A DNA stretch of 64,000 nt from Pomacea canaliculata (lineage: Eukaryota > Mollusca > Gastropoda > Architaenioglossa > Ampullariidae), in NCBI RefSeq assembly GCF_003073045.1, contig NC_037596.1, positions 10,971,950 to 11,035,949 on the forward strand. The letters run 5' to 3'. The position numbers and the translations under genes were made by a program. The notes under the pieces were generated by a model. That model worked only from the letters and a program-made list of their open reading frames with translations, searched no databases and was not told the DNA's origin. Numbering within the stretch: position 1 is the first letter of the stretch; every line of letters starts with the position of its first letter. Below are positions 1-64,000 of this stretch, one piece after another.

Positions 1-96
1 CAAAAATCAACCCGTTAAACAGCGGGTAGCTTTGCAAGTTATTAAAGGATGTGAGGAATTCTTGCGGCATGAATGCATACAATAATATTATATATA

Positions 97-2059
97 CAGT
101 GGAACCTCGGTTAACGAACATAATCCGTTCTGTAAAGTTGTTCGTTATCCGAAATGTTCGTTATCAGAAACAGTTTTTCCCATAAGAAATAAAGGAAATA
201 GATTTAATTGGTTCCCAGCCCCTAATGACTCGCTATGTACAACTCTGACGTCTGTACGAGTGACCTTGACCTGTGCATGCTGATGTTTGTGGGTGTGTAT
301 CTTGAGAATGGAAAGGGTGGATTACTTTGAATTCGGCAAGTCTTATCTTGAACGTATCATTATGTGGTATCATTAGACATTATTCCATCATTAGTTTTTT
401 ACTTACATGTAAATCTTTCCAAAGTTAACGTACAAACAAATAACTGAAGAATTTACAGAATATCTTCGTAAGGATGTTTTCTAAATCTTAAAAAATAAAG
501 TCTTTTACCTGGTAAGACTTTCCGACTCCGGTAGCCTCTGTGTTTATTTTCTTCTGTCTGTGAATATTTTACTGTGAATGTTATTTGCGTCTGTGATATA
601 CTTTAATGTGAAATCTGTATGAAAGACCCCTACAGTCATTCAAACGTTAAACAGCGCTCCGGCTATGAAATATTTCTCAACGTGCAAGAGACATAAATTG
701 AACCTGCAATGCCAACAACCATACTGAAATCATTAAATTCCACACACTCCTCTATATCAACATCATTAAATGCCACACAGTTTTCTATGCAGCAAGAAAG
801 CTTTGTGACTCCTTTTAAAACAAAAATAAAATCCCTCAAGTAGAATTTGACAGAACGTAAATTCTGCTCCATAACGACAGATGTTACTGGTCTCGGCCAT
901 CTCACACACAAAGAAACCCTCCATGCTTTTAATCACTTGGAAGGCAGCAGGCGGTCAAAATGTGTTGCTGGGTGCACGAAACGTATCCTCCTCCTTCTCC
1001 TCCTCATCATGTAGAGGAGGTCACTTCTCGATTGTTCCTTCTCCCGAAAATTCAAGGGACCCATAAAGTTTACTGAGATAGACTTCGTAAGCAGGGTTCT
1101 ATCTGTATGACTTTCTTATTTTTCTTGCTGTTGGCTGTCCGAACTCTTGCTCAAAATCCAGCTATCCCAGATACATGCATATACAAAATAGTACATGAAC
1201 TTCATACAGTAGTACAGCAGTATATACCGTAAAACACAAGGTGTATACACATGCATAGAAGTATGTGTACTACATATACACAGCAGTACACTAGTGTGTG
1301 TATATATAATAGTCTCTTAGTACCCATACATAATAATTAATAAATATATTGTAGTACATTAGTACACACATGGTAATTAATCCATATACAGTAGTACATG
1401 AGGGCATATACATGGTAGTGCTGAGTTGTAGTACTTACAGATGGAATGTGTTGCACATGTATAGTCATAGTTGTCGTACATACATGAATGCAGTGTATGT
1501 GGCACGTGCACACAATGGTTTATGTAGCGCGTGAGAACAGTTATAATACAACATAAATGGAGTTAAATAAACATAAAAACATTAACGAAAGCATTTAAAC
1601 GTAAGAACACTTGTCGTTTTGACGGCGTGGGTGGATGGAGGTGTGGGGAGGAAGGGATGGAATTACTGCTTTGATTCCCCTTCCATGAGCACGTGACATT
1701 GTAAAAACGGGGGGGGGGGGGGTAACTTCCTTTTTCTGTCGCTTTGAGGTTGAAGGTGTAGATGGCCGGTAGTCCAGCGCCTGTTAGGCAGAAAATGCTG
1801 ATGCATGCCAGTAAGTAAAGGTACGATTGTGAAAGAGCACAAAAATCACTAAATAAGAAGAATGCGCATAGATAAGGAACAACTGATCGTAACTGTGTCT
1901 CGAGCGCGAATGATGACATGCTGGTCGGTCACGTGTGGTTCACGTGGCTGTTCGTTATCCGAAATTTTGTTCGCTATCCGAGACAAACTTTTAACGAAAT
2001 TTTTGTTCGTTAACCGAAATATTCGCTATCCGAGGCGTTCGCTAACCGAGGTTCCACTG
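97..2059. mobile_element. pogo/Tigger-like DNA transposon, non-autonomous or decayed
   Basis: The left end begins CAGTGGAACCTCGGTTAACG and the right end finishes with its near-perfect reverse complement. A TA dinucleotide flanks each side (95-96 and 2060-2061), the target duplication expected of Tc1/mariner-pogo elements. Short motifs such as CGTTATCCGAA and CGTTAACCGAA recur inside both ends (about 136-165 and 1950-2045), as in known Tigger-type subterminal repeats. The interior of about 1.8 kb shows no recognisable DDE transposase. Its open frames are short, and it contains a run of G (about 1710-1722) and AC/TA-rich stretches. It is therefore a non-autonomous derivative or a badly decayed copy. 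No second copy was seen in this window. Family assignment rests on ends and target site, not on protein. Confidence 0.85.
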
Positions 2060-2061
2060 TA

Positions 2062-3150
2062 CTATGTGATAGAATATCTTAAACATGCGTGGTGGGATAG
2101 TTTCTTCTTGCCGGACATACAAGATTACAGAAGCATCAAGCAGGTGCACCTTCAACATAAGACTGCAATGATTAACCACGACATAAAAATATGATGTTCC
2201 TTAGTAACTGCTCGAGATCTTTCTTTCACACACACACACACACATGCACAACCATGTAAAATAACAGAAAACATAGAGTTCTAATATAATTTTAATCAAT
2301 AAACGTGTATGACTCCATGTCTACCGACAAATTAAATCCAACTAAATGACATTTTACTGTGAAGAATTATTCTTATTACTTCAGATATAAGAAAAAGCTC
2401 TTAAGTAGCTCAAGTGTTTTTCCTGGACGACCAATCCTCGCTTCCACCGTCTGAAGGGGAGGATACCAAAAAGAAGAGGCGGGCAAAGAAAGATTTTGTA
2501 AAAGAAGAGAAATGTTTGTTGCTGGAGTAGAACTCAGGCAAGATTGGTGCGCTGCCGGCACGGCTTGCTCGGTTTCAAAAGCTAAGTGATATATCTAACA
2601 CCCAGCCATTCAAACTCTCACTTTAGAAATCAATTTACTTTAGTTCAAGTCCCGCTGCAAGGTGCTGCAAGACGCGAGACGCGAGACGCCACTAGTCCGT
2701 TGATTTGCCGCAGCGTACCTTGATGTGCTGTGCCGCAGTGTCGACAACGGCGACAACGACATACTGTGACCCTTTGTGCATCTCTGTGCTCAAGCTGGGA
2801 TCTCGTGTGCTTTAGCAACCATGTTTCAGTTGGCCTTTTCTGTTTGTATTGTAAGGGAACTAAGTGATCCTCCCTTCTTCTCAGAAAAGGGTAGATCGCG
2901 AGAAACATTGCGAAATCACAGCTACGCTTTGCTTCACTTATTGATTCCTGCGTTCTTCTTCTAACCTTAAATACGATGAAAAAGGGACTCACAGGAACAG
3001 ACTGTTCTACTTTAATATACGTTAAAGAGGACCTATCGTGGATCCTTCATATCACCTTAAAATGTTTTTCTAGGTAAGGACATGGCCATGGTCAGCAACA
3101 TATTTTTTTTTCAGAAGAGGTAATCAGGAAAGCGTTTCTTTGAGGATAAA
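2062..3150. other. Spacer and 3' flank of gene A, containing a block shared with C and E
   Basis: No gene is visible. A short CA repeat lies near 2227-2243. Around 2597-2630 a block containing CCCAGCCATTCAAACT matches the sequence downstream of gene C (about 35181) and, less exactly, gene E (about 50171), so it belongs to the ancestral duplicated unit. The following bases remain only loosely alignable in A. It may be 3' untranslated sequence of the minus-strand receptor or a linked regulatory block. Confidence 0.5.
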
Positions 3151-6100
3151 TTACCTTCTAAAACTAGTACCCCTTTTTTCAATTGATAAAATATGTGAAG
3201 TATTATAGTTCATGCAACGAGACTGTAGCTTTTTCAGTAAGCGCAGTCTCTGAGATTTTCTGTTCGCCTCTCGGGAAACGCTCACGGCGTAGAGAATTGG
3301 GTTCACAGAAGCATTAAATGGACCCACTAATAATGTCAGGATGCTGATAAAATCAGGAGGATATGATGTTCCCAGGTGGGTCGTCACCCCTATGACAGTC
3401 AGGAGTAAACAAGACAAGTTTTTGTGACTACTAGAAGAGTTAATCTCCGCGCTAACATCTTCTCATCCTTCCTTGTTCGATCTGAGTTATTAGAGATACA
3501 TGCCGGAAGACTGCATATACTTACCAAGTACAGTATGTCGGCTGTCAAGATTAATACAAGGTTCAGGCCCACTACGACAGCAAATAAATATGTCCACCCG
3601 ACAAAACCATCATTGTACACCGGTAAAGGTGCACAGACCGAGTTCTGTCGATATAAATCCCGCTGGTTTATAAAGGCAAGAACGGAATAAGAGCGAGAAG
3701 AAGACTTATTATCCAGATGCAAAAAGAAACAACGAGTAGTAAACAGAATCGGAAATTAAAAGCATGAAACTTAATCACGCAAAGACGTTCGATGGTCATG
3801 AGAAATATTGTAATTATGGACGCCTCCGTGGATACAAAGTACAGAAGGCCAGAGAGCTGACAAAAATATCCTCCTGTCCATGATTGTTCATACCACAAGA
3901 AGCTATCTCGATACACCACATCTGCTGTTCCAACCACAAACAGACAAAGACCCATGCCGAAATCAGATATGTTTAAATTTATCATCAAAGACAGAGAAAA
4001 AGAATTTATTTTTTCTTTCTCTATAAAAATGTTGTAGATCGCACAGCAAATATTTCCAGCCAAGCAAACGACACAGACAATCCAAAGAACAACAAAGAAA
4101 AGATTTTGAGCGTAAAAGATTCTGACATGAAGAAAAACTGTTGGAAGGTGAAAAGCAAATTAAATTTTCAGTAGTAGGCAAAACGTCTTCACAGCAAAGA
4201 GTGTAATACCCAACATAAACAGTCCTGAGAGAAGTCAGATTCCTCAGAGTCTCGCTGTGAATTTGTTTCACTTTGTTTCCTCTCATATCGAGCTCAGTCA
4301 GCTTTTGACAGGACCTGAAACAGTCCAAGCTAAGATATTCTACAAGAGTGAAAGAGAGGTTTAATGCTTGAACTTCAGAGAAAAACGAGAGTAAGTCACA
4401 TTCAAACGTCGTTAGCATATTTCGGGACACATCAAGGAGAGCTAGTAGGGAATGTCCTGGTGTGTAACTGGCAAACAAGGAGACCATGGGATTTCCGGCA
4501 AGACGAAGAACTCGGAGATTTTCAAACTGCATGAAGTACGACATGTCCAGCGAGGTGATGAGGTTGTTACTCAGGTCCAGTGTTTGAAGACTAGGGAGGG
4601 ACATGTTGGAAAGTACTTGTATGTCACAAGCTGCTAGACTAAGCCAGACTAAGTAAATGCTGGGCGCCATGTCTGATGTTGACATTCCAGAGCCACTGGC
4701 ATCTAAGTAACGCATGGCAGGGAAAGTTTGTGTATTGAATGTCACAGAGCAAACAAAGGCCAGACCCTGACACACACAGCCTTGTGGACAGCTGAGCTCA
4801 CAGAACAGTTCGTCGTCGTGTTGTGGACACTGTGGTCGGCCGTCACACATGTGGTCCTCGTGCACGCACACGGTGGAGGCGCGACACCTGTAGAAACCTG
4901 GACACGTGTAACTCGCACAGTCTTCATCGTCCTCGTGATAAGGGCAGTCGTACACGCCGTTACACCGCACGTAAACAGGCAGACAGTAACCGTCAGGTGG
5001 ACACCGGAAGTGGGTGTCTGGGCATGCGTCAGATGAGTTAAGTGATGTGTAAATAATGTCATTCTTGTGACCAAAGTCTATTACTGCTGGTGGGTAAGCA
5101 AAAGAAGACATATTGATAAGCCAAGACTGAAACACGTCACACTCCTCGTCCGAGCCATCCCAGCAGTCCTTATTCACATCACATAATTTATCAGGATCGA
5201 CACACTGACCGTTCAAACACGTGAATCCTTCACAGTTATAGTCTCGTCTGCAGAAGCTTCTCGTCAGATTCATCTTGGCAGTCGGGCTGAAAGTCACACA
5301 CGAGGCTGTAGGGTAGACTGCTCCTGTGATCAAGGCACACAAACATGGCAGTGAGCACAAATCTTCTGTCTCCCACCCAGGTCTGACAATGGAGAGGAAG
5401 CATCTGTGCACCGCACTGAGTGGCTTTGTCACATGACAAGGAAGTCAAAAGTAAAGTGACCGTCAGGACACCACACGTAGTGGCTGTTTTCGATTTGTGA
5501 AATGTTCTCTCTACTCACAAGTGGCATCAGTACAGACATTTGTAGCGCGATGTTTGTGACTGAAAATTCACACACCGGAATACTCTTTCGACTCTCTTGA
5601 ACGCAAAGCTCTAGTAAAAGATCAGTTTGTAAATCTATAGCAAAACACAAGGCATCATCTGCTTTAACTGTCATTGGTTTTTTAAGAAAGTAATAATTAT
5701 AGTCATAAGCAACGGTACCGTCTGACCAGACCAAGACTTTCTTGTACTCTGGGGTAAGGAACCGTCGTATGTGCTCAAGCCTATGTACATATTTACTGGC
5801 GACTTCTCAAACTGGTAAATTTTCTTTAAGGCATTCCGTTCCGTTTCGGTCTTTACATTAGCGAGGTTACCTCCATGATTTCGGCACACCCGACTTGCAG
5901 ATGACCAGGCTAAGTACCCCTTGGGTTTGAAAGAACGGTAGCATTTGCCTTCCATATCAACGGAGCCGTTACAGGCGGGACTGCTGAAGGGACAGTGAGG
6001 ACCCTCGTCCTCTCCTCCTTGGCACTCCACCATCAGGTTACAGTCCACGTGTTGCTTGAATGTATTATAGTGGGGGACAGAACAGTCCCACAAATCGCCG

Positions 6101-7219
6101 TCACGCCTGGCTGGCGCTTCATGATCAGGATGAAATGTAAAGATCATTTTGAAACCCTTTCCAGACATTTTTTTGCGAAAAATCGTATTTCAAAAGATCT
6201 GTTTAAAACTAAAGCCGGTGTTATTGAATTGATGCATATTTCCATCTTCAAAGAAAGACTTACATTGTTCACGAGTTCATAAAGTTTTATGTAAGCATGG
6301 TTACAAAGATAGGTAGGAACGGAATGAATATCCACATAAGAAAAACTGACCATCACCACATGGTTGAGGGGAACACGAACAGTACGAGAAGCGTTCATGA
6401 AACACGGGTGTCTCCTGTTGTCGTCAAACCCCCACGTAGTAATGTACCCGGATGTAGGTGACGTGTGTATAACAGGTAACATCATTCGCAAGTCTTCCTC
6501 ATTGGCAGTGAACCGTAGCTGAAATTCACTGACATTTTTTAACATTGTGATTCGGAAAAAGATCTGATTAGTGCCACTCATCAAGAAGGGAAAAGAACTT
6601 GCTTCCAACATATTTGTGGAACTCGGATCCTGAAGTTTGAATCTTCCGACGCTAGAATTGTAAACTTTTCCATTTGTTTACTGTGTTCTAAAGTGACTTG
6701 GACATACTTTCCATGAGGAACAACGAGTTGAAGTATGCAGTATGGCAGCAAGTCCTCGAACTGGCTTTTGCGGCTAAAATGTATGTAGATAAGACCTGCC
6801 TCACCTGAAACAGTGATGACTTTTTCTCTTAAACACCGGTCCTCTGTTACCTCAAACCTTGCTTCTGATTTATTTCCCTGGTTCATCTGCGATGTGACAT
6901 CCGTTTCATGCAGACTAGATTCGCTTGAAGTGAAATAGTTCACATCCAGTGACTTCCCTGAATAACTATGGAAAAACTTCGGTTACATCTCGTCGAACTT
7001 TGGAGTCGGAGAGATGAAATGTATCTGAGTTTGGGGTAAGTGTAAAGTCTTCACGGAGGAAACAAGACTGTTATTTACTACTGAATACGATTCTGTGACA
7101 ATAGTTTGTGTTTCTGTCTGGACACAAATCGTCGTACAAAAACCTCCCAATACACCTAAGTGTAGAAACATACGGAGCAGGGGATATTGTGAAGATCGGC
7201 TTTTGTTCACGAAAAACAT
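3151..7219 (-). CDS. GRL101-like receptor A: CUB/C-type lectin/LDLa/LRR/7TM GPCR (frame-disrupted)
   Basis: Predicted cell-surface receptor; ligand and G protein unknown. Reading leftward: signal peptide from an ATG at 7219 (the same MF.I/V start as C and E), two CUB-like domains (about 6890-6250), an LDLa-like module with GGEDEGPHC (about 6090-5985), a C-type-lectin-like domain (about 5980-5560), a cysteine linker containing CPDGHFTFDFL, LDLa repeats (about 5345-4800), LRRs (about 4790-4250), a CC hinge, then seven helices (about 4100-3250) with IERL after helix 3 and NPILY in helix 7. No introns are needed: C and E read continuously where A changes frame. A shows about eight frame changes, more than C or E, and it is the most diverged of the three minus-strand copies. 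It is therefore either a decaying pseudogene or a live gene with consensus indels. One break just before helix 1 (near 4100) lies in a T-rich run. It is divergent from gene B, 1.85 kb away. Confidence 0.75.
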
Positions 7220-7993
7220 TTCACTTAGCATGGTACTCATATGTCCGACTGCAATACTCTCCTTCAGAGCCTATTTATCAACGATGACACATTCAAAGGT
7301 AAGACAAATCTTTCTTCAAGAGTTATTTAGTATTGTTATAGTTCTTTTCCGTTAAAAGAGAGACTTTACTGAACAGAATAAAATCCATTTTAAACATCAT
7401 TCTTACTCGAAGCTAGGCATAGGCTGCTGTACAGACTTCTTACAAAAACTTTCATCACATTGCTGTGGGAACTTTTAATCTTCCTCTGTGATTCACAGTA
7501 AAAGCTCGATATTTAAGCCCGAAGAAGAACTATCACGTAGTTTTAATACCATGTTAATTCATAAAAAAAATTCACGAAAAAGACATTAGAAATATGAGTG
7601 GTGAAATTTTTAAATAATATTACAAAACAATTTTTTAAAACACATTACATTATGATAAAACAATCCGAGATGATTTAGAAAACGCTGCAAAGGAACTTTA
7701 TTAGGAAATGTAAAAAACAATTTTGCCAATAAGAGACCCCCCTCCACACGCACACACAATTTACAAATATTAAACAAATTTCATTAATTTTTGAAAATAT
7801 CTCAGAAAATATTTGTACAGTTTTATTTTTAAATTTTGAAACCTTATCATAATATTTTGATAATTTAATGTTAAAAAATTAACAAATTAAGAGGAGGTGA
7901 TAGTTACCATTGGCTTAAAAAAAACTTTCTAGAGCTTTCGTCACCTCACTGAAATTACTTCGTCTCTAAAAAAAAAAAAAAAAAAAAAAAAAC

Positions 7994-8031
<38 letters not shown>

Positions 8032-9072
8032 TGTATACGATTTTGTCTCGTAAATTCAAGATACTGTCTCTATTTCACAATTATGAGAGAAAGATTCTTC
8101 AGTACTTTTTATATTTAAGCAACAGTTTACCTGAGACGCCAAGAAATATTTTTCTCCAATACATTGTAAAAACCATTTATTACATTTATTTATCAGTGGG
8201 TTGATGAAATAGGACTGTCATGAATGAAATATTGGCTTGGGTGTGTACCCTCAGATCAGATGCCATAAAAGGTAGACCGCACATATACAGGTGCTTACTG
8301 TCTCGCGAAAGTCTTATATAACTGCGTATGGTACTTATAGTTTTAAATGTAGATGTAGCCTACAGGCTTAGAAAGTCGATGTGATTCAAAGTTTATTGCT
8401 TTAAATAGATCGCGCGTTTCATAGATATTTTCTCTCCATGTGATCCTCAAACTGCATAAAATATTCGCCAACATCTCGTTTTGCGTTGCCCCTCTCTGTT
8501 ACAAAAAGTGAACAGGTGAACTACATTCTGTGGCATCTGGTGTCCTATTTCGAAAAAAAAAAAAAAACTTATGCTACTCAAGTATAGCCGGATGCTAGAG
8601 AGAGATGGAAAAAAGAAAGACAAAATTTCTGGCGCTTTTAAAGCATAGCAATCGTGTTTCATCAGCATTCCAGTAGAAGAAAAAGCTCGTTTCTGAATGT
8701 TTTTGTCAAAAAAGCTTTTTTATGTGTTATATTCTCAAGAAAAAGGAAAACAGAAAACAAAGAGAAAGATAATTTAAGATGTCTTTATCGTCTGCGGCCA
8801 GCCTCATTACTCCCAAGTATAGACAACGAAGGGTGTTCATCTACCCGATAAAATTTTACAAGCTTATGTTCTGCTAGAATAGGAACAAGTACAAGTTAAA
8901 GTACCGTGGAATAGATATCGCAATCAACCACTAAATCATTATCAAGAAATAGCATTTAGAAGTTGAAAGTGAAACAGATAAAAGGGAAAATATAACTGGC
9001 AAGTTGAGACATGAGACTGAAGGTAATTCTGGCAACAGGGCATTTTAAGTTGTTTGGAGACTAACAGGGATA
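7220..9072. promoter_or_regulatory. Divergent intergenic region between receptors A and B
   Basis: This spacer separates the two start codons and should hold both promoters. On the plus-gene side, about 8221-8280 matches blocks upstream of D and F. It contains a TATA-like CATAAAAG at 8264-8271. A second shared block ends GAACAG followed by GTGAAC (donor-like GT at 8516), possibly a 5' untranslated exon. On the minus-gene side, the stretch around 7500-7530 with GATATTTAAGCCC aligns with E. A long poly-A tract (7968-8018) interrupts the middle. No coding sequence is visible. Confidence 0.5.
7968..8018. repeat. Poly-A tract (about 51 bp, one interrupting C)
   Basis: A run of A broken by a single C at about 7993. 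It is absent from the corresponding C-D and E-F spacers, so it is a private insertion or expansion. It could be the tail of a retroposed sequence, but no retroposon body is recognisable next to it. Confidence 0.9.
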
Positions 9073-12000
9073 ATGACTTCTTGTATCTACTTCATGTACA
9101 ATGCAAAAAAGATAACTTCTGCTTGGGTGCTCTCGCGGCAAAAAGTAGCGCTTAGTGTTGGTATTTTTGTGTTTATTAAGCCATACATGTCAAGAAAGTA
9201 CCGATTTCCCAGAAAAATCACTTGCCTCGAGCAGCATACCATCGAAGACTACAACACGGACTGAAAAGGTTAGAGGTATTTCATCTCAACATCAATGAGT
9301 GTGAATACACCAGTACTTTCCGCTCTTCCAGTCTGCGAAGTGTTATTTATGGGAAATCTGGGGGTCACAACCTTTCCAGGTCAGTCGCTGAATGCGCTTG
9401 GTCCATCGAAATACCGAAGGGCTATGTTCTGTCAAGTTATGTGCTTTTCCTCACGGATCCATGTTTGACCGATGTCACAATTACTATCGTCAGTAACTCC
9501 ACGATGTGCCCTGTTGTTGAAAACAAGTGCAAAGCCACTCAAAGACTCAGGGTAGTAGCGATAAGTGATCTCAACAATCATAGATTCTTTCTCAAAGACA
9601 GCCTGCAAAATTCATCCCTCATGATGGAGTTTCAAGTGCACTTTGAGGCAGTGGAGAAAAGCGTTTTGCCACACTTCCCATAGTCTTTACATCTCTAACT
9701 TCGGGCTATGTGACATCCCTATGGCTTTGAAGAGGGTAAGCAGTACCCTTGCGGCACTAATGCCTCGCGACAGATCACCGCCCCTGACGGTCACGTGATG
9801 ATGATAAGTTTTTCAGAAGTACAGCTTGAGGAAATGAATATTTTTTCCTTTTCTTCTCGAAATACAAGATTAATATACAAAATCAACGAAAGGGGATCTT
9901 TGATGCTTCTGAAAAGGTTGGCTCCCTTACAAAAAAGCCCAACACTTGTTGAAAAAAACATTCTTCTTCATTTTAAGGAAGACGTAAATTTCGTTATCGG
10001 GAGCAAAGTGGTATTCACTTTCATCCCTCATCTCAGAGTCCTCGACCTCTGGACAACGGGCTGTGGGATTGTTCTGTGCCCTACTACAACACTTTCAAAC
10101 TACATCTGGAATGCAATCAGGAGTCGGAGTGCGACGGAGGACAGGATGAGGGACTTCATTGTCCCTACAGTAGCCTCGCCTGTAACGGCTCTGTTGGAAC
10201 GGATACAAAATGCTACATTTATTTAGAGAATACAGAATTGCACAAATTAAGGTCTCCAGATGAGGAGTGTAGAAAGTTTGGAGGAAAAATAGCTACTATG
10301 AAATCTAAGAATGAATGGGAAGCGTTCACAAAATTATTTGAATTTAGCAAAAGTCACAAAACGGCTATAATCGGGTTGAAAACTTCTAACATAAACTGGC
10401 CAAAGTACTACAGGTATGCATTCAAATGGGTGGACAACACCATCGCTTATGAAACGAATACCACTCAGACTTATTTTGTCGATCTTTCTAGAAAGGTCTG
10501 TGCCACGTTCCATGTTTACTACCCTTATCGCACGCTGTTGGCGGAATGGACTTCACTCGGGACGAACAACGTGGTGTGTGAATATGAAGCAAATCTTGAA
10601 ACACATACCCCGCATGCTTCACTGAATGTTTCCGATACCAAGGTTTCTGTACTTTGGAACAATACAAAAGTGTCGATTACTTATTGTCCTTTAGGTCACG
10701 TTACTCACTCGTTTTTATCATGTGATCCTAAGACTGCTTGCGCAACAGCAAGCTCTTACCTCTTATGTCTAAGTAAAGATGTTTTTGGCGTTTCAATCGG
10801 AACACAAATGTTCAGTTGTGCTGAACAACTCAACGGCCTACACTACAGTCTAGTGTGCGATTTTAAAAAGGACTGCGAAGATGGGTCTGACGAACACTTT
10901 TGTATACACTTACATCAATGCCAAGAGTTTACTTGTCGTAACGGACAGTGCATTCCCTACAAGAGCTTTTGTGATATGTATACAGACTGCTGGGACGGGT
11001 CGGATGAGTATTGCACCTTTGCCTTCTTCTATAGAAATCCGGAAAGAATCAGACTGTTTCCTCCCGCGGTAGTTTACTTTGACGGTGAAGGTGATTTTTA
11101 CCAAGTACCTCTCGCACTTTCTGAGCCATGTCCACAAACGCACTTCCGGTGTGCAGGCGAGTTGGCTTACTGTCTGCCCGTGTACGTGCGCTGTAACGGT
11201 GTGTACGACTGTCCCTCCCACGAGGACGAGGAGGACTGTCAGCGATACACGTGTCCGGGCTTCTATCGCTGTCGTGGATCACGTGTTTGTGTCCATCCCG
11301 ACAACGTGTGCGACGGCTGGCCACAGTGTCCGCAACACGACGATGAGACTTTCTGTGGACTGAACTGTCCTGATGAGTGTTTTGTCAGGGTCTGGCATTC
11401 GTTTGTAACAAACCATTTCCGTCAGAAAAGTTTCCCGAACTACGCTACCTAGATGGTGTAATGTCAGGTATGAACCTTACAGACTTTTCTTCTAATTTAT
11501 ATCTTGTTTGGATAAGTCTAGCTTTTTGCGGGCTAACATCTATCTCTTCAGTTTATCTTCCAAACCTCCAGACTTTAGATCTTAGCGAGAACTATATAAC
11601 ATCCTGTGACCTTACCTCATTTGCAATACTAAACAACTTAAAAGTATTGCGTCTAGCTGGAAATCCTCTTGTTAATTTGATAAATAGCGGTTTTTCATAT
11701 ATGCACAAATATCTCCACACCGTGGATTTAACTCACACTTTGTTGATGGTGTTTGACAGCCGGACTTTGTTAATCTTTCAAACGTAGAGGTTTTAAACAT
11801 GTCGTTTAGTCAGGTTCAAAGAATAACAGATAATGGTTTTACTTACCTTGTACAGTTAAAACAATTAGACGTAAGAAATAACCCACTGGATATATTTCCT
11901 CGAAAAGTTCTAAAGGCCGCAAACTATTTACAAACGGTTTATTGTGATAATTATAAGCTCTGTTGTCCGCAAAACCTTCCAGACGCGTTTGAAACCGGTT

Positions 12001-12973
12001 CCTGTTTCGCTCCTGTCGATGAAATTTCGTCTTGCGATGATCTTTTGCGATCAGACATTTACCGCGTGTTCCTGTGGCTCTTCTGTGTTTTGTCAATTAC
12101 CGGGAATATTGGGGGATTTCTTTTTAGGCAACGTTTTCAGAAAAGCCTTTCTTTGTCCGGTTTCAATGTGTTTGTTACTAATTTGAGTGTATCTGACTTT
12201 CTCATGGGCGTGTATCTGGCTATACTCGGCGTAGCAGACGAGACCTACCGGTCAATCTATTTATGGCACGACCTCCAATGGAGAGACAGCACGACCTGCA
12301 AAGTGGCCGGCTTCCTGTCCTTCATGTCCAGCGAGGTGTCGACTTTGATCATCTGTCTCATCACCATCGACCGTTTTATCGTTCTCCGCTTTCCGTTCAG
12401 TAAATTCCGCTTTGAGCGCTGGTCAGCCTCGTGGGCTTGTGGACTGGCCTGGGCTGTGGGCTTTACACTGGCCGCTGTTCCTCTGTTGCCGTCTTTCTTT
12501 TACTGGGAGTTTTATGGTCAAAATGCTATCTGTATCCCGCTGCCAATAACCAGGAAAAGCTTTCGAGGTCGTAATTACTCATTTGGAATTATGATAGTTT
12601 TTAATATGTTCCTTTTTATACTTATTGCGCTTGGCAGGTCTGCATATACTGGTCAGTGCGAATGAATTCTATGAAAGTAAACTCGACCAAGAAATTAAAA
12701 GATATCATCATAGCACGCCGCCTGGCCACCGTGGTTGTGTCTGACTTCTTGTGCTGGTTTCCAGTCGGAATGGTCAGCATCATGGCTGCTTTGGGATTCC
12801 CCGTTCCTAGTGAGGTGAGTGTGGCTATGGCCATCTTTGTGCTTCCTCTCAACTCAGCTTTAAATCCTTTTTTGTATACCTTCAATGTGCTACTAGAGAA
12901 GTGGAAACGTGCCGAAGAGGAACGCATCTTAAAGAAAGTATTGCTCAAATTTTCATCAAATGACAAAAGTTAA
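9073..12973 (+). CDS. GRL101-like receptor B: CUB/C-type lectin/LDLa/LRR/7TM GPCR (frame-disrupted)
   Basis: Plus-strand subfamily member, diverged from D and F except in two near-identical tracts. Order: hydrophobic leader (the ATG at 9073 gives a segment SRQKVALSVGIFVF aligning with the D leader), CUB-like 1 (about 9280-9680), CUB-like 2 (about 9690-10030), LDLa-like (about 10065-10180), C-type-lectin-like domain (10185-10585), cysteine linker with [11 protein letters not shown] (10687-10790), four LDLa repeats (10810-11356), LRR N-cap and LRRs (11360-11940), CC hinge (about 11960), then seven helices (12056-12880) with IDRFIVLRF after helix 3 and NPFLY in helix 7. About six breaks. Those at about 11385 and 11775 are one T shorter than D in a T run, and the one near 12636 is a missing C in a CC pair. 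This pattern suggests consensus indels. The start is less certain than in D because no Met aligns with the D start. Confidence 0.77.
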
Positions 12974-13085
12974 AAAGGTTGTCACAATTGTTTCTCTGCC
13001 AAACTCTGTGAACATAATGTCGTAAGTGGAAAGTGGGAGACCTTTAGCCGAAGTCGGAACGGTCAGGGAAAATGAGATTATTAGG

Positions 13086-13260
13086 CAGGGCTTCTGCTTA
13101 CGCAAAAAATTGCGTACAGTACGCATTAAAAGTTCGGAGGACCCCTTCAATTTTTGTTGATGGGGTCCCATTCAAAGTTGGGCGAAGAACAGGGACCCCT
13201 TAAAATTCTGAAGAAGGGGTCCCTAGGACCCCAAAGAATTTAGCCTTAGCAGAAGCCCTG
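13086..13260. mobile_element. 175-bp MITE, copy 1 (CAGGG ends, hAT-like)
   Basis: The ends are CAGGGCTTCTGCTTA and the complementary TTAGCAGAAGCCCTG (one mismatch-level difference). The element is flanked by a 6-bp direct repeat ATTAGG. The interior carries inverted GGGGTCC/GGACCCC motifs and could fold into a hairpin. A second copy of exactly the same length, in opposite orientation, lies at 48029-48203. CAGGG termini suggest hAT, and the 6-bp duplication is compatible with some hAT subgroups. The superfamily remains an inference. Confidence 0.85.
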
Positions 13261-13303
13261 ATTAGGTACTTCTACATATAATTTTCTTCTGAAACGTTTA
13301 ATT

Positions 13304-13340
13304 CTTGTTGTTGTTGTTGTTGTTGTTAATAATAATAATA
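13304..13340. repeat. TTG/TAA trinucleotide microsatellite
   Basis: About eight TTG-type units followed by about five TAA units, in the 3' flank of gene B. No coding context. Confidence 0.9.
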
Positions 13341-15279
13341 CACCAGTAGCTTAAGACTGAGCATTTTTCTCGATGAACGCTTTTCTTTTATATGATTTTT
13401 TTTTAGTTATTGTTAGTAGCTTTTGTGCTAGTAGTATAAATTTATGTTAGGTATATATCAATCTTTGAACTTTTCTTCAGAGAAGAAATTGTAGAAAGTT
13501 ACTAAGAAGTTTACAAAGAAGCTGGCAAACAGTTTTCAAGATAAATTGTTTATATTGTAGTTTCAGATAAAATCTTTTAATAGTAAAATTAGATTCGTGT
13601 AGCTCTGTGTTTATATTAAAGTTTATCGGTTAAAGATGTCGTGTTAAAATGTTTAAATATTTATAGGGGCGCAGATTTATAGTCATACTTAAATAGTATA
13701 TATATATATGTATATACTGCAGATAGAATGATAGTTGAATTATTATAGAAGTTGGTTAAAAAAAACTGCTGTTTAAACTAGCATATTCAAATGCTGTCAG
13801 AAACTAGCCAGTGGTAAGAAAAATTACAGCAATGTCACATGATTCTGTATCTCGGGGATATATAATACAGTGTATTAATACGGTGTGAAAGTAAGAAATA
13901 ACGTGTAGGTGTGAAAGTGTGACCAAATACATTCGACTATTGAAAACCGCTAATAAAAACGTTTCTTTTAAAGTTTTATAACATAATAATTTATAGTAAA
14001 GTTATAGTAATATTTATACAAGTAACAATATAACAGTTCACCAAAGAAGATGTACACCCGACGCTAACTTTAAAAATCGCAAGAGCAGTTCAGGTAGTTC
14101 TGTAAACTTTCAGTCTTAGGAAAGCTTCATGATCGTACTTTTCTCTGGTCTAGTCTTTTTATTTTTCGGTGATGTCAGTTCTTAAGCCACAAAGCCATCT
14201 ATTTAACACGCACATATCACGAAAGTAAGAAATGGCACAAAACTGAAAGAACTATTTACATCTTTATTGCACATATAGCAAATTTAGACAAAAATTATTT
14301 TTACTATTTAAGTCTTCAGTCCATTTCGAGAATGCGTGTTTACTTCAATTGTATGTCAGAAGAATTTTATGGTGATGTAATATTACATTGAAAGTAGTTA
14401 CAAATAATAAACTATACATAAACTGTAAAGAATTTAAAGAATTATTTCATAAGTTTTTGTAACACTAAAAGGCTCAAACATGAAACTGCCATTTGATGAA
14501 CTACAGCTGGGATGCTATAATTGACCAGCTGCATCAACATCATACGGTTAATGGGCTACAGACTTATCAAATTTGGTAGCTGCTTGTAAACTGTAATTGC
14601 TTTCAATAATAATTAACTCAGTAAAGGGTGTCTAGGAGAACACAGAGTAGCAAGGATTGTCAGATGATTTATTAGTCTGCTATTATGATATTTGTGTTTG
14701 GCCATATAAAGTGGTGTTAAAGAACAAATTAGTCCTTGCTTTTAGCCCGCCATTCGACCCACCATCTGAACCAGATTATTTCATCAGAAGCAAGGATCAA
14801 GCTTCTTACTGTGTTTTGAATCAGACACTAAGTTACCTCCCTGTCGTTCATAAAAGAAATCTCTGACTCGATAACCTTGTTTTATTCTCATCCAAAGTAA
14901 AGTGCATCGCCGTTTTTTTTCTGCGCATGCCCACTTCAGCAGTGAGCTACGGAGAGGAGAGATAGTTGGTAAGATAATAAGAGGTAAAAGGTGTATATCT
15001 GTCAAGTATGGCTCTCATCTACAAGCTGTAGGCAGTATCATCGGTGTCAAAATTATACCTTTGAAACTTAAGATTCGAGATATCAGCCCTGCTTGCTTTA
15101 TAGCTGACCTGCTCTTCTTCTAACAGCACCTTGGCCATATGAGATAAGATAGTTTTGGATCACCTTTTGCATTTGTGTCCCTTAAGGGGTACATGGGCTG
15201 AGAAATGGGCCTGTAGACTTATTGCTTGATAGTTCTGAAACTTTTACCTTTCTTCGGGAGGGTAGAATTACTCTTTTTC

Positions 15280-15640
15280 ACTACTTTTTTTGTTTTTCCG
15301 GATTTTGCGACAGTGTGGTAAGTCTCTTCATTGTCTCGTCCCTGCCACATTTGAGCAGCTCAGGTGGGAAATTGTCGACCCCAGAGCTTACCTCTATCTC
15401 ATCAGGCCAATTCGACTTTTTTCCGTAGGGACTGAATAGACTGGTCAGTCATTGGGCGCTACCTGGTCGACTTTGAGGATGTTTGGATCTGTCTCCAGGG
15501 GAAAATTGTACTTGCCGTATTCAGTTCATTGGTTGAATACAGCCTTTGACTTTCGTGGGAAGTTTACGAGTGATGTTTTCTGAAGACATTTGTTGGTGAG
15601 AGCCTTGAAAGCCTGGAATAAATAGATAAGCTCATGGTTG
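15280..15640 (-). mobile_element. Decayed LINE (non-LTR retrotransposon) reverse-transcriptase fragment
   Basis: Translated on the minus strand, 15420-15280 gives a segment with VDNFPPELLKCGRDETMKRL. This matches the conserved reverse-transcriptase region usually written GxDNIPAELLKxGG in non-LTR elements. Just before it (15520-15430), fragments reading TEYGKYNFPLETDPNILK resemble the linker (TEYCSxLYN...) that precedes the same motif. Stops and frame changes interrupt the piece, and no endonuclease, catalytic YADD box or 3' tail was found. It is an old truncated copy. The clade (RTE, CR1/Jockey or other) cannot be assigned from this much sequence. Confidence 0.7.
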
Positions 15641-16581
15641 TCTTCCACTTCCAACACAAACTCAATTATTATATGTACAAACAATTTCAAAAATTAAATA
15701 ACCCCTTCACATCTAACAAATGTAGTGAAGATCCCATGGATCAACTAATCCCTTCACCTTAGCTTTCTTGCACCACATTCCTTCTACTGTTTTCCTGCTC
15801 AACTATGGTGTATTCAGAACCTGATATCATCTGATGAAACACTTTCCCAACCGTGATATTGTGATCCCAATTTGTGCAGACTTAATAATGAAGGTGATAA
15901 ATCGCTTAAACCAAGCTTACACGTGGGATTGGAAACAAAGGATGCACCACTTAACATATCAGAATAGAACATATGAAGACTACCCAAGAATTGGGTTAGT
16001 CCTAATGTTTATAGGACGCGAAGCAACGTGACAATTCTTTTTTGAAGGGATGTTAATAAGAAAGCCTCACACGAGTGTAATTTATTAAGCTTTCTAGGCA
16101 TTTGATTAATTATTTATCATAATATAATAATAATTTATTAATTAATGATATTTGATCATCACCTTTAACTATGTATTCTACCAAAGTCATTCAAAATAAT
16201 AGCTCCGTTTTAAATGGTTCGCCCTATGTCTCTTTTTATCATTCTCTCTCCCCACATAATTTTGCCGAACACAAAAGCTTATTTTATATACTTACAAAGT
16301 ATTGATATTTAAACAAGATCTTACAAATTAACCGTTTCAAACTATGTAACAATTTACTATTTCTTAATGTTGAACCATATTTAAAAATAAAGTACCTAGG
16401 GTTTCAGATTTTGTAGACTTTTTATTATTTAATTAAGGAAGAAATTGAAGATAAATAAGAACTATTTAAGCAGATCACAGAGAGAGAGTTATCGCAAGAA
16501 TTTTACTAGTCTGTAATAAGGTTTTGCAATAACTAATAACATTATATACTTAAAGATTAACAAATCAGAGAAATTTATGAC

Positions 16582-16618
16582 ATGATGATGATGATGATGA
16601 CGACGACGAAGATGATAA
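16582..16618. repeat. ATG/ACG trinucleotide microsatellite
   Basis: ATGATG units passing into ACGACG and then imperfect GAT units, in a non-coding context. Confidence 0.85.
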
Positions 16619-17196
16619 TGAATAAAGCAAATTTACATAGAGCATTTCTGATCCGCAGAGTCTACTCAATGCGTTTTGTAAAATAAGTTTTAAATACAGA
16701 CCAAAGTTATTAACAAACAAATGTACAGACATTGCAACACACAGAAATACAAGGCAGTAAAAGAAATGCTGCACACAAGCACGAACACAATAGAAAGGAC
16801 AGTAAGAAAGTCGTGTCGAGGCCTAGTCTACAACTGTGTGTCAAACCATTTGATAAATCTCAGCTCACACAATCACAATCATGATGTCCAGTGTTCGTAC
16901 GAATGCATGTCCAAACGGCGGCGATGACAAGTAGGCACGTGACTGCACGTGTCCGGCGTGCACGCAGATTGCTGGCAGCGACGTCGCATCAACACCAAAG
17001 CCGAGCACAACAGATTTACACCAGAAGGTTCCATTCGACGATGCTGAAAAAAGATATTCAAAATTCAAACCGAGACCAACCGACCGACCGACCAAAAAAA
17101 AAAAAAAAAAAAGAAAAGAAAAGACAAATAGATAAAAATTAAAATCCTGAGTATAAGCAGACAACCAATCAACCAAAAACCCAATAATAATAATTT

Positions 17197-17299
17197 GATG
17201 ATGATGATGATGATGATGATTGATGATGGATGGATTATGGATGTTGATGATTGATGATGGATGAATGATGGATGTTGATGAAGATGACGGTGACGAAGA
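17197..17299. repeat. GATGAT-derived imperfect microsatellite
   Basis: A perfect GAT run followed by imperfect GATT/GGAT/GTTGAT variants. On the minus strand it translates as His/Ile-rich low-complexity sequence, which should not be called a gene. Confidence 0.85.
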
Positions 17300-18591
17300 A
17301 GAACTTATAATGCGCAGCATCACGACCAAGATGGATCGCACCCTCAGCGCAGACCAATAATGATAAATAAAAGATAATAGGTAGTGGACAGTGAGGTACG
17401 TGTAGGCACTGAATAATATAAGGCTGTTTTGAAGGTAGTTTGAAGATTGTCAGGCGAAAGGACATATACAACACAGCTTTTTCGTTCGGCAAAAATAATT
17501 CTTCGTTTTTGTTATAATGATATTTATTTACCTCATTTATTCTTAGTTTTATCAACGACTACTTATGTAACAGATTCTAAATAAGAAAGTAACAAATACT
17601 TTCAAATTTTATGTAAAAACTTACTGCGTGCTTCTTATTGCTTTTTGGAGTGATTGGGAAGGTAAAGTATTTTGTTTTGTTTTTGATTTTTGGCCTTGTT
17701 ATACGGAGTTAAATAGTGTTCTCTAGCCTTACGGTTCTAAACAATATATTTGTTTAAAAATTTACTGCTATGTTCCAAACAGTATAATCAATATTTATGT
17801 AAATGTATTATTTTTTCACAATAGCAATATTAGAAATCGAAACAACCAACATCACCAACTTAAAAAAAAAATTGAATAACAAAAAGACGACAGGTAACAT
17901 GATCATTATAGTGAATAATGTTACTTATCGCTCACTTACAGATGATAATATGTACATATCCAATACATGCATCCACAGTTCATTCTCAATCGACCTCACA
18001 CAAATAAAACGATCAGCACACCGACTCTGTCGAGATTGTTTTCCGTGAGGCCAATATATATATTAGAATCGCTCGCTACTTTATCAATGTTTATTAAAGC
18101 TATCACTCTATGACCATGACACTAACGGCATTATTTGTAAGGGAAACGATTCAAATACAATATATGTCAGATACAAAGCAGCTTTCCTGTTCTTCATTCT
18201 CATTATTTTAATTTATTTTAGAAACTATCTTTTGTTTAATGAGCGAACAAGGATGTTACACTGTGATCATTAGGTACAAGTTCTGAATTGTTAAGCAAGA
18301 TCCGTTTGAGAATCCAGTTAAATACATGTTTATAGAGATCAGAAATAATTCTGTGAAATGTTTTGCGTAAATAACCGTAACAGTGATGTTTCTCTCGCAA
18401 TTCTTTCCTTAACACCTCTTTGTTTACATTCATATAAAATTCATTAAATTAAAGTTAAAATTAAAGTTTGAAATTCATTAAAGTTTTGATGGGGTGTTGT
18501 ACCTTTTTTTTTTTTTTAGTAGTAGTGAACATTTTTAGGTGAACCGCATCTAAGGTCACCAACTGTATCTTCTGTTGCTGTTAAGATGTAT

Positions 18592-18617
18592 GAGAGAGAG
18601 AGAGAGAGAGAGAGAGC
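18592..18617. repeat. GA dinucleotide microsatellite
   Basis: About 13 GA units. CT-rich stretches on the same strand lie at about 18905-18934 and 19001-19022. Confidence 0.9.
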
Positions 18618-20280
18618 AGTTATTTAAACATGTATGTGTATATATTATCGAGTACGAGCACTCTCTTGAGTTTCTCTTGTGGACGAATAAAGTTGTATTG
18701 TATTTGTATATTTGGTGCTATTGATGATGTGAGGAGCGTGTAAGCCAAGCGGGTTTCATGCTAAACTTTCTTTTTCTTTTCTCTTCTTCGCGGTGACAAA
18801 ATAATTTTGGAACGTCGTCCAGTCCAGGATGTCGCAAACAGAAATTCCATTTTTCTTGCAATTTTGATATCGTATCGTAAACACTGTTTATGAAATACTG
18901 TAAAGAACTCTCTCTCTTTCTCTCTTTCTCTCTGACACACACGTACAGTTATCCAAGCACAGCCATACACAAATGCACATCCATATACACACAGCGACCC
19001 ATCTCTCTTTCTCTCTCTCTCTTACACACAGGCACAACTTTTTGCATTCATGAAGAAGAAATAAAACAATTTTACAACCGAGCAGGAAACTGTTCTAACA
19101 CCAGTAAAACAACACAAATTGTGATTTTTTTTACCCGCCACGACACTCTAGGGAAAATTTTAGTGCATCTTGGAGGGTGGTTGACTTTAAAAGGGACAAA
19201 AGAATAAAAGAACATACATAGCGAACCTTCTTAATCGCTGTGTCCACACCAAAAATACTGACAACCAGTAACGGTTGCCACCACGATGAACGTTACTTGG
19301 TGTCAGTAAAGGAATTATTAATGAAGATTTCTACTCAAACTGAGATATATTTAATTAGTCTACAAATTGTACTTAATGTAATGTAACATATTACCAGCTA
19401 AGATAAACATATTAAATGGTGTACAGTAAGATTGATTTCGAAACGATGAAACGGATTTCAGAAAAGCGAAAGTGATAAAGAGTCCATCAGGAGGATGTAT
19501 AGCTTAAGAGTGAAAATACGTTTGTTTCGTTGAAAAAAAGACCGAGCACAGTGACAATAAGCAGGCGTGGCCCGACATGACAAACGAGGAGAAACATTCT
19601 TTGCTGTTACAGAGCTCCGTTTTATTTTCACTGCAACCACAATTTATCACGGTTGGTCACAAGGATTGAAAAACTTAGTACTGTATCTCCATATATTTCA
19701 TCCCAGCCGTTGCAGTTTAAACTTTTCTTTGCTGTGTGCGCAAGACCTACCCCCCTGCATTATGATAGATAACAAGGTAGCAACAAGACCCTTCGGTGTC
19801 GAGTAAGATTCAGAGTTCTACTTATTTTAAGCCAACATTTTTGGTAAAGGCGGTGCCCATGTCTTTTTTCTTTATCGTTTTCTTATTTCTCCATTCATCT
19901 AAAGAATTAGGTATTCATTTTATAGCTTAGTCACATAGCAAAAATACACTGCGCCATCTAGGCATCTATCTGGGTTGTGTGTGCGTGCCTTCATTCCCAG
20001 GCTCTAATGAACGTGGCTGTCTGCTTCCAATCAAAACTTAGCAGCATAGCAAGACTTTTAAACAGCTTTGCAAACAAATTACCCATGGTCACGTGATCTA
20101 CATCCGGTGAAATTGTTGTCTCGTCTTATTGTTGTAGCCATTTTTACACGTTTTCTTTCAAAGTGTGTCTTCTACGAAGTCAGCGATCGAGTTGACATGT
20201 GAATGGTCAGTAGTCTCAACTGGCAGGTAGTTACCGTACACCGCACGCCGGGTACTCTTGGATCAACCCTGCCCCTGGCT

Positions 20281-20430
20281 ACCCGGTTTTGCAGCTACGG
20301 ACCAATCAACAGTTACCGCTCAGGTCCCGGTCAGTACTTGATTACGTGACGTCACGCAGGGGGCGGAGCTTGTAGAGGTGTACATCCAATAGGACGAGAC
20401 TAACTAGGATTTGGTGAGGGAACACGAAAA
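20281..20430 (+). promoter_or_regulatory. Promoter-like cluster (CCAAT, CRE, GC box) upstream of the ankyrin-SOCS gene
   Basis: In an otherwise AT-rich spacer this 150-bp GC-richer stretch holds CCAAT at 20302-20306, a full palindromic CRE TGACGTCA at 20347-20354, a GC box GGGGGCGGAGC at 20359-20369 and another CCAAT at 20386-20390. No further promoter-like cluster lies between here and the ATG at 21955, and acceptor-like CAG/G sites stand just before that ATG (21886-21889 and 21924-21927). A 5' untranslated exon near 20400-20480 with an intron of about 1.4 kb is the simplest reading. Motifs are seen; promoter function and gene link are inferred. Confidence 0.6.
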
Positions 20431-21954
20431 GTGAAGTGTAGAGAATATGAAATTGCTTGCATTATGTCTGCCATAATCGTCATCGTTATTGTGGTATTCG
20501 TAAACCAAACATTTACTTATAAACGAACTTATTAAGTTCTCAGTTTATTTATATACAATATACATTCTAAGTAAGACATACACACGAAAGACATACACAC
20601 ACACTCGGACTTAGCAAAATTGTCGTCCACCCCACCCATATTCTGTTAGTTTTAAAATAACTTCTACTTGTTCTGATAGTAAGGCTGATCGGACGCATAT
20701 GCCAGTAAACCAAACTTTTGTCTTGAGCACAAGTATCTTCCGATCTTTTGGGGAATCAGAGAACTGAGTGGCTAAGGCACTGTCACCCTGGTTCGAGACC
20801 AATGTTTTTAAATATAAATGTCATTTTAGGGAGAAGTGCGTTGTTACACATCATAGTCGTCTTTTCGGGAAATCAGAGACAAGCAAAGAATAAGTTGGGC
20901 TTTTTTTCAGATTTACCACTAAGGGTAAACACGCCTAGTATTCAAACAGGTTTAGTGATTCAGTATTCCATTTTTATTTCCAAGTGCTCAGGATGGTAAA
21001 CATCAGGTAGAAATCGTATCACTAGATGACTAGATGCTTCTACTAGCTTCAGCCACACTGTTAACCTAATAAAGAGCCGGTGATTTCCCGATTAGCTCAT
21101 TTCATGGCAGAGTCCTCGATACTATTTTTAGTATTTTAGTAATCCTCTTACAAATGAATAGTTTACTAACAACCTAATGGAAAGACACACTTATCTGTGT
21201 TGACATCGGCGTAAATAACTACGTGTAGGGTCTGAGATGCTGAAGTCTGGGGTTCATGATGAGCATCTTCAATCCTAGCGATGACAGGGAAGACTCTATT
21301 TCAAACATTTGCATTCCTTACCAGGACAAATATTTTTGTTGTTGTCATCAGACAAGGAAGGGAAATGCGCCCTTTGTTCATGGTATTTACACGTCTCTAG
21401 CAAACACCTTGTCCGGTTGAGAACTGCGCATAGTAGGTAAGTATTTCAATATTTTTGCTTTTTTGTGATATTTGGCAGATTAACCTTGCTGTATGGTCGA
21501 AACAATTACCTGCAGGTTATAGTTGAAGGCACTGTCACTTGGTGAATCATTCAATCGAAAAACGTTTCTGCGTTTTTGAGAAATATGGGTATGCATTATC
21601 TCGCCTACTTGCCTACAACGCTGATAACATATGGCATTGCGCAAACTACGAGCTTGTGTCAGTGTCTAATGATAAAATGTCTGAAATGTTACAATTTTTA
21701 ATTAGTCGAACGTAATTTTACTTATTATCTGTCTTAGTAAGGAAGTGAGTTTTGTGAATTATAACGGATCATCGTTAACAAGCGTTTTTGTATTTCTTTG
21801 ATGTCGTGATTAACTAAAACCAATTGAACTAAATTAATAAATTAAAAAATATTGGCAACTGGTATTAAAAGATGTTTTCTTGTCTCAGGTGATACATCAC
21901 AGCCTACCATATGTGTTCCTTTACAGGTCACATGATATTGCATGCCACAGCAGG
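20431..21954. other. Probable 5' untranslated exon/intron of the ankyrin-SOCS gene
   Basis: No coding sequence is recognisable. Pyrimidine-rich acceptor-like sites TTGTCTCAG/G (AG at 21887-21888) and TTCCTTTACAG/G (AG at 21925-21926) lie shortly before the proposed start codon, which suits an intron ending here. No confident donor was found. Confidence 0.35.
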
Positions 21955-24900
21955 ATGGAGAACTCTACACAGAACCCCCAGAGCGTTCATCAGGACAGCT
22001 CCATGCTTCCAGAAAGCACGGTGCTGCTCAACTCAGCTGCTGAAGCTGGAAACTGGGATCTGGTCCAAGATGTCATAAGACATGGTGAGGTCACTGCCAC
22101 TGATGTCAGACAGTCTGTCATCCTACAGAAACTAGCATCTGCTACTGGGATTAGCCAGAAGCTTGTCAGAAACATACTAAACAGTTTGTTTTCAAACCGA
22201 TCCTCTGGCGACACACTAAAACACGTCGTGCAAGAAGCTTTCCTTAGAGCGGCTCACTGTGACAACTGGGACACCATGATATCTTTTATATCGGCGGCTT
22301 ACACTTTGTTTGAAGATGAGGCCAGCCTGCTCTCGGTGACAGAAGTTATGGGATCTAGCAAATCTCTCAGGAAAAACCGTTACCTGCAAATAGATGTTTT
22401 AGCTTGTGTTTGGAGACATGCAAAGCGGAATATTCTAGACAGCACAGACAAGAGAGTACAGAACACTTTGGTGCAGCTGGCGGCGGAACTCAACATGTGG
22501 TCACGTGTCTGTGACCTTCTCGTCGCTAAGCCGGACCTGAACAATTCTCGATAGGGATGGTTTGTCAGTCCTACACAGACTCGTCATGTGTCCTGACAGC
22601 AGGTTCGACTCTCTTCTTCCGGTTCTTCTGAAAAACGGTGCCGACGTCAACCTTAAGAACTCAGAGGGAAACACGGCACTGCACCTGGCTGCTAAACACC
22701 AAACAATGGTAACTCTCGGCAAGTCTCTAAATGTTGTAGACAGCGAAACAAGTCCTCAATGTCAGAACCTAAAGATGCAAATTATTGACAACTATCGGAG
22801 AAAACGTGCTGAATCAAAATGTCATGCATTAACAACGCTTATTGACACTTGTAATTACATAGATGAATGTGATCATCAAGGAAACACTGCCGCGTTGTTT
22901 GCTGCAAAGAACGACAACTGGGAGTTTTTGATCCTTTTGCTGAAACACGGCGCTCGTGTTGATGCCCTTGACCAGTCCCAGAGATCCGTGCTGCATATTT
23001 GTGCCCTGAGGGGATCATCCCTGGATCTTGTCACCTGTGAAACAATTGTCAATTTGTGTGTCAACAAAGGGGCTGGGTGGATGACCGAGACGCAGAAGGA
23101 CGTACAGCGCTTCATCTAGCTGTTGAGTCTCACAGTTGGACTGTGTTTAAGTCTCTGGTAAAACTTGGAGCGGACTTTATGTGTCGAGACAGGACTGGCT
23201 ACAATGTTCTGCACAAAATGGCTGTGGTCGAAAGCGAGCATTCACAAGATGTTACTTTCCTGTTTTCCCTTCTAGTTGAGCGAGGTGCAGATTTGAACGC
23301 CATCAGTCCAGAGGGTGATGCTGTTGTGCACATTGCCACAAGGCTGCAGAACTGGAAGTTAGTCAATCACCTCGTGTATCTTGGAGCAGACATAAATCTG
23401 TGTAACAGTGAAGGGTTCTCAGTTCTGCATATCCTTGCTCTATCTAAGCCTCTTTTCCAAGAAAGTGCTTCATGGAACCAGAAGAATCTCTGTAAAAATG
23501 ATACGATAGTTCAATCTCTCCTTGATTTTCTCCTCAAAAGAGGAATGAACCTGGAGCTCCGTTGCTCAACAACAGAGACAGCGCTCCATCTGGCGGCTAG
23601 ACACGACAAACTGGTTCATGGTCAAATACTTGGTTCAGCGAGGAGCTAACATTCTTGAATTAGACAGCGAAGGTTGTTCTATCCTTCAAAGACTAATTTG
23701 TTGCAGAAGTGAAATCCGGGACATGGAGATCTTTCTTAGTATTCTTCGTCAAAGTGGCGGCCGCAGTAGTTTACCACCTACTGCTGGTGGAAATTCCCTG
23801 CTGCAACTTGCCGCGAAGCATGAAAAGTGGGAAATCGCAGACTATATTTTAAAAGATAAAGGAGGGAACGTCGACCAGCTTGACAACGAAGGCTGCAGTG
23901 TTCTTCACAGAATGGCTACAAGCCGAGGAAGAACATTTAAAGAAGGTCTATGGTGCTTTTCGATCAGACCCATTTTTCACAACTCTACAAATCTTGACGA
24001 GCAAAAACGACATGACCTCATCCATCAGGCGGCTGCTGCAGGAAATGTCGACGTCGTGGACGCACTGCTCGACAATTTTGATGATGTCAACAGAGTAGAC
24101 TGCGCAGGGTTCACGGTTCTACACAGAGTGGCTCAGTGTTGTGTGTCCACATCAGTGGCTATCATCCGACGCATTGTCCAGAAAGGCGGAGATGTAGACA
24201 AGAAGTGTCCTGATGGTAACACAGCTTTACATCTCGCAGCAAAAAGCAACAACTGGTTGGCTGTTCAGCATCTGCTAAAGTATGGAGCGAGTGCTAATAC
24301 TCTCGACACTGAGGGGATGACGGTTCTACACAGACTGCTTGGTCAGCCACATTTACGGTGTAGACAATGTGCGCAGAGACCATATAGTGAAATCACAGTT
24401 TTATTACTTACTGATATTTTATTCCAAGGTGCCTTAATCAATCAGAGAGACCTAAAAGATAATACTCCTTTGCATCTTGCTGTCAAGAATGAACATTGGG
24501 ACATGGTAATAGAACTCTTGGCTCGAGGGGCTTCTATGAATGAACGAGACTCCTGTGGATGCACTGCTCTTCACACTATTGCCAAACGCCGGAAAAAAGA
24601 CATCAACAACAAAATATCCATTGACAGCAGTTGTGTGACCTGTTCTATAAATGGTGGCTCAAATATTCAGATGTTTAAGTCTAATACTTCTAGCGAAGAC
24701 AGTATTTATCTGGTCATGTGCGACTATTTTGTCAACAACACGATGCTTATTGATGTTTTGGATCCTGATGGTAATACAGCACTGATGCTTTCTGTGAAAA
24801 ACAACAACTGGGACATCACAGAACGACTCCTGCTTAAAGGCGCGAACGTTTGCATATTGGATCGTAAGGGCGTGTCTGTCCTTCATGTTCTGGCTTCTGC

Positions 24901-27012
24901 AACACCAGAATGTGGCAGTGATCTCTTGCGTCAGCAGCTGTCGAAGAAAATACTGGACTTGTTAATCTCAAATAGTGCTGACATCAATGCACGAGACCCA
25001 GAAGGCAACACACCACTACAACTGGCTGCAAAGCACGGGAACATGGACATGGTGGAGAACCTCTTGGAGTTTCTAGACGACGTGAACGAGACTGACAGTG
25101 AGGGCTTCACCCTGTTGTCGAGAGTCGCTCAGACCTTGTCTCCTAAATGTGAGGACATCACCATCTGGCTGTTGGAGAACGGTGCTGACGTGGACTTCGC
25201 GTGTCCTGACGGTAAGACACCACTAGTACTGTCAGTCATCTCCAAGAATTGGATGATGACGTCGTTATTGCTGGATTTTGATGCCAACATCGACAGTCTG
25301 TTTTTGAAAGACCATCTAATTGTGCATCGTCTTCTTGAAGATTCAAGATTGAAAGAAAATTGTGACATAGAAAGTGAAATTCTGATGCGAGTGATTGAGT
25401 TAGGAAATGACACATTTTTGCATAGAAGTCCTGACGGCCGATCCCCAATACAACATGCATTCATGAAACGAAAGTGGAACATTGTTGAAATGCTTCTTGA
25501 AAATGGAGCTTACACCGACCCAGAACCTCTTCTAGGAGAATTTGTGTTTCATGATTTCGCAGACTGGGCCTCAGAGTCTCAAATGGAGGACGAAGACTGG
25601 ATCCTGTCTCTGCTGCCCAGCGGTAGCCTGAATATAAACTTACGTGATAGTAATGGTGACACTCCGCTGAACATCTTGGCACAAAACGGTCAGTGGCAGT
25701 TAGTGCGGTGGTTTGTGAGCACGGAGCAAGCGTAAACGTGGCAGACAGCAAAGGGTGGACAGTGCTTCACCGACTGGCCATGATGTATTTCTTCTCGGGT
25801 GGGGAGGGTTTCAGACCTGCCCGTGTTCTGAAGTCGATTGTGGAAAAGGGTGCTGATATCAACGCAGCGGGGCCAGAAGGTAAAACAGCTGTCCAGGTGG
25901 CAAAAGAGAAGAAAAACTGGATTATCTTCTGGAGTCTCGTGCAGTTAGGGGCAGAGTATAACTGGGATGACGCTGATAAACAAGTCATTCTTGAAAATGT
26001 GTGTCATTTCAAAAAACGTGGTGCACAAGCAGACAATCTAGAATCTGTTATAAAGTGCCTCACAGACCCCTTTTCAAATTTAACGAGATTGCAGACACCA
26101 GAAAGTCCTCCACTATTGCTCAATGCCTTGGAAAAATGTGTCCAGTATTCAAACTGGACAGTGGCCAAAGTCCTGCTTCATTATTGCCCTAATCTAAGCT
26201 TTAAAAGTTCAGTAAAGAACAGCTATTTGTTGGACACTATGGTTTCTTCATACCGCAAAAAGGAGCATGTGATCTGGGTTTCTTTTCTTGATACCCTGAT
26301 TGAGCGAGGCCTTGACATCAACAGTCGAGGGAGAAGCGGGCAACCGGTACTATTTCACTGGAAAGTTTTAATTGGGTTTATATACAAAAACCAGAACTCG
26401 TTCTTAAAAGTTTTGCTTCAGAGAGGAGCCGATCCGTGGGCTTTGGACATCGAAGGACATTCATTCCTTACCAAGGTTCTGCGTGAGTCAGGTACGTTTG
26501 TCTTAAAAGCATTTATCTCCCTTATACAGTTGGGAGTTATTCCTCAGGAAAAATATCTTAAGAATGTAGCAGCATCCGTCTCACCGACGAGAACTGCGGT
26601 TCAGAAGAAGGACTGGTCTGTTCTGAAGATCTTGACTAAATGTGGTGCCAGCACCAACTCGGAGCTTTTCTCCCTTCACACAGAGTATCAGCTAAAAAGA
26701 GCTCAAGATGCTGAGAGAGAAAGATCCATGCCTGATCAAGTTGGTCTGATTCTAGAGCAGGCAGCAACTCATCCAAGTTCTTTAGAATCCCTCTGTCGCC
26801 TCGCTGTTTCTCGCTGCCTTCCGTGTGGTTTGGGTAGAAATGACTCGGTCAGGTCCCTGTGCTTGCCATCAGTATTACAAGACTACCTATTGTTCATCGA
26901 CGTGCTCTCTGATCCCGAGCTCTCGTCGATTGTCATTAAAAACAACTCTGACGACAGCTCTGATGCTGACGATCTTGATGATGACTCCGACGAGGCGTAC
27001 TTATCAGACTAA
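21955..27012 (+). CDS. Ankyrin-repeat protein with C-terminal SOCS box (ASB-like, frame-disrupted)
   Basis: Likely substrate receptor of an Elongin B/C-Cullin 5 ubiquitin ligase, by analogy with the ASB family. About 1,680 codons, much longer than typical ASBs. I count about 28 ankyrin units from about 22560 to 26680, recognisable by TALHLAAK or SVLHRLA cores. They alternate: a unit with a conserved Trp (NNWLAVQHLLKYGA type) is followed by a DxEGxSVLHRLA unit, giving a two-repeat period. Near the end, 26770-26905 encodes SLESLCRLAVSRCLPC and LCLPSVLQDYLLF, matching the BC box and Cul5 box. The usual LPxP has Cys at the first Pro. An Asp/Ser-rich acidic tail follows. The frame changes about four times (near 22550, 23070, 23605 and 25715). 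At 23605 one extra A in an A run explains the break, because removing it restores an NW-type repeat. The start at the ATG at 21955 is preferred because splice-acceptor-like sites lie just upstream; 21880 is the longest open start. Confidence 0.85.
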
Positions 27013-27092
27013 AATGTATCATATCTTATTTTAATACTATTTTTAAAGTTTGTTTGGCTGCATGGCAAGACCAGCACTAACCCCAATACCCG

Positions 27093-27098
27093 AATAAA
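27093..27098 (+). terminator. AATAAA polyadenylation signal candidate of the ankyrin-SOCS gene
   Basis: Canonical AATAAA about 80 bp after the stop codon, in the right orientation. The hexamer is common in AT-rich DNA, so position is the main support. Confidence 0.4.
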
Positions 27099-27720
27099 TG
27101 TTGACAGAGGCCTTACTGGCTAGAGGGTGACAGTCTTCCCTCATTTTTGTCTTTGTCGTTTATCTGCTTAAGGTTTTGTGTCTACTACTGATCTATGACT
27201 TCAAATGTTCCTGGTAAATTTCTTTGTCTGTGAATCTTTTCTTTATTCTGAATCATTTTCTTTCTATTCTGCCGTCTGTGACAGTTTGCTAAGATTTCCT
27301 GATCCATTTGTCAGCAGTTTACGTTCTTGGATTCCGTTTTGTCGATTATTTCGGAGGTGACTATATTTTTTTTTATGCGATATGTTTTTGTAATGACTTC
27401 TTGTACGCATGCACGAACAGCCACATATACATATAAGTGGTTGCCAAGAGGATGAACTTTGACCTAGCGAAGAGCACGCAAAAAATTAATATAAATGTCT
27501 GTGGGTATAAAAAGAAATTATGCCTTTCTCTTGTGCTTGGTGAAGGAGAGATTGAAGGAAGAGTATTGGTTACATTAAAGATTAATTGTTTACTTTTCTC
27601 GATGATTTGTTTTAACTTTGCACATTAAAGCACATGAAAAATGTAAACTTGTTATTTTTTGTGTAAACTGTGGTGGTGGTGCTGCTGGCTGCTTTTTGCT
27701 TCTCCAGAACTATGCATTTT

Positions 27721-27784
<64 letters not shown>

Positions 27785-27813
27785 GCAGCAAGCAGCAGCA
27801 GCAGCAGCAGCAG
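27721..27813. repeat. CAG/GCA trinucleotide expansion (about 31 units, two interruptions)
   Basis: A nearly pure run of GCA units broken only by two GCAA steps near 27781-27791, about 0.7 kb past the ankyrin-SOCS stop codon. Open frames across it are Ser-, Ala- or Gln-only and are not genes. It may lie in a long 3' untranslated region. Confidence 0.95.
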
Positions 27814-30800
27814 TGACTACTACTGATTAATACAGTGGTAAAGCGTTCGTCGCTGCTAAGTGAATCAGAAATTAATCGTATATGCTGTGAGTTTTAAAAC
27901 ATTGACTTCATAGATTGAATACATTTTGAAAGTATTAATACAATGAGAATTTTCTAAGGTGGTCCTACCATAAGCACACAACTACATCATCTGTAGTGGT
28001 AAAGGGAGTGATACAGAGTTTGATGCTGTGATGCGGGCAGACATAACAGAAAAAAGAACAATTTAAGCTACATTTATTTGAAGCTACTTTTGAAACAAAG
28101 ATAAAGACAACATGGGGTAAAGAAAGGACACACCCAGACATACAGAAAAAGTACTGTTTAAGGTAAGACAAGTTGCAGTAGCAGATGTATTGGTACAAAA
28201 AGTGTTATTTATGGTCAACAGCTATGGTCACTATTCATTTTATTCATCATTCTAATTGATAACAGCTACAAAAGCTAGTAATTTGAGACTCAAACTAATT
28301 GGTGTGAACTTTTTCACATTGTCATAGGTAGTCTCTTGGATTAAAAAACCTGCCTTGATATAATATATATTGCGTGTAGAAAATAAACTTCTCGATGTCA
28401 AACTTTATTGTAATGTTACACACAATATTATATTCCCACTTATTTTTTGTATCTGTTAGATCTCATACAGTGCAAACAAGTCTCAATGCAAGCCGAATTA
28501 TACAGTATCTTATCTGACATTTCTTTTAAAATCCTTTATATAATTCCCTAACATTTTTTTTTACACTTTTGTCTAATAACTGATTACCTGTTTTGGCAGT
28601 TTTTGCACTAGATCCTACAGCACAAACCATACTTTTACATAACCATCCTCAAACTTAACAGTATAATTATTTTGATACTAAAATGCAAATGCTGATTTTT
28701 TTATTATTCTAGAAGTTGATAAATGAATCACATTTCTATTACAATTGTACACACTGATTTGCTGAATGATTGCCAATCAGATGCATTGACTAATGCTTTT
28801 TGTTAAAATGTTATATTCTTAATGCTGTTTATGTTTTGCACACCATCTATGCTAGCTTCTTTTTTTGTATAACGGTTTAAGTGTCTTGTAAGTAATTCTG
28901 AAAAAAATCAATGCTTGTCTTAAATGTTAGGAGCAGGAGGATAAACAGGGACCTTTCTCTGAAGCATTCTATGTTTGTCATATTATAGTCAAGATAAGCC
29001 AAATACCATTTGGCATTTGTCATTGATATATCTAGACTGAACATTTAAAACAAGTATAAATTAATGGCATTGTTGTGTGGCTTTTATACTGTATAAGAGT
29101 AACTCTTCCTTTAGAAATATAGGTATAGTGACTTAACTTTTCTTATTTTTTTTTTTTTTACCAGGAAGAGTATTGTTGTCAATTAAACACAAAACTCCAT
29201 TCCTTCACAGTAGACGCCCTTAGCAGCCCTAAAAACTAGACTATATTGCTCAATTTCAAGTGATCATGAACAATACCTTAGAGATTAAGCCGGTTGGTAA
29301 TATGTGGCTTGTGTAACTTTGAAGAACAGCCACATTCTGTTTGTTCGCTGTGTGTGTTACTAGACTGATGGCAGAGTTCACAGTTAATGTTGTTAAGATT
29401 CAATTAAATTTCCTATTTGCTCTAGAGTGCGGCTTTAGAATTTTTTGATCAGGTTATCATTGTAAGAACATATAGGCCTTTTATATATCCAGGAATATTT
29501 TACAATAGTTAAAAGCAGACACTATGTCTATCCTGAACTGAAAATTTTGACAGCCCCTTGACACATGAGAAACTGGTGTTTATGCATCTTTCTTGAGAAT
29601 GATATAAGAATAAAATTATATGATTTCAGTTAGGCAGAAGGAATAAAAAGTCATTTTCATTATCTTGAACCGTTAATACTGGATCTTGTCTTTTATGGCT
29701 TTTATCACTTCAGTGAATGTAACTTTCAGTCAGAGTACTGATTTAAGACAGAAGAGATATGGAGGAAATAACTGACTGAAGAGGGTCAAATGATCGTGGC
29801 TATCTGCCCAGGGTGCATCATACCTTAAAGCACAGTGTGGAAGTAGAATTTATTGATTCTACAGAAAATGTAGACAGCATTGGTGTTTGCATGTTTTTTG
29901 CTTGTAAATCACAGGTGTTTGGGTGGATTACTATTTGATGTGATAATCCACAAGCAGCACCATTAAAGCAGGTTTAAAGTTGCTCTGTTCCATAGTTGAC
30001 CCTCTGGGTTTTAGGGGGAGGCCAGAAAGGACTTCAATCTCTTCTTTATGACTGATGACTGATGACTCAAGGGCAGAGAGAGAGAAGCTCTTGCAAAAGT
30101 TTTCCTGAGTTCATGAAATTTTTGTGAGCGTTTAATTAACTGCAAGCCTTCTGATACACTATGATCAACCACAACATATATTTCATCTTGTAAAAGATAT
30201 TATGTAAGCAGGCAATGATCGAAGAATTGATTGAAAAAGTACTAACTAATGAAGTACTTTAAGTATGCACGTTCAAGATTATGTAAGGAAAATCTTTTGG
30301 TCAGAAAAAATCTACGAGTGATTTATGTTACAGAAGAGCTACCTGTACATGGTAATAACACCAATAATTTCTGCAAGGCACCAAATGCATATATTGAAAG
30401 ACCAAATTCTGATGTGCACCAAAGCATTCAACCCATAGCAACTAGTTGACATCCTTTGTCATGATTTGGAAGCATATTCTAAAAAAAATGTATAGATATT
30501 GCAAATTAGCTCTTACAAAAAGTGCAAAGCTCCAAATAATAAATAAGGTGCACATCTTTATAACACTGCACACCTTTACATTGCCATAGCAGATCAATCA
30601 GATTACTGCATAGCCTCACTATATTTCACATGAATACGTATGTATTTCCCATGTTTTTAATTATAGTTATGCCTTAGCAATCGATAATAACTTAGTTCTT
30701 TTTTTCTGTTACTCTAATTTGCTCAGCTAATTTTATATTCTTGAAACTGGAGGTTTATCCACTGTAAATGCATTTTAAAACAGTGAATTCTTTTTACCTG

Positions 30801-32700
30801 AGATTTCATTTATCTACAAAAGCTAAACTGAAATACTGTATTTGAATTAAATATAAGGAATTTTAATTTATTTCCTGTCAACCATAAATTGAACAATCAG
30901 CTTTAAAAACTATATGTAGTCATTGTTGACATGGGCTGTTGTAGATGGAACTTGAAAATATTTTTCTTAGTAGATGCACTGCCAGTTTGCTGTCCTATAA
31001 CTATTCATAGTCCAAACTATTTGAAAAACCATTAGATTAATGTTCTGCTTAAAGTTTTAAAGCAACGTATTATTTTTATAACAGCACCGAATTAAATATC
31101 ATGCACAATTTAAGCTGTAGCATTCCTTATTTTACAAAGAAAGAAAATACTATTTAAAACTATAAAATAGTTAACATTAGGTATTCAAAAATAATTGTTG
31201 AAGGTATATGTTGTCAATTGTATTATATGAATAAAATCGATTGCTGCCTGATTAAGTTTACTAGCTCACGTGAATCACTCTAGCTTGGACCTAACAGTGG
31301 GATAGGAAGTTCTAAATGTTGCCATTTTTAATTTTTCTTGTAAACACTCCTATTTCATCTTTAAAAAATCAGTTATGTTCAACTAATGTTGAATTATCGT
31401 CTCCATTTATTGTTTAAATTGCTACCTAAATCACGAATATCAAGACAATATTGCCCAACCCCTCGTACAAATATGGTACCGCCATTTGCTTATAGCTAAA
31501 TTCCTTTATTTTGTAACACCATTTTATCTGTGCATCTTTTAAAAAATAAAAGCCAGTCGATCACCCTCTCCTTCATCGCGCATAACGATTGCTGAATGCA
31601 ACATTCAAAGGTTAATGGAATGGTAAAAAATGATGAGAAAAATCAGTATAAAAGGACTTCAAAAGTATTCAAGCTCTAAAAAATGTAAATTTTAACCAGC
31701 GATAAAAGGAAAAGTCGCCAAAGAGAAAAAGAGACTGAACAGGGGAGACCATTTCAGTCCGGTGAGATATTAGACTCCGTTAACCCCCACCTCCGTGAGC
31801 AAGGAAGGCGATCATTTTTTCCAGGTAATATAAAAGATATTTTCAATATTTTCTTATGAAATTACAAACGTCACGTATTGGATGTCCTCTTGCTTCATAA
31901 AAAAGATCAACGGCAAACCGACGGACGGAGAAAGAGTCGCGTTTAGACTGTTAACTCAGCCATTTGATTGGCCGCTTCTTTTGCGTCACTCGCTGTCGTC
32001 TGCTTGCTGGTTAGATTCCATCGTCCATGGATAGAGGTTGTTGGTGCAGCAGTTTATAAAGCATTATAAGAGACAGTATCAGTTTAAATAAAAGAGGATA
32101 ATCTTAATTTTCGAGCCTATTCTACGCAAGCAGAAGCTTACGACTGCCAAATGAAGTGATAAAATAAATGGCTAAGAATTTTCTTGCGACAGAGGCAGAC
32201 ACCAAGGTAACTTGCACATATTGAGCTTGACTTTTGACGATTTAATCGATCTTGCCAAAGAAAACTTTTAAATAATAACCAGCTCAACGTAGACAAAAAC
32301 ACACACTTTGCTTCAATCATAATTTTGTACCTTTTCAATCAATTTTCAAAAGTAAATTTGCTGATATAAATAGAATTAAAAAATTAGAAGAGGGTATAAT
32401 TACAATTGAAAAAGACATGAAGATAAATGATAAATAAGTTACATACAAGCAAAGTGTTTATTTGCAAGATTAATCGGTTTTGTGTTCACACGAACTGCAA
32501 AATTTCCATCATCACACACACTCACTCAGCACAGAGATAGGTGTAGAATTAAACTTATATCAGGCAGTTCATTTGTGTTCATTCTGTGTTATTGTTCGTT
32601 TTTGTTTAAAAAAAAATAACAGTTTTTCTTCGTAAGTTTGCATAAGATCGTCAGAGCAATGTATCAATCAGGATAGGATGTTCTGTAGAATTAGTTCTTA
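27814..32700. other. Gene-free AT-rich spacer
   Basis: About 4.9 kb with no open frame of note, no recognisable repeat family and no RNA gene that I could identify. Part may be 3' untranslated sequence of the ankyrin-SOCS gene. An inverted CCAAT (ATTGG near 31968) in a locally GC-richer stretch (31960-32040) is the only promoter-like spot. Confidence 0.45.
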
Positions 32701-32749
32701 AGTTTATGCATTACTGTACTTTTCCACTAGATCTATCTATGAAATGTGC

Positions 32750-32839
32750 ACCTGACTCGAGAGAGGACCGGGGAAGAAGTAGCAGTGAGCGAGAAGGGAG
32801 ACATGCACTGCCATCGCGGAAGAAAAAGCTGGCTTCGAG
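32750..32839 (+). other. Candidate orphan 5' exon ending at a perfect splice donor
   Basis: A purine-rich, GC-richer stretch ends CTTCGAG followed by GTAAGT (intron would start at 32840). It contains an ATG at 32802 with an open frame through to the donor. No coding exon that could join it is visible before receptor C, which is on the other strand. It may be a 5' exon of a gene with distant exons, of a non-coding RNA, or chance. Confidence 0.25.
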
Positions 32840-33928
32840 GTAAGTCCCGTCCCATCGATTGGAAGGTTTCATAACTACATTTACTATACCATAACATCAT
32901 ATCGTACTACTATTACTAATGGTGCTATGGCTGATTTTATCGTTATTACTGCTAAGACATTGTATAGTTTTAATATGTTCGGCTGTGTTCTCTTGTTACG
33001 AAGTTCTTTAAGAGTAAAGCAGAGTTAACTCCTCAGAGGGGGACATTATCTGTTATTATGGTAGTCCTGGCAACACAAGATCTGGCCAGGCTTGTGTAAG
33101 GCTTGAACATATCTTGTAATCTTAGTCTGCCCAGTGCCAAGCAATACCATAATAAAAACAAGTATACTTGAAGCGTGCACTGCGTGACCCGGCGATCGAG
33201 AGATCGGTAAAACCATGTGCTGCCAAGATTTGTGGCAACCTTGACTGCCCAAAATGTAGCCAAACTATGCATATGCATATGCAGAAAAAAGTACTAAAAG
33301 TTCATTACTACTAATTATGAGTACTACTAATAAACTAATGATACATAAGTAGACGATAAGTGAACAACTATTGGCGTCTCTGTTAACCCTTTCATTCTTG
33401 ACTTTCTTATACATTCTCACGTTCAATCTTCCTATACATCCAGCTGTTGTGTCATAAAGGGGTCAACATAACCAAAAAACATGAAATCACGGGTTGGTCA
33501 GTGACAGTCACTACTCTGGTAAATGTAGGGAACAAATCGTCATTTTTGCAGCCTGATTGAAGAAAATTGGGTGATGAATCGCAAGTGTTTTCACATCTAA
33601 ACGCATTTCTGGGTAAATTTCTACCATTTTCTTTCAAATTTTTTGTGAAAGTATTATCCATTTGTCGGTTTGCGAGTGCACAAACTGACTTATCGTCGCT
33701 GTTGGAGAGGAAATCTAGGAAACAGTCAACTTCTTTACATAATAGATGTTGGCATGCGAAGAACGATTAAAGGGATGTAATTACTAAACAAGTTTCCCGC
33801 AGACCTCTTGCCTCATGGCAAGGTGGTTATCTCCCATTTACCGTTGTATTAGGGTGTCGAATTTAACTCGGTTGCATTTAATGAGCTTGTCAAGCTCGCA
33901 CACAAAATTGGGCAGTGAACGCCTAGAC

Positions 33929-34380
33929 CAGGGATGCACAACTTACGGCCCGCGGGCCATATCCGGCCCGCGACGCGGTGCCATCCGGCCCGCGAAACTT
34001 CTGCCCACAGTGCAGGAAATCGGCATGTTAGTAATAAAAGACCTTAAAAAAACGAAAAAAAAAAAAAACAAAAGGGGAAGAAGAAGTATTTATCCCTACT
34101 TAGGGGCGTTTCCCAATCTTTTTTTCGATGGACGAACATTTCGATTCAGTGCTCCGACTTGGTGTCTCTACGATGAGGCCGGACATTCAGAAGTTGGTTT
34201 CGGGCAAACAACTTCAAATATCCCACTATTTACTATATAATTAATGGTAAGTACAACTTGTTTCTAATAAAAAATAGTATCTGCTCTATTTTTTTTTTCC
34301 TTTTTTGCGGTGAAGTGGCCCGCGACACGGCTGTCCGAAATGGATATGGCCCGCAGGCCGAAAAAGGTTGGGCATCACTG
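33929..34380. mobile_element. hAT-type MITE, 452 bp, with perfect 8-bp target duplication
   Basis: The left end begins CAGGGATGCACAACTTACGG. The right end, reverse-complemented, begins CAGTGATGCCCAACCTTTTT. Both run into GGCCCGC-rich subterminal sequence repeated several times inside. GCCTAGAC flanks the element on both sides (33921-33928 and 34381-34388). The 8-bp duplication and CAG...GCAC/CCCAAC termini are diagnostic of hAT. The interior has no transposase. The matching site beside gene E (about 49390) seems empty, so the insertion probably postdates the 15-kb duplication. Confidence 0.93.
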
Positions 34381-34388
34381 GCCTAGAC

Positions 34389-35644
34389 AATCTCAATGTG
34401 CTCTAAGCAGCACCAGAGATGTGAAATATGTGGGAAGCATACAATCTACAGGGTATCGGATAAGTATTAGTTAACTTTATTTAATTAAAATACCTAAAAA
34501 ATAGACATCTCGCATGAGAAACAAGTAAAATAATAATAAAAAAAGGCAGACATGGTTTGTGAAAATATTTGTCTAGAAGTATATGCTTTAAATTATCGGT
34601 CATTATAAGTCTTTAGCATTACATGCTTGCAGTTATTTTATCTACATGTATGTCTATCCCTTTCATTTATTGATGATTTCGCCAGTTCGATTTTTTAAAA
34701 TTAAAACTCTATAAGCTCGTCTGTTTTCTATAATTTAAAGCTATTCTTTTCAGTAATCTACTCGTATATTTTTCAACAAAACTGAAGTAAAGACACTAAA
34801 CAAAATCCAGATTTTAAATTTAAAAAACTATTGAACAGTGTTTTAAAACTGTAAAATATTATTTGTAAGATGCTTTTTCAGATACATTAGTGCAAAATGT
34901 AAGTAGTTTTGGAGATGTACATTTTTAAAATCATTTATCGCCGACAGACATTCATTAAAATAAAACATGCAGTCTAAAAATAATTTCTTAATTTTTATAT
35001 AAAAGAGAAAATATATCTAAAAGAAGACGGTTGGGCCGATGCATAGTCCGTTTACACAAAAGCGCATTTTCGTCAAAAAGTAGGCGGAAACAAAATAGAG
35101 AGGCGGGGTAAAGACGATGTTACGAAAGATGATAAAACTTCTTCACTCCCGTAGCAAAACTGTTTGTATATGTTTAAAACCCAGCCATTCAAACTATCGT
35201 ATAAGAAATTCATTTTTTCCTTCGAGCTGAAGACATGTGGAGAGGCTGCAGCACACATCTCACAAGAGATGGATGGAGCAGTGCAGATGGAAACAGATCG
35301 GCAATATGCTGCAGTTAGCTAGCGCCTGCGCGCTGTGCCGTTTCGGGCTGCAGCGTGGATGTAAGATGTGCTGTGCTGTGCACTCGAAAGGAAATATCCG
35401 CTCATGGCCTCTACTGCAAGACTTAGGAATCCGTTCGACAGTGCTTCACTCATGACTTCATGTTCTATACTTTTACACCTACAGTCGACCTACAAGAAAC
35501 CGACATCTACAAATAAGAGCGCTAACTATATTGGATTCTCGCTTTCAGTTTTAAAATGGACTTTAGGTGAGCCATGACAGAAGACTTAAATTTATTTTAA
35601 AAGAAATGAGAAGTTCTTCTGTAGAGCGAAACAATCTCTTAAAA
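34389..35644. other. Duplicated 3' flank of receptor C (matches 49400-50650)
   Basis: Continuous, gapped similarity to the flank of gene E is visible, for example GAAGTAAAGACACT (34783; 49766), CGACAGACATTCAT (34942; 49917), and the GC-rich stretch containing TAGCGCCTGCGCGCTGTGCC (35319; 50304) with CTACAGTCGACCTACAAG. The last 450 bp before the stop codon are the most alike. It marks one edge of the tandem duplication and may include the receptor 3' untranslated region. Confidence 0.7.
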
Positions 35645-38600
35645 CTATGTTGTGTTAATACAGCCGAGGACATCTTTTTTCTGTGTCTTTTGGCAGCGAG
35701 ACTGCAACAACTTCAGCAAGCGCAGTCTCTGAGATTTTCTTGTCGCTTCACGATGAATACTAATGGCGTACAAAAGAGGGTTTGTGGAAGAATTTAACGG
35801 GTAGACCAGTAACGTTAGAGCGGTGATGACGTCACGAGGGTAGGACATTTCCATTTGGGTCGTGACCCCAATTACACTCAGGAGTAAACAAGACAAAGTT
35901 TTTGTGAACAGCAGAAGGGTTAATCGGTGGATTAAGGTCTTTTCTCTAGTCTTTGTTTGGACCGAGTGGTCAGAAATACACACTGAAATACTACACACAC
36001 TGCCAGCATAGAATAGGTCAGCTGTCAGACTTAAGATGACATTTAGAGCAACAATTACACCGAAAAAATTTGGCCACAAGATAAAGTCACCCTTGTGTAA
36101 CGGTAGAGGTGTACAAACGGAATTATGTCTGTACAAATCGAACTGACTTGAAGAAAGTAAGAATGGTAGAACAGAGAGAACAAGACCAACTATCCAAGTG
36201 CAAGAACAAGCAATGAACACTAAAGAGCCTCGAAAAATGTAAACCTGAAACTTAGTTACCAATAGTCTTTCTATTGTCATCAGCAAAAGAGTAAGAATAG
36301 ACACCTCAGAAGACAGGAAGTACAGAAAGCCGACAATCTGACAAAGATATCCACTTGTCCACGATTGTTCATGCCAAACGTAACGATCTCGATACACCTC
36401 ATCTACGATTCCGATTACGAGCAGATAAATAGCCATTAGTAGATCCGAGATGTTAAGATTTATTATCAAAAATTGAAAGGCAAAGCTAACGTTTTCTTTA
36501 TCGATGAAGATTGTGTAGAGACCACAACAGATGTTTCCGACAAATGAAAGGAGAAACAAAATCCAAATGACAACATTAAGCGATTTTAAACGCAAAAGAT
36601 TATCACAAGAAGATAGAGCATCAAAGGGCGAGAAACAACGCAAATTTTTAGTATCTGGTAGAAATTCTTTGCAGCAAAAGGTGTAGTAGCTGACATGCAT
36701 GAGCCGCAGTGAGGTCAGAGGTCTAAGTGTCTCGTTGTGAATATGTTTGATGTCGCTTCCTCTCATATCTAACTCAATCAGTTTTTGAGTGTATCGGAAA
36801 CAGTCCGCACTTAGAGATTTTACGAGACTAAACGAGAAATTCAGAACTTGGACATTCGGAAAACTCGAGAGCACATCACATTGAAGTACCTTTAACAACG
36901 TTCGGGACACATCTAAATACGTCAGTGGGGAAATACCTGGCACGATACTGGTATACAAGGACTGCAAGGGATTTCCTGCAAGTCGAAGAACACGAAGATT
37001 TTCAAGCTGCATGAAATACGACATGTCAAGCCATCCTATAAGGTTGTCACTCAAGTCCAGTGTTTGAAGACTAGGAAAGGACATGTTAGAAAGAATTTGA
37101 AGTTTACAAGCAGCTAGACTAAGCCACACAAGGTTAATGCTTGGACTCAAATCTCGTGTTGTCATTCCAGAGCCACTGGCATCTAAATAGCGCATAGCAG
37201 GGAATTTCTGCATATTGAATTTCTCTGAGCACACGAACGCCAGACCCTGACACACACAGCCTTGAGGGCAGCTCAGCTCACAGAACAGTTCGTCGTCGTG
37301 TTGTGGACACTGTGGTCGGCCGTCACACATGTGGTCCACGTGCACACATACGCTAGATCCGCGACACCTGTAGAAACCTGGACACGTGTAACTCACACAG
37401 TCTTCCTCGTCCTCGTGATAAGGGCAGTCGTACACGCCGTTACACCGCACGTACACAGGTAGACAGTAGCCGTCTGGTGGACACCGGAAGTGCGTGTAAG
37501 GGCATGAGTCAGATGAGTTAAGTTTTTTGTAGGTGACATCATTTTGCTGATCAAAGTCTATTACTGCTGGTGGGTACGCAAAACTTGTTGAGTTAACATT
37601 CCATCCTCTAAAAACAACACAGTCTTCGTCTGAGCCATCCCAGCAGTCTCTATTAACATCACACAGTTTATGAGAATCCACACTCTGACCGTTAAGACAC
37701 GTGAATCCAGTACAGTTATAATCTCGACTGCAAAAGTTCTCGTCAGATCCATCCGGACAGTCTGGTCTAAAGTCACACACGAGGCTAAAGTGCAGAGTTT
37801 GACTAGAATGAAGGCACATAAACATGGCAGTGATAACAGATCTTGTGCCCGCCATTGATGTCTGGCAGTTCAGGAGAAAAGATTGTGAACCACACTTGCT
37901 GGATTCGTCACATGACAGGAAGTCAAAAGTAAAGTGGCCGTCAGGACACCACACGTAGTGGCTGTTAATGAGTTTTGTGAGGTAGTTTTTATGCACAAGT
38001 GGCATCACTACAGGCATCTGAGGCTCAGGCTTTGTGACAGAAAATTCACATAGTGGAATACTGCCTCTGCTCTCTTGATTGCAAGATTCTTTTAAGAAGT
38101 GTTCATAATACAAATTGAAAGTAAAACATGAGGAATAGTATACATTAACGAACAATATTCAAGAGCAGATAATTATAATTATAAGCTACAGTGCCATCTG
38201 ACCAGACCAAGACTTTCTTGTACTTAGGGGGTAAAGTACCATCGTACGTGCTCAAGCCTGTGTACATATCTACTGGCGACTTTTCAAACTGGTAAATTCT
38301 CTTTAAGGCATCCCATTCCTTATCAGTCTTTACACTAGCGAGCTTACCTCCTCTGTTTCGGCATTCCCGACTTCCCGACGACCAGGCGGAGAACTGTTTA
38401 GATTTTAAAGAAACGTAGCAGTTGTTTCCTATTGCAACAGAGCCGTTACAGGCGGGACTGCTGTAGGACAGTGAGGACCCTCGTCCTCTCCTCCTTGGCA
38501 CTCCACCATCAGGTTACAGTCCAGGTGTTGTTTGAATGTATTATAGTGGGGGACAGAACAGTCCCACAAATCACCGTCACGCTTGGCTGGCGCTTCATGA

Positions 38601-39710
38601 TCAGGATGAAATGTAAAGATCATTTTGAAACCTCTCCCTTCACATATTTTTGTGAAGAAACGAACTTGGACAGAATGGTCCAGAACTAAGGCCGGTGTTA
38701 TGGAATTTATGCAGATTTCAATCATTTTTATAAAGGTTCCATTGCCTTCAATTGTATACAGCTGAATAAAAGCCATTTGCAGGAATATAATATTTGGGCG
38801 TGAATGTCCAGATAGGAAAAACTTACCATAACCACATGGCTGAGTGGAACATAAACAGTGCGAGAAGCGTTCATAAGACAATTGTGTCTTCTGTTGTCAT
38901 CGAAACCCCATGTAGTCACGTAGCCTGAAGTAGGAGACGTGAAAAAAAGAGGTAACATCATTCGCAAGTCTTTGTCGTTGGCAGTAAACCGTAGCTTTAG
39001 TTCACTGATACTTCGTGACATTGTGATTCGGAAAAAGATGTGATTAGTGCCACTCAGCAACATCGGAAAATAGCGGGCTTCGAAACTATGAGTAGTCAGA
39101 GGGTCTTTAAAATTGGGATCTTCTGAAGCTTTGATGGAAACTCTCTCCATTTGTCTGCTGTAGTCTAGCGTGGCTTGGACATACTTTCTTCCTGAAACGA
39201 CAATTTTAAATGTGCAGTAAGGCAGCGATTTGCCATGGGCTGTTTGTTGTGTTGAAAGAGACGCGGATAACGCCAGACTCAGCTGAAAAGGTGATGACTT
39301 TTTCTCTCAAGCACTTGTCCTCTCGGAGTTCGTATACTTCTTCTGATTTGCTTTGCTCGCGCACTTGCGGTACACCATAATAGTCACCTTGGTTGGTTTT
39401 TATACGTGAAATTGTTCATATTCAACAAGATCCATTGATGAGTAGGAATAACTTTTGTGACATCGTTGTGATCTTTTGAACTGGAAACAACAGAAGAGTC
39501 CTGGAGTGTAACATTTTTGAAGTCGTTTCGGACGAAATCAAATGTGTTATTTACGAAAGAAGATAATGTGTTATTGGTCGGCGTTACAAGAGTTTCTACT
39601 GTTTCTGTCTGAAAACAAATCATCAGGCGGACACCTTGCCTACAGCCTAACTCCAGAGACATAGCCAGCAGAAAATATTGGAAAAGCCAATGTCTTTTTA
39701 TGCAAAACAT
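35645..39710 (-). CDS. GRL101-like receptor C: CUB/C-type lectin/LDLa/LRR/7TM GPCR
   Basis: Best-preserved minus-strand copy: 836 codons are open from the end of the lectin domain to the stop. Reading leftward: signal peptide from the ATG at 39710 (MFCIKRH, conserved in E), CUB-like 1 (about 39310-39010), CUB-like 2 with [16 protein letters not shown] (about 38945-38620), LDLa-like (38580-38465), C-type-lectin-like domain (38460-38040), linker with CPDGHFTFDFL (37950-37830), four LDLa repeats (37825-37275; WDGSDE, CNGVYDCPYHEDEEDC), LRR N-cap and LRRs (37265-36720), CC hinge (36690-36600), seven helices (36590-35780). Helix 3 ends IERLLVTKF rather than DRY, and helix 7 has NPLLY. LDLa 2 shows GQSVD where E has GQCVD, losing a cysteine. 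Frame changes near 38150, 38465, 38740 and 39240 fall in the N-terminal half. Divergent from D, 1.85 kb apart. Confidence 0.85.
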
Positions 39711-41559
39711 CTTATTTGGCAATTCGCTTTTTGTTTATGGCCGGGTGCAGCTATTGCCTTCTTGGTTTATAAAAGAGAAGACTAGACTATTTATGTGGCA
39801 GGTAAGAAAACTTTTTTTTTAAAAAAAAGAGTAATTTAATTAATTTTGTGTATGTTTTTATTTGAAGATAATTTTAAAAACAAAATTTCTTTTTACATAA
39901 TTAAGACAGTAAGACTTGGAGTACTGCAGTAGTCACTTTTACACCACATGTCCGGACTGATAGTAAAGACTGACTTTTAAACGCTAAGATATAGTCGAAA
40001 CAGTTAAGAACAAATTGAACGGAATCGAGCAAAAACTATAAATAATTTACTTAGATAAATAAATCCCGCAAAACTGAAAAGAAAGTGAGGCGCTCACACA
40101 CACATATATACACAGATATACGTACACAAGAAATATAGTTCTAATTACATCATAAATATAGTCGACTTTATTTGTGCACAAAATACAAGAGCAAAATATT
40201 TTTTTTACCAAGAATTAAAAGTTGATAGTACACTACAAAAGTAGAAACCGATAAGGATAAGAAACAGTATGAATTGAAAAATATTTTTAAAAACTTTGGA
40301 ACGTTCTCTACGTTTTAAATTTAGTCCTCAATTTTTAGATTAAAAAAATTATTAGGTGCTTTTTCAAAATTTTCTAAAATAAGTTTAAGCTTTTATAATT
40401 GTAATTATCGGCATAAAAATGCTTAAGCTCTTTTATAAGAGGAAAAAATTTATCTAGTAGCCTCCAATAAAAACAAATTAATGCTTAAACATTTCAATAT
40501 CGCAGAAATAAAGCGTTAACAAGTTTACTGTTTTTAGTGTTCAATCAATATACCTGAAAAAGGATTAAACATAAATAATTTTTCAACATTTGTGCGTGTC
40601 TTCTAGATATTTCAGACACTTGTTGTCACAGTTAATTTATATGAAGCTCGATTTCACAAATGGAAGAGGACAAATGAAATATTGCTCTGGGTGTGCCCCG
40701 TTCATATCAGGTGCCTATAAAAGTAGAATCAACACATCTGCAAGTGGTTTCTTACTGGGTAAAATATTAGTTCACCGTGCATTCCTTAAATAGAATGTAA
40801 ATAGATTTGTAATAGAGACTTCGTTAAAAGGTACCTTACTTTATACCTCTAAAATTCGGGCATTCATGTCCATGATTGAATGTGTGATACTCATGTACGT
40901 TGAGTTTGCGTTCAGCCGGTTTGTGCATCTGCCATTTCTGTTACAAATTCTGTGGAGAAGGAAATGAACAGAAAATCTTAGGTGTGGAGACAATTTAATT
41001 CACAAAGGTCTACACTATTAAAGTTTTAAACGAATTTAAAGCGACATTCTAGAAAAATATATAGTAAAAAACAAAGTAAAACAAATCTTTTTTCGCGCTT
41101 TAGAACTCTAGACATGAACATCGCTTTTGATGAACTCTGTAAGCTATACAGATTTTTTATACTTTATTTCGTTATTTTTTTTATACGTTTTTTACGTAAT
41201 GAGTTCACTCACGTAACTAGTTTATTTAGTAGCCATTAAAAATAAAGTTGTTTATCGAGATCATCAATTATTATAGTAGTTTATTACATTTGATTATTAC
41301 TAAAAAATGCTGATTTCTTTAGAGACAAATAAACCGACCAACAAGTCAAACTATACAGCCATGTCGTACGTGTCGTGAGTTACAGGTTTCAAAAGCGGTA
41401 GAACTGAACATAAAATTCGGAACCTCTGCAAACCATAGACAGGTCCGACTAAAACTGCTACTGCAAATAGAAAACCTTTAAGTCGTTTTGAAATTGACGT
41501 TTAGAATGATTTCCTGCTTCTACTCCTGCAACAGAGAGAATGCAATATCTCATTCTCGA
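39711..41559. promoter_or_regulatory. Divergent intergenic region between receptors C and D
   Basis: Contains conserved blocks on both sides. For D: AAATGAAATATTGCTCTGGG (40672) then a TATA box TATAAAAG at 40716-40723, and a second block around 40898-40971. For C (minus strand): TGTAAAAG at 39936-39943, where E has a true TATAAAAG. TTTATAAA at about 39761-39768 is an alternative. No coding sequence. Confidence 0.55.
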
Positions 41560-44500
41560 ATGCATTCGCAACAAAAAATAGCGTTAGTGACGGTATTACT
41601 ATTCTCATTAATCAACTCATGTTATCCAGATGACAATTACTCAGGAACATTAACTAAATTGAGTAGTAAAATATCTGATACAAAACAAAGCATTGAAGAC
41701 CTAGAGATATTTCATCTGAATATTAATGAATGCGGACACAACTCCACCTTTCGCTTTTTCAGTCGAAAAGGTTTGATCTACGGAATATCGGGAGGGCACA
41801 ACGTTTCCAGGTCTGTCCCTGAATGCACTTGGTCCATCGAAGTACCAAAAGACTATATCGTGTCAAGTTATGTTTTTTTCCTTTTGGATCCGTGCTCCAT
41901 CGAAGTCACTGTCACTGCCATCAACAACTCTACTCAGTGCAATGAATCGAATACCTGTGCAAAGCCATTAAGAGACGCAGGGTAGTCGCAGTAAGTGATC
42001 TCAACAGCAAACCTTCTTCTTTAAAGACAGTCTGCAAAACACATCAGTCACTGTGGAATTTCAAGTACATTTGGAGGCAGTGGTAAAAGACCTTTTGTAT
42101 ACCCTTCCGATAGTCTTTACGTCACCCACATCTGGTTATGTGACATCACATGGCTTTGAAGATAATAAGCAGTACATCTGTGGCACTAATGCCACGGCAG
42201 ATTACTGCTCCCGATGGTCACGTAGCAATGATCAGCTTTTCAGAAGTACGGCTTAAAGAATTGGCTATTTCCTACCTATCGCATGGAATTGTAATGGCCG
42301 TATACAAAATTAATGAAACCGGATCATTAATCCTTTTAGAAAGACTTGATCCCCTAGAAAAAGGCCCAATACTCGTTGAAAGAAACATACTTCTTTATTT
42401 TAAAGAAGATAGAACCTTCAGCCTTGGAAGCAAAGTGATTTTCACCTTTCACCCCTCATCTCAAAGCCCTCGACGTTTAGACAGCGGGCTGTGGGATTGT
42501 TCAGTATCGTACTACAATGCGTTTAAACAACACCTGGAGTGCAACCTGGAGTCGGAGTGCTATGGAGGAGAGGACGAGGGTCCACAGTGTCCATTCAGCA
42601 GTCCCGCCTGTAACGGTTCTGTTGCAGCGGGTACAAAGTGCTACTTAATACAAAATAGTAAATCGTACAAAGAGAAGTTTTTAGATAAAGAGTGTAGAAA
42701 GTTTGGAAGACACGTAGCTAATATGAAATCTAAGCAAGAATGGGAAGCGTTCACTGAAATGTTTCAATTTAGCAAACATCACAACATGGTTCTAATTGGC
42801 TTGAAAACATCCGACACAAGTTGGCCAAAATACTACAGATATGCGTTTATGTGGAGTGATGCAACAGTTGCTTACGAAACAAATACTACACAGACATATT
42901 TTGTGGATCTCTCTAGAAAGGTCTGTGTCTTTTACGACTCGTACTATCCTCATCGCTCGATATTAATGGAATGCTTTTTAACTGACATTAACAAAGTTGT
43001 GTGTGAATATGACAGTCCGCTCGAAATACATTTCCTAGCGGATCCACTGCATGCCTCGGACATAAAATCCTTTACAATTTGGAACAATACGAAAGTTTCT
43101 ATTATTTACTGTCCTTTAGGTCACGTGACACACTCGTTTTTATTGTGTGATCCAAACAGTGTTTGCGGAACAGATACCCTGCCATTGACCTGCCAAAGTA
43201 AAGATGTTTTGGGTTCTTCAATCGAAACACAAATGTTTATTTGTGCCGAACAACTTTCTAGCTTGCCTTACAGTCTCGTGTGCGATTTCAAAGAGGACTG
43301 CGTAGATGGGTCTGACGAACACTTTTGTAAGCACAACAGTAAGTGCCACGAGTTTACTTGTCGTAACGGACAGTGCATTCCCTACAAGAGCTTTTGTGAT
43401 ATGTATACAGACTGCTGGGACGGGTCGGACGAATATTGCACCTTTGGATACTTCTATAGATATCCGGAAAGAATCAGACTGTTTCCTCCCGCGGTAGTTT
43501 ACTTTGACGGTGAAGGTGATTTTTACCAAGTACCTCTCGCACCTTCTGAGCCATGTCCACAAACGCACTTCCGGTGTGCAGGCGAGTCGGCTTACTGTCT
43601 GCCCGTGTACGTGCGCTGTAACGGTGTGTACGACTGTCCCTCCCACGAGGACGAGGAGGACTGTCAGCGATACACGTGTCCGGGCTTCTATCGCTGTCGT
43701 GGATCACGTGTTTGTGTCCATCCCGACAACGTGTGCGACGGCTGGCCACAGTGTCCGCAACACGACGATGAGACGTTCTGTGGATTGAACTGTCCTAGTG
43801 AGTGTTTTTGTCAGGGTCTGGCATTCGTCTGTAACAAACCATTTTCGTCAGAAAACTTTCTCGAGCTTCGCTACCTCGACGCTGGTCAGTCAGGTATGAC
43901 CCTGAACAACTTCACGTCTAATTTGTATCTTATTTGGATCGGTCTACGTTTGTGTGCACTGACATCTGTCCCATCAGCTTATCTACCAAACCTTCAGACT
44001 TTAGATCTTAGCGATAACTATATAACTACTTTTGACTTTAAATCCTTTGCATTACTAAACAACTTAAAGGTGTTGCGTCTAGCTGGAAATCCCCTTGTTA
44101 ATTTGCTGAATAGCGGTTTTCCCTATTTACAAAAAACTCTTGAGACCGTAGACATAAGTCGCACATTACTAACGATATTTGACAGCAAAACTTTTGTTAA
44201 TCTTTCAAACGTGGAAGTTTTAAATATGTCATTTAGTCCGGTTCAAACAATATCAGATGAGGGTTTTAGCCACCTGGTACGTCTAACAAAACTTGACATG
44301 AGAAATAATCCTCTGAAGATATTTCCTCGAGAAGTTTTAAAGACTGCAAGATATCTCCACACGGTCTATTCTGAAAATTATAAGCTTTGCTGTCAACAGA
44401 ACCTTCCAGATCACTTTGATGCTGGTTCCTGTTTCGCTCCTGTGGATGAAATTTCGTCGTGTGATGATCTGTTGAGATCTGACGTGTACCGCGTGTTCCT

Positions 44501-45394
44501 GTGGCTCTTCTGTGTTTTGTCCATTACCGGGAATGCTGGGAGCTTTTTGTTTAGACAGTTTCTTCAAAAGAACTCTTCTGCTTTAGGTTTCAGTGTTTTT
44601 GTTACTAACTTGAATGTATCTGATTTTGTCATGGGCGTGTATCTGGCCATATTAGGTGTAGCAGACGAGACCTACCGGTCAGTCTATTTATGGCACGACC
44701 TCCAATGGAGAGACAGCACGACCTGCAAAGTGGCCGGCTTCCTGTCCTTCATGTCCAGCGAGGTGTCGACTTTGATCATCTGTCTCATCACCATCGACCG
44801 TTTCATCGTTCTGCGCTTTCCGTTCAGTAAATTCCGCTTTGAGCGCTGGTCAGCCTCGTGGCGTGTGGACTGGCCTGGGCTGTGGGCTTTACACTGGCTG
44901 CTGTTCCTCTGTTGCCGTCTCTCTCTGACTGGGAGTTTTATGGACAAAATGCTATCTGTATCCCGCTCCCCATAACAAGGAAACTGTTTAGAGGTCGTAG
45001 CTACTCTATAGACATTATGATCATCTTAAACATGGTGTTGTTTTTTATTATAGCGTTTGGCCAAATCTGCGTTTACTGGTCAATCCGAGTGAATTCCATG
45101 AAGGGAAACATGGCTAGGAAATCGAATGATGTTATCATAGCTCGCCGCCTTGCAACTGTCGTAGTGTCTGACTTCTTGTGCTGGTTTCCAGTCGGAATGG
45201 CCAGTATTTTGGCTGATTTGGGATTCCCCGTTCCTAGTGAAGCGAGTGTGGCTATTGCCATCTTTGTGTTGCCACTAAACTCAGCTATAAATCCTTTTTT
45301 GTACACCTTTACTTTGTTGCTCGAGAAGTTAAATCGTGTTGAAGAGCAAAGGATTTTAAGCCAATTACAGCTAAGCCTCTCTTTTGAAAAATAA
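41560..45394 (+). CDS. GRL101-like receptor D: CUB/C-type lectin/LDLa/LRR/7TM GPCR
   Basis: Best-preserved plus-strand copy, open for over 900 codons. Signal peptide from the ATG at 41560 (MHSQQKIALVTVLLFSLINS, cleavage before CYPDDN; the same leader in F). Then CUB-like 1 (41720-42110), CUB-like 2 with [12 protein letters not shown] (42115-42460), LDLa-like with [12 protein letters not shown] (42490-42600), C-type-lectin-like domain (42601-43015), cysteine linker (43080-43230), four LDLa repeats (43235-43785; [15 protein letters not shown]), LRR N-cap (43788-43850), LRRs (43860-44340), CC hinge (44385-44470), seven helices (44484-45320) with GN in helix 1, IDRFIV after helix 3, NPFLY in helix 7, and a short tail. 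The lectin domain shows no EPN/QPD or WND triplet, so classical calcium sugar binding is doubtful. Breaks: near 41945, two bases near 42196, and one G lost from GGG at about 44859 in helix 4, where B and F have the G. Confidence 0.87.
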
Positions 45395-48028
45395 GAACAC
45401 AGTACTTTATTGCTTCTGTAGTTAGCTCAGATCGTTTGAATTGTTCTTATTTAAAGCAAGTATTAGTAACTGTTACTCTTTGAAATCTCTTAATCTCGTT
45501 TTTGGAAAAAAAACCCCAACGGAACTGAGGAAAAACATTATAAAGAAATACTTTTCTTTAAAACAGTTTAAGTTTTTTTTACTTTACAATGCAGTATGGA
45601 CGTGGGCGCGATTTACATTGCTTTTTGCGGCTTAAATACTTTGTTTGGAATTTGTGGTGCACATGGCTGTTTAAGATTAGCTAAGCACATCTTCAAAGAT
45701 TGCCAGGAAGCAATCACTCATACACATAGAAAACAATGTGATAGATATATGACCTTAATGATAACTCAGAAATAAATAATGAATTCCAGCTTCAATATTT
45801 ACAGTAATAACAATTTATTGGTTAGACCCTTGACGGGTACCGTCACTAGTTAGGCAGAACATGTGGACAGTCGCGACGAAGGCCCGACATAGCCTTTTCC
45901 TCGGCGATAGGGAAATGTCGTGCTCGACCAGTCCACTGTTTCACCTGAAACAGTTCCTTATCTGGTCACCTTTATGTCCTGAGTGGTTGTAGAGTGGAAA
46001 GCGGAACCAGTCCATCTGACACCACTTGAATTCTACAAATAAGGGTGATTTTCGAGTGATTTTTCCAGTAACTGTTTTATTGTTATTTCTTATTCATGTT
46101 TGAAGATAAGTTTTGCAGTGGCATAGCAGTCTCTCGAAACATAAAAAAGTACATAAAAACATATAGTTAGATGTATTATAAATCTGAATATATAGGTCAT
46201 GAAAAGGGTAAAATCATTGAATCTATCTGTCGTGAACTCAGTGGAATGAGTACGCGAAGATGGTCAGAGGTTGCGATTGCCGTTGCCTCAGGATCATCAT
46301 ACCTTCGACACTACCAATTCACGCTGACATTTACCGAACGCGCACACTTACACTAAATTGCTAATAATACTTTGACTCCGAGCACCCAGTGCGCATCCTC
46401 AATAACAAACACAAGACAATTTAGTGTGATAAAGAGATTATTAACAATCGATAGTTTTCCAAATAATTAACATGGTTATACAATTTCAAATATTCCAAAA
46501 TATGGCTGTTCCCTAGGCGATCCCGTTATTTTCTATCCCTAGTCCAGATATCGTGAGCCACCAATAGCCTTAACTACTACACATAACATATTTCACTCGT
46601 GTAACACACACTCGCCACTGATCTCTTCACACAGTCTCTTGCCACGTGGATGGCCCTCCGATGTTACCAATGTCTGATGTCACTCCGTCGATCGTCGCGA
46701 CCTCCTTCACGAGCGCAGAGACTGGCACTGCCGTGCGCCACCACGTGTCCCTCTCGTCCCTCTAGGTCGGACTTCTGGCTCGAGCTTAACAGAGCTTAAC
46801 AAGGACCAACCTTAGCTTGTACTGTTTTAGACCAAATAGATACTGGTGATAAAGAGTTGTGCACTCTGTGATAGAGTGGGTCTTACACACCTATTAAGTT
46901 GGGCTGAAGCGGTCACGATTACCAGACATACTCATAGCGGAGAAACTGAACAGTCTCGAGCAGATCTCTGTTACAACCTTCCTCCTCGAGAGCCCAGTGT
47001 GAAGACCACGATTCTTCGCCAATCACAATGTTAAATCCTTATCTGCGAGGATCATTCTCTCTCGTGATTGGTCAGCATCCTACAGACTTTCTTCCGACCA
47101 TTCCTCTAAATAGATACATCCAATCACTACGTAGCTAATACACGATAAATAGGTGGTCACTTTGACTTATTCCTGCCCAAACTGCACCCCCTTTCTTACC
47201 CCTCCTTACTAGTAACGCGGTCTGCGACTGCGGCACCATCCCGTCTGGCTCCCTATTGACTACCTGTGTCCAGTGGGTGGCAATAAAAGGTAGCGCTGTT
47301 GTCCTGCTCTATGTGTACTGCGGCCTTACAATTAACGGACGTATTGTGACCGCTGCTCTCTCCTTCTCTGAGAGATCTCCTGTAACGACAAATGCCGTCA
47401 CGCATTCCGACCGCATCCTGCGCCATGTCCGTCGTGACGTAACCGGTCCGCGCTTCACAGGCCTACTGTACTGATTCCAGGGGAAATAAGCAGTGCTGAG
47501 ACTTCCTGGCCTTCTGTCCAACCAACGGTCCAGTACCACCAAAGGCCGACTACTGTGTCGCCGTCGCAACGCCATCTCAACCGCTAACTCATCCCCTTAC
47601 TTACCCATTCCACCTTATGACAGTCTGTTTACTAGCGCGTCCGCTCGACTGGTGGAGGAAGCAGTAGTGTAGCACCAACACTATAGCCCTATTCCTAGTT
47701 ATCATATGACGCTATTAAACGTTTGGAAGAAAATAACTGCTAGTCAAAGTTTTGATATCGCATTGAATTTTTCAAAGTTATCTTTGTGTTTCAAGATTTG
47801 AATAAATGGGTGCATTGATGATTTGTCTTTTTTATTTTACGTGAGTAGATCTGTTGTTTAGCAAGCACTAAAATCGTCAAAAACCGTTGGTACATTCTAA
47901 AACTACAAGATGTTAACAAAAATTCACTGGTTTAGCTTTCATACATCTTTCTTTTATATTATAAGACTTTAGAACTTTCCAGAATCTAAAGAAATAAATG
48001 CATATATTAAATAAATTATATATTATAT
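45395..48028. other. 3' flank of receptor D and anonymous spacer
   Basis: An AATAAA at 45771-45776 could serve gene D. A block (listed separately) is shared with the F flank. From about 46360 to 47650 the DNA becomes GC-richer than its surroundings, with short open frames on both strands and no recognisable domain. A small inverted repeat, ACACTAAATTG at 46350-46360 and CAATTTAGTGT at 46417-46427, lies at its start. The base composition suggests an inserted element, but I cannot name it. Confidence 0.4.
45640..46030. repeat. Block shared between the 3' flanks of receptors D and F (copy 1)
   Basis: Aligns in the same orientation with 61230-61650: both have a TGCCAGGAA segment, an AT-rich or CAA-rich link, a CCCTTGA...GTACC segment and CGACCAGTCCACTG (45936; 61525). 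Divergence is clearly higher than in the receptor coding regions. Either old duplicated 3' flank or copies of an unnamed repeat. Confidence 0.55.
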
Positions 48029-48203
48029 CAGGGCTTCTGCTAAGGCTAAATGCTTTGGGGTCCCAGGGACCCCTTCTTCAGATTTTTAAGGGGTCCTTGT
48101 TCTTCGCCCAAATTTGAAGGGGACCCCATTGACGAAAATTGAAGGGGTCCTCCGAACTTTTAATGCGTACTGTACGCAATTTTTTGCGTAAGCAGAAGCC
48201 CTG
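48029..48203. mobile_element. 175-bp MITE, copy 2 (inverted relative to copy 1)
   Basis: Same 175-bp length and sequence as 13086-13260 but on the other strand, with CAGGGCTTCTGCT and AGCAGAAGCCCTG ends, flanked by a 6-bp repeat TTATAT on each side. A different flanking 6-mer from copy 1 shows independent insertion. Confidence 0.87.
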
Positions 48204-49390
48204 TTATATATATTAAATATATATATTAAATAAAAAATATATTAAATGGTATCTCTCTCACCTCTACAATAATCACAAAGCTCCTCTTGTGCTATACTCA
48301 TGCTCACCAATGTCACATTTGTTCATAAAATCTTATGAATTATTCTAACTTTTAGCCATCTTAATTTTTTTAATCTTTTATTATTGATATTTTGTTAACT
48401 ATCAAGGTTAGTTCTGTATAATCTGCAATATTTTCCGCTCTGTGCTACTAAGTTTAACACCTATAGTTTTGACTTTCCTTATCATAATGGCTAAAAGTTT
48501 TACACGCAGGATAAAGAAGTAAGGGGAAATCGTGTCTCACTGTTTATATCCTCTTTCTTCATTCTAAGAGTGTGTCATGAACAGACACGCTTGATTTACT
48601 GTAGTAGTAGGAGAATCCAGACCACAGCGCCCACTGAGTGGCCATACAAACATAGCTGCCGAAGTGCTTCTCTCCTCGCGAAAAACAAAGCAATGTTGAA
48701 CAACATCACCTTTGTGTATTCCGTGACAGCAGACATGACTCTTGATAACAAATTACTGCTTTCTGTCAGACTATTATGTCTATTATGATAAACAAGTTAC
48801 AGATGTCTGCCAGACTGTCTATTTTAATGCACAAGTTACAAGCAAGTTGCAGCTGTCTGTCATTCTCTCTTGTGTTTAGAGTTAGGAAGCTGGACCAGTC
48901 GGAATTTACTACTGTTGACCTTGGGCCGGTAACAAATCTCGCGCACGCGCTTGGGAAGTTAATTTTTGTATCCTGATTGTAGAATTAGAGGAATGAATCG
49001 TTACTGCCTTAAAAAAGTCTTTCTCATCTATACGTATGTCTGACTAAATGTCTCCATTATCTCATTAACATTTGGTGAAATTATTATCCCTTGACGACTT
49101 ACTTCTTGTCATTGTTGATGATCAGGTCTGGAAGCCGTCAACTACTGTTATATATACTTTGTATATATATATATACAGTGTGTATATATATATTGGATTT
49201 TTAAGAACGATCAAAGGCGTGTAATATTCTGAAAAAGTTAGAGACTCTTAACAGGTGACTGAGTGGTTGATTTCCATTTACTGTTAGTTTTGTATGCAGA
49301 ATTTAAATACCTATGATTACCTGTTTCACGATCACGGTTGCTAACCCTGTGCTCCATAAAGTGAACGGAAAGCGTGTGCAAAGGAGTGGG
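48204..49390. other. Anonymous spacer
   Basis: No gene or known repeat recognised. A TA-rich palindromic stretch is listed separately. Confidence 0.5.
49157..49194. repeat. TA/GTA dinucleotide microsatellite
   Basis: TATATA runs separated by CAGTGTG, giving an imperfect palindrome. Confidence 0.8.
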
Positions 49391-50650
49391 CAGTACAGTG
49401 CTCTGGCTCTAGTGATGTGAACCCTGCGGGAAGCACACAACTCACATAGCCTTTCGGCTACACAGTAGATGAAATGAATTTATTTAATTAAATTAAGTAA
49501 ATGATATATGCGAGCAAAAGGTGACGTAGAAAGAAAATGGGATATGCGTTTTATAAAAGTACTTGTTTCGAATTATGTGCGGTAAATCATCGATTATCAT
49601 TAATATTTAAGATAGCATGCTTTAACTTACTTTATCTTTAAATGTATCTCTTCTTATTTCATTCATTGTTTCGTTCGTTCTTTCGTTTTAATTAAACTCT
49701 CTAAGCGCCTTTATTATTCATTCCTGTATTCTTCTATGATCTATTGGTATTTTCCCACAAAATCGAAGTAAAGACACTGAACTAGATATAGATTTTAAAC
49801 TACCCAAAACTATTCAAAATCGTTCGCAAAGTGTTAAATTAAAAGATAATTTTAAACATACATAACTACAAATTGTAATAGTTTTGACGAATTAAAATCT
49901 TCAAACTCATTTATTGTCGACAGACATTCATCAAAGTAAAACACATAGTCTATAAAATACATATTTTTTAGTTTTATTTGAATGAGAAAACACATCTAAA
50001 ATAACTGATGAAATCCGTTGCGATAATGTATAGTCTGTATAGAAACATTAAACACATTTAATTCAATGTGGGAGGAGGCAAAATAAAGATACGGGCTCAA
50101 TGAGATGCCACGAAAGATGATAAAACTTCACTCCAGTAGTAAAACTAAGCTTAATGCTGCTACATGACTAAAACCCAACCAGTCAAAATATCGCATAAGA
50201 AATACATTTGTTCCTTCGAGCTGAAGACGAGTGGGCAAGGTGCATCATCACAAGTGATGGAGCAGTGCAGTTGGAAAGAGATCGGCAATGTGCTGCAGTT
50301 AGCTAGCGCCTGCGCGCTGTGCCGTTTCGTACTGCAGCGTGGATGTCAGATGTGCTGCGCTGTGCAGTCGAAAGGAAATATCCGCTCATGGCCTCTACTG
50401 CAAGACTTACGAATCCGTTCGACAGTGCCTCACTCGTGATTTCATGTTTTATACTTGTACACCTACAGTCGACCTACAAGAAACCGACCTCTACAAATAT
50501 GAGCAACAACTATATTGGATTCTCGCTTTACAGTTTTAAAATGGACTTTAGGTAACTATATGAGCCATGACAGAAGACTTAAATTTATCTTAAAAGAAAT
50601 GAGAAGTTCTTTTGTAGCGCGAAACAATTTCCTAAAAGTATGTTGTTTTA
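49391..50650. other. Duplicated 3' flank of receptor E (matches 34390-35644)
   Basis: The counterpart of the C flank, including the GC-rich stretch containing TAGCGCCTGCGCGCTGTGCC at 50304 and the CTACAGTCGACCTACAAG block near 50463. It lacks the hAT MITE found beside C, so it represents the pre-insertion state. Confidence 0.7.
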
Positions 50651-53600
50651 CTACAGCTGAGGACATCTTTTTTTCTGTGTCTTTTGGCAGCGAGACTGCA
50701 ACAACTTCAGCAAGCGCAGTCTCTGAGATTTTCTTGTCGCTTCACGATGAATACTAATGGCGTACAAAAGAGGGTTTGTGGAAGAATTTAACGGGTAGAC
50801 CAGCAACGTTAGAGAGCTGATGACGTCACGAGGGTAGGACATTTCCATTTGGGTCGTGACCCCAATTACACTCAGGAGTAAACAAGACAAAGTTTTTGTG
50901 ACCAGCAGAAGGGTTAATCGGCGAATTAAGGTCTTTTCTCTAGTCTTTGTTTGGACCGAGTGGTCAGAAATACACACTGAAATACTACACACATTGCCAG
51001 CATAGAATAGGTCAGCTGTCAGACTTAAGATGACATTGAGAGTAATAATTACACCGAAAAAATTCGGCCACAAGATAAAGTCACCTTTGTGTAACGGTAG
51101 AGGTGTACAAACGGAATTATGTCTGTACAAATCGAACTGACTTGAAGAAAGTAAGAATGGTAGAACAGAGAGAACAAGACCAACTATCCAAGTGCAAGAA
51201 CAAGCAATGATCACTAAAGAGCCTCGAAAATGTAAACCTGAAACTTAGTTACCAATAGTCTTTCTATTGTCATCAGCAAAAGAGTAAGAATAGACACCTC
51301 AGAAGACAGGAAGTACAGAAAGCCGACAATCTGACAAAGATATCCACTTGTCCACGATTGTTCATGCCAAACGTAACGATCTCGATACACCTCATCTACG
51401 ATTCCGATTACTAGCAGATAAATAGCCATTAGTAGATCCGAGATGTTAAAATTTATTATCAAAAACGGAAAGGCAAAGCCAACGTTTTCTTTATCGATGA
51501 AGATTGTGTAGAGACCACAACAGATGTTTCCGACAAATGAAAGGACAAACAAAATCCAAATAACAACATTAAGAGATCTTAAACGCAAAAGATTATCACA
51601 AGAAGATAGAGCATCAAAGGGCGAGAAACAACGCAAATTTTTAGTATCTGGTAGAAATTCTTTGCAGCAAAGGGTGTAGTAGCTGACATGCATGAGCCGC
51701 AGTGAGGTCAGAGGTCTAAGTGTCTCGTTGTGAATATGTTTGATGTCGCTTCCTCTCATATCTAACTCGATCAGTCTTTGAGTGTATCGGAAACAGTCCG
51801 AACTTAGAGATTTTACGAGACTAAACGAGAAATTCAGAACTTGGACATTAGGAAAACTCGAGAGCACATCACATTCAAGTATCTTTAAAAATGTTCGGGA
51901 CACATCTAAATACGTCAGTGCGGAATTACCTGGCACGTTACTGGTAAACAAGGACTGCAAGGGATTTCCTGCAAGTCGAAGAACACGAAGATTTTTAAAC
52001 TGCATGAAATACGACATGTCAAGCGATCTTATAAGGTTGTCACTCAAGTCGAGTGTTTGAAGACTAGGGAGGGACATGTTAGAAAGAATTTGAAGTTTAC
52101 AGGCAGCTAGACTAAGCCACACAAGGTTAATGCTTGGACTCAAATCTCGTGTTGTCATTCCAGAGCCACTGGCATCTAAATAACGCATAGCAGGGAATTT
52201 CTGCATATTGAATTTCTCTGAGCACACGAACGCCAGACCCTGACAAACACAGCCTTGAGGGCAGCTGAGCTCACAGAACAGTTCGTCGTCGTGTTGTGGA
52301 CACTGTGGTCGGCCGTCACACATGTGGTCCACGTGCACGCACACGGTGGAGGCGCGACACCTGTAGAAACCTGGACACGTGTAACTCGCACAGTCTTCCT
52401 CGTCCTCGTGATAAGGGCAGTCGTACACGCCGTTACACCGCACGTACACAGGTAGACAATAACCCTCAGGTGGACACCGGAAGTGCATTTCAGGGCATGA
52501 GTCAGATGAGTTAAGTTCTTTGTAGGTGACATCAGTTTGCTGATCAAAGTCTATTACTGCTGGTGGGTACGCAAAACTTGTCAAGTTAATATTCCATGTT
52601 CGAAAAACAACACAGTCTTCGTCTGAGCCATCCCAACAGTCTCTGTTAACATCACACAGTTTATGAGAATCCACACACTGACCGTTAAGACACGTGAATC
52701 CAGTACAATTATAGTCTCGACTACAAAAGTTCTCGTCAGATCCATCCAGGCAGTCTGGTCTAAAGTCACACACGAGGCTAAAGTGCAGAGTTTGACTAGA
52801 ATGAAGGCACATAAACATGGCAGTGATAACAGATCTTTTGCCCGCCATCGATGTCTCACAATTCAGTAGAAACGATTGTGAACCACACTTGCTGGATTCG
52901 TCACATGACAGGAAGTCAAAAGTAAAGTGGCCGTCAGGACACCACACGTAGTTGCTGTTATTGATTTTTGTGAGGTAGTTTTTATTCATGAGTGGCATCA
53001 CTACAGACATCTGAGGCTGAGGCTTTGTGACAGAAAATTCACACAACGGAATACTACTTCTGCTTTCTTGAGTGCAAAATTCTCTTAAGAAATGTGGAGA
53101 ATACAAATCTAAAATAAAACATAAGGAATTATATATATTAGCAAACCTATCTAAGAGCAGATAATTATAATTATAAGCTACAGTACCGTCTGACCAGACC
53201 AAGACTTTCTTGTACTTAGGAGGTAAAGTACCATCGTACGTGCTCAAGCCTATGTACATATTTACTGGCGACTTTTCAAACTGGTAAATTTTCTTTAAGG
53301 CATCCCATTCCTTATCAGTCTTTACACTAGCGAGGTTACCCCCTCTGTTTCTGCATTCCCGACTTCCCGACGACCAAGCGGAGAACTGTTTGGATTTTAA
53401 AGAAACGTAGCAGTTGTTTCCTATTGCAACAGAGCCGTTACAGGCGGGACTGCTGTAGGGACAGTGAGGACCCTCGTCTTCTCCTCCTTGGCACTCCACC
53501 ATCAGGTTACATTCCACGTGTTGTTTGAATGTATTATAGTGGGGGACAGAACAGTCCCACAAATCGCCGTCACGCCTGGCTGGCGCTTCATGGATCAGGA

Positions 53601-54676
53601 TGAAATGTAAAGATCATTTTGAAACCTCTCCCTTCACATATTTCTGTGAAGAAACGAACTTGGACAGAATGGTCCAGAACTAAGGCCGGTGTTATGGAAT
53701 TTATGCAGATTTCAATCCTTTTTATAAAGGTTCCATTGCCTTCAATTGTATACAGCTGAAAATTAAAGCCATTGTGCAGGAAATAATATTTGGGCGGAAT
53801 GTCCAGATAGGAAAAACTTTACCATAACCACATGGCTGAGTGGAACATAAACAGTGCGAGAAGCGTTCATAAGACAATTGTGTCTTCTGTTGTCATCGAA
53901 ACCCCATGTAGTCACTAGCCTGAAATAGGAGACGTGAAAAAAAGAGGTAACATCATTCGCAAGTCTTTTGTCATTGCAGCAAACCGTAGCTTGAGTTCAC
54001 TGATGCTTCGTGACATTATGATTCGCGAAAAAGAAGTGGTAGTGTGCTACTCAGCAACATCGGAAAATAGCGGGCTTCGAAACTATGAGTAGTCAGAGGA
54101 TCTTTAAAATTGGGATCTTCTGAAGCTTTGATGGAAACTCTCTCCATTTGTCTGCTGTAGTCTAGCGTGGCTTGGACATACTTTCCTCCAGAAACGACAA
54201 ATTTTAAATGTGCAGTAAGGCAGAGATCGCCCGCGACGGTTTGTTGTGTTGAAAGAGAAGTGGATAACGCCAGACTCACCTGAAAAGGTGATGACTTTTT
54301 CTCTCAAGCATTTGTCCTCTCGGACTTCGTATAATTCTTCTGATTTGCTTTGCTCGAGCACTTGCGGTACACCATAATAGTCACCTTGGTTGTTTTTATA
54401 CGTGAAATTGTTCCTATTCAACAAGATCCATTGATGAGTAGGAATAACTTTTGTGGAAACAGCAAAAGTGTCTTGGAGTGTAAGTCTTAGGAAGTTGTTT
54501 CGGACCAGCGAAAATGTGTTATTTGCAAAAAACGACAACGTGTTCAGCGTAACGTGTGTTTCTGCTGTTCGTATCTGAGAACAAATCGTCAAGCGGACAC
54601 CCGGCCTACAGCCTAACTCCAGAGACATAGCCAGCAGAAAATATTTGCAAATCCAATGTCTGTTGATGCAAAACAT
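50651..54676 (-). CDS. GRL101-like receptor E: CUB/C-type lectin/LDLa/LRR/7TM GPCR (frame-disrupted)
   Basis: Duplicate of C at an offset of about 15 kb, with highly similar protein. Open for 782 codons from the LDLa-like module (53562) into helix 4. Reading leftward: signal peptide from the ATG at 54676, CUB-like 1 (54330-53990), CUB-like 2 (53950-53640), LDLa-like (53560-53460), C-type-lectin-like domain (53455-53040), linker (52955-52840), four LDLa repeats (52820-52270), LRRs (52260-51720), CC hinge (51690), helices (51585-50780), IERLLVTKF and NPLLY as in C. Breaks cluster at 53580-54230 in the CUB region. Others are one missing A in an A run at about 51228 (five A in C) and an extra T in a T run near 50674 that changes the last residues, so the true stop may be a few bases downstream. 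The LDLa4 sequence CRASTVCVH matches gene A rather than its duplicate C (CRGSSVCVH). Confidence 0.83.
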
Positions 54677-56818
54677 TCTTCTTTTCAATAGTATCATCAT
54701 TTATGTCCGGCTTTGGCTCTGACTTTCAATATCTCTTGGTTTCGTGAAAGGGGAAACACTGGACTACACAGTGAAAGGAAAGAGAGACTTTTATGAAGAG
54801 TAGTTCTTTGAAACCTAGTAACAATTCTGTGTACGAAGTTTACAATACGTTCTGGTGATTGCTAACCACTTTTATACCACAGGTGAGGACTAACACCAAA
54901 TACTGATATTTAAATGCTACGAACAAACATCGTCATGACTGGTTAAATACAATTAAAAGGAAACTAGTCAAAGCTTTAAATCATGTTTATATATATCTAC
55001 ACACACACACAACTGCAAAAAATTCACACACAAGCACTTAAAAGCCCCCCACACAGACACACACACACCACACACAGACATACACAAAATATATTTTTCT
55101 TATTTAAACGTCACAGACATTTTATTTGTGCACATAATACAAGAAGAAAGCGATTTTACCCAAGAACTGAAATTTGATGACATACTTGATTAATACAATC
55201 TTACATAAAGAATAATAGTATGTATTTCAGAAAATGTTATCTAAGTTTTTAAATTAAGTTCAAGTCAGAGCTTTGCTGTGTTATCCGTTTTTTTATATTA
55301 AAATTTCCTTCGAGCATCTTATATTGTTAAGGTGATTGGAAAGTTTATTTCATGCAGTCAAAATTCACATGCAGTATTGAAAATGCACACACACACCACG
55401 CGGTTCTTTTTTTTACCACAATTAACAATTTAGTTCCAGCCTTTAAGGAAAAATGAATACTACATAACTTTTATCAGATGAATGAAAATGTATGCATCAA
55501 TAATATTACGAGGAAAGACTTTTAAGAGTTTAATATTTTGTTTTAATTTTTAAACAATGTACTTGAAATACGATTAACACTAAGAAATAGTTTTCGTAAC
55601 AGCAAAAATATTTACGTGTTCCTTCACACATCGCCTCTTGTCACATTTAATTTATCAGCAGCTCAAGTTTTTTTTTAAAAATGGAGGACTTTTACAAATG
55701 AAATATTGCTCTGAGAGTGCTCTGTTCAGAATGGATGCATATATCAGTGAAACCAAAACATATTTCTGATAGTTCACCGTTAATTCCTTAAATGGCACAT
55801 GTGTGTAAGATGTAGACTTTTTAAAACAGATTTCATTAAATATGACTTACTTAGTACCTCCGAAATTTAACATACATGTCCAAGAATTGATGTGTGATAC
55901 TCATGTAAGTTGAATTTGCGTTCCTCTGGTATGCGCATCTGCCGTCTCTGCTACAATCCGTGTGCCAGAAGGAAATGAACAGGTGATGATGAAACTGTTG
56001 CTGTGGATATTATTGTTCTTGTTCGGAAAGGCCTGAACTTTTCAGATTTTAAAAATATGAAGTCGGATACTCACATTAATATACAAAATAAACTAGCGAC
56101 AATGAGCTTAACTTTTTTTTAGAGAACCGTAAACTCTAGACTTCTTTTTTTCTGCTTATTTTACTCATTTAACCACTTTGTTGTGTAGCCATTTAAAAGT
56201 AGCTGTTAAACGCAAGCGTGCTTATAGCAGTTTTTGTTATTTGTGTGTTAACGTCAGATCTTTGATAATACGTTTAAATAAGTAGTACGTCAAACATATC
56301 CTACGATACAGAGTAACAGTGTTTTCATAGACAAAAGCATTTAAAGATAACATTTTCAAAATTTATTAAAAGGGAATTATGAGTACTTATGAGTACTAGA
56401 GCAAAATTATCTGGCGCTAAAGACTTTTTTTAAAAAAAAATGGTCTTTTGGTTATAGTATATAATGGATAAAATAAAATATTCACAAGCTTTTTGAGAGA
56501 ACATGCCGTCTCTGAAACCAGTAAATTGTTAGTACAGGTTCTAATAGTCTGGGATCTGTTAAACTTTGCGTCAGGAGCGTAGTGAATGTAGTACTGAAAG
56601 GATTCGGCTACCCGCTTATAAAACTTACTATTCTTACATTTCAACAAAAGAAAACGTAATGATCCATATTAGAAGTTAGCAAATTAAGAGAAGACAAAAA
56701 GGAGAAAGCTACATACAGGTTAATGTCTTCAACCCAGCTTTCTCGATTTATTGGAATGATTATTGCCACGAAAAGACGCTGGTTGAGACAGAACAACGAA
56801 TACAAAATATACAGCCAA
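54677..56818. promoter_or_regulatory. Divergent intergenic region between receptors E and F
   Basis: For E: a minus-strand TATAAAAG at 54869-54876, about 190 bp before the ATG. For F: AAATGAAATATTGCTCTG at 55697 followed by a weaker ATATATC where D has its TATA box, then a block ending GAACAG/GTGATG (donor-like GT at 55983), and an acceptor-like CATACAG/G at about 56718 just before the coding region. A 5' untranslated intron of about 0.7 kb is possible. CA repeats lie near 55000-55080. Confidence 0.5.
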
Positions 56819-59800
56819 ATGTACTTGCAACAAAATAACGTTCTATGGACGATATTGATGGTATCATTGAGCCACTCATGTTATCCAGATGCCAATTTCT
56901 CAGGAAAGTGGAGTAGTAAAATATCGAAGACAACATCAAGTATTGAAGACCTAGAGATATTTCATCTGAATATTAATGAATGCGGACACAACTCCACCTT
57001 TCGCTTTTTCAGTCGAAAAGGTTTGATCTACGGAATATCGGGAGGGCACAACGTTTCCAGGTCTGTACCTGAATGCACTTCGGTCCATCGAAGTACAGAA
57101 GACAATATAGTGTCATTATGTTTTTTTCCTTTTGGATCCGTGCTCCATCGAAGTCACTGTCACTGCCATCAACAACTCTACTCAGTGCAATGAAGTGAAT
57201 ACCTGTGCAACCATTAAGAGACGAGGGTAGTCGCAGTAAGTGATCTCAACAGCAAACCTTCTTCTTTAAGACAGTCTGCAAAACACATCCGTTACTGTGG
57301 AATTTCAAGTACATTTGGAGGCAGTGGTAAAAGACCTTTTGTATACCCTTCCGATAGTCTTTACGTCACCCACATCTGGTTATGTGACATCACATGGCTT
57401 GGAAGATAATATGCAGTACATCTGTGGCACTAATGCCACGCAGCAGATTACTGCTCCCGATGGTCACGCAGCGATGATCAGCTTTTCAGAAGTACAGTTT
57501 CAAGAAATTGATGATTTCTACCTATCGCAAGAAAGATTTAATAGCTGTATACACAATTAATGAAACCGGATCATTAATACTTTTAGAAAGGTTGACTCCT
57601 CTAACCGCGGGCCCAATACTAGTTCAAAGAAACATACTTCTTCATTTTAAAGAAGAGAGAAACTGCAGGATTGGAAGCAAAGTGATTTTCACCTTTCACC
57701 CTTCATCTCAAAGCCCTCGACGTTTGGACAGCGGTCTGTGGGATTGTTCAGTATCGTACTACAATGCGTTTAAACAACACCTGGAGTGCAACCTGGAGTC
57801 GGAGTGCTATGGAGGAGAGGACGAGGGTCCACAGTGTCCATTCAGCAGTCCCGCCTGTAAGGGTTCTGTTGCAGCGGGTACAAAGTGCTACTTAATGCAA
57901 AATAGTAAATTGTACAAAGAGAAGTTTTTAGATAAAGAGTGTAGAAAGTTTGGAAGACACGTAGCTAATATAAAAACTAAGCAAGAATGGGAAGCGTTCA
58001 CTGGAATGTTTCAATTTAGCAAACATCACAACATGGTTCTAATTGGCTTGAAAACATCCGACACAAGTTGGCCAAAATACTACAGATATGCGTTTATGTG
58101 GAGTGATACAACAGTTGCTTACGAAACAAATACTACACAGACATATTTTGTGGATCTCTCTAGAAAGGTCTGTGTCTTTTACGACTCGTACTATCCGCAT
58201 CGTTCGATATTAATGGAATGCTCGTTAATCAAATTAAAAAAAGTTGTGTGTGAATATGACGTTCTGCTCGAAATACATTTCCTACGGGATTCACTTCATG
58301 TTTCAGACATAAAATCTTCTATAATTTGGAACAATACGAAAGTCTCTATTACTTACTGTCCTTTAGGTCACGTGACACACTCGTTTTTATTGTGCGATCC
58401 AAACAGTGTTTGCGGAACAGATACCCTGCCATTGACCTGCCAAAGTAAAGATGTTTTGGGTTCTTCAGTCGAAACACAAATGTTTATTTGTGCCGAACAA
58501 CTTTCTAGCTTGCCTTACAGTCTAGTGTGCGATTTCAGAGAGGACTGCGTAGATGGGTCTGACGAACACTTTTGTAAGCACAACAGTAAGTGCCACGAGT
58601 TTACATGTCGTAACGGACAGTGCATTCCCTACAAGAGCTTTTGTGATATGTATACAGACTGCTGGGACGGTCGGACGATATTGCACCTTTGGATACTTCT
58701 ATAGAAATCCGGAAAGAATCAGATTGTTTCCTCCCGCGTAGTTTACTTTGACGGTGAAGGTGATTTTTACCAAGTACCTCTCGCACCTTCTGAGCCATGT
58801 CACAAACGCACTTCGGTGTGCAGGTGAGTCGGCTTACTGTCTGCCGTGTACGTGCGCTGTAACGGTTGTTACGACTGTCCCTCCCATGAGGACGAGGAGG
58901 ACTGTCAGCGATACACGTGTCCGGGCTTCTATCGCTGTCGTGGATCACGTGTTTGTGTCCATCCCGACAACGTGTGCGACGGCTGGCCACAGTGTCCGCA
59001 ACACGACGATGAGACGTTCTGTGGACTGAACTGTCCTAGTGAGTGTTTTTGTCAGGGTCTGGCATTCGTCTGTAACAAACCATTTTCGTCAGAAAACTTT
59101 CCCGAGCTACGCTACCTCGACGCTGTCAGTCAGGTATGACCCTGAACAACTTCACGTCTAATTTGTATCTTATTTGGATCGTCTACGTTTGTGTGCACTG
59201 ACATCTGTTTTTTTTCCCATCAGTTTATCTACCCCCCCCAAAAAAAAAAACCTTCAGACTTTAGATCTTAGCGATAACTATATAACTACTTTTGACTTTA
59301 ATCCTTTGCATTACTAAACAACTTAAAGTGTTGCGTCTTAGCTGAAAATCCTTGTTAATTGCTGAATAGCGGTTTTCCCTATTTACAAAAAACTCTTGAG
59401 ACCGTAGACATAAGTCGCACATTACTAACGATATTTGACAGCAAAACTTTTGTTAATCTTTCAAACGTGCAAGTTTTAAATATGTCATTTAGTCCGGTTC
59501 AAACAATATCAGATAATGGTTTTAGCCACATGGTACGTCTAACAAAACTTGACATGAGAAATAATCCTCTGAAGATATTTCCTCGAGAAGTTTTAAAGAC
59601 TGCAAGATATCTCCACACGGTCTATTCTGAAAATTATAAGCTTTGCTGTCAACAGAACCTTCCAGATCACTTTGAGGCTGGTTCCTGTTTCGCTCCTGTG
59701 GATGAAATTTCGTCGTGTGATGATCTTTTGAGATCCGACGTGTACCGCGTGTTCCTGTGGCTCTTCTGTGTTTTGTCAATTACTGGGAATGCTGGGAGCT

Positions 59801-60666
59801 TTTTGTTTAGACAATTTCTTCAAAAGAACTCTTCTGCTTTAGGTTTCAGTGTTTTTGTTACTAACCTCAACGTATCTGATTTTGTCATGGGCGTGTATCT
59901 GGCCATATTAGGGGTAGCAGACGAGACCTACCGGTCAATCTATTTATGGCATGACCTCCAATGGAGAGACAGCACGACCTGCAAAGTGGCCGGCTTCCTG
60001 TCCTTCATGTCCAGCGAGGTGTCGACTTTGATCATCTGTCTCATAACCATCGACCGTTTCATTGTTCTGCGCTTTCCTTTCAGTAAATTCCGCTTTGAGC
60101 GCTGGTCAGCCTCGTGGGCGTGTGGACTGGCCTGGGCTGTGGGCTTTACACTGGCCGCTGTTCCTCTGTTGCCGTCTTTCTCTGACTGGGAGTTTTATGG
60201 ACAAAATGCCATCTGTATCCCGCTCCCCATAACAAGGAAACTGTTTAGAGGTCGTAGCTACTCTATAGACATTATGATCATCTTAAACATGGTGTTGTTT
60301 TTTATTATAGCGTTTGGCCAAATCTGCATTTACTGGTCAATCCGAGTGAATTCCATGAAGGGAAACATGGCTAGGAAATCGAATGATGTTATCATAGCTC
60401 GCCGCCTTGCCACGGTGGTGGTGTCTGACTTCTTGTGCTGGTTTCCAGTCGGAATGGCCAGCATTTTGGCTGATTTGGGATTCCCCGTTCCCAGTGAGGC
60501 GAGTGTGGCTATTGCGATCTTTGTGTTGCCACTTAACTCAGCTTTAAATCCTTTTCTGTACACCTTTAACTTTTTGCTAGAGAAGTGGAACCGTGTTGAA
60601 GAGGAACGAAACTTAAAGCAGTTACAGCTTAGTCTCTCTTACATTGACAAAAGTTTTAATGAGTGA
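56819..60666 (+). CDS. GRL101-like receptor F: CUB/C-type lectin/LDLa/LRR/7TM GPCR (frame-disrupted)
   Basis: Duplicate of D at an offset of about 15 kb. Signal peptide from the ATG at 56819 ([20 protein letters not shown], then CYPDAN), CUB-like 1 (56960-57350), CUB-like 2 (57355-57700), LDLa-like (57730-57840), C-type-lectin-like domain (57841-58255), linker, four LDLa repeats (58480-59030), LRRs (about 59100-59580), hinge (59645), seven helices (59740-60570) with IDRFIV and NPFLY. Helix 4, broken in D, is intact here. From 59359 to the stop the frame is open. Indels cluster at 57080-57260 and above all at 58670-59360, where over a dozen single-base losses and three inflated homopolymers occur relative to D. 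Both sides of that stretch read cleanly, so bad local consensus is likelier than gradual decay, though a real lesion cannot be excluded. An upstream in-frame ATG at 56723 is judged less likely because the leader aligns with D only from 56819. Confidence 0.82.
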
Positions 60667-61229
60667 TGTTTAAAACTGAGTTGAAAACTAACAATAGCAT
60701 ACTGAAAATGTAAATAGTTCAAATGGAGCTTATTGAGAGTTTGTTTGGGTATCTGTTGCTCTTATAATTTAAGCCAAATTAATTAGTTTACTTAACGAAA
60801 CATTTATATACAAGAACTCATTTAAAAATTCTATATTTTTCTCTGTTATAACATACCGACAATTTCATTCCTTTTAAGTTTCCTTACAAAACATTTACCG
60901 GCAAGAACGCATCATTTCAAAAGTTTTACATTTTGTGTTATAGCATAGGGACAAACTTATTCTTTTTAAAAGCAATCAGGATCCGATTTATATTTGTTTT
61001 GTATTTGTTTTGACATTGAAACAATAAAATTTTTGCGCATTAAGTAAATTTGTAAAATTTGAAAAGGAGGAAGAACGCTGTATAGAATATAGGAACAAAA
61101 GTGTAAGAACAGTATAAAAGATTGACTATATACTTCTGGTTTTTGGAAATCTGACTTTTGCAATAATTGCGAAATATAATTATATTTTTATTAAAAAGAT
61201 TCCTGAACTATGAATCTATTTTTTGGGGA

Positions 61230-61650
61230 CAAACTACTTTGTTTGACACTTGAAAAATAGACTGCTGTTTAAACTGTGCCAAGTACATGTTTAATGACTG
61301 CCAGGAAATTATTAAATATAAAAGAGAAAAATGTGACCAAGATATGTCCTGATTGATATCTCAGGGATAGACAGTGAAATCCAGTGTCAACAACAACAAC
61401 AATAACAACAACAACAACAATAATAATACATTCATTAGTCCCTTGAGTAGTACCAGTCGTTAATGAAAACATATGGGCAGACGCCACTCTGGCCATTCTT
61501 CAGCGATGGTGAGGCGTTCGATACGACCAGTCCACTGATCACCTCTGCGTTGGCCTTCCTCCACAGTACTCTTAAGGGCAGATTAGATTCTTTCAAGCCG
61601 GTTACATGGACACCAGTTGAATGTTGAAAAAGGAGTCGCTGGTATCCTCT
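61230..61650. repeat. Block shared between the 3' flanks of receptors D and F (copy 2)
   Basis: Counterpart of 45640-46030, interrupted by a CAA/TAA microsatellite at 61387-61428. See copy 1 for the matching anchors. Confidence 0.55.
61387..61428. repeat. CAA/TAA trinucleotide microsatellite
   Basis: Imperfect CAACAA units ending in TAATAATA, inside the shared 3' block and absent as a pure repeat from copy 1. Confidence 0.85.
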
Positions 61651-61846
61651 GAATGCAGCCCCTGTGCTTTGTAAAGAGCCACTCATGATGTGTTGTTTAT
61701 TGACACTATTTTACGAAATCCAGAAAAGGCGGAAGAGTAAATGAGAAAAAGAACTTGATGGCGAACGTAAAAAAAGGGATCATGGGTATAATCGTCATTA
61801 GTGCCACGGGAGGATAGGCTTTATCCGGGTCTGGCCAGTGCCAGTT

Positions 61847-61878
61847 AATGATGATGATGATTGATGATGATGATGGTG
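61847..61878. repeat. GAT trinucleotide microsatellite
   Basis: ATGATGATGATTGATGATG-type run, non-coding. Confidence 0.8.
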
Positions 61879-64000
61879 ATTGTTAGTGTTTAGGAAGGTA
61901 AGAGTTTTTCCAAGGAATAAATTAGTGACATGGAATATGTGTGGCTTCATTGACTGTGTGAGTGAGAAAGAGAGAGTCACGAACAAAGTTTTATTTCTTG
62001 TCATTTTCATCAGTTATCTCCCCTTACGCCACAATTTCTTCTCCTTTTCTTGTCTGTGTTCTCTATTTCTTACGGCGGTGCGATAACAGCTAGGATTAAA
62101 ACTGTTGTTCCCCGATGGAAATGTGGAAGTTTACTTTATGGGTGAGAAAATATGGCGTTCTTTCAGATCAGCCACAGCATGTATTGTCTGAAAACTAACA
62201 AGAAAATACGCTGTTAAAAGTAAACTAAACCACTCCTAAGCTTTACCTGATTATGTGGTAGGTTTTAACTAAAACAGAGAGAAGGAGGAGGGAGGAAAAT
62301 TAACGAAGGAATAAAGATTGCTTTATTTCTTTATGCAGGTGGTACACATACATTAGAGTAATATGTGTGTGAGAGAAAGAACCATGGTGTTTCCCCTTTC
62401 ATTTTTTCATTTTATCATTCGCTTTGTTCTCTTTTTCTTGTTTTATTTTTTTTTTTCATCCATATTCCTTTTTGTTCTCAAGTGTGGGCTGATTTTATCT
62501 AGTAACATGAGGCAAAGATGCAGTAGTAAAGCATGATGACATTGCGATAACCTATAGCTGTTTTTTTTTGTTCTGAAGAAGTATCAAAAAAAAAAGATAA
62601 AATACGCCGCCTAGCTCCGTCTAGCAGGTGTGTGTGTGTGTGAGGTTTTCAAGAAATAGAGATATAAGATAAGGAATAATAATCTTTGTCTTCACATCGA
62701 CATGTGCGCATTAGGGTACACAAAGACATAAACGCGCGCGCACACACACACCCCTACACGCTTGATTACCATTCACGCTCTCGTTTACGATACTTTCACA
62801 CCATTGTTGGGTTAAACACCAAACTTTGTGCTATATCTGCATATAGAAATATTTTAACACTATTGCCAACTTAACGGCCTGAGATTGTTACTTTTTTCCT
62901 CGAATGCAAAAAAGCAGCAAAGCTCGCTTCGCACTGATACACCTGGTCAATAGAGCCCTGTAAGTGTCGCGTATAAAATAACTTCAGTGTCACCAAAGGC
63001 TTGGCACAGACGAGAAATTGCACTCATGCTGCCTTCGATTTTTAAAAGAAAGTCACATGCGGGAAAAAGCTCAAATCTTTAAACTACCTTTTTCTGTTCC
63101 TATGTTAAGAAATGAAATTTTTGAAAATAGTTTTGTAGTTACAATTATGAAATATAAAGGACACGTGTGGGCGGTCTGGCCTTAACATGTGCTATTTATT
63201 GTCCAGCCCGGTAATCCTCCAGCAGATCCTGATTCTAGCACCGCGTCAATGGGCGAAGGCTTTCTAGGATGGAAGTAATACTAATACCTGTTGGCGAGCT
63301 GGACGTCTCATTGATTGACATTGCATATTGGGGGAGGGGTTAAAATTACTTTCGTGCGCGATGAGTTTTACTCACTTTTAACAGGCCGTTGTATGACCGT
63401 CTGTGTGTTTTCTAGTATTGTGTGAGCCTTCGTGTGCATGTAAACTCCTTTAACGTCGACTGGTGCTGGTGAAGGCATGAAGTAAAAACGCTTTACTACA
63501 ACTACTTTTTATTATTAAAAGCTCAAAAGTACAAGACGCCAGTAAAACATGCATATTTCAATCGAAGTTCTTTTTGAAAGGTAAGCCATCGACACTATCA
63601 TTATTTTTAACAAAGCCAAACTTCTCATTGTAAAGGAATGATAAAGCTGCGATTAAACTAGTTTAAAAGGAAATCAGAAGACTTATTGACATTTTGCTCT
63701 GTTCCCCATCAGTCCGATTCTCTATTATAGCAAAAAGCAACTCTAATCATATATGACTAGCTTAATCTGCTATACTTTTTTTTTCTTTTCCCTATATTAC
63801 AGCTTACTTTGCTGTCCAGATACAAGTTTTTTTAGGTAAGTTTAATGATGACCACATTTTAATGACTGTACAAAATGCGTGTACAAATCAGCTGTACTTT
63901 AGAATTACATTGATTTGCGTGGCTGGCATTGTGTTTATACACATACTATCACGCATCCCTGCACGCGCACACCAGCACACTCACACATGCACAGAAAAGT

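Follow-up and report, generated by a model that had tools for sequence, protein, structure and literature searches.

Results

Gene D and Its Copies in the Window

The window analysed is a 64,000-base stretch of Pomacea canaliculata DNA (C7:10971950-11035949), and the genome searched for relatives comprised 440,159,624 bases in 24 contigs. Gene D (also D2 below) is on the plus strand and begins and ends where the first-pass annotation had placed it, with the start ATG at 41560 and the stop TAA at 45392-45394. It lies head-to-head with C2, its C-type partner on the minus strand (35681..39680, 5 frame breaks), with 1.8 kb between the aligned starts. The other window copies are D1 (9152..12958, plus strand, 7 frame breaks) with its partner C1 (3157..7231, minus strand, 8 frame breaks), and D3 (56813..60651, plus strand, 12 frame breaks and 1 in-frame stop) with its partner C3 (50675..54646, minus strand, 6 frame breaks). 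A run of A of 51 bases, possibly an insertion remnant, is present between C1 and D1 (7968-8018).

The same annotation had read gene D as one intronless frame. As assembled, it consists of five stretches in three frames, separated by four breaks near 41944, 42006, 42194, and 44859, three of one base and one of two bases. A frameshift-aware alignment to L021, an intact D-type relative on C6 with a frame of 1304 codons, covered 1280 codons at 64% identity with no in-frame stop. Introns were ruled out as the source of the frame changes in D2, since each frame gives way to the next within a few bases and the alignment to L021 continues without interruption. Complete single frames (1304-1438 codons) are known from relatives elsewhere on C7 and on C6, namely the D-type L021 and the C-type L019, L022, L024, L026, and L032 (1335-1438 codons), so an intronless frame is supported for the gene type, whereas a single frame is not confirmed for gene D as assembled. 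Likewise, the architecture had been ascribed to all six copies, and all six do align nearly end to end with the intact references (58-65% identity), but none of them is a single frame.

Domain Order

The domain order proposed from the sequence was confirmed by Pfam and profile searches. A signal-peptide-like start, recognised by eye (41560..41622), is followed by a first CUB-like domain (approximately 41725..42085, profile A6), which contains the breaks near 41944 and 42006, and by a second (approximately 42110..42485, profile A7), which contains the break near 42194. Next come an LDLa-like cysteine module (42486..42605, alignment A2, weak Pfam LDLa), a C-type-lectin-like domain (CTLD; 42606..43013, A2 profile against PDB), a cysteine linker with the first LDLa (approximately 43107..43329), and LDLa 2-4 (approximately 43341..43785, Pfam Ldl_recept_a 3.4e-23). 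The LRR block (approximately 43790..44384, Pfam LRR_8 1.9e-19) leads into the hinge and the seven helices (7TM; 44385..45391), where Pfam 7tm_1 matched in two frames and which contain the break near 44859. All of these are on the plus strand.

The CUB domains and the CTLD could be identified only with multi-copy profiles, scores of single proteins being mostly below the Pfam cut-offs. With the CUB1 profile A6, all seven PDB matches were CUB proteins, the best (1.1e-4) spanning a short core only and the longer matches reaching 0.08-0.3. The CUB2 profile A7 matched PCPE-1 (4.5e-9), cubilin (3.3e-8), and C1r (3.3e-5); CUB proteins made up six of its nine matches and the other three were at E >= 1.3. 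A joint CUB1-CUB2 profile (12 stretches) returned CUB proteins in 8/8 matches up to E 10, the best at 2.3e-5. In hhalign the two CUB profiles did not match each other; the probability was 8%, and only their ends overlapped, over 13 columns. The profile of the LDLa-like module and the CTLD (A2, 14 stretches) gave 71 PDB matches up to E 1, with C-type lectins at the top (best 1.3e-11); we take the best 60 of the 71 to be CTLD proteins, except for one labelled TNFalpha.

In gene D, Pfam itself gave no call for CUB or for Lectin_C. Up to E 10, Lectin_C was found in 11 of the 14 A2 members (best 2e-5), gene D not being among them, and below the cut-off in two other window copies; LDLa was weakly matched in the module preceding the CTLD in 12 of the 14 (best 0.027). 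The CUB stretches gave CUB_2 in 8/12 (best 0.016) and CUB in 1/12 (0.0023), Pfam CUB was found in two of 15 rows (best 0.00051, the gene D row not being one), and six relatives scanned whole had no CUB match up to E 1. Four LDLa stretches were counted in the D2 open reading frame and 4-5 in the six relatives. Of the two 7tm_1 matches of D2, one, at 25.2 bits, falls short of the cut-off of 30.5 and the other reaches 47.1 bits; the intact D-type gene scored 87.8 bits, and two of the four intact C-type genes scanned (L019 and L032) had no 7tm_1 match. GAIN/GPS, a mark of adhesion GPCRs, was not matched by Pfam in gene D, the window copies, or the six relatives. EPN/QPD and WND are the canonical calcium and sugar motifs of carbohydrate-binding C-type lectins, and visual inspection of the CTLD alignment (14 rows) showed none of them. 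Taken from sequence, these matches support the assignment of gene D as a predicted GRL101-like, LRR-containing class-A GPCR with a CUB-CUB-LDLa-CTLD-LDLa(4)-LRR ectodomain.

Frame Breaks

To the breaks of the six window copies were added those of further copies in the same family. Seventeen stretches, each aligned on both strands, gave 34 best alignments, and removal of four weak ones scoring below 900 left 30 copies; three of these, all C-type (10.80, 10.83, and 10.955), are incomplete at the ends of the extracted DNA, and the copies at 8.35, 11.05, 11.07, and 11.09 Mb and several at C6:28.0 are outside the set. Over 35,966 aligned codons we counted 93 frame breaks, 76 of them with a net size of one base, and 2 nonsense codons. 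Neutral decay at usual indel-to-substitution ratios would be expected to leave many more than two nonsense codons. About 4% of random substitutions would give nonsense, and on an assumed nonsense share of 20%, two or fewer among 95 lesions would occur with a probability of 2e-7.

The window copies could be real pseudogenes of a birth-and-death cluster in which only some copies elsewhere are functional. All six are broken, and the matches at C7:8.35 Mb contain several stop codons. Homopolymers are not enriched at the breaks (58/93, or 62%, against a background of 57%), so this sign of sequencing error is absent, and in a list favouring best matches other tandem GPCR clusters of the same assembly, including those on C11, are mostly open. 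We nevertheless regard pseudogenes as improbable, because nonsense codons are so few against the frame breaks, dN/dS is well below 1 in the seven closest D pairs (0.28-0.47), the broken D copies keep their 7TM motifs, and an unrelated gene breaks at a similar rate. The latter, an intronless ankyrin-repeat gene on the plus strand (21880-27012), is spread over five overlapping or adjoining frames with four switches, and its repeats run on across each of them. Its rate is about 1/430 codons against 1/387 in the receptors, this control being a single gene judged by eye. An array of about 30 GCA triplets lies downstream of it (27721-27813).

The excess of breaks over nonsense codons, the similar rate in the ankyrin gene, and the low dN/dS suggest that the frame breaks are probably consensus errors of the assembly and that the genes are intact in the animal. 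The assembly was made from PacBio reads with Pilon from a highly heterozygous snail, as described for this genome (PMC6129957), which fits such errors. Since the other tandem GPCR clusters read mostly open, the error rate must then be regional.

Relatives with Introns

The first-pass annotation had treated the CUB and lectin-like modules as additions to the GRL101 design. A GRL101-like receptor carrying both is indeed supported; that they were added in these genes is not borne out, and modules new to the window genes were ruled out, by intron-bearing GRL101-like relatives with the same domain order, L039 (C2) and L040 (C14), whose exons were deduced from open frames. In L040 these exons hold CUB1 (seen by eye), CUB2 with the LDLa-like module and the first part of the CTLD, the second part of the CTLD, an LDLa, and LDLa-LRR-7TM. 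The intron within its CTLD has GT..AG ends, and its position is identical in L039.

The LDLa+CTLD module is also found on C1, C2, C3, C9, and C14; its search gave a total of 145 matches, a figure that includes the window family and counts each piece separately. Separate short LDLa+CTLD frames lie upstream of LDLa-LRR-7TM frames on C2, C9, C14, and elsewhere. The search with the CUB module gave 55 matches, all on C6 and C7; it misses distant members, since the CUB1-like exon of L040 on C14 went unmatched. Judging from these gene models, the domain order probably predates the intronless copies, which look derived because their intron-bearing relatives share the order. That the window branch is without the introns of L039 and L040 suggests a retrocopy, and the branch probably arose by retroposition.

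Head-to-Head Pairs of D-Type and C-Type Genes

Beyond the architecture, the new observation made here is the head-to-head pairing of these receptor genes. Twenty head-to-head units are present, 18 on C7 and two on C6, and 19 of them join a D-type gene with a C-type gene whose ectodomain is similarly built; 14 of the 20 were checked in the DNA sequence, and for the other six the evidence comes entirely or in part from search tables. In the 11 units measured, the aligned starts are 1.4-2.8 kb apart. No unit clearly missing one partner was seen, the search lists being lower bounds, and as far as the search tables go the copies at C6:27.94-28.06 form no such pairs. Stray CTLD fragments at C7:10.256-10.261 Mb may be the remains of a further unit.

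In the tree, the 15 D rows form one clade and the 10 C rows another, and the inner orders of the two clades largely match, with the exception of p1, which falls with p2 and p3 in the D clade and beside 10.91 in the C clade. The D and C distances of 10 units are correlated with a Mantel r of 0.97, from which it follows that the pair duplicates as a unit. The 19 D/C pairs stem from one founder, so their shared orientation is not independent evidence for each pair. Alignable intergenic DNA is confined mostly to close units; beyond those there is a single 81-base match, between p1 and p2, and a conserved promoter is therefore not demonstrated.

A distant head-to-head pair of CUB-CTLD receptors, L041/L042, lies at C6:19363500-19375500. 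It belongs to neither the D nor the C clade and may have arrived at the same design independently (clade 97/92); a shared origin was not rejected by the AU test (p 0.28 and 0.069).

Unequal Seven-Helix Cores

In the 10 pairs compared, the D gene keeps a canonical 7TM that is better conserved than that of its C partner. The D set used for the 7TM and dN/dS comparisons (n=17) includes two unpaired copies at C6:27.9; DRF is present in 17/17 of its members, CWxP in 16/17, and NPxxY in 17/17. Among the C genes the corresponding counts are 8/10 for ERL, 0/10 for CWxP, and 9/10 for NPxxY. Over 10 units the mean 7TM protein difference is 0.19 in D versus 0.49 in C. The mean 7TM dN is 0.118 in the D set (ratio to dS 0.13) and 0.407 in C (ratio 0.27), and in the three recent unit pairs in which both 7TMs were available the nonsynonymous to synonymous counts are 53:74 in D versus 97:65 in C (p 0.003). 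Between p1 and p2 the 7TM dN/dS is nearly equal (D 0.24, C 0.27), and gene conversion may account for the lower synonymous divergence of D in such deeper comparisons.

The C6:19.37 pair has the same asymmetry, the plus member having CWFP and the minus member no CWxP, with branch lengths of 0.45 and 1.27, respectively. Two C-type genes, L019 and L024 (C7:9.72 and 10.26), have a 7TM without the E/DR motif though the frame is open (1357 codons).

Change in the Ectodomain

Between D2 and D3 the nonsynonymous to synonymous counts are 80:27 in CUB1-CTLD and 9:28 in the hinge and 7TM (p 1e-7). Six recent D pairs, which are not all independent, were compared in this way. Faster change of the ectodomain was significant in two (p 1e-7 and 0.006); in the other four it was not (p 0.16-0.53), one of them leaning the opposite way, and in the listed C pairs the difference between ectodomain and core was never significant (p 0.051-1). 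In the D set, dN is highest in the CUBs and the CTLD. Positive selection on these tips was considered and is not supported, no region being clearly above a dN/dS of 1 (regional values at most about 0.9-1.0, D2 versus D3). In LDLa 2-4 (43341-43785 and its equivalents) the mean dS is 0.45 against about 0.9-1.5 in the other D domains, and this much lower synonymous divergence suggests gene conversion.

These receptors might also be ordinary peptide-hormone LGRs (type C2, insulin-like ligands), with CUB and CTLD as accessory ligand capture and the pairing as a by-product of duplication. GRL101 has been grouped with the LGRs of relaxin type, and a role as IGF receptor has been proposed for it, in the portions of the literature consulted (PMC8286064, PMC4079206), and the descent of all the compared D/C pairs from one founder suits a by-product. 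Dozens of diverging copies are ill-suited to a single conserved hormone, as is the concentration of dN in the CUBs and the CTLD, and we hold hormone receptors to be unlikely.

Discussion

A core of CTLD, LDLa, LRR, and 7TM is already known from the SudRes2 receptors of Biomphalaria sudanica, which are discussed as possible pathogen recognisers in the parts of that report consulted and are distinguished there from Lymnaea GRL101 by the possession of a C-type-lectin domain (PMC12297450). The Pomacea genes resemble them in having the CTLD N-terminal of LDLa, LRR, and 7TM, in their clustered paralogues, and in a candidate immune role; they differ from SudRes2 as described in their two CUBs, their intronless frames, and their D/C pairs with unequal 7TMs. 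The words CUB, head-to-head, strand, orientation, and bidirectional do not occur in the SudRes2 main text. With Lymnaea GRL101 and arthropod LGR5 (type C2 LGR) they share multiple LDLa, the LRRs, and a rhodopsin-type 7TM, twelve LDLa being reported in those receptors; a word search of the two main texts found no mention of a CUB or lectin domain (PMC8286064, PMC4079206). From L039 and L040, which have the same order, the window branch differs in being intronless and paired. Among titles and abstract starts in open-licence PMC, an LRR/LDLa GPCR with CUB and lectin domains in such order was not found, GRL101, CUB, and C-type lectin co-occurred only as words used apart, and nothing was found on Pomacea with GRL101.

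The best explanation, to which we give about an even chance, is that these are GRL101-like CUB/CTLD receptors of an intronless branch, part of a large family in apple snails, and that the D/C pairs of this branch are co-expressed as two-part receptors. We infer that the D and C genes would be co-expressed from the common intergenic region and that their proteins would assemble into one receptor. The variable CUB/CTLD tips would bind a ligand, perhaps a parasite, microbial, or altered-self surface molecule, and the LDLa/LRR/hinge portion would relay this binding onward. The D subunit would then activate the G protein, with C mainly contributing binding or gating. In the works-like sense only, such pairs recall plant paired NLRs such as RPS4/RRS1, whose genes are likewise linked and whose partners divide the work between them. 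The NLRs are unrelated to the snail receptors and are intracellular. A more demanding version, a two-gene GPCR recognition system of obligate head-to-head heterodimers in which a constrained signalling subunit and a partner with a signalling-freed 7TM were multiplied as a unit into some nineteen copies, is a tentative proposal that we think is rather less likely than not to hold.

Large tandem expansions would also fit a non-immune role, in chemosensation or in the recognition of mates or gametes, and GRL101-like expression is reported from starfish sensory organs in the part of that work consulted (PMC6267866). The Biomphalaria CTLD-GRL101 cluster, however, sits in a schistosome-resistance region, though the top variants of that region are in a neighbouring Zn-RING-IAP gene according to the same parts of the SudRes2 report (PMC12297450); a sensory or mating role appears rather unlikely.

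Frame breaks in the P. canaliculata assembly may conceal working genes. The same core, preceded by two CUBs, is found here in a distant snail. On this basis the SudRes2 proteins are predicted to carry CUBs that have gone unnoticed, and the design to have arisen earlier. If the D/C pairs are co-receptors, they would offer a concrete, testable receptor design for parasite resistance in snails.
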